A stretch of 64,000 nt of DNA, taken from assembly GCF_036373705.1 (NCBI RefSeq), contig NC_089863.1, forward strand, positions 9,993,857 through 10,057,856. Direction: 5' to 3'. The translations under genes were made by a program, and so were the position numbers. Source of the stretch: Amia ocellicauda (taxonomy: Eukaryota > Chordata > Actinopteri > Amiiformes > Amiidae). Positions within the stretch are counted from its first letter, which is position 1, and each line of letters starts with the position of its first letter. This document shows, in pieces, positions 1 to 64,000 of the stretch. A model generated the notes under the pieces. That model worked only from the letters and a program-made list of their open reading frames with translations, did not search any database and had not been told where the DNA came from.

Positions 1-481
1 TCATTTTAACATTTTTGTATGGATTATTTGTGTGCTTGTTTATTTGTTTTGTTGTGTGTATATCAATGTGTAAAGCGCTCTGGGGCTGCACTGCGAATAA
101 AAATGCATTGATCGTTTGTGCCAGCCACAGCATAAACACATCGATAACCAACTTGCAATGACAGGTTTCTTCTCAAATCATAGAGAGCTGGTTGCAGAAA
201 AGTGTTTGAGAGTCAGGAAGTCAAACAAACATATCATTCAAAAGCAAGGGCAGTTTTCCGGTATTCCTGAGCATTAGGAAACACTGGTGCTGTAAGAGAC
301 CCTGGTACAGATTGGCATCCCAACTGTCTTTCTAACGATAAGATACTAGTCGAAGACACTGGTCAGATCCTCTGATTGGGAGAGTGCAGGGTGCGCTGTG
401 ATGGGTAGAGTCACAGGAGCTGACAGAGAGAAAGGATTAAAAATCAACCCTGAGAGATTCTTACTTGTCTAGTGTCATATG
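1..481. other. gene-free flank
   Basis: AT-rich sequence without a convincing exon, RNA gene or tandem repeat. Nothing recognised. Confidence 0.5.
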
Positions 482-489
482 CTGTAATG

Positions 490-659
490 CAGGGGTTTTC
501 AAACCGGTCCTGGAGTTCCCCCTGCCCTGCTGGTTTTTGTTCCAGCTGAGGTCTTAACTTATTAATTGAACCCTTAATTGAGCTGACAAAGCAAATTACC
601 ATTCAATAACAACAACCAGCAGGGCAGGGGGTACTGCAGGACCGGTTTGAAAACCCCTG
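490..659. mobile_element. palindromic hAT-type MITE, 170 bp
   Basis: The two ends are inverted copies of about 52 bp with only a few mismatches, beginning CAGGGGTTTTCAAACCGG. The element is flanked by a perfect 8-bp direct repeat, CTGTAATG, at 482-489 and 660-667. An 8-bp target duplication with CAGGG-type termini is characteristic of hAT transposition. There is no coding capacity, so this is a non-autonomous miniature element. Confidence 0.88.
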
Positions 660-667
660 CTGTAATG

Positions 668-1205
668 ATTGAAGAACTAAAAAGACCTTTGCTGTAAATT
701 TCAATATGTGACTATATATATTATATTATATATAATTTATAACACATTCTTGGGACTGACATTTCACATTCCACTGAGAAAGTCTGGCATACTGGTCTTA
801 TTTAGACATGTTTGAAAACAGCTTTATTTATTGTACGAAAGTTAACTCTCAATTACGGATACATATTATATGAAATTATGTTGCATATGAAATTAAGTGT
901 TTCATGACACATGGCATGCATACATTATGTCTATATACCTGAGTTTGATTCTTCCACACTTCTGTGATTGAGTACACTCACTGACTGACTGGCACACTGT
1001 AGTCCCATATGGCATTTGTTTGGTCTGGCATTAGTTGATCATGCCAAGACTGATGTGTCCAGGCAGTGATCTTACCACGCAGAATGAGACCCTTTCAATC
1101 ACATATGCACAGAGGGCTGTGGTTGCGGTTACTGTTGTTAATGTGTGTCCGTCCAGACGCGCTGGAGCAGGACGTGCGTGGTGCGCGTTTGAATTTGAAA
1201 AATAA
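668..1205. other. AT-rich gene-free stretch
   Basis: Contains a short TATATA-rich patch near 713-740. No splice-bounded open frame or RNA gene was seen. Confidence 0.5.
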
Positions 1206-2340
1206 TCACAAACCGACACAACAGCACGGAGAGACGGACACACAGGGAGAGACAGACAGACACACACGGAGAGACGGACACACAGGGAGAGACGGACAGA
1301 CACACATACAGAGAGACGGACACACAGGGAGAGACAGACAGACAGACACACAGGGAGAGACGGACAGACAGGGAGAGACAGACAGACAGACACACACACG
1401 GAGAGACGGACAGACACACATACAGAGAGACGGACACACAGGGAGAGACGGACACACAGGGAGAGACGGACGGACAGACACACATACAGAGAGACGGACA
1501 CACAGGGAGAGACGGACAGACACACACGGAGAGACGGACAGACACACATACAGAGAGACGGACACACAGGGAGAGACAGACAGACAGACACACACGGAGA
1601 GACGGACAGACACACATACAGAGAGACGGACACACAGGGAGAGACAGACAGACAGACACACACGGAGAGACGGACAGACACACATACAGAGAGACGGACA
1701 CACAGGGAGAGACAGACAGACACACACGGAGAGACGGACACAGGGAGAGACGGACACACAGGGAGAGACGGACACAGGGAGAGACGGACACAGGGAGAGA
1801 CGGACAGACACACATACGGAGAAACGGACACACAGGGAGAGACAGACGGACAGACACACATACAGAGAGACGGACACACAGGGAGAGACAGACAGACACA
1901 CACGGAGAGACGGACACAGGGAGAGACGGACACACAGGGAGAGACGGACACAGGGAGAGACGGACAGACACACATACGGAGAAACGGACACACAGGGAGA
2001 GACAGACGGACAGACACACATACAGAGAGACGGACACACAGGGAGAGACAGACAGACACACACGGAGAGACGGACACAGGGAGAGACGGACGGACAGACA
2101 CACATACAGAGAGACGGACACACAGGGAGAGACAGACGGACAGACACACATACAGAGAGACGGACACACAGGGAGAGACAGACAGACAGACACACATACA
2201 GAGAGACGGACACACAGGGAGAGACAGACGGACAGACACACATACAGAGAGACGGACACACAGGGAGAGACAGACAGACAGACACACATACAGAGAGACG
2301 GACACACAGGGAGAGACAGACGGACAGACGGAGGGAGAGC
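1206..2340. repeat. minisatellite, GAGAGACGGACACACAGG-type units
   Basis: About 1.1 kb of tandem units of roughly 18-40 bp built from GAGAGACGGACACACAGGG and GACAGACAGACACACA blocks. Long open frames run through it on both strands only because the units lack stop codons. They encode pure repeat, such as RDGHTGRD or SVCLSVSPC, and resemble no protein, so I do not call a gene. Confidence 0.9.
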
Positions 2341-3097
2341 CGGACACACCGATATGAGGAGAGACAGGCAAGGAGAGGCAGGGAGAGAGAGAGTGCAGGC
2401 CTACACTATGTCTACTACTACTTTTAACTTTTAATGACATTAGTAGACTATATACGGGGCTTAAGTATCTATTATTGTTGTTGTTGTTGGTATTGTTTTT
2501 CTGTTTCAGCTTTTTACGTTTACGAAACAGATAGGCGACATATCTGTGCCCATTCCCTACATTCAAACGTTTTATTTAAAGTGATCATAATTTCATCTTT
2601 ATTAAATTAACATTATTATTAACTCCTGTCAGTTTTTATTGACAGACGCGTTATTATCAGTAGTTATTCCCAGTCATGCGCAGTAGGTTGCTTGGCCCTT
2701 TTCTGTTACATGGCAGATTGATAGATTGTAACAGATTGGACATTTCCGACGATGCTAAGTGAGATAAATGCAGTATAGTGGAAAGAGGCCGCCGATCACT
2801 CGCTTCTCTTCCACAGGGGTTTCATTTACTCACTGGACTGTATAAACGCTGTAAACCTGACTTCCACACACAGGGCGCCGGCTCCAGCACCCCCTGCCGG
2901 TAGCCACCTGTCCCCACGCCACACAACCCACATAAACCAATACATATACAATAACGTATGCTTCAGCAGGGACTTAATTGATTAATTGACTCCCACAATT
3001 ACACGCAAGGTGCCCTAGCGCTCCTCTTGCATACAGGGTATTCCTACGCCGTTATGCAAGAGGAATTATTCCCAACAAGACTAATCACGTAGGCTTG
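2341..3097. other. gene-free stretch upstream of NUTM1, with a small hairpin
   Basis: No clear coding sequence. Perfect 11-bp inverted arms lie at 3022-3032 and 3054-3064 (TCCTCTTGCAT and its complement) with a 21-base loop. A TATAAA string at 2841-2846 is followed by a GC-richer patch and could belong to a promoter for the downstream gene, but this is weak evidence. Confidence 0.35.
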
Positions 3098-3105
3098 CCC
3101 TATAA

Positions 3106-3359
3106 CGGTGTTTCTCAACCCTGGTCCTGCTGGTTAATTGAACCTTAATTGAAGTAACAATCTGCTTAGATATGACTTTTTAAATTGTGTAATTAAAGAG
3201 TTGGTTCTTTAATAAGTTATTTATACAATTCAATACTTAATATAACTTTAAAATAATGAAAAGACTCTGATTTATGACATTATTGGTTCAATTCAGGGTT
3301 CAATTAATTGAGAGCTCGGGTGGTAGGGGGTCCTCCAGGATCTGTACTGAGAACCACTG
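3106..3359. mobile_element. hAT-type MITE, 254 bp
   Basis: Inverted ends start CGGTGTTTCTCA and CAGTGGTTCTCA (complement of the right end), followed by the CCTGG and AATTGAACC blocks common to this element type. Flanks are CCCTATAA (3098-3105) and ACCTATAA (3360-3367), an 8-bp target duplication with one mismatch. No coding capacity. The left inverted repeat is shortened relative to the right. Confidence 0.75.
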
Positions 3360-3401
3360 ACCTATAACACGGCACATAGCGCTAGACCAGGTAAACTAAT
3401 A

Positions 3402-4197
3402 CAGTGAGGGAAAAAGTGTTTGATCCCCTGCTGATTTTGTACGTTTGCCCACTGACAAAGAAATGATCAGTCTATAATTTTAATGGTAGGTGTATTTTAA
3501 CAGGGAGAGACAGAATAACAACAAAAAAATCCAGAAAAACGCATTTCAAAAAAGTTATACAATGATTTGCATGTTAATGAGGGAAATAAGTATTTGATCC
3601 CCTATCAATCAGCAAGATTTCTGGCTCCCAGGTGTCTTTTATACAGGTAACGAGCTGAGATTAGGAGCACTCTCTTAAAGGGACTCTCCTAATCTCAGCT
3701 CGTTACCTGTTTAAAAGACACCTGTCCACAGAAGCAATCAATCAATCAGATTCCAAACTCTCCACCACGGCCAAGACCAAAGAGCTGTCCAAGGATGTCA
3801 GGGACAAGAGTGTAGACCTACACAAGGCTGGAATGGCCTACAAGACCATCGCCAAGCAGCTTGGTGAGAAGGTGACAAGTGTGGAGGAGTGGGACAAAAT
3901 CCCTCCTGAGATGTGTGCAAACCTGGTGGCCAACTCCAAGAAACGTCTGACCTCTGTGATTGCCAACAAGGGTTTTGCCACCAAGTACTAAGTCGAAGGG
4001 GTCAAATACTTATTTCCCTCATTAACATGCAAATCAATTTATAACTTTTTTGAAATGCGTTTTTCTGGATTTTTTTGTTGTTATTCTGTCTCTCACTGTT
4101 AAAATACACCTACCATTAAAATTATAGACTGATCATTTCTTTGTCAGTGGGCAAACGTACAAAATCAGCAGGGGATCAAATACTTTTTCCCTCACTG
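3402..4197. mobile_element. internally deleted Tc1/mariner element
   Basis: Begins CAGTGAGGGAAAAAGT and ends with the inverted equivalent CTTTTTCCCTCACTG, flanked by TA on both sides (3400-3401 and 4198-4199), the Tc1/mariner target duplication. Near-identical inverted arms of about 200 bp follow, then a second internal palindrome at about 3628-3727. Two fragments of the usual Tc1-like transposase region remain, one ending near 3880 and one from near 3882 to 3990, joined by a large deletion. No intact transposase can be made from it. Confidence 0.9.
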
Positions 4198-4332
4198 TAT
4201 TAATTCTCACTCTTCAGCAGTGGTGTAGTGGTAAGGTAATAAGCCGGTAAACTATGTCTGAACATATAACTTTTGTATATGCTGTATTATTATTATTTTA
4301 TTATGATTATTATTGCCATTTTCTAATCACAG

Positions 4333-7300
4333 GCGTTCAGAAAATACTACAGTGCCTCAAATAAAAACACGTTGCCGTCCAGGCAGCCAATCAGGGGACA
4401 GCACGGGTTCCGAGGCCACACCCTCCCGGCGCCGACCCCAGCCCTCATTGGATGAGAAAGGCAAGGGGGGCGGGGACTCCACTCCTTTAGCAGCCCAGGG
4501 CGCCTCCTCGTCTGCTGCTTCCTGCTTAGCAAGAAGGTCCAAAGTACAGGGAGAGAGGGAGGAGAGAAGCAGAGAGAGAGAGGGAGCGAGAGGGGCGGAG
4601 AGAAGCACAAAGGGGGAAGGAGTGAGGCAGAAGGAGGGAGCAAGGCAGACAGGCAGAGCCAAAGAGAGAGAGAGGACCACAGAGAGAGAAGGGGTGATTA
4701 CAAGAGGGGGAGAGAAAGCAAGAATGAGAGGGAGAGAGACAGAGGGATCAACAGAGAGAGGGAAAGAGAGAGAGACAGAAACGGGGAAGGAGATAAAGAC
4801 ACGAAGAGACAGAAAAGCTGAGGATAGAAGGGAGAAAGAAGTAACGTCAACCACAGAGAGAGATGAAATGATGGAGAGGGAGGAGGAAGAGGAGAGAACC
4901 GCAGAGAGAGAGGGAGTGAGAGAGAGGGAGGGATCAAGGAAGAGAGGCAGAGGCAAAGGGAGAGAGAGGACCACAGAGAGAGGAGTGAAAACAAAAGGGA
5001 GAGAAAAAGCAAGAATGAGAGAGAGAGCAAAAGAGAGAGGGGGAGAGACAGAGGGATCGACAGAGAGAGGGAAAGAGAGAGAGACAGAAAGAGGGAAGGA
5101 GATAGAGACACGAAGCGACAGAAAAACAGAGGATAGAAGGGAGACAGAAGTAAAGGCAACCACAGAGAGAGAGGGAACGAGAGAAAGAGAGAGCTTGACA
5201 AAGAGAGGTAAGGAGAGAGTGAGACAGAGAGACAGAAAAACAGAGGACAGAAGGGAGGCAGAAGTAATGTCAACCACAGAGAGAGATGGAACGATGGAGA
5301 GGGAGGAGGAAGAGGAGAGAACCACAGAGAGACAGGGAGTGAGGGAGAGTAAGAAGGAAAGAAGCACAGAGAGAAAGGGAGTGAGAGAGGAAGAGAGAAT
5401 GACAGAGGGAGAGGGAGCGAGGGAGAGGGAGGGATCAAGGAAGAGAGGCAGAGCCAAAGAGAGAGAGACGACCACAGAGAGAGGAGTGAAAACAAAAGGG
5501 AGAGAAAAAGCAAGAATGAGAGAGAGAGAGAAAGAGAGAGGGAGAGAGACAGAGGGATCGACAGAGAGAGGGAAAGAGAGAGAGACAGAAAGAGGGAAGG
5601 AAATAGAGACACAAAGCGACAGAAAAACAGAGGATAGAAGGGAGACAGAAGTAAAGGCAACCACAGAGAGAGAGGGAACGAGGGAGAGAGAGGAGGAGGA
5701 GGAGAGAAGCACAGAGAGAGAGGGAATGATTACAAGAGGGAGAGAGAACACAAGAAAGAGAGATAGAGAGAAAGAGAGAGGGGGAGAGACAGAGGGATCA
5801 ACAGAGAGAGGCCCGGTGTCCCCAGTAGAATCAGCACCAGAGTCCCAGTCACAGACAGCATTGCTTTCAGAACCAGTACCAGGGCGGTACTATATTTCAA
5901 AAGCAATACCAGAACCAGAGGCAGAGGTGTTGGTACCAGAACCTGCATTTATATCAGAACTGGAGTCAGCATCAGAACCAGTACCAGAACCACTATTAGT
6001 ATCAGTATCAGAACCAGCTTCAGTATCGGACTCCAACCTTCAATCTGTATCAGAACCAGGATCGGATAATATAGTGTCCCGAATGAGAACTCGTTGCCGT
6101 CCAGGCAGCCAATCAGGGGACAGCACGGGTTCCGAGGCCACACCCTCCCGGCGCCGACCCCAGCCCTCATTGGATGAGAAAGGCAAGGGGGGCGGGGACT
6201 CCACTCCCTTAGCAGCCCAGGGCGCCTCCTCGTCTGCTGCTTCCTGCTTAGCAAGAAGGTCCAAAGTACAGGGAGAGAGGGAGGAGAGAAGCAGAGAGAG
6301 AGAGGGAGCGAGAGGGGCGGAGAGAAGCACAAAGGGGGAAGGAGTGAGGCAGAAGGAGGGAGCAAGGCAGACAGGCAGAGCCAAAGAGAGAGAGAGGACC
6401 ACAGAGAGAGAAGGGGTGATTACAAGAGGGGGAGAGAAAGCAAGAATGAGAGGGAGAGAGACAGAGGGATCAACAGAGAGAGGGAAAGAGAGAGAGACAG
6501 AAACGGGGAAGGAGATAAAGACACGAAGAGACAGAAAAGCTGAGGATAGAAGGGAGAAAGAAGTAACGTCAACCACAGAGAGAGATGAAATGATGGAGAG
6601 GGAGGAGGAAGAGGAGAGAACCGCAGAGAGAGAGGGAGTGAGAGAGAGGGAGGGATCAAGGAAGAGAGGCAGAGGCAAAGGGAGAGAGAGGACCACAGAG
6701 AGAGGAGTGAAAACAAAAGGGAGAGAAAAAGCAAGAATGAGAGAGAGAGCAAAAGAGAGAGGGGGAGAGACAGAGGGATCGACAGAGAGAGGGAAAGAGA
6801 GAGAGACAGAAAGAGGGAAGGAGATAGAGACACGAAGCGACAGAAAAACAGAGGATAGAAGGGAGACAGAAGTAAAGGCAACCACAGAGAGAGAGGGAAC
6901 GAGAGAAAGAGAGAGCTTGACAAAGAGAGGTAAGGAGAGAGTGAGACGGAGAGACAGAAAGACAGGGAGACTGAGAGAGAAGGAGAAAGATGCAAGGAGA
7001 GCCACAGGAAGAGATGGAACAAGGGAGGGAGGGAAAGAGATAGAGAGAGAGAGAGACTATGCTACTACTCTCTCTACTGCTGCTACATCTACCACAGCTA
7101 CTCCTACCCCTACCACTACTCTTACCCCTACTATTCCTACCCCTACTTCTACCTGTACACCAAGCCCTACTCCTACCCCTACCACAACTACTCCTGCACC
7201 TACTCCAACCACAACTACTCCTACCCCTACTACTACTAGCACAACTTCTCCAACCCCTATTACCTCTACTCCTACTCCTACCCCTACCACAACTACTCCT

Positions 7301-10300
7301 ACCCCTACTACACCTAACACGACTATGCCTTCCACTACTACCCCTACGCCTACTACAACTACCCCTACTCCTACCCCTACTACCCCTACTCCTGCCCTAA
7401 CTATTACTGCTACCACAACTAAGCCTACCCCTACTACCCCAACCACAACTACTCCTACCTCTACTACCCCTACCACAACTACTCCTAACCCTACCATCCC
7501 TACTCCTACCCCTACCACAACATCACCTATCCCTACTACCCCTACCAAAACTACTCCTACCCTTACAAAACCTACCACAACTACTCCTATCTCTACTACC
7601 CCTACCACAACTACTCCTATCCCTACTAACCCTACTACTAGTGCTATGGCAAGTACCACTGCTATATCACCTACCACTACTACTTCTCTTCCCATCACAA
7701 CTACTACCCCTAACACTGCTGTTATTACCCCTGACCCTACAGTTACTCTTGCCCCTCCTGCCCGCCCTGCTCTGGAGTCTCAATCACAGTCCGGGTCAGA
7801 GACAGTATTCGGGTCAGAATGGTCGCTTGCTTCAGAGTCAGTATTGGGGTCGGACCTGTTCATGGGGTTGCAGTCAGAACTAGCATCAAGCATACCCACA
7901 GGTCCGGTACCAGGGATAGATTCAGCACTGTGGTCCATATCGGGGTCAGAACCAATGTCAGTATCAGGGTCAACACTGTGGTCCGAATTTGGGTCAGAGT
8001 TGGAATCAGTCTTGGCATTATTAATACCACCACTTCAGTCAGAACCCATGTTAGTGGCAGTCGGGTCAGTGACAGAACCGTCATCGGTGTCAGATGTGTA
8101 TGCCATGCAGGCATCAGAACCAGAAACTGGATTACAAACAGCACCACCTTTAGAATCAGAGTCAATGTCTAGATCTGCCCTGCTGTCACCAGTAGAATCA
8201 GCACCAGGGTACCAGTCACAGACAGTATTACTTTCAGAACCAGTACCAGAGGGGCACTATATGTCAAAAGCAATACCAGAACCAGAGGCAGAGGTGTTGA
8301 TACCAGAACCTGCATTTATATCAGAACAGGAGTCAGTTTCAATACCAGAATCACTATTAGTATTAGTATCAGAACTATCGGACTCCAACCTTCAATCTGT
8401 ATCAGAACCAGGATCGGATACTACAGTGCCTCAAATGAAAACACGTTGCCATCCAGGCAGCCAATCAGGGGACAGCACGGGTTCAGAGGCCTCACCCTCC
8501 CAGCGCCGACCCCAGCCCTCATTGGATGAGAAAGGCAAGGGGGGCGGGGACTCCACTCCCTTAGCAGCCCAGGGCGCCTCCTCCAGAGCAACACCAGCAC
8601 AGACAGTGCCAGGGCCAGACAGAGAGGGAGTGAGGGAGAGGGAGAAGAACAGAAGCACAGAGAGAGCAGGAGCTTGGGAGAAGGAGGGAGCAAGGGAGAG
8701 AGGCAGAGCAGAAGAGACAGAGAGGACCACTGACAGAGAAGCACTGACTACAAGAGGGAGAGCAAAAGCAAGAATAAGAGAGAAAGAGAGAGGGAGAGAG
8801 ACAGAGGGATCCACAGAGAGAGGGAAAGAGAGAGAGACAGAAAAAGGGAAGGAGAGAGTGAAACGGAGAGACAAAAGGACAGGGAGACCGAAAGACTACA
8901 AGAAAGATAAAGAGACAAGGAGAGCCACAGGAAGAGATGGAACAAGGGAGGGAGGGAGAGAGATGGAGAGAGAGAGAGAGGGGACCCCCCAGAGAAGAGG
9001 CAGAAAGCCACGCCCCAAACCCCGCCAAGCCCCGCCCACCCAACGCAGCCCAACAAACACAACACATACAACACACAGCCCAACGCACACAACACATACA
9101 ACACACAGCCCAACGCACACAACACATACAACACACAGCCCAACGCACACAACACATACAACACACAGCCCAACGCACACAACACATACAACACACAGCC
9201 CAACGCACACAACACATACAACACACAGCCCAACACACACAACACATACAACACACAGCCCAACGCACACAACACATACAACACACAGCCCAACACACAC
9301 AACACATACAAAACGCATCACACGCTCATCCACAAGAACCACTTCTCTTCCCATCACTACTACCCCTAACACTGCTGTTATTACCCCTGACCCTACTGTT
9401 ACTCTTGCCCCTCCTGCCCGCCCTGCTCTGGAAGCAGAGCTGGATTCTCAGTCAGAACCAGAGTCTCAATCACTGTCCGGGTCAGAACCAGCATTTGGAT
9501 CAGAACCAGTACCAGAGCAAGGATCAGAATCAGAGCCAGTATTTGGGTCAGAATGGCCGGTGTTAATGTTTGAGTCTGAGCTGTTCTCGGGGTTGGGGGT
9601 AGAACCAGAATCAGAGAACACAGAACCAGGCTCTGTATTTTCAGAACTACCACTTCTGTCAGAACCCGTCCTAGTGGCAGCTGGGTCAGTGACAGAACCA
9701 ACACCGGTGTCAGATGTGTGTGCTTTGATGGCATCAGAACCAGTAACTGGATCAGACACAGAACCACCATTGGAATCAGAGTCAGTGTCTAGATCTGACC
9801 AGGTGTTACCAGTGGAATCAGCACCAGGGTACCAGTCACAGACAGTTTTGCTTTCAGAACCAGTACCAGAGGCAGAGATGTTTGTACCAGAACCTACATT
9901 TATACTGGAACTGGAATCAGTATCAGAAATAGTACCAGAACCAATATTAGTATCAGTAGCAGAACCAGCTTCACTTTTGGACTCCAACCTTCTATTGGTA
10001 TCAGAACCAGTATCGGACCTGGTATCAGAGCCAACATCAAAACCAACATCAGAAGCAGCATCAGACCCAGTGTCAGTAATAGAATCAGTTTCCATAACAG
10101 GCTCAGACTGTCTGTCTGTATCGGAACCAGTGGTAGATTCAGTTTTGGATTTAGAGCTGTGGATTCTCTCACAACTGGAGCCAGTATCAGAACCACTACC
10201 AGTGACAGGGACAGAACTTCTCCCAGCTTCAGATTTCGTATCAGGCTCGGACCCTCTGCCTTTATCGGACTTAGTGGCATTAACAGTTTCAGATGTAGAG

Positions 10301-11560
10301 CTGTGGTTTCTCTCACAACTGGAGTCAGTATCTGAACCTCTACTAGTGTCCGGGACAGAACCTCTGCCCGCTCCAGTACCAACACTGGACCCAATATCTG
10401 AAGCACAACCAGCAATGCTGCCAGACCCAATATTAGGACCAGAGATAGCCCTGGGCCCAGCCACAGAAGAGGTACCAGAGTCAGTCCTGGGCCCAGTCTC
10501 CGAAGCAATACCAGTAGTAAAGCGAGTAACGGAAACACTATTACACACGTTATCACCAGTGTCACAGACAGAATCAATACCAGTAATGAATCCAGTAACC
10601 CAGATACAACTGGTACCACAATCGGACCCAATAACTCATCTTGAACCAGTATCAGTATCACCAGTCCCAGTCCCAGTACCCGTCTCGGTACCCCGCCAGG
10701 CGTCGGCGTTGATGCCGATGCCCCCCACGCCGCCGCCCTCCTGCCCTGCGCTGGGGCGCCTCTCGCAGCGGATGTACAAGAACTACAGGAGGTGGCAGGA
10801 CTACAGGCGCCTGACCCTGCCCTACTGCCCCTGCTCGCCCGACACAGAGGCCCTCGCCTGCTTCTTCATGTGAGTGGAGGCTCTTTAACTCCTTTAATGA
10901 ATGTATCTGTTCTCCCTCTTCCCCTCCCTCTTATCAGTGCGGTCCAGTCAGCCAGTGTGTTTATATTAATCTCTGCCTCTCTCTCCTCCTCCTCACTCTT
11001 CCTCTCCCTCTCTCACACCTCTGCCTCTCAGTCCGGTGCTGAGGTCCCTGTCACGCCTGTATTACCATCTGTCCCTGTCTCAAGGGATGTCTATGGCCGT
11101 GGCCGAGTGGAAGAGACTGAGCAACTGTGACCGCATTATCTACTATGACATGGCCAGGAAGTGAGTACATGCTGAGACACACTGAGATACACTGAGAGAC
11201 ACTTAGACGCACTGAGAGACACTGAGACGCACTTAGACACACTGAGAGACACTGAGAGACACTGAGACGCACTGAGAGACACTGAGAGACACTGAGACAC
11301 ACTGAGAGACACTGAGAGACACTGAGACGCACTGAGAGACACTGAGACGCACTTAGACACACTGAGAGACACTGAGAGACACTGAGACACACTGAGAGAC
11401 ACTGAGAGACACTGAGACACACTGAGAGACACTGAGAGACACTGAGACACACTGAGAGACACTGAGAGACACTGAGACGCACTGAGAGACACTGAGACGC
11501 ACTGAGACGCACTGAGACACACTGAGGGACACTGAGACGCACTGAGACACACAGATAGAC

Positions 11561-11608
<48 letters not shown>

Positions 11609-14600
11609 TTTGTCTGTGCCTGTAGGTTCATGGAGATTGAGCAAGAGGAACTAGAAAGCTTAAAGGTCACAGAGAGGTCAAAGGTCACTCAAGAGGTCAA
11701 TTCCAGAAAGACCCGCAACAATGGTTAGTCTGGGGTCAAAGTTCAGGTTAAAGCAATCAGTCCATGTGTCTATTATAACCCTCCCTAATCCCTTCTGTCA
11801 GTAGATAACACCCCGAAGAAGAAGCCCAGGGCCCGAGGGGGCAGTAAGAGCAGTGGCACGGGGGGAGGCAGGAGAAGCAGCAGCACACCCCTGGCCAGTG
11901 AGGGGGAGTGGAAACAGCTCGGCGGCCCCCCTCCAGATGCGTGGCAGGAATACACAAAACTCCTGGAGGCTCTGGGGTCACCAGGGTCAGAGGTCACGGG
12001 CCTTGAAGGGGGTCCATTTCTGGAGTACCTGGATCAGCTGTGCTCAGACAGACAGTTCGTCGACAAGGTGATGGTGTGGCTGGTGCACGTTGTTGTGTGC
12101 CTGTGGTGGGGCTGAGCAGTGTTCATTTCATCAACGAAAACTATGACGCAAAATATTCGTCAACGACCTACTTTCAGTGACGATAACTATGAGGATAACG
12201 AGATTAAATACTGTGAAAAAAATGATAAGTAAAAAGAAATGCCTTAGTTGACTAAAATGTGACGAAACGAAAAAATTCAACACAAGACTAATGGACATAA
12301 ATTACAGTATTTTGCGAGGTGGACAATCAGGGAGTTGTTTCATGGTCTAATCATAATAATGCATGCAATGACACAGTCAATGCGTTCATGTAGCACAGCT
12401 AATCGCTGTTCTGCGCAGATCTGCAGAATCCCACCAATCCCATTGGTGGAGCAATGTAGAACCGCGGAAATCTGCGCAACAGAATGTGACACGATTGGAC
12501 CCAAGCGTGTTTCGCTAAACATTGAATGCGCTTGATGTGGTTTAATGTATTGGTCTTAACGTGAAGTTGATACAGATTGTGTGAAGTTAAACACCTGTTC
12601 TTTTGTATACAGGACTGGTAAGTGCGGGTCTTGTAATTAGTAAATGTAGGATCTAACTGGTTAACTTATAAGTACAGGACGACAAGTTAAGCGCTACAGC
12701 ATGAAGTGCAATTCACACTTGGCTACTGTAGGGCTTAACAATATGCTTATGCTTTTAATATAATTTTAAACATGCAATCGTTTGTGTATTAGTAGGGGAA
12801 GTCTTTGAAAATGAAATGTTAATGCAAAAGCCATTTGAAATGTAATATTGTCAGCAAATCAGTGTACTGGAATATACAAATATAAATGGGATGATTGTAT
12901 TTGCATTTTGACCGAAATAATGCGTGCATGAATGGAAATGCAATTGTGGGATTACATTTGCATTGGAATGAAGTCCACTATATGCTTCCATACTGTTCTT
13001 GTAACTCTATTCTTATTACACACATTTTCAAGAGAAACGTCAAACTTAAAAAAATTGGAATAACAGTAATTTGTGATCATGAGGTTTACCATAGCTGTTT
13101 GTGACTTGATTCCAAATAAATTTCAAATTAAGCCAAGCAATAAGTTTGTTTTGTGTCCATCCAATAACTGATGTAAACATCTGGCATCAGACATAATGCA
13201 TAATGGTGATAATGAAGTCAAAATACATGAACTAAAATGTGACAAAAATTACACTGACTAAAACTAGACTAAAATGACATGAGTTTTCATCAACTAATAT
13301 TAACTAAAACAAATGAAATGGCTAAAATGGCTAAAACCGACAAGCATTTTAGTCAAAACAGTAAGACTAAATCCTGCCAAAATTAACACTGGTGCTGAGT
13401 TTGTGCTTTTTGCACCAATATGCTTAATTATGACTCCATTCCATTCCAGCAGAATGTTCAATAGCCAATCAACAGTAAGGATTGAAGAATTGAACAGTAA
13501 GGACTGCTGTCTCTGTCCCTCTCTCTCTCTCAGGTGGAGTCAGTGATCAACCCTGAGTACCTGTCCTCTCTCTTCTCCCCAGCTCCCCCTCCACTGGGAG
13601 AGACAGGCCAGCTGGACCAGGTACTGCTGTCTGTGTCTGTCTGCATCACCTCTCCCTCTCCCTCACCATATCCACACAACTAAATCTTCTACATCGCTCC
13701 TGTCAGTATAATTATTACAGTCAAATAATTGGAGATCTCTCTCTCCACTTCTACCTCTCCATGTGTTTTTATCACCTTATATTTCTCTATGTCTCTTTCT
13801 CTCCCTCTCTTTTCTCACAGGTAGCAGCACAGCACATAAGCTCTGGTACTGCACCTGCCTATCAGACAGTCACCAAGCGAGACTATAGCCCCCACAATGC
13901 ACTTCAGCGCGGCCCGCTTCCTAGCCCTGCTGCCCTGCTCGTGCCAGAGGGCTACAGCGCCCAGGGTGCTCCTCGCCGTGCCCATGTTTACAGCAGCCGA
14001 AGAGAACTCTTTCTCCCACGGGAGAACTACGGCCCCCAGAATGAAACTGCAGTCCTACACAGTGGGCCGCCCATCATGCGGGACAACTACAGTACCCAGA
14101 ATGCTCTGCAAAATCCACAGGGTTCCCCCTACCGGAGCCCCGTGGCCATGCAAGAGAACTACAGCATCCGGCGGCCCTACTCCAGCATTCCTCAAGAGTT
14201 TCCTGTTCTGAACTACGGCCCCCACAATGCCCCTCTCTCCCTGCAGCCTCAGCGTCTCAGTGGCCATGAAGCTCCCCACCTCTTGCACAACAACTACACT
14301 TCTCACAATGCACTGCCACCTGCCTCTCAGAATTACAGCCCTCAACGTGCCCATGCCAGATTTCCTCACGCTCAGCCTCTGTCTCCTGTGCTTCTGCCCG
14401 ACTGTAGTTCCCATGATCCTCAGCGCCTGCTCTTATCTCCGGAGAACTACAGTACCTACAATCCCTCTCTGTCCCAGCAGCATCCACTCTTACCTGAGAA
14501 CTACAATTTCCAGGGTGCCACCTACCCAGCACACCTGTTAAACTACAGCCCCCACAATGCACCTCTCAGCATACTACAACACCCTGGCAGCGATGCAAAC

Positions 14601-14867
14601 GTCATCCTTATGCAGAACTACAGTTCCCAGAGCGCATTTCCCACGGGCCTAGAGAACTACAACGGCCACTATGCAGCTGCCAACCTGCAGTACTACACAT
14701 CCCACAATGCACTGCGGAGCCCCCATGGTTACTACAACTCCCAGGATTCACTTGCAATCCAGTCAATTCACTTCGGATCCCAGCCAGCCACAGGAAACCC
14801 CCCTGGAGCGAGGCTGAGAAGGGGGAGAGAGAGTGGAGGAGAGAGAGAGGGAGAGGGAGAGGAGTAG
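4333..14867 (+). CDS. nutm1: NUT family member 1 orthologue (5' end missing)
   Basis: In mammals NUTM1 is a testis-enriched nuclear protein that recruits p300/CBP and drives histone hyperacetylation; here the role is inferred. Exons: 4333-10869, 11032-11160, 11626-11723, 11802-12067, 13534-13620, 13821-14867. The junctions keep frame and together give the conserved NUT core: MYKNYRRWQDYRRL, SPDTEALACFFIPVLRSL, MAVAEWKRLSN..IIYYDMA, KFMEIEQEELE, then FVDKVESVINPEYLSSLFSPA. These match human NUTM1 in order. The first exon here is a 6.5-kb open frame: Arg/Glu-rich blocks, a Thr/Pro tract (about 7065-7740), Ser-Glu-Pro repeats, an HTTHSPTHTT repeat and the NUT core at the end. It has no ATG at its start; it follows an acceptor (TTTCTAATCACAG, ending 4332), so at least one upstream exon is unseen. 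The last exon (348 codons plus stop) carries about 16 NYSxxNA repeats and does not resemble the mammalian C-terminus. Confidence 0.82.
4371..6945 (+). repeat. large in-frame direct duplication inside the NUTM1 exon
   Basis: Roughly 855 bp starting at 4371 recurs from 6093 to about 6945 with almost no differences, 1722 bp apart (574 codons, so frame is kept). A third, diverged copy of the beginning lies at about 8445-8990. The repeated protein is an RCxPGSQSGDSTGSEA segment followed by long Arg/Glu-rich stretches. Near identity implies a recent duplication or conversion, or an assembly artefact. Confidence 0.85.
9049..9308 (+). repeat. 30-bp coding minisatellite (HTTHSPTHTT repeat)
   Basis: About 8-9 near-perfect copies of a 30-bp unit (CCCAACGCACACAACACATA plus ACAACACACAG, phase aside) within the NUTM1 exon. 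Each encodes ten residues, so any change in copy number keeps frame. Confidence 0.9.
11165..11606. repeat. 10-bp minisatellite plus (AAT)n in NUTM1 intron
   Basis: ACTGAGAGAC / ACTGAGACGC units run from just after the donor at 11161 to about 11553, followed by an AAT microsatellite (about 11562-11606). This fills nearly the whole intron before the acceptor at 11624-11625. Confidence 0.9.
12117..13391. mobile_element. non-autonomous hAT-like element in NUTM1 intron, 1.28 kb
   Basis: Left end CAGTGTTCATTTCATCAACG and right end complement CAGTGTTAATTT are inverted copies. Flanks are GGGCTGAG (12109-12116) and GTGCTGAG (13392-13399), an 8-bp target duplication with one mismatch. Subterminal ACTAAAATGTGAC-type repeats recur in both halves. 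No long frame resembling a transposase remains. Confidence 0.82.
13882..14749 (+). repeat. array of about 16 ZNF143/THAP11-like motifs, in coding sequence
   Basis: The 19-20 base pattern ACTACAGYNCCCASAATGC recurs at about 13882, 13952, 14026, 14086, 14158 (partial), 14212, 14293, 14332, 14401, 14446, 14500, 14542, 14617, 14656, 14692 and 14731. In frame it reads N-Y-S/G-x-H/Q-N-A. The pattern matches the published SBS motif of ZNF143/THAP11 (ACTACAATTCCCAGAATGC). Copies such as 14692 (ACTACACATCCCACAATGC) and 14731 (ACTACAACTCCCAG) are close to consensus. Whether any is bound is unknown. Confidence 0.75.
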
Positions 14868-14906
14868 AAAGCAAGGGAAGATGATGCCCAGCCCCCAAAC
14901 GTGGCT

Positions 14907-14940
<34 letters not shown>

Positions 14941-15599
14941 AGAGAGGTGGAGGAACCACTGATGAAAAAAAAGAGGGAGGGAAGAAAAATGTAAAGAGGG
15001 ATAGAGCAGTGTTTATTCATAGTAATAAAGTCTCTGAGTGAGTACCTTTTCATTTTTGTTTTTCAGTTTATTGATCATGTGGCGATCACAGTGGTAACAC
15101 AGTCGCCCTGGAATATGTCAGCACACACACTGACTGACAGATACACACAAACTGATACACTGATACATTGACTGACTAACTGACTGACACACTGATATAC
15201 TGACACACTGACTGACTGACACACAAACTGATACACTGACACACTGACTGACTGACTGAATGACTGACTGACTGATATACTGTCTGGCACACTGACATGT
15301 TGACTGACTAACAGTAGCAGTAATTGCAGGAGTAGCAGTAGAGTAAAAGCCTGTCCCACAGACTGTCTCACTGTCCTGTCCAACGCAGACAGGCCCCCCC
15401 ATGCTAGCTCAGCCCTGCACTCTTAATAAAGACGCACAGGCCCAAACCATGTGGCCATGGAGATGCTCTATTATTATAATAATAAGTATGAATTGCACAG
15501 GTTTAATTCATAACTACACAACAATAACACAACAGTTTCAACTGTTCCACCTTGCCCCCCCCTCTTTGCCAAATTAGGACAGCTTCTGTTGAGGAGCCC
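14868..15599. other. convergent 3' UTR space between NUTM1 and LPCAT4
   Basis: Holds plus-strand AATAAA at 15024-15029 and 15425-15430 (NUTM1) and minus-strand AATAAA (TTTATT on plus) at 15012-15017 and 15067-15072 (LPCAT4). A CTGACTGACACACTGATA minisatellite lies at about 15127-15310. No coding sequence seen. Confidence 0.7.
15024..15029 (+). terminator. candidate NUTM1 polyadenylation signal
   Basis: AATAAA 157 bases after the NUTM1 stop codon. A second AATAAA at 15425 could be used for a longer 3' UTR. Confidence 0.5.
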
Positions 15600-18500
15600 T
15601 CAGTCTCTCTTCTTGTTGCACGAGCGCGCTCCGCAGGGCAGGGCTCTGTCCGACAGCCCCAGCCTCTTGTGCAGATGGCTCTTTCCATTGGCCAGGGGTG
15701 CGGCCTTCTTTGGCTCCGCGTCCTCCCTGGGCCTGAGGTATGTGGTGAACAGTCTCTGATAGGTCGGGTGGGCTGTCAGTAACTGCAGCAAGTCACCTAT
15801 CAGACAGACGGAAATAAAAGCAGTCAGATTGTTTGACAGACACAAGTATATTCATAGCAATAGTAGTATCTCAGTAGTACTAATAGAGTATCACAATAGC
15901 ATTAGTAAGAATACTATCTAATAATATCAAGAGTAGAATTATTTTGTAGCATCTCAGGAGTATCTCAGTAGTGGTAGTAATAGTAGTAGTATGTCAGTAA
16001 TAGTAGTACTATTATCTGTGGGAGTATGTCAGCAGTAGCAGTAGTAGTATCTCAGGAGTATGTGAGTGGGCAGCCACATTGTGCGCAGAGACTCACTCAG
16101 TGTCAGCTGTCCTGGTGTGTCTGCGCAGCTGTGCTTGTGCAGGACGTCTGTATGCAGCTGCGCTTGGCCCAGCAGCGCCCCCAGCAGCTCCTGCAGCTCC
16201 TGCGCAGTCAGCCAGCCCTTCCTGCCCCCGTCATACAGCTGCAACACACAACACAACACTGATACACAACAAACACAATCCACTGCACTGATACGCAAAA
16301 AACACACACAACTCACTGCACTGATGCACAACACACACACACACTCAGTACTCACGGTGAAGGCGCAGTGCAGGACTCTCTGTGGGCTCCAGCTGTCACT
16401 CACTGCGGCCAGACTGACCGCTACACGCCTCAGCTCCAGCAGCCTCTCGTCCCCCTGAAACACACAGCAACACAACACACTGAGACAACACATCACACTG
16501 ACACAACAACACACTGAAAACAAGACAACACACTGACACAACATACTGCTGAGACACTGAGACACTGAGACACTGATACACCACACCGACACACTGAAAC
16601 AACACACTGACACAACACACCGACACACCGAGACACCACACTGAGACATCACACTGAGACACTGAGACACTGATACACCACACTGAGACATCACACTGAG
16701 ACACTGAGACAACACACCGACACACTGAGACAACACACTGACACAACACACCGACACACCACACTGAGACATCACACTGAGACAACATACCGACACACTG
16801 AGACACTGATACACCACACTGAGACACTGAGACACTGATACACCACACTGATACACACACTGAGACACTGATACACCACACTGAGACATCACACTGAGAC
16901 ACTGAGACAACACACTGACACACTGATACACCACACTGAGACAACACACTGACACACTGAGACATCACACTGAGACAACACACTGACACACTGAGACATC
17001 ACACTGAGACACTGAGACAACACACTGACACACTGATACACCACACTGAGACAACACACTGAGACATCACACTGACAACACACTGAGACATCACACTGAG
17101 ACATTGAGACAACACACTGACACACTGAGACATCACACTGAGACACTGAGACAACACACTGACACACTGAGACATCACACTGAGACACTGAGACAACACA
17201 CTGAGACACTGATACACTACACTGAGACAACACACTGACACACTGATACACCACACTGAGACAACACACTGACACACTGAGACATCACACTGAGACAACA
17301 CACTGACACACTGAGACATCACACTGAGACAACACACTGACACACTGAGACATCACACTGAGACACTGAGACAACACACTGACACACTGATACACCACAC
17401 TGAGACAACACACTGAGACATCACACTGACAACACACTGAGACATCACACTGAGACATTGAGACAACACACTGACACACTGAGACATCACACTGAGACAC
17501 TGAGACAACACACTGACACACTGAGACATCACACTGAGACACTGAGACAACACACTGAGACACTGATACACTACACTGAGACAACACACTGACACACTGA
17601 TACACCACACTGAGACAACACACTGACACACTGAGACATCACACTGAGACAACACACTGACACACTGAGACATCACACTGAGACACTGAGACAACACACT
17701 GACACACTGATACACCACACTGAGACAACACACTGAGACATCACACTGACAACACACTGAGACATCACACTGAGACATTGAGACAACACACTGACACACT
17801 GAGACATCACACTGAGACACTGAGACAACACACTGACACACTGAGACATCACACTGAGACACTGAGACAACACACCGACACACTGAGACAACACACTGAC
17901 ACAACACACCGACACACCACACTGAGACATCACACTGAGACAACATACCGACACACTGAGACACTGATACACCACACTGAGACACTGAGACACTGATACA
18001 CCACACTGATACACACACTGAGACACTGATACACCACACTGAGACATCACACTGAGACACTGAGACAACACACTGACACACTGATACACCACACTGAGAC
18101 AACACACTGACACACTGAGACATCACACTGAGACAACACACTGACACACTGAGACATCACACTGAGACACTGAGACAACACACTGACACACTGATACACC
18201 ACACTGAGACAACACACTGAGACATCACACTGACAACACACTGAGACATCACACTGAGACATTGAGACAACACACTGACACACTGAGACATCACACTGAG
18301 ACACTGAGACAACACACTGACACACTGAGACATCACACTGAGACACTGAGACAACACACTGAGACACTGATACACTACACTGAGACAACACACTGACACA
18401 CTGATACACCACACTGAGACAACACACTGACACACTGAGACATCACACTGAGACAACACACTGACACACTGAGACATCACACTGAGACACTGAGACAACA

Positions 18501-19205
18501 CACTGACACACTGAGACATCACACTGAGACAACACACTGAGACATCACACTGAGACATTGAGACAACACACTGACACACTGAGACATCACACTGAGACAT
18601 TGAGACAACACACTGACACACTGAGACATCACACTGAGACATTGAGACAACACACTGACACACTGAGACATCACACTGAGACATGACACTGAGACAACAA
18701 AACAAACCTACAAAACACACTGACACAACAACAACAATGCACAATAACACACAGACAGTCAGACAGGCAGGCAAATGGACAAAACTGGAAACAATCAGAC
18801 CGACGGATGGACGGATGGACAGTCAGTACCTGTGTGTAGAGGCTGTGGACTCTCTGGGCCGTCTGTGTATCGGTCAGTCTGAGCAGAGAGCCCAGCTGAG
18901 CCGCACTGACCCGCCTCTCGGGCTCTGACTGACAGATGTCACTCAAAACATCAAGAATAGCTCCTACCTCCGACACACTAAAACAGAGAGAGGGTGTGAA
19001 TGTGTCAGTGTGTCGTTGTGTGAGTGTGGCATTGTATGAGTGTGTCATTGTGTGAGTGTGTCAGCATCTCACCCTGTGTGCGTCTGGGTCAGCAGGGACA
19101 CAGTCTCCGTGGCTGGGTGTTGGAAGGGCAGGCTAAACCCCCCCAGCTTGGTCACTGGGGCCCCCCCCTCAATTACAAACTCTGTGGCCGGAACACCGAG
19201 CGCCC

Positions 19206-19247
<42 letters not shown>

Positions 19248-19352
19248 CCCTATAGTTAACACACTCAGAGGGTGAGAGTCCTGTACACTGGGACACAAGG
19301 CCAATTAATGCAATTATAGTCCCAGAATCCCGAGTTATATTCACAATTCGCT

Positions 19353-19383
<31 letters not shown>

Positions 19384-21355
19384 GACTTGTGTGTAGCTGC
19401 TCACCTGGCCATCAGCTGCTGCACGTTGTCTGCGAAGAGGTTGGGGTTTTCCTTCTCCTCCTGTGAGGGTGTGTAGACGGGCAGGAACTACAGCCAATGA
19501 AAAGGTATGAAGGTTACGGGAGCAGTGAGGGGGCGGGGCTTGGGATGTGATGTCAAGGATGTGCAGTAATGAAAACAGAGAGAGAGAGAGAGACTCACCT
19601 CCACTGTGACATTAGTGTAGAGCTGAGAGGTGGTGTACCATAGTGCCTGGATCCTAAAAACAAAATGGAAAAAAAAACATTGAGAGAGACACAAGATAAC
19701 AATATTATTAATAATAATAATAATTGTACTGACCAGGATATGCCCTTCCATGTCCACCTCACTGTGTCCTGTAGACAGAACACACAGTCATATCAACATC
19801 AATTAAAAACAGTCCATTAATCAATTAACCACACTGCTTGATCAGTTATGTGACTCACCAGTGTGTTGGGGTAATGCAGCAGGACCGGCTGGACTGGGAC
19901 TCCGGCAACAAACGCCCCTGCAACACGACAACACAACACAGTCACACAACAGCACGACGCAGTCACGGAGCACCACAGCCGCACCACGCAACTCGGCTAA
20001 AATGGCGCTGCTGCACCACAACACAACACGGTCACGTGAACCACGACACACGAAAAACCAGAGCCCACAACACCACACACAGTCACGACAACGCAGCACC
20101 ACAGCTCACAACACAACCGCACAACCACACTGCTCTCTCTGGGTCACTCACCTGTCTTGAACTTAATCAATCCTTTACCATTGGTGGTGGTGCCTTCAGG
20201 AAAGATCAACACCTGAGAGAGAGAGAGAGGAATGAGAAAACCTGACAGAGAGACAGTAGGACAGACAGAGACAGAGAGACACAGAAAGTGACAGACGCTC
20301 ACCTGTGGCCAGGTGCCCTGCTGTCTGAGTCTGTGGGTCAGCTGCTCCAGACACTGTCTGCGTGAGGACGGGTCACTACGACACACCAGGAGGGACTGAT
20401 TGAACCGCAACAATGCTGTGTGAGAGAGAGAGAGTTAATATAGACACTGACTGACTGACACACTGACTGACTGACACACTGACACACTGTCCCTCACCTC
20501 CTATCACCGGCAGACTCAGGTTCTCTGAGCGGGACACCACGGTGGGGAGGTCACAGGTCACCACCATTAGCGTGTCCAGGAAGCTGCTGTGAGGGGCGAC
20601 GGCAAGCAAGGGGGCGTCCTGGGGTCGGGCCCTCTGACCTTTGACACGGATCCACAGGAAACCCAGAGAGAAGAAGGCACAGCGACTCAGGAAACGGATG
20701 ATGGGGTGGAGCAACCAGCTGAGAGAGAGAGAGAGAGAGAGAGGGTTAATACAGACACACTGACTGACTGAACACTACAGCACATTAACACTGCACTGAG
20801 AGAGAGAGGGTTAATACAGACACACTGACTGACTGAACACTACAGCACATTAACACTGCACTGAGAGAGAGAGGGTTAATACAGACACACTGACTGAACA
20901 CTACAGCACATTAACACTGCACTGAGAGAGAGAGGGTTAATACAGACACACTGACTGAACACTACAGCACATTAACACTGCACTGAGAGAGAGGGTTAAT
21001 ACAGACACACTGACTGAACACTACAGCACATTAACACTGCACTGAGAGAGAGAGGGTTAATACAGACACACTGACTGACTGAACACTACAGCACATTAAC
21101 ACTGCACTGAGAGAGAGAGGGTTAATACAGACACACTGACTGAACACTACAGCACATTAACACTGCACTGAGAGAGAGAGGGTTAATACAGACACACTGA
21201 CTGAACACTACAGCACATTAACACTGCACTGAGAGAGAGAGGGTTAATACAGACACACTGACTGACTGAACACTACAGCACATTAACACTGCACTGAGAG
21301 AGAGAGGGTTAATACAGACACACTGACTGAACACTACAGCACATTAACACTGCAC

Positions 21356-21394
<39 letters not shown>

Positions 21395-22764
21395 GGCAAA
21401 GTCGAAAGGAGAGAGGGAGCCCATTAACCAATTAACCAATTAACCCACCGTCTCCAGCCGCTGAGTGGCTTCTCGCGTTGCTGTGGCGTCAGACCGGTCA
21501 CTGCCAGCCAGGCGAAAGGCCACACGAGCAGGAAGAGCAGCGCAGTGAGGGCGATGCGCAGAGGAAACAGCACTGAGCCCAACACCGCCCCCTGCAGGAG
21601 AGAGGCTGCATTACACCCTGCGCACACTGTATACACACACTGCACACAGACTCTAAACACACTGTAGTCCACATCACAACACACTGCACTGGCCCTGTGT
21701 AAGTAGTTTTAAATGGCAGCGCCGTTGCAGCACATGGAGGTTAAACCACTTCTTACGCAGCGGTCAGGGGCACTATCAGCAGATTGTATAATAGACACGT
21801 GCGATCATTCCTGATGCATTTGTGTGGAGTCGTTCACCCTCGACAACGATCAGATTGCACCCCATCTAACAACTACTGTACAACTGCTAACTGCCTCGGC
21901 GGCAGCTCTCACAGCTGCCCCTGCACACTGCTGCCCGCTGCCGCACAGAGCATGCGTATTGCGTATTGCGTATTGAGACCGCTGTTTTGCAAACAATATT
22001 GTGCCGTGAGGGCAAAGTATTTTCCGGTATTTAAATTGCATTAATTACACTATGTAACACGGATAGTGAGTGTTATTTCCTAATTGATTTTGCCTCAAAG
22101 GTATAGAAAATGGCTATTATTCCCCACAAACTTTGCTTTTGTGACCAGGACAGTGATATTTTGAAATTAAAACTATTTCCAATGAGAAAAACGGGCGGAT
22201 TTGTGTCTTTTCGTTCACAGAAAGTCAGAAATAAACAACATATGAATCCAAATGAACATGTATTTATACTAAAGTAATGCGAAAATGACTAGAAACGATT
22301 TAGAAGTGAGTAGTTTACAGTATTTACAGTATAATCGTAAATCTCGAAAAACTACTCACTTCTAAATCTTTGGTAGTCATTTTTGTATTACTTTAGTATA
22401 AATACATGTTCATTTGGATTCATATATATATATATATATTTATTATTAATATTTTTTTTCTCATTGGAAACAGTTACATTTCAAAATATCACTGTGCTGG
22501 CCACAAAAGCAAAGTTTTTTGCGGAATAATAACCATTTTCTATACATTTGAGGTAGAAGCAATTAGGAAATAACACTCAGTACCCAGGAACAAAACAAAC
22601 AAACAAACAAACAAACAATGTCACACGGTGTAGTAATAATACTGTTAGTTGCTTACCCGCACTCTCTGTGTGGTGGTCAGTCTGAGGTCGTGAATTACAG
22701 GGTTAATCCTGCTGGTGCCCATGCCCCGCTCTCTCTCCATCCCTCTCTCCATCCCTCTCTCCAT
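15600..22764 (-). CDS. lpcat4: lysophospholipid acyltransferase 4
   Basis: ER enzyme that transfers acyl groups from acyl-CoA to lysophospholipids. Fourteen coding exons read with consistent phase: 22657-22764, 21449-21591, 20498-20718, 20303-20415, 20152-20212, 19859-19917, 19734-19768, 19599-19653, 19405-19487, 19073-19204, 18830-18977, 16356-16454, 16097-16238, 15600-15796. They total about 531 residues (human about 524). An N-terminal membrane segment ([17 protein letters not shown]) precedes the acyltransferase HX4D motif (HSSFLD, about residue 127) and FPEGT (about residue 199). The C-terminal third corresponds to the degenerate EF-hand region. The protein ends KKRD, a KKxx-type ER retrieval signal. 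Two Met codons lie four residues apart at the start, in an imperfect GMER repeat; I chose the first ATG (22764). Seven introns are 100 bp or less. NUTM1 lies tail to tail with it, as in human. Confidence 0.93.
16459..18720. repeat. LPCAT4 intron minisatellite with higher-order repeats
   Basis: ACACTGAGACATCACACTGA / ACAACACACTGACACACTGA units fill about 2.2 kb between two LPCAT4 exons. Blocks of several hundred bases recur (for example the GAGACATTGAG landmark near 17101, 17456, 17775 and 18258), with spacings of about 320-480 bp. Frames through it are repeat artefacts. Confidence 0.92.
20720..21389 (-). repeat. splice-acceptor minisatellite in LPCAT4 intron 2
   Basis: About 11 tandem copies of a 55-63 bp unit. 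Read on the minus strand each is GCAGTGTTAATGTGCTGTAG, TGTTCAGTCAGTGTGTCTG, then TATTAACCCTCTCTCTCTCAG. The last copy (20720-20780) supplies the real branch-point-like TATTAAC, pyrimidine tract and AG used by the exon that starts at 20718. The unit is the same as in the 24.2-32.2 kb array. Confidence 0.9.
22060..22587. mobile_element. fold-back element in LPCAT4 intron 1, about 530 bp
   Basis: Two arms of about 250 bp are inverted imperfect copies meeting near 22325 (outer ends GGATAGTGAGTGTTATTTCC and complement of the right end GGGTACTGAGTGTTATTTCC). Most of the length pairs, with a TA-repeat bulge near 22424-22440. I found no clear target duplication and no coding frame, so the superfamily is unassigned. 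Confidence 0.75.
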
Positions 22765-24175
22765 CCCTCTCTCCGGGGCGCTCTGGGGGTCCCGGGCCGC
22801 ACAGTTGATGGTTTCCCTGGCGACGTGTCTTCGGAACCAGCCCGAAGGAGAAACGAGTCTGTCCGATGTCTGTCCGATGTCTGTCCGATCTGTCTGCGGG
22901 GACTCCCCTCTCGGCTTAAGGTGATTCAAGTTTTCAATCGTGCGCTCAACCCGTACACGTTACAATCACTATGGCTGCCGAAAACACACACAACTGTCTC
23001 TACACTACACACGCCAGCCCCCCAGGCTCTCTATATTAAAGGCAACTGTACTGCCACACACATTATGATTTACAAACTGACTCTACAGGAAAGAGAATTC
23101 AAGCGCCACATTAATACATCTTTCGAATTACATTTAAAAAAGAAAAGGAAAAAAGAGAGCAATCGTGCTGAAAATGACAGGGTATTCCGCTGGTGTACAA
23201 GTGTCTTTCTTGTTAGTTCCTCCCAGTTGGTTGAATATATAATAGGATCTATAACTGAGTTCTTGGGATGAGTCCAGAGGTCCAGCTGCGGATTGACTGG
23301 ACGGTTTCAGGACGACACGCAACTCACTCTGACCAGGTAGATTTAAACTTTTTGAGTGTGTCCCTCCCTGTTTCTCTCTCTCTCTCTCTCTCTGAGTCAG
23401 ACACACCCCCCACTATCACAACACAGCACACCCGTTCAACCTGCTCTGTTAACAGGGCACTGAGAGTGTGTGTGTGTAGTGCAGTACTGTACCACAGAGA
23501 AAAGGACAATAACAAGCACTACAATACATTGCAGTCTAGAACACTGTAGCAGCGCAGTACAGTACAGTAGTCTAGAACACTGCTTTAGAACAGCTAGGAG
23601 TGCAGAATAGAACAGAACAGTCTAGAACACTGCACTTGAGTACAGTGTAGGTGTAGTATAGTACAGTATGGGAGTGTGGTATTGTAGAGTACAATGTAGA
23701 ACAGTGTAGTACAGAGCGGCTGTGTTTGTGTGCAGGATTGTGTGTACAATCACAGCAGGAGGTGCACTGTGAGTCAGTGTGTCTTGGCCCTCAGCAGGCT
23801 GTGCATATCTGCCATAGCCCAGCGCATACCTGCAGCACTGCACCTGTCATTCCCTGAAACCACACATGTTCACACCGGACCCCTCCTTCTATTCACTCCA
23901 GAAACACAAAACAAACAAACCTCTGCTGGCATGACTGTTGCCTCTCAACATAAGCATGTCGCTCTCCTCCGCCCCTCACCTCTCTCTGCAGGAGTCCCGT
24001 CCCCACCCCGATCACACAAAACACCACCCATTCACACCCGCCGCCGCCCTGGTTTCTCTCCCCCTTTCTAACACGCCCGGCCGGGTGCCGCTGATCCGGT
24101 GGAGCCGCATTCCGGTCCTGAGACAACGTCTGAGAGACAGAGACACTTGCTCAACAGGACAGGCCTGTTCCCCTC
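22765..24175. other. region upstream of LPCAT4
   Basis: Includes the LPCAT4 5' UTR and presumably its promoter just above 22765, where a GTCTGTCCGAT triplet repeat lies at 22858-22891. Further up there is mixed sequence with TACAGT-rich stretches (23530-23720) and a GC-richer patch at 23990-24115. No gene recognised. Confidence 0.45.
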
Positions 24176-27100
24176 TCTCTCTGTGCAGTGTTAATGTGCT
24201 GTAGTGTTCAGTGTGTCTGTATTAACCCTCTCTCTCTCAGTGCAGTGTTAATGTGCTGTAGTGTTCAGTCAGTGTCTGTATTAACCCTCTCTCTCTGAGT
24301 GCAGTGTTAATGTGCTGTAGTGTTCAGTCAGTGTGTCTGTATTAACCCTCTCTCTCTCAGTGCAGTGTTAATGTGCTGTAGTGTTCAGTGTGTCTGTATT
24401 AACCCTCTCTCTCTCAGTGCAGTGTTAATGTGCTGTAGTGTTCAGTCAGTCAGTGTGTCTGTATTAACCCTCTCTCTCTCAGTGCAGTGTTAATGTGCTG
24501 TAGTGTTCAGTCAGTGTCTGTATTAACCCTCTCTCTCAGTGCAGTGTTAATGTGCTGTAGTGTTCAGTGTGTCTGTATTAACCCTCTCTCTCTCAGTGCA
24601 GTGTTAATGTGCTGTAGTGTTCAGTCAGTGTCTGTATTAACCCTCTCTCTCAGTGCAGTGTTAATGTGCTGTAGTGTTCAGTGTGTCTGTATTAACCCTC
24701 TCTCTCTCAGTGCAGTGTTAATGTGCTGTAGTGTTCAGTCAGTGTGTCTGTATTAACCCTCTCTCTCTCAGTGCAGTGTTAATGTGCTGTAGTGTTCAGT
24801 CAGTGTGTCTGTATAAACCCTCTCTCTCTCAGTGCAGTGTTAATGTGCTGTAGTGTTCAGTCAGTGTGTCTGTATTAACCCTCTCTCTCTCAGTGCAGTG
24901 TTAATGTGCTGTAGTGTTCAGTCAGTGTGTCTGTATTAACCCTCTCTCTCTCAGTGCAGTGTTAATGTGCTGTAGTGTTCAGTCAGTGTGTCTGTATTAA
25001 CCCTCTCTCTCTCAGTGCAGTGTTAATGTGCTGTAGTGTTCAGTCAGTGTGTCTGTATTAACCCTCTCTCTCTCAGTGCAGTGTTAATGTGCTGTAGTGT
25101 TCAGTCAGTGTGTCTGTATTAACCCTCTCTCTCTCAGTGCAGTGTTAATGTGCTGTAGTGTTCAGTCAGTGTGTCTGTATTAACCCTCTCTCTCTCAGTG
25201 CAGTGTTAATGTGCTGTAGTGTTCAGTCAGTGTGTCTGTATTAACCCTCTCTCTCTCAGTGCAGTGTTAATGTGCTGTAGTGTTCAGTCAGTCAGTGTGT
25301 CTGTATTAACCCTCTCTCTCAGTGCAGTGTTAATGTGCTGTAGTGTTCAGTCAGTCAGTGTGTCTGTATTAACCCTCTCTCTCTGTGCAGTGTTAATGTG
25401 CTGTAGTGTCCAGTCAGTGTGTCTGTATTAACCCTCTCTCTCAGTGCAGTGTTAATGTGCTGTAGTGTTCAGTCAGTGCGTCTGTATTAACCCTCTCTCT
25501 CTCAGTGCAGTGTTAATGTGCTGTAGTGTTCAGTCAGTGTGTCTGTATTAACCCTCTCTCTCTCAGTGCAGTGTTAATGTGCTGTAGTGTTCAGTCAGTG
25601 TGTCTGTATTAACCCTCTCTCTCTCAGTGCAGTGTTAATGTGCTGTAGTGTTCAGTCAGTGTGTCTGTATTAACCCTCTCTCTCTCAGTGCAGTGTTAAT
25701 GTGCTGTAGTGTTCTGTCAGTCAGTGTGTCTGTATTAACCCTCTCTCTCAGTGCAGTGTTAATGTGCTGTAGTGTTCAGTCAGTCAGTGTGTCTGTATTA
25801 ACCCTCTCTCTCTGTGCAGTGTTAATGTGCTGTAGTGTCCAGTCAGTGTGTCTGTATTAACCCTCTCTCTCAGTGCAGTGTTAATGTGCTGTAGTGTTCA
25901 GTCAGTGCGTCTGTATTAACCCTCTCTCTCTCAGTGCAGTGTTAATGTGCTGTAGTGTTCAGTCAGTGTGTCTGTATTAACCCTCTCTCTCTCAGTGCAG
26001 TGTTAATGTGCTGTAGTGTTCAGTCAGTGTGTCTGTATTAACCCTCTCTCTCTCAGTGCAGTGTTAATGTGCTGTAGTGTTCAGTCAGTGTGTCTGTATT
26101 AACCCTCTCTCTCTCAGTGCAGTGTTAATGTGCTGTAGTGTTCAGTCAGTGTGTCTGTATTAACCCTCTCTCTCTCAGTGCAGTGTTAATGTGCTGTAGT
26201 GTTCAGTCAGTGTGTCTGTATTAACCCTCTCTCTCTCAGTGCAGTGTTAATGTGCTGTAGTGTTCAGTCAGTCAGTGTGTCTGTATTAACCCTCTCTCTC
26301 AGTGCAGTGTTAATGTGCTGTAGTGTTCAGTCAGTGTGTCTGTATTAACCCTCTCTCTCTCAGTGCAGTGTTAATGTGCTGTAGTGTTCAGTCAGTGTGT
26401 CTGTATTAACCCTCTCTCTCTCAGTGCAGTGTTAATGTGCTGTAGTGTTCAGTCAGTGTGTCTGTATTAACCCTCTCTCTCTCAGTGCAGTGTTAATGTG
26501 CTGTAGTGTTCAGTCAGTGTGTCTGTATTAACCCTCTCTCTCTCAGTGCAGTGTTAATGTGCTGTAGTGTTCAGTCAGTGTGTCTGTATTAACCCTCTCT
26601 CTCTCAGTGCAGTGTTAATGTGCTGTAGTGTCCAGTCAGTGTGTCTGTATTAACCCTCTCTCTCTCAGTGCAGTGTTAATGTGCTGTAGTGTTCAGTCAG
26701 TCAGTGTGTCTGTATTAACCCTCTCTCTCAGTGCAGTGTTAATGTGCTGTAGTGTTCAGTCAGTCAGTGTGTCTGTATTAACCCTCTCTCTCTGTGCAGT
26801 GTTAATGTGCTGTAGTGTCCAGTCAGTGTGTCTGTATTAACCCTCTCTCTCAGTGCAGTGTTAATGTGCTGTAGTGTTCAGTCAGTGTGTCTGTATTAAC
26901 CCTCTCTCTCTCAGTGCAGTGTTAATGTGCTGTAGTGTTCAGTCAGTGTGTCTGTATTAACCCTCTCTCTCTCAGTGCAGTGTTAATGTGCTGTAGTGTT
27001 CAGTCAGTGTGTCTGTATTAACCCTCTCTCTCTCTGTGCAGTGTTAATGTGCTGTAGTGTCCAGTCAGTGTGTCTGTATTAACCATCTCTCTCAGTGCAG

Positions 27101-30100
27101 TGTTAATGTGCTGTAGTGTTCAGTCAGTGTGTCTGTATTAACCCTCTCTCTCTCAGTGCAGTGTTAATGTGCTGTAGTGTTCAGTCAGTCAGTGTGTCTG
27201 TATTAACCCTCTCTCTCTCAGTGCAGTGTTAATGTACTGTAGTGTTCAGTCAGTGTGTCTGTATTAACCCTCTCTCTCTCAGTGCAGTGTTAATGTGCTG
27301 TAGTGTTCAGTCAGTGTGTCTGTATTAACCCTCTCTCTCTCAGTGCAGTGTTAATGTGCTGTAGTGTCCAGTCAGTGTGTCTGTATTAACCCTCTCTCTC
27401 AGTGCAGTGTTAATGTGCTGTAGTGTTCAGTCAGTGCGTCTGTATTAACCCTCTCTCTCAGTGCAGTGTTAATGTGCTGTAGTGTTCAGTCAGTCAGTGT
27501 GTCTGTATTAACCCTCTCTCTCTCAGTGCAGTGTTAATGTAGTGTAGTGTTCAGTCAGTGTGTCTGTATTAACCCTCTCTCTCTCAGTGCAGTGTTAATG
27601 TGCTGTAGTGTTCAGTCAGTGTGTCTGTATTAACCCTCTCTCTCTCAGTGCAGTGTTAATGTGCTGTAGTGTTCAGTGTGTCTGTATTAACCCTCTCTCT
27701 CTCAGTGCAGTGTTAATGTGCTGTAGTGTTCAGTCAGTCAGTGTGTCTGTATTAACCCTCTCTCTCTCAGTGCAGTGTTAATGTGCTGTAGTGTCCAGTC
27801 AGTGTGTCTGTATTAACCCTCTCTCTCTCAGTGCAGTGTTAATGTGCTGTAGTGTTCAGTCAGTGTGTCTGTATTAACCCTCTCTCTCTCAGTGCAGTGT
27901 TAATGTGCTGTAGTGTTCAGTCAGTGTCTGTATTAACCCTCTCTCTCTCAGTGCAGTGTTAATGTGCTGTAGTGTTCAGTCAGTCAGTGTGTCTGTATTA
28001 ACCCTCTCTCTCTCTCAGTGCAGTGTTAATGTGCTGTAGTGTTCAGTCAGTGTGTCTGTATTAACCCTCTCTCTCTCAGTGCAGTGTTAATGTGCTGTAG
28101 TGTTCAGTCAGTCAGTGTGTCTGTATTAACCCTCTCTCTCTCAGTGCAGTGTTAATGTAGTGTAGTGTTCAGTCAGTGTGTCTGTATTAACCCTCTCTCT
28201 CTCAGTGCAGTGTTAATGTGCTGTAGTGTTCAGTGTGTCTGTATTAACCCTCTCTCTCAGTGCAGTGTTAATGTGCTGTAGTGTTCAGTCAGTCAGTGTG
28301 TCTGTATTAACCCTCTCTCTCTCAGTGCAGTGTTAATGTAGTGTAGTGTTCAGTCAGTGTGTCTGTATTAACCCTCTCTCTCTCAGTGCAGTGTTAATGT
28401 GCTGTAGTGTTCAGTCAGTGTGTCTGTATTAACCCTCTCTCTCTCAGTGCAGTGTTAATGTGCTGTAGTGTCCAGTCAGTGTGTCTGTATTAACCCTCTC
28501 TCTCTCAGTGCAGTGTTAATGTGCTGTAGTGTTCAGTCAGTGTGTCTGTATTAACCCCCTCTCTCTCAGTGCAGTGTTAATGTGCTGTAGTGTCCAGTCA
28601 GTGTGTCTGTATTAACCCTCTCTCTCTCAGTGCAGTGTTAATGTGCTGTAGTGTTCAGTCAGTGTGTCTGTATTAACCCTCTCTCTCTCAGTGCAGTGTT
28701 AATGTGCTGTAGTGTCCAGTCAGTCAGTGTGTCTGTATTAACCCTCTCTCTCTCAGTGCAGTGTTAATGTGCTGTAGTGTTCAGTCAGTCAGTGTCTGTA
28801 TTAACCCTCTCTCTCTCAGTGCAGTGTTAATGTGCTGTAGTGTTCAGTCAGTCAGTGTGTCTGTATTAACCCTCTCTCTCTCAGTGCAGTGTTAATGTGC
28901 TGTAGTGTTCAGTGTGTCTGTATTAACCCTCTCTCTCTCAGTGCAGTGTTAATGTGCTGTAGTGTTCAGTCAGTCAGTGTGTCTGTATTAACCCTCTCTC
29001 TCTCAGTGCAGTGTTAATGTACTGTAGTGTTCAGTCAGTGTGTCTGTATTAACCCTCTCTCTCTCAGTGCAGTGTTAATGTGCTGTAGTGTTCAGTGTGT
29101 CTGTATTAACCCTCTCTCTCTCAGTGCAGTGTTAATGTGCTGTAGTGTCCAGTCAGTGTGTCTGTATTAACCCTCTCTCTCAGTGCAGTGTTAATGTGCT
29201 GTAGTGTTCAGTGTGTCTGTATTAACCCTCTCTCTCTCAGTGCAGTGTTAATGTGCTGTAGTGTTCAGTCAGTCAGTGTGTCTGTATTAACCCTCTCTCT
29301 CAGTGCAGTGTTAATGTGCTGTAGTGTTCAGTCAGTGTGTCTGTATTAACCCTCTCTCTCTCAGTGCAGTGTTAATGTGCTGTAGTGTCCAGTCAGTGTG
29401 TCTGTATTAACCCTCTCTCTCTCAGTGCAGTGTTAATGTGCTGTAGTGTTCAGTCAGTGTGTCTGTATTAACCCTCTCTCTCAGTGCAGTGTTAATGTGC
29501 TGTAGTGTTCAGTCAGTGTGTCTGTATTAACCCTCTCTCTCTCAGTGCAGTGTTAATGTGCTGTAGTGTTCAGTCAGTGTGTCTGTATTAACCCTCTCTC
29601 TCTCAGTGCAGTGTTAATGTGCTGTAGTGTTCAGTCAGTCAGTGTGTCTGTATTAACCCTCTCTCTCTCAGTGCAGTGTTAATGTGCTGTAGTGTTCAGT
29701 GTGTCTGTATTAACCCTCTCTCTCTCAGTGCAGTGTTAATGTGCTGTAGTGTTCAGTGTGTCTGTATTAACCCTCTCTCTCTCAGTGCAGTGTTAATGTG
29801 CTGTAGTGTTCAGTCAGTCAGTGTGTCTGTATTAACCCTCTCTCTCTCTCAGTGCAGTGTTAATGTGCTGTAGTGTTCAGTCAGTGTGTCTGTATTAACC
29901 CTCTCTCTCTCAGTGCAGTGTTAATGTGCTGTAGTGTTCAGTGTGTCTGTATTAACCCTCTCTCTCTCAGTGCAGTGTTAATGTGCTGTAGTGTTCAGTC
30001 AGTGTGTCTGTATTAACCCTCTCTCTCTCAGTGCAGTGTTAATGTGCTGTAGTGTTCAGTCAGTGTGTCTGTATTAACCCTCTCTCTCTCAGTGCAGTGT

Positions 30101-32168
30101 TAATGTGCTGTAGTGTTCAGTGTGTCTGTATTAACCCTCTCTCTCAGTGCAGTGTTAATGTGCTGTAGTGTCCAGTCAGTCAGTGTGTCTGTATTAACCC
30201 TCTCTCTCTCAGTGCAGTGTTAATGTGCTGTAGTGTTCAGTCAGTGTGTCTGTATTAACCCTCTCTCTCTCAGTGCAGTGTTAATGTGCTGTAGTGTTCA
30301 GTCAGTGTGTCTGTATTAACCCTCTCTCTCTCAGTGCAGTGTTAATGTGCTGTAGTGTTCAGTGTGTCTGTATTAACCCTCTCTCTCAGTGCAGTGTTAA
30401 TGTGCTGTAGTGTCCAGTCAGTCAGTGTGTCTGTATTAACCCTCTCTCTCTCAGTGCAGTGTTAATGTGCTGTAGTGTTCAGTCAGTCAGTGTCTGTATT
30501 AACCCTCTCTCTCTCAGTGCAGTGTTAATGTGCTGTAGTGTTCAGTCAGTCAGTGTGTCTGTATTAACCCTCTCTCTCTCTCAGTGCAGTGTTAATGTGC
30601 TGTAGTGTTCAGTGTGTCTGTATTAACCCTCTCTCTCTCAGTGCAGTGTTAATGTGCTGTAGTGTTCAGTCAGTGCGTCTGTATTAACCCTCTCTCTCAG
30701 TGCAGTGTTAATGTGCTGTAGTGTTCAGTCAGTCAGTGTGTCTGTATTAACCCTCTCTCTCTCAGTGCAGTGTTAATGTACTGTAGTGTTCAGTCAGTGT
30801 GTCTGTATTAACCCTCACTCTCAGTGCAGTGTTAATGTGCTGTAGTGTTCAGTCAGTCAGTGTGTCTGTATTAACCCTCTCTCTCTCAGTGCAGTGTTAA
30901 TGTACTGTAGTGTTCAGTCAGTGTGTCTGTATTAACCCTCTCTCTCTCAGTGCAGTGTTAATGTGCTGTAGTGTTCAGTCAGTGCGTCTGTATTAACCCT
31001 CTCTCTCTCAGTGCAGTGTTAATGTGCTGTAGTGTTCAGTCAGTGTGTCTGTATTAACCCTCTCTCTCTCAGTGCAGTGTTAATGTGCTGTAGTGTCCAG
31101 TCAGTGTGTCTGTATTAACCCTCTCTCTCTCAGTGCAGTGTTAATGTGCTGTAGTGTTCAGTCAGTGTGTCTGTATTAACCCTCTCTCTCTCAGTGCAGT
31201 GTTAATGTGCTGTAGTGTTCAGTGTGTCTGTATTAACCCTCTCTCTCTCAGTGCAGTGTTAATGTGCTGTAGTGTTCAGTCAGTCAGTGTGTCTGTATTA
31301 ACCCTCTCTCTCTCAGTGCAGTGTTAATGTGCTGTAGTGTTCAGTGTGTCTGTATTAACCCTCTCTCTCTCAGTGCAGTGTTAATGTGCTGTAGTGTTCA
31401 GTCAGTGTGTCTGTATTAACCCTCTCTCTCTCAGTGCAGTGTTAATGTGCTGTAGTGTTCAGTCAGTGTGTCTGTATTAACCCTCTCTCTCTCAGTGCAG
31501 TGTTAATGTGCTGTAGTGTTCAGTCAGTGTGTCTTTATTAACCCTCTCTCTCTCAGTGCAGTGTTAATGTGCTGTAGTGTTCAGTCAGTGTGTCTGTATT
31601 AACCCTCTCTCTCTCAGTGCAGTGTTAATGTGCTGTAGTGTTCAGTGTGTCTGTATTAACCCTCTCTCTCTCAGTGCAGTGTTAATGTGCTGTAGTGTTC
31701 AGTCAGTCAGTGTGTCTGTATTAACCCTCTCTCTCTCAGTGCAGTGTTAATGTGCTGTAGTGTTCAGTCAGTCAGTGTGTCTGTATTAACCCTCTCTCTC
31801 TCAGTGCAGTGTTAATGTGCTGTAGTGTTCAGTCAGTGTGTCTGTATTAACCCTCTCTCTCTCAGTGCAGTGTTAATGTGCTGTAGTGTTCAGTCAGTGT
31901 GTCTGTATTAACCCTCTCTCTCTCAGTGCAGTGTTAATGTGCTGTAGTGTTCAGTGTGTCTGTATTAACCCTCTCTCTCTCAGTGCAGTGTTAATGTGCT
32001 GTAGTGTTCAGTGTGTCTGTATTAACCCTCTCTCTCTCAGTGCAGTGTTAATGTGCTGTAGTGTTCAGTCAGTGTGTCTGTATTAACCCTCTCTCTCAGT
32101 GCAGTGTTAATGTGCTGTAGTGTTCAGTGTGTCTGTATTAACCCTCTCTCTCTCAGTGCAGTGTTAAT
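24176..32168 (+). repeat. 8-kb satellite of about 135 splice-acceptor-like units
   Basis: Tandem units of 55-63 bp with consensus CAGTGCAGTGTTAATGTGCT, GTAGTGTTCAGTCAGTGTG, TCTGTATTAACCCTCTCTCTCT. Length differs by loss or gain of CAGT and CT. Variants (TGTCCAG for TGTTCAG, GCGTC for GTGTC) recur in blocks, for example about 429 bp apart around 25,220-25,500 and 25,650-25,930. Each unit on the plus strand holds TATTAAC, an 11-15 base pyrimidine tract and CAG. The array lies between the 3' end of CHD8 and the 5' end of LPCAT4, both on the minus strand. Short frames in it are artefacts. Confidence 0.97.
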
Positions 32169-33666
32169 GGGGTGTCAACAGAGCAGGTGGAACTCCAGAC
32201 AGAGGGAGAGAAAGAACAGAAACATCTACTGTTGACACAGACCCTGTCAGTCATATATACATGCAGAGAGACACGCACACAACACGCCAGCACAGCCCCC
32301 ACTCTGTAGAATGTAGAAGAACACAGCACTGTACACTAAGGGGCACCAATAGAGAGCACAAGCAAGCAGCACCACACTAGTGCACTTGTCCCAATTCAAT
32401 ACTGCAGGCCAGCAGTAGTGTTAGTAGTGCAGAAAACTCTCACTAAAGAAGAGGACAGAGGCACAGCAGTGTGTCAGGAGAGTTTATTTATACTGTTCCC
32501 ACTGTCAGGAGCACACAGCTGAGAGAGAGAGAGACAGAGACAGACACAGAGACAAAGACGGAGAGACAGAAAAACTGCAGATTGCACAGGCAGTCTCCTC
32601 TCTCTGTTTAATACATACAGCACGCCCCCACTCCCACCCCCCGCCCCTCCCAAACACCATCCCCTTGGCACCACTGTACACCCACTAGACCCCCCACCGC
32701 TTTAGACAAACCGCCCTCCCCATTTGTGCCTACCGACCTTATTTACAGATGCCTATTACGCACAATCCCTCCCACCCCAAACACACACACTCACTCATTC
32801 ATTCATTCATTCCCCCAAAAATATCTGGACACCCCCCAGGCCAGAAGAGAAGTCCAGGTCCTTCGTTAATCAATCACAGTCAATTAACCAATTAAATTAA
32901 TTTGAACTGAGAAAGTTCAGGCCCTGGAAAACAACTTAACTGCCTGGGTCTGTCTTTTAAGTAGGTTCCAGAGTATGCCCAGCCCCCCCCCGCACGTCCC
33001 AGGCCAGACTGATGAGTGAGAGGGAGCGGACAGATACCAACTCTTCTCTCTCAATTAGAGGACACCCCCTCCCCCCCGAAGAGACGGCAGCTCAGTGACC
33101 CAGCGCTGCACACAATTCATTTATTCGTTTTGTGAAGGCATTCACTAATTACATCAATTCATTGAAGCAATTAAACAATTAGGATTACACTTTCACGCAA
33201 TTATTACAGATATGACCAGGGAGCTTACGTCATTCATTAATACACCTGCCCCCCCCACCACTCTCTCTCTCCATACGGTGCAGAGTGAGGTCAGTCAGTC
33301 ATTAAAGTCCAGAGAAATGCCCAGGTTTCCACACACACACACACACACACAGAGGGGGACACAACTGTGACACTGTGCGCTATAGTCAGACAGGAGGTTT
33401 GTTGGTCAGTCATTGTGTGTCAGTCAGTTTACAGGATGTTGTGTGTGTGGGGGGGGGTGAGGGGCGGTAACAGAAGCCATTGATTCCAGAACAAAAATAG
33501 AAAGAAAAAAACAACTGAAAAACAAAGGAAGAGTCATGTGACCTCTGGCCACTCGGGGGCTCCAGGACACTCATGATTCGCCCAGCGCGGCCATAATAAA
33601 ATAAAATGGAAAATAATAATATAATAACAATAATAATGGACTCCGCGCGTCTCCAGTCCCGGCAGG
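32169..33666 (-). other. CHD8 3' untranslated region and end
   Basis: No further exon seen after the CHD8 stop. Minus-strand AATAAA signals sit at 32483-32488 and about 33118. The first would give a 3' UTR of roughly 1.2 kb. A CA repeat (33331-33351) and other simple sequence are present. Confidence 0.55.
32483..32488 (-). terminator. candidate CHD8 polyadenylation signal
   Basis: TTTATT on the plus strand, AATAAA on the CHD8 strand, about 1.2 kb after the stop codon. The end of the transcript here would lie about 300 bp from the edge of the 8-kb satellite. Confidence 0.45.
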
Positions 33667-48480
<14,814 letters not shown>

Positions 48481-48560
48481 TTCTGTCTCCTTAAGTTTTA
48501 TATGATGATGATGATGATGATGATGATGATAAAAAAAAAAAAAAAAAAAAAAAAGACAAG
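48481..48560 (-). promoter_or_regulatory. unusual 3' splice site before the CHD8 start codon
   Basis: On the minus strand a run of about 24 T (48531-48554) is followed by seven or eight ATC triplets (48506-48530), then ATATAAAACTTAAG and GAGACAGAA before the ATG at 48480. No AG occurs between the T run and TTAAG, so TTAAG (ending about 48490) is a plausible acceptor for a 5' UTR exon. Both tracts are microsatellites likely to vary between individuals. Confidence 0.45.
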
Positions 48561-48914
48561 TGTTGCTCTCCTGCTGGGGGTCTAGGTTCCCCAGCCCCCT
48601 CCGCAAAAGTCGTTCGCTCTCGAACCCTCTGCCGTTCCGTCGGGCTGCGTGCGTGTCGTTGATGTATTTCCAAATGGAGAATCCTGCAGTGCAGTCCGTC
48701 TGTCTCTCCCTCTCAGGCTGATTCAGGCGCAGTCAGAGAGGGGAGGAGTCAGCTGTGCAGTGCGCTGCCGTCCTCAGTCACTCTTATAGGAAAAGAAGAG
48801 GGGATCAAAACATTAATTATAACAATAAAGATTGCACTGCACTGTAGTTTCACAGTGCTACAAAGCAGAGTCACTGTCACACTGTACTGCACTACAGTCA
48901 CTCACTGTCACACT

Positions 48915-49359
48915 AAGGGTTACATATTGCCGATGATGGTGTGGGGTGCGGTGTGTGCAATTTTTTTCTTAAATATAATAAAGCTGTGCTTAATACCCTA
49001 CAGCTGTGAGAGAAACTAAAACAATTTGTGGAGCGAGACACTGGACTAGGTGTCCGTCGTGTCTTCCACAGCTGTAGCGTAAACATTTCCATAGCAAGCA
49101 TCTCTGAACGAATGCAAGAATATCCCCTGAGAACAGTTCAACTACGTGGAGCCACTTCTTATTCAACATATTGAAAACATATATAAAAAAACACATATTG
49201 GTAAAGCTTTTTCTGTCAAACTAATTGAGGTGTAATAAGGGTTGTACATAAGCAAGTGCTGCGAGAATAAAGTGTCATAAGTGAATAAAGTTCATGTGCA
49301 TTATCGTCAATGACTGTCACTATCGCCGATAGATATTATTGTCTATCGGCACAACCCTA
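48915..49359. mobile_element. hAT-type element at the edge of a minisatellite, 445 bp
   Basis: Ends AAGGGTTACATATTGCCGAT and complement TAGGGTTGTGCCGATAGAC are inverted with substitutions. A perfect 8-bp duplication GTCACACT lies at 48907-48914 and 49360-49367. The duplicated sequence is itself part of the minisatellite unit, so the element entered the array border. Confidence 0.82.
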
Positions 49360-51822
49360 GTCACACTGCGCTGCCCTACAGTCACCAGTGCCACCGTCAC
49401 ACTGCGCTGCCCTACAGTCACCAGTGCCACCGTCACACTGCGCTGCCCTAGTCACCAGTGCCACCGTCACACTGCGCTGCCCTACAGTCACCAGTGCCAC
49501 CGTCACACTGCGCTGCCCTAGTCACCAGTGCCACCGTCACACTGCGCTGCCCTACAGTCACCAGTGCCACCGTCACACTGCGCTGCCCTACAGTCACCAG
49601 TGCCACCGTCACACTGCGCTGCCCTAGTCACCAGTGCCACCGTCACACTGCGCTGCCCTACAGTCACCAGTGCCACCGTCACACTGCGCTGCCCTACAGT
49701 CACCAGTGCCACCGTCACACTGCGCTGCCCTAGTCACCAGTGCCACCGTCACACTGCGCTGCCCTACAGTCACCAGTGCCACCGTCACACTGCGCTGCCC
49801 TACAGTCACCAGTGCCACCGTCACACTGCGCTGCCCTAGTCACCAGTGCCACCGTCACACTGCGCTGCCCTACAGTCACCAGTGCCACCGTCACACTGCG
49901 CTGCCCTACAGTCACCAGTGCCACCGTCACACTGCGCTGCCCTACAGTCACCAGTGCCACCGTCACACTGCGCTGCCCTAGTCACCAGTGCCACCGTCAC
50001 ACTGCGCTGCCCTAGTCACCAGTGCCACCGTCACACTGCGCTGCCCTAGTCACCAGTGCCACCGTCACACTGCGCTGCCCTAGTCACCAGTGCCACCGTC
50101 ACACTGCGCTGCCCTACAGTCACCAGTGCCACCGTCACACTGCGCTGCCCTACAGTCACCAGTGCCACCGTCACACTGCGCTGCCCTAGTCACCAGTGCC
50201 ACCGTCACACTGCGCTGCCCTAGTCACCAGTGCCACCGTCACACTGCGCTGCCCTAGTCACCAGTGCCACCGTCACACTGCGCTGCCCTAGTCACCAGTG
50301 CCACCGTCACACTGCGCTGCCCTAGTCACCAGTGCCACCGTCACACTGCGCTGCCCTACAGTCACCAGTGCCACCGTCACACTGCGCTGCCCTACAGTCA
50401 CCAGTGCCACCGTCACACTGCGCTGCCCTAGTCACCAGTGCCACCGTCACACTGCGCTGCCCTAGTCACCAGTGCCACCGTCACACTGTGCTGCCCTAGT
50501 CACCAGTGCCACCGTCACACTGCGCTGCCCTACAGTCACCAGTGCCACCGTCACACTGCGCTGCCCTAGTCACCAGTGCCACCGTCACACTGCGCTGCCC
50601 TACAGTCACCAGTGCCACCGTCACACTGCGCTGCCCTAGTCACCAGTGCCACCGTCACACTGCGCTGCCCTAGTCACCAGTGCCACCGTCACACTGCGCT
50701 GCCCTAGTCACCAGTGCCACCGTCACACTGCGCTGCCCTAGTCACCAGTGCCACCGTCACACTGCTCTGCCCTACAGTCACCAGTGCCACCGTCACACTG
50801 CGCTGCCCTAGTCACCAGTGCCACCGTCACACTGCGCTGCCCTAGTCACCAGTGCCACCGTCACACTGCGCTGCCCTACAGTCACCAGTGCCACCGTCAC
50901 ACTGTGCTGCCCTAGTCACCAGTGCCACCGTCACACTGCGCTGCCCTACAGTCACCAGTGCCACCGTCACACTGCGCTGCCCTACAGTCACCAGTGCCAC
51001 CGTCACACTGCGCTGCCCTACAGTCACCAGTGCCACCGTCACACTGCACTGCCCTAGTCACCAGTGCCACCGTCACACTGCGCTGCCCTAGTCACCAGTG
51101 CCACCGTCACACTGCGCTGCCCTACAGTCACCAGTGCCACCGTCACACTGCGCTGCCCTAGTCACCAGTGCCACCGTCACACTGCGCTGCCCTAGTCACC
51201 AGTGCCACCGTCACACTGCGCTGCCCTAGTCACCAGTGCCACCGTCACACTGCGCTGCCCTAGTCACCAGTGCCACCGTCACACTGCGCTGCCCTACAGT
51301 CACCAGTGCCACCGTCACACTGCGCTGCCCTACAGTCACCAGTGCCACCGTCACACTGCGCTGCCCTACAGTCACCAGTGCCACCGTCACACTGCGCTGC
51401 CCTAGTCACCAGTGCCACCGTCACACTGCGCTGCCCTAGTCACCAGTGCCACCGTCACACTGCGCTGCCCTACAGTCACCAGTGCCACCGTCACACTGCG
51501 CTGCCCTAGTCACCAGTGCCACCGTCACACTGCGCTGCCCTAGTCACCAGTGCCACCGTCACACTGCGCTGCCCTAGTCACCAGTGCCACCGTCACACTG
51601 CGCTGCCCTAGTCACCAGTGCCACCGTCACACTGCGCTGCCCTACAGTCACCAGTGCCACCGTCACACTGCGCTGCCCAAGTCACCAGTGCCACCGTCAC
51701 ACTGCGCTGCCCTAGTCACCAGTGCCACCGTCACACTGCGCTGCCCTAGTCACCAGTGCCACCGTCACACTGCGCTGCCCTACAGTCACCAGTGCCACCG
51801 TCACACTGCGCTGCCCTAGTCT
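49360..51822. repeat. 34/36-bp minisatellite in CHD8 intron 1
   Basis: About 70 units of CACCAGTGCCACCGTCACAC plus TGCGCTGCCCTA(CA)GT. Two forms differ only by CA (CTAGTC, 34 bp; CTACAGTC, 36 bp) and are interspersed. Very few substitutions exist (for example near 50488, 50765, 50903, 51048, 51679), which implies recent homogenisation. Frames through it are artefacts. Confidence 0.97.
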
Positions 51823-53100
51823 CAATATATTGTACTAGTCCAACTGTCACACTGTATGGTACTAGAGCCACCACAAATGCACTGTCACACTGTATGGCAC
51901 TAGTCACTAGTACACTGTTACTCTACTGCACTACAGCCACTGTAATGCACATTTACTATACAGTCACTATCACATTGTCACTGTATTGTGCTGTGCGTGT
52001 CACTTATTGTACTATCCGTCATCCTGCAGTCAATATTACACTGCACTGTGACATACTGTTACAGTGACTGCCACTATCACTATCACAGTCACTGTACTGC
52101 CACTGGCACCCTGCAGCCACTGTACTGTCAATATTAAACTGTCACCGTATTAGAGCATTGCCCTATTGTCACTGCAATACAATTACCAATAAAAACAGTC
52201 AAGCAACCTAACCACAAATGACAAAACTATTTTACCAGCCGACACAGGGAGAGGCGGAGACACCCGGCCCCACTGCACCCCACCTGACGGCGCAGAAATC
52301 GCATCGGTGCCGTCTGAGCCGCTGGCACTGCTTTCCCTCGGCCGGCAAACAGAGCCCAAAAAACAACAACACAGGCCGGGGCAGGAGGAGGGGGACCCGG
52401 GGACAGAGGCGCCGGTGTCACAGGTTACTACCACGCATCCCACTGGGTCATGCACAGCTGCCGATCACAGCGGGCCGGGACTCCCTTCTCCACCTCCTGA
52501 CGCTGAACGTCCGACGCGGGAGAGAGGGAGCCGTGCGCCGGACAGCAGCGTCACGCAACCCCCCCCCCAAGTCCCGGCCACACCGCCCCACCGCTCCGGC
52601 ATCCTCCAAGCCTGGGAGTGCGGACCACACGACGCTGCACTGCATTGCATTGCATTGCATTGCATTACAGCACGACACTGTTTAAACCGCTGCTGTGGAT
52701 CATACTATAGTCATGCATGTAATAGAATAGGAAGGAGCAGTGCGGGGATCTGCAAAGGGGTCGGGAGATCGTACCCAGTCTTGTGCATCCCGTCCGGGGC
52801 AGAGATGCGCTCTAACCCCATGCCATTTCATTTTGCGTGCATTCAGTTCAAACCGAAAATAACTACCCTGTGCACAAAACCGACGTCCAATCCGGTCTGT
52901 GCTTGCGTGCGGGGTGAGGTTAGCGATCGGTCGCCTCCACAGCAGCTCCCCGTGTTGTTGTTTTTAACCACCACTAATGCACTCGTTTCACACAAACAGA
53001 AAGGGGGACAAGAGAGGGGGGAAGGGGCAGAGAGAGGCGGTAGCTGGATCCCACCCGGTCCCCCTGCAGATGCTGCCGGGACCGTCAAGCCCGATGCGGT
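51823..53100. other. diverged repeat edge and approach to CpG island
   Basis: 51823-52180 is diverged CACTGTCAC-like sequence, probably decayed array. From 52250 GC content rises. A TTGCA pentanucleotide repeat lies at about 52640-52668. No gene recognised. Confidence 0.5.
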
Positions 53101-53960
53101 GCGAGGATGATGGAGGCGGACCATCACAACATTCACAACAATAACAGCGGGACGAGCGCTAACGCAGCCGGCGCTTCACACGCACACGACCCCAATGACC
53201 AGACAGCCGATGGAGAGCTACTCACCGCCCGGGCAGGCCCCCCCCGGCTCTCCTGCCTCCAGCCCCGCTTCACTTCGGCGTCTCGCAAAAAACCGAAAAG
53301 CCCCACCAGCAACGTGCTCCCTAGTCTCCCCTGCTACGTACAAACACTCCCGTTGTGCAACGCAGGCCGCAAGCCGCGCTGGCGCCGCCGCCGAGCCTCG
53401 CCGAGCGCAGTGGCCGCCGTGAAGGTTACATGCCGGCCCCCCAACTCTCCGTGGGCTAATTTCGGGGTGTAAGATGTACCTGTACCTCGACACACATGGC
53501 TTTCTGCGTCGCTCACAACACTGTGCGCTACAGGAAACGGCCGGACTCAAGCAGGAACTAACTTTCTTGCCAACGCCAGCCTCGCCGTATCCGTCTGTGC
53601 GCCTTCCGCCCCGCCCCCTGCCCGCGATCCTCGAAGCTTATTGGTGGACGGTGGCGACGTCCGCTCCGCTTGGGCGTCGCTATTGGTTTAGAGGGCCGTC
53701 CGTCGTGCCGGTTTCGGGGAACGAAGGGGGCGGGAGGGACGGAGACAGAGCCAGGCGGCGACCCGAGCGGCGGCGGTAGTTTGGTTGAGGCGGCAGCGGG
53801 GATTGAGGCCTAGCGGGTTTCGGGGCGGATTTGAAGCCTGCGGCTCGCAGTGGCCGTGTTGACGGTGGCTGCCGAGCCCAACACACGCGTCCGCACTCGG
53901 CACAGCTCGGCGGGCGACGGATACAGAGCCGTAAACAAACCCAGGAAAACGTCACGCCAG
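53100..53960 (-). promoter_or_regulatory. CpG-island promoter and non-coding exon 1 of CHD8 (inferred)
   Basis: CpG-dense sequence with two inverted CCAAT-type boxes (ATTGG at about 53640 and 53682). On the minus strand GGGCG followed by GTGAGTAGC at 53226/53225 is a strong splice donor, so a minus-strand exon ends at 53226. The next plausible acceptor for it is the one just before the CHD8 start codon at 48480. Exon and gene link are inferred; the start of transcription is not placed. Confidence 0.55.
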
Positions 53961-54560
53961 AGGGTGAACAACAACAAAATACACCCTTTAGCCCCCGACC
54001 TCAGACACTGGGATGATTTAGGAGTGATGAGCACAACCTGGGCGATTCATCCCCCTTTGAACAGGAAAACATGTATTTGTTCCAGACTTAAAATAGATAC
54101 ACATTAAGAAAAGTTATTTTTGCTGAGGTAAAATAGGCACTTCTTGGCCAAATGTAGTTCCAATGTAATGAATTAAACTAAAACTAAAAAATGTTTATAT
54201 AATTTTGGAATATGAACCACAAACCTACTTTTAGCATTTTGATTGATGCCCTCATTCTTATTGATCAATTTAATAATTTGATGTTAATTATAATGTATCA
54301 ATTGGTCACTCTATTGTATTGCCATTTAACAAACACCTTGGGTTATTAATTTATGAATAATTATAATTAATTAATATAACTGTAGGAAATGGCATAATTC
54401 CATATGAGCATATATTTTCTGCAGTACATGGCTGGAGACCCCGCTGTGCTGCACTGTGTCTCTCAGGACCAGGGCTGAGACCCCCAGTCGGTGGCTTTTG
54501 TCCCTCTACCCAGTTTTGAAAAGAGAGACGATTGTTGTGTCGAGAGCAGCGGCCATCAGT
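53961..54560. other. AT-rich stretch between CHD8 promoter and EMC4 end
   Basis: Mostly AT-rich unique sequence. No exon, RNA gene or repeat array recognised. Confidence 0.5.
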
Positions 54561-54591
54561 GACAGTCGGACACAGTGTTTATATCACAGTC

Positions 54592-54597
54592 TTTATT
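54592..54597 (-). terminator. candidate EMC4 polyadenylation signal
   Basis: AATAAA on the minus strand (TTTATT on plus), about 285 bases after the EMC4 stop codon. Confidence 0.6.
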
Positions 54598-54878
54598 GCG
54601 TCACACAGGAGGGCTCGGTTCACAGCCCCCTATCAACACATAAACATTACCCTCCCACCCCACCTCTCCCTCTATCACCACCACCCCCGTCCCTGCATCC
54701 TCTTCACCATCTCTCCGGCTGCAATTGAACACAGCGTGTGTGTGTCGGTGTATTAGTGGGTCAACGTGTTTGTGAGTGAGAGTGTTGGTGTGTATCTGCT
54801 GCAGGGCAGGAACAGTAGGGGTTGTGTCCATCTGTCCTGTTGTCCTGCTGTCTGTCCATCTACCAGTCTGTCTTTCCA

Positions 54879-57800
54879 TCACAACACCATCCCTCCTCCC
54901 ATTATCTCCATCCGCTACAAAATAAGAGAAAACGAGGTTAATCAAGTTGCAGTACAGACACTGACTGGGGCCCCTGTACTGTACTGTATATACACACCTG
55001 GAGTACACACACTGTACTGTAGATATACACCTGTACTACACACACTGTACTGTACATATACACCTGGAGTACACACTGTACTGTACATATACACCTGGAG
55101 TGCACACACTGTACTGTATATATACACCTGTACTACACACACTTTACTGTATATATACACCTGTACTACACACACTGTACTGTATATATACACCTGGAGT
55201 GCACACACTGTACTGTATATATACACCTGGAGTACACACACTACTGTATATATACACCTGGAGGACACACACTGTACTGTATATATACACCTGGAGTACA
55301 CACACTGTACTGTAGATATACACCTGGAGTACACACACAGTACTGTAGATATACACCTGGAGTCCACACACTGTACTGTAGATATACACCTGGAGTACAC
55401 ACACTGTACTGTAGATATACACCTGGAGTACACACACTGTACTGTAGATATACACCTGGAGTACACACACTGTACTGTATATATACACCTGGAGTACACA
55501 CTGTACTGTATATATACACCTGGAGTACACACACTGTACTGTATATATACACCTGGAGTACACACACTGTACTGTATATATACACCTGGAGTACACACAC
55601 TGTACTGTATATATACACCTGGAGTACACACACTGTACTGTATATATACACCTGGAGTACACACACTGTACTGTATATATACACCTGGAGTACACACACT
55701 GTACTGTATATATACACCTGGAGTACACACACTGTACTGTATATATACACCTGGAGTACACACACTGTACTGTATATATACACCTGGAGTACACACACTG
55801 TACTGTATATATACACCTGGAGTACACACACTGTACTGTATATATACACCTGGAGTACACTGTACTGTATATATACACCTGGAGTCCACACACTGTACTG
55901 TATATATATATACACCTGTACTACACACACTGTACTGTATATATACACCTGGAGTCCACACACTGTACTGTAGATATACACCTGGAGTACACACACTGTA
56001 CTGTATATATACACCTGGAGATCACACACTGTACTGTATATATACACCTGGAGTACACACACTGTACTGTATATATACACCTGGACTACACACACTGTAC
56101 TGTATATATACACCTGGAGATCACACACTGTACTGTATATATACACCTGGAGATCACACACTGTACTGTATATATATATACACCTGTACTACACACACTG
56201 TACTGTATATATACACCTGGAGTCCACACACTGTACTGTATATATACACCTGGAGTACACACACTGTACTGTATATATACACCTGGACTACACACACTGT
56301 ACTGTATATATACACCTGGAGATCACACACTGTACTGTATATATACACCTGGAGTCCACACACTGTACTGTATATATATATACACCTGTACTACACACAC
56401 TGTACTGTATATATACACCTGGAGATCACACACTGTACTGTATATATATATACACCTGTACTACACACACTGTACTGTATATATACACCTGGAGATCACA
56501 CACTGTACTGTATATATATATACACCTGTACTACACACACTGTACTGTATATATACACCTGGAGATCACACACTGTACTGTATATATACACCTGGAGTAC
56601 ACACACTGTACTGTATATATACACCTGGACTACACACACTGTACTGTATATATACACCTGGAGATCACACACTGTACTGTATATATACACCTGGAGTCCA
56701 CACACTGTACTGTATATATATATACACCTGTACTACACACACTGTACTGTATATATACACCTGGAGTCCACACACTGTACTGTAGATATACACCTGGAGT
56801 ACACACACTGTACTGTATATATACACCTGGAGATCACACACTGTACTGTATATATACACCTGGAGTACACACACTGTACTGTATATATACACCTGGACTA
56901 CACACACTGTACTGTATATATACACCTGGAGATCACACACTGTACTGTATATATACACCTGGAGATCACACACTGTACTGTATATATACACCTGGAGAAC
57001 ACACCCTGTATGCTAGCTTACCTGGGGTGGTTCTATGAAGGCCAGCCAATCAGAGGAGTGCGTGGGCAGGAGTCCCATTGATTGACACTTGTAGACAGCC
57101 AATGCCAGGCCCAACAGGTTGCCGATGAAGTAGACCAGGCCCTGTAGCCACTGCTGACTGGAGCTCTCCAGCAACTTGAAGGCTGAGAGAGAGGGAGGCA
57201 GTGTGTGGAGGAGTTTAGTGTGGTGTCAGGCAGTTCAGTGTAGTATAGTGTAGTGAAGTACTGCAGTATAGTGCAATGCAGTGCTGCGGTAGAGACTCAC
57301 TGGCGGACACAGACATGAGCGCCTGTATGGGTCTCCAGGCCATCATGCACACCATCATGATGGGGAAGATGGAGATGGTGTTCCCTGACATGTACATGAT
57401 GAACAGGTTCATAGGGATCTGCTTCAGGGGGCCCAGGGCCACGTCCCAGCAACGCTGTTGGAGGGAGGGTGAGAAAGAGTTGAGTACAGGCTAACTGGAC
57501 ATTACAGTACATTAACTCTGCACTGAGGGAGAGGGGTCAGGGGTCAGGGGTTACCTTCTCCACCAGGTTCCTGTCCGTCTCCTGCACGCTGGTGTCAGGT
57601 ACCGGCTTGTCGGAGTACCCGATCGGATAGAGAGCATCGCCCTGGTTACTCTGTCTGTCCCCACGACCCCTGCAACACACAGACAGATAGACAGTTAGCA
57701 TCACAGATACAGAGTTTAGTATAGCTGGTTCTCATTGCAGTCAGTTACTGTATCAGTCAGGCAGTGCGTCAGACCGCCACTGGGTCAGTACCTGCTGCTT

Positions 57801-57901
57801 CCCAGACTCAACTCCAGGGCCCACTTCAGTCTCCTGGCCCCTGCCCCTCCGCCTCCCCTCGTCGACACCGCCCCACCACCCAAGCTCCCTGGAGACGCCA
57901 T
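54879..57901 (-). CDS. emc4: ER membrane protein complex subunit 4
   Basis: Subunit of the EMC, the ER insertase for tail-anchored and multipass membrane proteins. Five coding exons, 57792-57901, 57555-57669, 57301-57454, 57022-57182 and 54879-54914, join in phase to 191 residues (human 183). The start [10 protein letters not shown] leads into RRLKWALEL. Then come [20 protein letters not shown] and [18 protein letters not shown], a membrane segment ([21 protein letters not shown]) and a second one ([16 protein letters not shown]). It ends [14 protein letters not shown] then [12 protein letters not shown], matching the human end. The last coding exon is only 36 nt and is separated from the rest by a 2.1-kb intron filled with minisatellite. 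A 5' UTR acceptor at 57946-57947 and an upstream donor at 58436 suggest one non-coding exon. Confidence 0.96.
54970..57008. repeat. 33-bp minisatellite in the last EMC4 intron
   Basis: About 60 units of TGTACTGTATATATACACCT plus GGAGTACACACAC, with variants GGAGATCACACAC, TGTACTACACACAC and TATATATATA expansions. Long frames on both strands are repeat artefacts. The array reaches within 15 bp of the donor at 57021. Confidence 0.96.
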
Positions 57902-58436
57902 TAGGGGTCACCTCCGTCCAATCTCCAGCCGTGGAACACCGAGATCTGGAAAATAAAAACACACACACATGAATGTGAGATGTGGCTTATTTACACGCAG
58001 TCCGCTAAGAAGGAATAAATACACCAAGTTAAAATACAGGGTTACACAACATAAGAAACTAGATATGTCCAGGCAGTGTGTGGCTACCTGTGTGTGTATA
58101 CAAATGTACTCTGTACTATTGAAATTAATAGTCATTTGTCTGTTTGTTGGGCAGCTACACAGAATTAATTACCACTACTACAATGTCCACTTCTAAATGT
58201 TAACAATAATACTGGGACTCTCAATACAGCAGGTCCTAGTACGGCACAGCAATTTAATAGGCTAATACTACCATTATAATGTAATTATCACTAAGAAATA
58301 GCAACTTTAATACTTCTACTAGTGCTCCCACTACGCCTATGTAATTGAAGACATCTGCTGCTGGTGCTACTACTACTTATAATACTACATTGTAAGGATT
58401 TAAACATCTGGTTAAGTGAGTATTGCTCCATCTCAC

Positions 58437-58760
58437 CTCTCCCGTCTGTGATCAATACCTCACTGCAAAGCCGGCTGTCTCCGTGTCACAGGCGACCAAC
58501 AAAACATGAATCTTAATAATAAAATAAATAAACAGAAGCACGACAGCTGACAATAAAGACAGACTTTCAATCGCCGTGTTTTTTAACTCCGCTCTCTGTT
58601 GCCTTTAAAGATGACGTATTCGAGGTCATGGCGCCTGCGCCCCTCCACACAGCACGCCCGCCCGAGCACTGATAGGGGGCTTGCGAGAAATGGGCGGCGC
58701 ATGTCATTAGACGTCACCACGGCGGCCATCTTTGTGAGGGATGTTTCTAGAAACTGCTTT
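58437..58760 (-). promoter_or_regulatory. EMC4 promoter and non-coding first exon (inferred)
   Basis: A donor (GGGAGAG then GTGAGATGG) lies at 58437/58436 on the minus strand. Above it lies a GC-rich segment with a TGACGTCT element near 58710 and GGCGGCCATCTTTGT at about 58721-58735, a YY1-type motif often found at housekeeping starts. Orientation suits EMC4. An open frame on the plus strand here is probably chance. Confidence 0.5.
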
Positions 58761-58769
58761 GCATTGCAC

Positions 58770-59119
58770 TTATTCCAGGAAATGATGGCAAGACTTCTGA
58801 AGATGTATTATCGATTAATTACTTTAATCATTAAATACAGTAAAGAAGAGGAAAAACTATATTATTTATCTCATTATATTTTTAACTAAATTCCCATAAA
58901 TGCAAATGGATAAATACAAGACCTTCCTTGCTTGTTTTTCATATATATATATACACACCTTATTGTGTAATCCTTAAAATGTATAATTTGTGTAAATCTG
59001 CTGTTACATAAATATATATAAAAAAAATGATAGTCCTCATGTGTGTAAATGTATGTGTGTGTGATATAACCACACAGTGGCACTGTCCCAGAAACACACA
59101 CACACAACAGTTGGATAAA
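58770..59119. other. AT-rich intergenic stretch before CYLD 3' end
   Basis: AT-rich sequence with short TATATA and TGTGTG patches. No feature recognised. Confidence 0.5.
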
Positions 59120-59122
59120 CTT

Positions 59123-59128
59123 TTTATT
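59123..59128 (-). terminator. candidate CYLD polyadenylation signal
   Basis: AATAAA on the minus strand, about 330 bases after the stop codon at 59458-59460. A GT repeat (about 59390-59414) lies in the 3' UTR. Confidence 0.5.
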
Positions 59129-59386
59129 ATTTAGATGTATCTTATAATCCATGTAAAACTGCATATTAAATTAATCTTCACCATCTTTAAAAAAGCAGGG
59201 AAGATATCAACACACAGAAAGTATATAAAAATACATATATATACATAACTTTATATGTGATAAAGGCCTCTCTCTCTCATTCTTAAACAATTTGTTTCTA
59301 ATATATACACACTCATATGGATGGTTGTATTGAAGGTCTTTTCATCGTCATCTACTTTATCCCCAGCCACCCAACCCCTGCTCTGC

Positions 59387-59418
<32 letters not shown>

Positions 59419-59457
59419 ATACAGTATGTTATTCCCACGGGGTGTGTACAGTGGGAG

Positions 59458-62205
59458 TTATTTGTACAGGCTGAGCTCAGGGCTGTGGTAGAGACACATG
59501 TAGGCATCGCACAGCAGTCTGCGGGGACGGCCCTGCAGGGACCCCGGCACCAGCTCGCTCAGCTGCGCCGCACTCAGACGCAGGTAGGGGGCGACCTCAG
59601 GGCATGGGCTCACCTGGGGGATATTGAAGCCATTCTGGCCTCCTGAAAAAGACAGAGAGAGAGAGAGAGTCAGTGAGACACATACACACAGTAAGAGAGA
59701 GAGAGAGAGAGAGGAACTGAGAGGAAAAAAAGAAACACAGCGATTCAAAAGAGAGTGAGAGAGTCATCCAGTCAAACCTCCTCACCCTCTCTGTCGGCCA
59801 TACTGTCGAAGAACAGCCAATCAGCATCACCGGGGCCGTGCTTCACGAAGCTCACATAGTGGCTGGTCTCAATGCACAGCACGGCGAAGAGCTCCAATCG
59901 CTGACGAGCTAGAGCCACTGGGTCCGCCCCCAGCTTCGCCCACTGGGCCTCAGGCACGCCCACCCGCCGGGGGTTGTGGGAGCCACGCTTCCTGTGGCTG
60001 TGCACCTGAAAGGGGAAGAGACGGGAAATTACTGGGGCCTGCCGAGCTGTCAATCAAACAGCGCCTGGAATTGACTGTCAATCAAGGAGGTCTGGAAAAT
60101 GACTGGGGCTAGGTTAGTGTCAGAGTAAGAGCACAGGTGTGCGGGGTGTACAGATGTGCTCAGGTGCGTTACCTGTTTGCTGCAGATGTTGCAATATTGT
60201 TTGATGTGCCCGGGGGTGATGTCTGTGTCCTCGTAGCACTGCACACACTCCCACACTGCCACTGACTGACAGATAGTGCACTGCCTCAGGGCTGAAAGAC
60301 ACAGACAGACAGACGGGTGTGAGTTACAGACATGCAGACAGATGAAAGATACGCAGACAGACAGACACGTGTGAGATACAGACAGACAGATAGTCAGGTG
60401 TGTGTGTCTCACTGTCGTCCAGCAGGTCAGTAATGTCCAGGGTCAGCGAGGGCAGAACCGCCTCAAACATCTTATAGTCCTTCCCAAAGCGAGGGGTCAG
60501 GAGCAACAGACAGGAGGGGGCCTGAGAAAGAGAGAGCGAGTAATTACAGTGATATGGATGTAAGTTACTGACTGACTGACTGAGCAAGAAAGGGAGATGG
60601 AGGAGAAGAGAGGAGGGCAGACACAGAAACACAGATGGGGAGGGACAGAGAGAGAGAGAGAGACAGACTGAGAGTCGGAGAGGATCTCAGGAGAGGGGGA
60701 GTGCAGATGGGGCCAAGGGGTCGCCTGGGGGGGTCACCGACCTCGTGAAACTTGAGGTCGGCGTGGACGAATGACCACTCCAGCAGGGTCTGGATGCTGG
60801 GCACTCGCACGGCCGCAGGGTGCTGCGGGAACAGCTGGTACAGGAAACAGGCCTGGGGCTCCTGACTGTCGGACCTGAGAGAGAAAGAGAGTGAGAGAGG
60901 GAGAGGGAAAGAGAGTGAGACTGACTGACTGAACGATACGCTGACTGACACAGTGACACAATGGCTCTGTACCTGATCTTCAGAAGAGGTTCCACGTTCA
61001 GTAGCTGAAATAATTTATTGAGGAACTCCTCTGGGTCTGAAGGAGGAGAGAGGAGAGGGGGCAGTGAGAGACAGGAATACAGAGCCTGAGACACACTCAC
61101 TCACTTCCACACACACACACTCTCTCGCCCACTAACACTCGCACACACCTTTCTCCTCACTGGTGAAGCCACTGGACTGCCCAGCTTTCTCCAGGATCTT
61201 CCTCAAAGCCATGATCTTTGTGGCACAAACATATCCATCCCTGAGGGGAGAGAGGGAGCGAAACATTGAGAGACAGAGAGAGAGAGAGAGAGAGAGTGAT
61301 GCCGTGATGGGGGGAGTGGAGAAAGACCGCAATTCACTGGTCTGCACCTCCCTGGTAATCTATCCAGAGGGGGCATGTGACCCCCTTCAATAAAACAGGA
61401 AGTGTTTGGCTTCCTGTTGTGGTGCAGAGGCAGGGTGGAGTGCGGGGGTGGTGGGGGGGGGGGAGCGAGAGACGCGAATTGAACCCCGCCTCTGTGTCTC
61501 CTGAACCCCACCTTAGTGTCCCGACACAGCATCACAGGAGACAGAGACACAGAGATAAACAGTGAAACACACACAGAGAAGGAGTGACAGGGAGATGGAG
61601 CACGTGTGGGAGTATCTGACCTCCTGAGGGGGTTGACGATTTCGCTGCGCAGGAGGTCCTGGGCACGGAGGGCCGGTGGGGGGGCCTGGGGGATTGGGGG
61701 GCGCAGGAGCACGGAGTCCACGGCAGTGTTGAATGAAAACAGACTGAGAGAGAGAGAGAGAGAGAGAGAGAGGTTAATACAGTATAGTCCAGACACACTG
61801 ACTGACTGGCTGAAATGGACACTACAGTACATTAACACTGCCCTGAGAGATAGGGGCAGTGGAAGGAGGGATGAGGACAGGGCTCTCACCAAAAAAGAGA
61901 AGCGTCCAGGTAGCAGGAGTTGCAGTTGCCCTGTATTCCTTTTTTCCAGCCGCTGAATCGCTCCCTCGCTTCCTCCCCCTGCAGTGGTGGGGTGTGCTCC
62001 TCCACTCTCTCGCTCACCCAGTCTGCAAATGCTGGAGAGAGAGAGAGTACAATTACTGAAAAAATGTATAATTTCTGTATTTATTGTCCCCATCACCCTG
62101 TTCCTGAGCACTGGACCTGTCTGTCACTGCTTTGGCAACACTGGCGTCAATTAGTCATGCCAATAAAGCTTTATTTAATTGAATTGAATATAATTAAATG
62201 TAGAG

Positions 62206-62248
<43 letters not shown>

Positions 62249-63604
62249 GAGAAGAGAAAGTCATACTAAGTGTCCAGCCACCCAATCACTTCCTGCTCCA
62301 AGCTCAGCCACGCCCACCCACCACACCCCTCTAACACAGCAGCCAATGGCCTGTACCGATGGAGTTGCAGCGCTCAACCTGATTGGCCAGCGCCTGGTGG
62401 GCAGGGAAGCGGGAGTCGCGCCGGCAGTTCCGCAGTTTGACGAACAGGCCCTTGTTAGGAGGGCAGTAGAAATAGCGTTGCCCCAGGTAGCTACCATCAG
62501 TGCCTGCAGCCAGCTCCTCATCCTGAGAGAGAGGAAGAGAGGGAGAGAGAGAGAGAGAGAGGGAGAGTTCAGTAGTGGTCAGTCAGCAGTGGTCGGTGAA
62601 CAGTAGTCAGCACTGGTCAGTCAGTGGTCAGTGTATTACCAGCTCCAACCCGGCCACTCTGTCCGCAATGCCCCTGATCTCCCCCAGCCAGCGGATCACT
62701 CCGTATAAGGGCGGCTCGTTCACTTCCACCATCGACCCCACCTCCAAAGGTGGCTCAGACTCCGCCCCCTCCGCCTCCCGCTGCCCCTCCCCCTCCGCTT
62801 CCTCTGGCCTGGTGCCGTGGCGGCGGGGGTGCGGCCTGGTCGGTGAGGGCGGGTCTGGCTGTGATGGTGGCGGAGGCTGGTCCCCTGTGGAGCCCGAGCG
62901 ACGGGATTGGACGGGCTTCTTGGGAGAGAGCGGGGCCTGGGTCCTCTCGTCCAATGACGCGGCGTCGGGGTGGCTGGGCGGCTGCTGAGGGGTCCTGGCA
63001 GGTCTCTGGTCGGCAACTGGGGAACGAGCTAGAGAGGGAGGGAGAGAGAGGGAGAGAGGGAGTGGGTAGAAAGGGAGAGAAGGAGGGGGAGGAAAACAGA
63101 GTGAGGTGGTAAAAAGGTAGAAGTGGGGAGAAAGAGAGGGAGAGGAAGAGGGGACAGGGAGAGAGATGGGGGATTGGGGTTAGGGAAACAGAGGGAGGGA
63201 AAGAGAGGGGTTGGAAAGGGGAAGAGAGGGATAAGAGGAGAGAGAAGGGAGACATAACCACAAGAGAATGAGTTTGTACAAGGAACTGCAGTGGTAAGAA
63301 AAGAAAAACTACTACTAGTCATAATGATGATACTACTAATACCACTACAACTACTACTAGTGTGGTGTAGCATGGTAAACGCATGGTATAGTTTAGTAGA
63401 AAACAATGTTAAATATAGTCAATTGTAGTGGTGTGTAGCAGTGATAGTAATGTAGTTGTGATGGAGTAATGCGGTAGTGGTAACAGTGATGGGGGTACCT
63501 GGGTACACTTTGCTGAGGGGCAGCAGGATGCCATACTCCGGCGCTGGGAAAGAGCACAGCCTCTGGCCCTTGAAGTATCCATCCCACGATCCCACTGGAT
63601 TGTC
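59458..63604 (-). CDS. cyld: CYLD-type deubiquitinase, C-terminal part
   Basis: USP-family protease that removes Lys63- and Met1-linked ubiquitin and damps NF-kB signalling. Exons: 63499-63604, 62640-63028, 62357-62522, 61890-62031, 61621-61743, 61149-61240, 60973-61036, 60742-60874, 60413-60521, 60173-60291, 60005 to about 59786, 59458-59642. The first visible exon ([18 protein letters not shown]) is part of a CAP-Gly domain, and the next two give the last CAP-Gly ([20 protein letters not shown]). Catalytic Cys lies in [13 protein letters not shown], His in ETSHYVSFV, and the acidic residue in FFDSMADR. The B-box-like zinc motif ([15 protein letters not shown]...CNIC) is present between them. 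It ends [16 protein letters not shown], like human. The N-terminus is beyond 64000. Sequence differences from human are spread throughout, so this could be either the main orthologue or a fish paralogue. Confidence 0.93.
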
Positions 63605-63629
63605 CTGGAACACACACACACAAGTCACA

Positions 63630-64000
63630 CTGGGAACACTGACTGAACCACTGACTGACTGAAACACTGACTGACACACTGTCTGAAACACTGTCTGAAA
63701 CACTGACTGACTGACTGAAACACTGACTGACTGACACACTGACTGACTGATACACTGACACACTGACTGAAACACTGACTGACTGACACACTGACTGACT
63801 GATACACTGACACACTGACTGAAACACTGACTGACTGACACACTGACTGACTGATACACTGACACACTGTCTGAAACACTGTCTGAAACACTGACTGACT
63901 GACACATTGTCTGATACACTGACAGACTGACTGATACACTGACTGACTGACACACTGACTGACTGATACACTGACACACTGTCTGAAACACTGTCTGAAA
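63630..64000. repeat. CTGACTGA minisatellite in CYLD intron, cut by window end
   Basis: Tandem ACTGACTGACACACTGACTG / AAACACTGTCTGAAACACTG units from just after the acceptor of the exon at 63604 to the window end. Related in base pattern to the CAGT-rich arrays elsewhere in the window. Confidence 0.9.

Follow-up and report, generated by a model that had tools for sequence, protein, structure and literature searches.

Analysis of a 64 kb stretch of Amia ocellicauda DNA (hereafter the window) revealed that the probable last exon of a NUTM1-like gene on C20 carries sixteen in-frame copies of a 19-base word resembling the composite M4/SBS site of vertebrate promoters, and that variation among these copies follows the published degenerate positions of the site, not the third positions of codons. 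The unit of repetition is most likely the DNA word and not the peptide, as the same word, arrayed a second time on C18, reads there as different peptides. On these grounds we tentatively favour, with a probability of roughly 0.4, an amplified M4/SBS word that was kept by selection, is predicted to be bound and would tune its own gene, with a passively translated tandem repeat as a close rival.

Results

The first-pass annotation had placed the array in a single open frame of a NUT gene, and this was borne out by a Pfam NUT domain (PF12881, E 4.2e-10) in the host gene as well as by a genome-wide search, in which the only two NUT matches above the cut-off both fell inside the NUTM1-like gene, each reading through one TGA. 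At its 3' end, a 2188-codon open frame (4307-10873) takes in the domain part at 10622-10870. Splice signals, a stop codon and AATAAA point to 13821-14867 as the coding part of the last exon, which is predicted to join the preceding exon in phase 0 and likely encodes the C-terminal tail of a fish-like NUTM1; a Pfam search of the last exon itself gave no match. The relevant features of the window are as follows.

10622..10870, + strand: part of the NUT domain (Pfam NUT, 4.2e-10), also recovered by the whole-genome NUT search
11027..11176, + strand: second NUT match, the best of the genome (G000:C20:10004883-10005032, E 9.7e-10), spanning one TGA
11802..12067, + strand: NUT coding exon ending LEYLDQLCSDRQFVDK, boundaries predicted; weak Pfam NUT match (E 0.022, under the cut-off)
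13534..13620, + strand: coding exon before the last (VESVINPEYLSSLFSPAPPPLGETGQLDQ), boundaries predicted, without Pfam match
13821..15029, + strand: probable last exon in the NUTM1-like gene, its acceptor ...CACAG followed by GTAGCAGCA, stop 14865-14867, AATAAA 15024-15029
13882..14749, + strand: array of 16 in-frame M4/SBS-like 19-mers, from word search, translated as NYSxxNA
13882, 13951, 14026, 14086, 14158, 14212, 14293, 14332, + strand: starts of copies 1-8
14401, 14446, 14500, 14542, 14617, 14656, 14692, 14731, + strand: starts of copies 9-16
14086..14104, + strand: best copy; M4 and the 12-base SBS core both matched with 0 mismatches, the 18-base SBS with 1
14573..14591, + strand: out-of-frame partial match from word search, 3 mismatches, probably chance
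14692..14710, + strand: strong copy; M4 matched exactly, core and full SBS each with 1 mismatch

An acyltransferase match lies downstream (20147-20434, minus strand, E 2.5e-5) and may represent LPCAT4, the neighbour expected beside NUTM1 by synteny.

Searching both strands of the window for ACTACANYNCCCANNATGC at up to three mismatches returned 21 matches, 16 of them within 13882-14749 and all of these on the + strand, whereas 100 dinucleotide shuffles of the window yielded 4.24 on average and never more than 8. One reading frame is common to 15 of the 16, the exception being 14573, while the in-frame copy at 14158 (NYSIRRP) exceeds the three-mismatch cut-off and its inclusion gives sixteen in-frame copies, all spaced by whole codons; the copy at 14692-14710 forms a direct pair with 14731-14749. 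The earlier count of about 16 recurrences therefore stands for copies with mismatches, whereas the stricter consensus ACTACAGYNCCCASAATGC is matched exactly only twice in the exon, at 14086 and 14542. Similarly, the reported retention of CC in the fourth codon behind a varying first base describes 11 of the 16 copies (4 CCC, 4 TCC, 2 ACC, 1 GCC) but not the other five, which read ATC, TCT, CCT, TTC and GGC.

According to the excerpted parts of the respective publications, M4 is bound by THAP11/HCF-1 and overlaps the SBS, with consensuses ACTAYRNNNCCCR and YWCCCRNMATSC (PMC5006282), SBS2 starts with AAACTACAATTCCCATTATGC (PMC7154149), and the RBM is given as CTGGGARWTGTAGTY in reverse orientation (PMC10329844). 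The repeat word resembles such a composite site, in which ACTACA (THAP11/HCF-1) overlaps a CCCAnnATGC-type core (ZNF143). Exact M4 (ACTAYRNNNCCCR) was found in 8/16 copies on C20 and 4/17 on C18, and the SBS core (YWCCCRNMATSC) within one mismatch in 8/16 and 10/17, respectively; the other 8/16 C20 copies miss the core by more than one base. The close match to the SBS that had been proposed thus holds as a likeness to the published M4/SBS consensuses but does not extend to the full 18-base SBS with its 3' YYRCR end, from which the copies differ by a mean of 4.06 (C20) and 4.53 (C18) of 17 specified positions. At column 23, where the SBS calls for R, 10/16 C20 copies carry T, and the SBS 3' end is mostly missing, so that many copies would be weak candidate sites.

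Synonymous recoding removed much of the word from the C20 exon. Observed counts of 5, 10 and 14 sites at up to one, two and three mismatches, together with 8 exact M4, compare with largest values of 3, 6, 9 and 5 in codon-permuted recodings (n=300), and two further synonymous controls (300 each) never rose above these maxima; the observed site counts were thus reached in none of the three controls. Among the 16 copies, published degenerate positions change in 7.60 copies on average versus 1.86 at fixed ones, a contrast equalled by 2/11628 position subsets, although this test is biased because the copies had been selected by motif similarity. Defining copies by nothing more than a Tyr with S/T/N/G next to it (18 places), which removes the selection bias only partly, still gave 10.33 versus 4.25 for the downstream bases (2/165 subsets). 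Conservation of the fixed positions is equal across the first, second and third bases of codons (1.75, 2.00 and 1.75 changes), and synonymous changes in the C20 copies are not in excess (13 observed vs 9.3 expected, p 0.21). Residues 4 and 6 differ widely between copies, yet the third bases of their codons are C in 14/16 and T in 14/16 copies.

The C18 array comprises 9 copies within three mismatches and about 17 alignable ones, with a repeat unit close to 42 bp; detectable likeness links 12 of its spacers (0/200 shuffles reach the observed mean). It adjoins exons encoding a BTB domain (Pfam 8.3e-10, two exons joined) of a gene that we tentatively take, from its overall layout, to be BTBD18, and we infer that the open frame of the array is translated as part of this gene. 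Within one 1339-codon open frame the word occupies two different frames, giving TTxPxM in block 1 and LQLPEC in block 2, as opposed to NYSxxNA in NUTM1. The first 1,900 bases hold 6 sites at up to one mismatch, compared with a maximum of 1 in 200 recodings. The contrast between fixed and free positions was absent from the 10-copy block (6152/11628 subsets reach the observed value) and weak over all 17 copies (332/11628). The NYS frame of block 2 stays open over 288 codons, which 4/300 recodings of the long frame attained, so that an overlapping gene there is possible, and its peptide resembles that of C20, flanks included (BLASTP 2e-6, single comparison); in block 1 it is closed around the four copies listed, with open stretches of 12-69 codons. 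A search of the C20 exon peptide against its own genome returned only the exon itself and a weak C7 match (E 0.245), and C18 was not recovered. Taken with the recoding controls, the C18 copies in two other frames favour the earlier suggestion that the DNA pattern preceded the peptide.

Spacers within the C20 array are slightly alike (5/200 shuffles reach the observed mean), those of C20 and C18 are more alike than shuffled ones (0/100), and blastn aligned 86 bp across the two arrays at 66% (E 1.8e-4 for one comparison); because of these similarities, the arrays may not be independent. At up to three mismatches every copy lies in sense orientation (16/16 on C20, 9/9 on C18), the outcome expected of simple tandem duplication.

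Pairs of a complete word and a later M4 word on the same strand, with 10-40 or 41-71 bp between them, were found on C18, C20 and C21 in 988 Mb, a count of three places that is valid only for near-complete copies with gaps of 10-71 bp and from a search in which very common words were skipped. The pair patterns missed the L071 array, whose forward copies lie 123-146 bp apart and which was found from one site, and further M4-bearing repeats and M4-like clusters occur elsewhere in the genome. Uniqueness was judged on the complete word including ATGC, since pairs of the 5' half, CTACANN(N/T)CCCA, are dominated by repeats of Thr/Pro type (ACTACAxCTCCCACC...) on C18 and C20 and by minisatellites on C1 and C9; the 5' half alone was accordingly rejected as evidence. 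A triple pattern of the 3' half matched 8 times, as against 2 in the reversed control; all of these matches were to other repeats, and both coding arrays were missed.

Exact sites occur at 25 places genome-wide, 2 of them in the window, and 23 loci were read around the site. On the basis of shared flanks, 12/23 were classed as copies of a single interspersed repeat that carries ACTACAGCCCCCACAATGCC (ACTACAGTCCCC in one copy), L002 being assigned only weakly, and 7/12 show a facing M4 word 67-72 bp on. Comparison of the repeat's flanks with the arrays revealed no clear match downstream (observed value reached by 7/100 shuffles for C20 and 4/100 for C18) and none upstream (39/100 and 65/100), and an Rfam search of 3 of the 12 loci (L001, L006, L011) gave 0 matches.

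Neither array lies in a CpG-rich promoter position near a start site: the CpG observed/expected ratio amounts to 0.41 for the C20 exon, which ends in a stop codon and AATAAA, and to 0.16 for the C18 array exon, compared with 0.45 in the window. As values of 0.65-1.15 were obtained at 6/11 non-repeat loci with an exact site, neither array appears to resemble a constitutively unmethylated promoter.

Discussion

In the reading that we favour, an M4/SBS site would have been amplified in tandem by whole-codon steps inside an open exon, and selection would have retained the site-like bases in the C20 array. The array would be bound by THAP11/HCF-1 and/or ZNF143, mostly with low to medium affinity and at some germline stage, and could tune the transcription of its own gene, e.g. 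as an internal start or a start-site sensor, with the NUTM1 protein tail as a tolerated by-product; any enhancer or insulator role of the exon is putative. According to the excerpted part of PMC3936768, a low-affinity SBS lying downstream of a start site can switch which start is used, and in the ZNF143 gene a weak SBS within the transcribed region senses the factor level. Instead of an array in a last exon, as on C20, ZNF143 has a pair of sites, SBS/B and SBS/C, close to the first exon.

Alternatively, a single M4/SBS site, possibly supplied by an interspersed repeat, may have seeded a loosely constrained tail and been copied passively; the copies would then have diverged, and the word would be a memory of descent that no longer serves binding. 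The same gene does contain another in-frame tandem expansion (30-bp unit, 8.9 copies, 9046-9311, open coding frame), and the roughly 42-bp unit on C18 and the other M4-bearing repeats of the genome point the same way, while the low CpG content and the likeness of spacers within and across the arrays keep this explanation fully alive. Neutral drift, however, should spread changes evenly, whereas those on C20 concentrate at the published degenerate positions, and arrays of this word occur in two genes from different families; we regard passive copying as a distinct possibility from which we nevertheless lean away.

The single frame and whole-codon spacings of all C20 copies would also be expected if the protein tail used NYSxxNA as a functional repeat, such as a short binding motif, with the likeness at the DNA level secondary, and the long NYS frame of C18 block 2 with its C20-like peptide fits this as well. 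We consider it unlikely, given the loss of the word on synonymous recoding, the lack of an excess of synonymous changes, the variation of residues 4 and 6 beside steady third bases, the closed NYS frame of block 1 and the failure of the C20 peptide to retrieve C18. Recognition of the sense-strand word in mRNA is very improbable: it would suit the uniform orientation and the position of the C20 copies within the predicted mature mRNA, but the degeneracy fits a known DNA site, tandem duplication alone gives same-strand copies, and we know of no RNA-binding partner for the M4/SBS word.

NUTM1 and BTBD18 are genes with germline roles. It is conceivable, if doubtful, that the amplified word represents a class of translated cis-regulatory arrays, exemplified by NUTM1 and the BTBD18-like gene, in which M4/SBS sites multiply tandemly in open exons of germline chromatin genes, the DNA being under selection as germline-stage control of the host gene and one word yielding all three peptides.

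The vertebrate promoter M4/Ronin-binding motif with SBS (THAP11-HCF-1, ZNF143/STAF) is the same word as in both arrays; unlike in promoters, many copies lie here in a coding exon outside CpG-rich DNA, and most are sub-consensus and without the 3' RCR end. Coding minisatellites of fast-evolving genes are a known kind of in-frame tandem expansion, as seen on C18, but here the retained core resembles a regulatory site and spans two gene families and three frames. Coding exons with enhancer function (eExons) are described in the excerpted PMC4745165; as in eExons and duons, coding-exon DNA is predicted here to carry transcription factor sites, although in this case an expanded single-site array forms the exon's repeat domain. 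Clusters of CTCF sites, which per the excerpt of PMC10832218 become germline start sites via BORIS, offer an analogy only: they gather one factor's sites and act as germ-cell start sites, but are intronic or intergenic and belong to a different factor. Among the open-licence PMC titles and abstract openings listed, none dealt with ZNF143/THAP11 coding-exon arrays or fish NUTM1 repeats, which is weak evidence of absence.

If the favoured reading is true, part of a protein was written by a transcription factor site that had expanded at the level of DNA. That the word changes frame from one array to the other makes it easier, even when orthologues are lacking, to tell apart whether selection acts on DNA or on peptide. 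Such a case would provide a concrete test for dual-use codons and would caution that repeat domains of fast-evolving proteins may be the read-through of DNA sites.

The NUT-family gene and its last exon

The window corresponds to C20:9993857-10057856 in the 988 Mb assembly (385 contigs) and carries a NUT-family gene on its plus strand (Pfam NUT, 4.2e-10 at 10622-10870). A NUT search of the whole genome gave two matches, both within this gene and each with one TGA read through. The following features were assigned downstream of the domain, with exon junctions inferred from splice signals:

11802-12067, plus strand, exon of the NUT-family gene
13534-13620, plus strand, exon of the NUT-family gene
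from 13821, plus strand, last exon, with its stop codon at 14865-14867
15024-15029, plus strand, AATAAA after the stop codon

A Pfam search of the last exon returned no match. Upstream, a 2188-codon open frame (4307-10873) ends in the NUT domain and is a strongly expanding coding sequence: the repeat pattern of 4726-5110 is seen again at 6448-6832, accompanied by CTACCC/CTACTC-type repeats and a 30-bp unit in 8.9 copies (9046-9311). The window further contains minus-strand acyltransferase matches at 20147-20774 (2.5e-5 at 20147-20434; 0.039 at 20379-20774), probably from an LPCAT gene that converges on NUTM1, a Sleeping Beauty type transposase helix-turn-helix at 3665-3988 (Pfam 7.6e-15), and three long minisatellites (61 bp x 131 at 24173-32169, 34 bp x 71 at 49360-51821 and 33 bp x 61 at 54978-57010).

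Searching the 64 kb with ACTACANYNCCCANNATGC, a composite of M4 (THAP11/HCF-1) and overlapping SBS (ZNF143) site-like words, revealed 21 matches with up to three mismatches, of which 16 lie within 13882-14749, all on the plus strand; shuffled controls (n = 100) reached at most 8 across the whole window. Fifteen of these 16 share a reading frame, and the copies in frame total 16 once a diverged one at 14158 is counted; they are spaced 36 to 81 bp from start to start and always by whole codons. The array proposed in the first-pass annotation is therefore real, while its consensus is matched exactly in only two copies.

DNA word or peptide

The annotation had also proposed that the DNA pattern rather than the encoded NYSxxNA peptide was the original repeat, to be checked against synonymous codons. 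In synonymous recodings of the 348-codon exon (three codon models, 300 recodings each), none of the models reached the observed counts, with 5, 10 and 14 sites at up to one, two and three mismatches versus control maxima of 3, 6 and 9, and 8 exact M4 sites versus at most 5. Among the 16 copies, a mean of 7.60 were changed at positions that are free in M4/SBS versus 1.86 at fixed positions, a contrast equalled by 2 of 11628 five-position subsets, and the fixed positions were equally conserved at codon bases 1, 2 and 3. As these copies had been chosen partly by similarity to the word, the test was repeated on all 18 in-frame places where Tyr precedes S, T, N or G, using downstream bases only, which gave 10.33 versus 4.25 (equalled by 2 of 165 subsets). 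Conservation of the peptide should leave an excess of synonymous changes, and no clear excess of such changes from the consensus was found in the C20 copies (13 observed, 9.3 expected, p 0.21), the few changes making this a weak test.

A second array on contig C18

An exact-site search of the same genome returned 25 places and none in the reversed control; one of them, C18:20041044, falls in a second array:

G000:C18:20039950-20041098 (L024/L025, L013), M4/SBS-like words in two frames, within a 1339-codon open frame near BTB exons

A BTB domain is encoded by exons approximately 4-8 kb upstream (8.3e-10, exons joined), and we infer that these belong to the same gene as the array exon, presumably BTBD18. 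Nine copies have up to three mismatches and about 17 are alignable (7 in an upstream and 10 in a downstream block), with an SBS core within one mismatch in 10 of the 17. In the long frame the words translate as TTxPxM upstream and LQLPEC downstream; stop codons interrupt the NYS frame around the four listed upstream copies, where open stretches run to 12-69 codons, and over the downstream block it stays open for 288 codons. Within the first 1,900 bases of the long frame, 6 sites with up to one mismatch compare with a maximum of 1 in 200 synonymous recodings. The free/fixed contrast was weak across all 17 copies (332 of 11628 subsets) and absent from the 10-copy block alone (6152 of 11628).

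Spacers were alike beyond shuffling among 12 C18 spacers (0/200, leaving out one 3-base spacer and the three longest gaps), slightly alike within C20 (5/200) and alike between the two arrays (0/100). Blastn aligned 86 bp of the arrays at 66% (E 1.8e-4), and the NYS-frame peptides also align (2e-6); when the C20 peptide was searched against the genome, C18 was not among the reported matches. Given these likenesses in spacers, alignment and peptides, a larger unit of common descent, or a shared peptide, may lie behind both arrays.

M4-like words elsewhere in the genome

Genome-wide, the strict single word ACTACANYTCCCANNATGC has 119 occurrences, with none in the reversed control, while looser patterns were swamped by minisatellites and Thr/Pro-type repeats. 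Repeats with ACT ACA xxT CCC A words at C18:17.35-17.62 Mb and C20:6.11 Mb mimic the M4 5' half and would encode Thr/Pro in that frame; motif scans can be misled by them. A complete word followed by a second M4 word on the same strand (gaps of 10-40 and 41-71 bp) had three occurrences, on C18, on C20 and, as a single pair, on C21; facing pairs (10-40 bp) occur at 7 places.

The gap-limited patterns missed a more widely spaced array, L071 (G000:C1:62956900-62957900; C1:62.957 Mb), in which M4-like words occur five times forward and five times facing, the forward ones 123-146 bp apart. It starts at the putative splice donor (CAG|GTAAACTACAGCTCCCATGATGC) that ends an exon whose UIM-like motif scores below the cut-off (E 0.0062); later units likewise open with donor-like sequence. 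Arrays of M4-like words thus also occur outside the two coding frames. A megabase-scale cluster of M4/SBS sites occupies the final 3.3 Mb of this contig (C1:61.09-64.29 Mb); it accounts for 19 of the 100 exact sites listed first, out of 119 genome-wide, and for 3 of the 7 facing pairs.

An interspersed repeat with ACTACAGCCCCCACAATGCC (ACTACAGTCCCC in L017) was read at L001, L002 (only weakly like the others), L005, L006, L008, L010, L011, L012, L015, L017, L018 and L019; a facing M4 word follows 67-72 bp on in 7 of the 12 copies. The repeat may act as a mobile vehicle for THAP11/ZNF143-like sites. At L069 (G000:C7:685576-685647, minus strand), about 100 bp directly upstream of a small open frame, MAQGKQKFKAQRPGGKK, contain three TATCCCACAATGCA cores together with a fourth, partial one (TATCCCACAGTT), an arrangement resembling a promoter that has clustered SBS half sites.

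A possible regulatory role

The closest rival explanation is a passive tandem repeat without regulatory role. The word fits M4 and the 12-base SBS core fairly well, half of the C20 copies (8/16) having an exact M4 and 8/16 a core within one base, but the 3' part of the full SBS is mostly absent, with on average 4.06 mismatches out of 17. The CpG observed/expected ratio stands at 0.41 for the C20 exon and 0.16 for the exon carrying the C18 array; among the 11 exact-site loci outside the interspersed repeat, six lie at 0.65-1.15 and five, including the C18 array itself, at 0.00-0.46. In 300-bp steps, the C20 array reaches 0.41-0.53 (0.20 at its end) and its neighbours lower values of 0.07-0.16, and the C18 array (0.05-0.34) does not rise above its neighbours. 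Neither array looks like a constitutive promoter, leaving room for binding that is stage-specific or weak, or for none at all.

Published work describes recruitment of THAP11/HCF-1 by ACTAYR (PMC5006282), shifted start-site use by a weak SBS downstream of the start site (PMC3936768), looping together of THAP11-bound promoters (PMC10329844) and germline start sites from clustered CTCF sites (PMC10832218). A word cluster of this kind could act in one of these ways, and the view that it serves as an enhancer, an insulator or a start site is put forward as a proposal. The full reading, comprising DNA word, binding and regulation, appears tentative, at slightly under even odds, and the DNA-level reading of the arrays we place at about three in four. 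As the same word occurs in two genes of different families and in three readings, the sequence comparison makes it well supported for this genome that the DNA word preceded the peptide.
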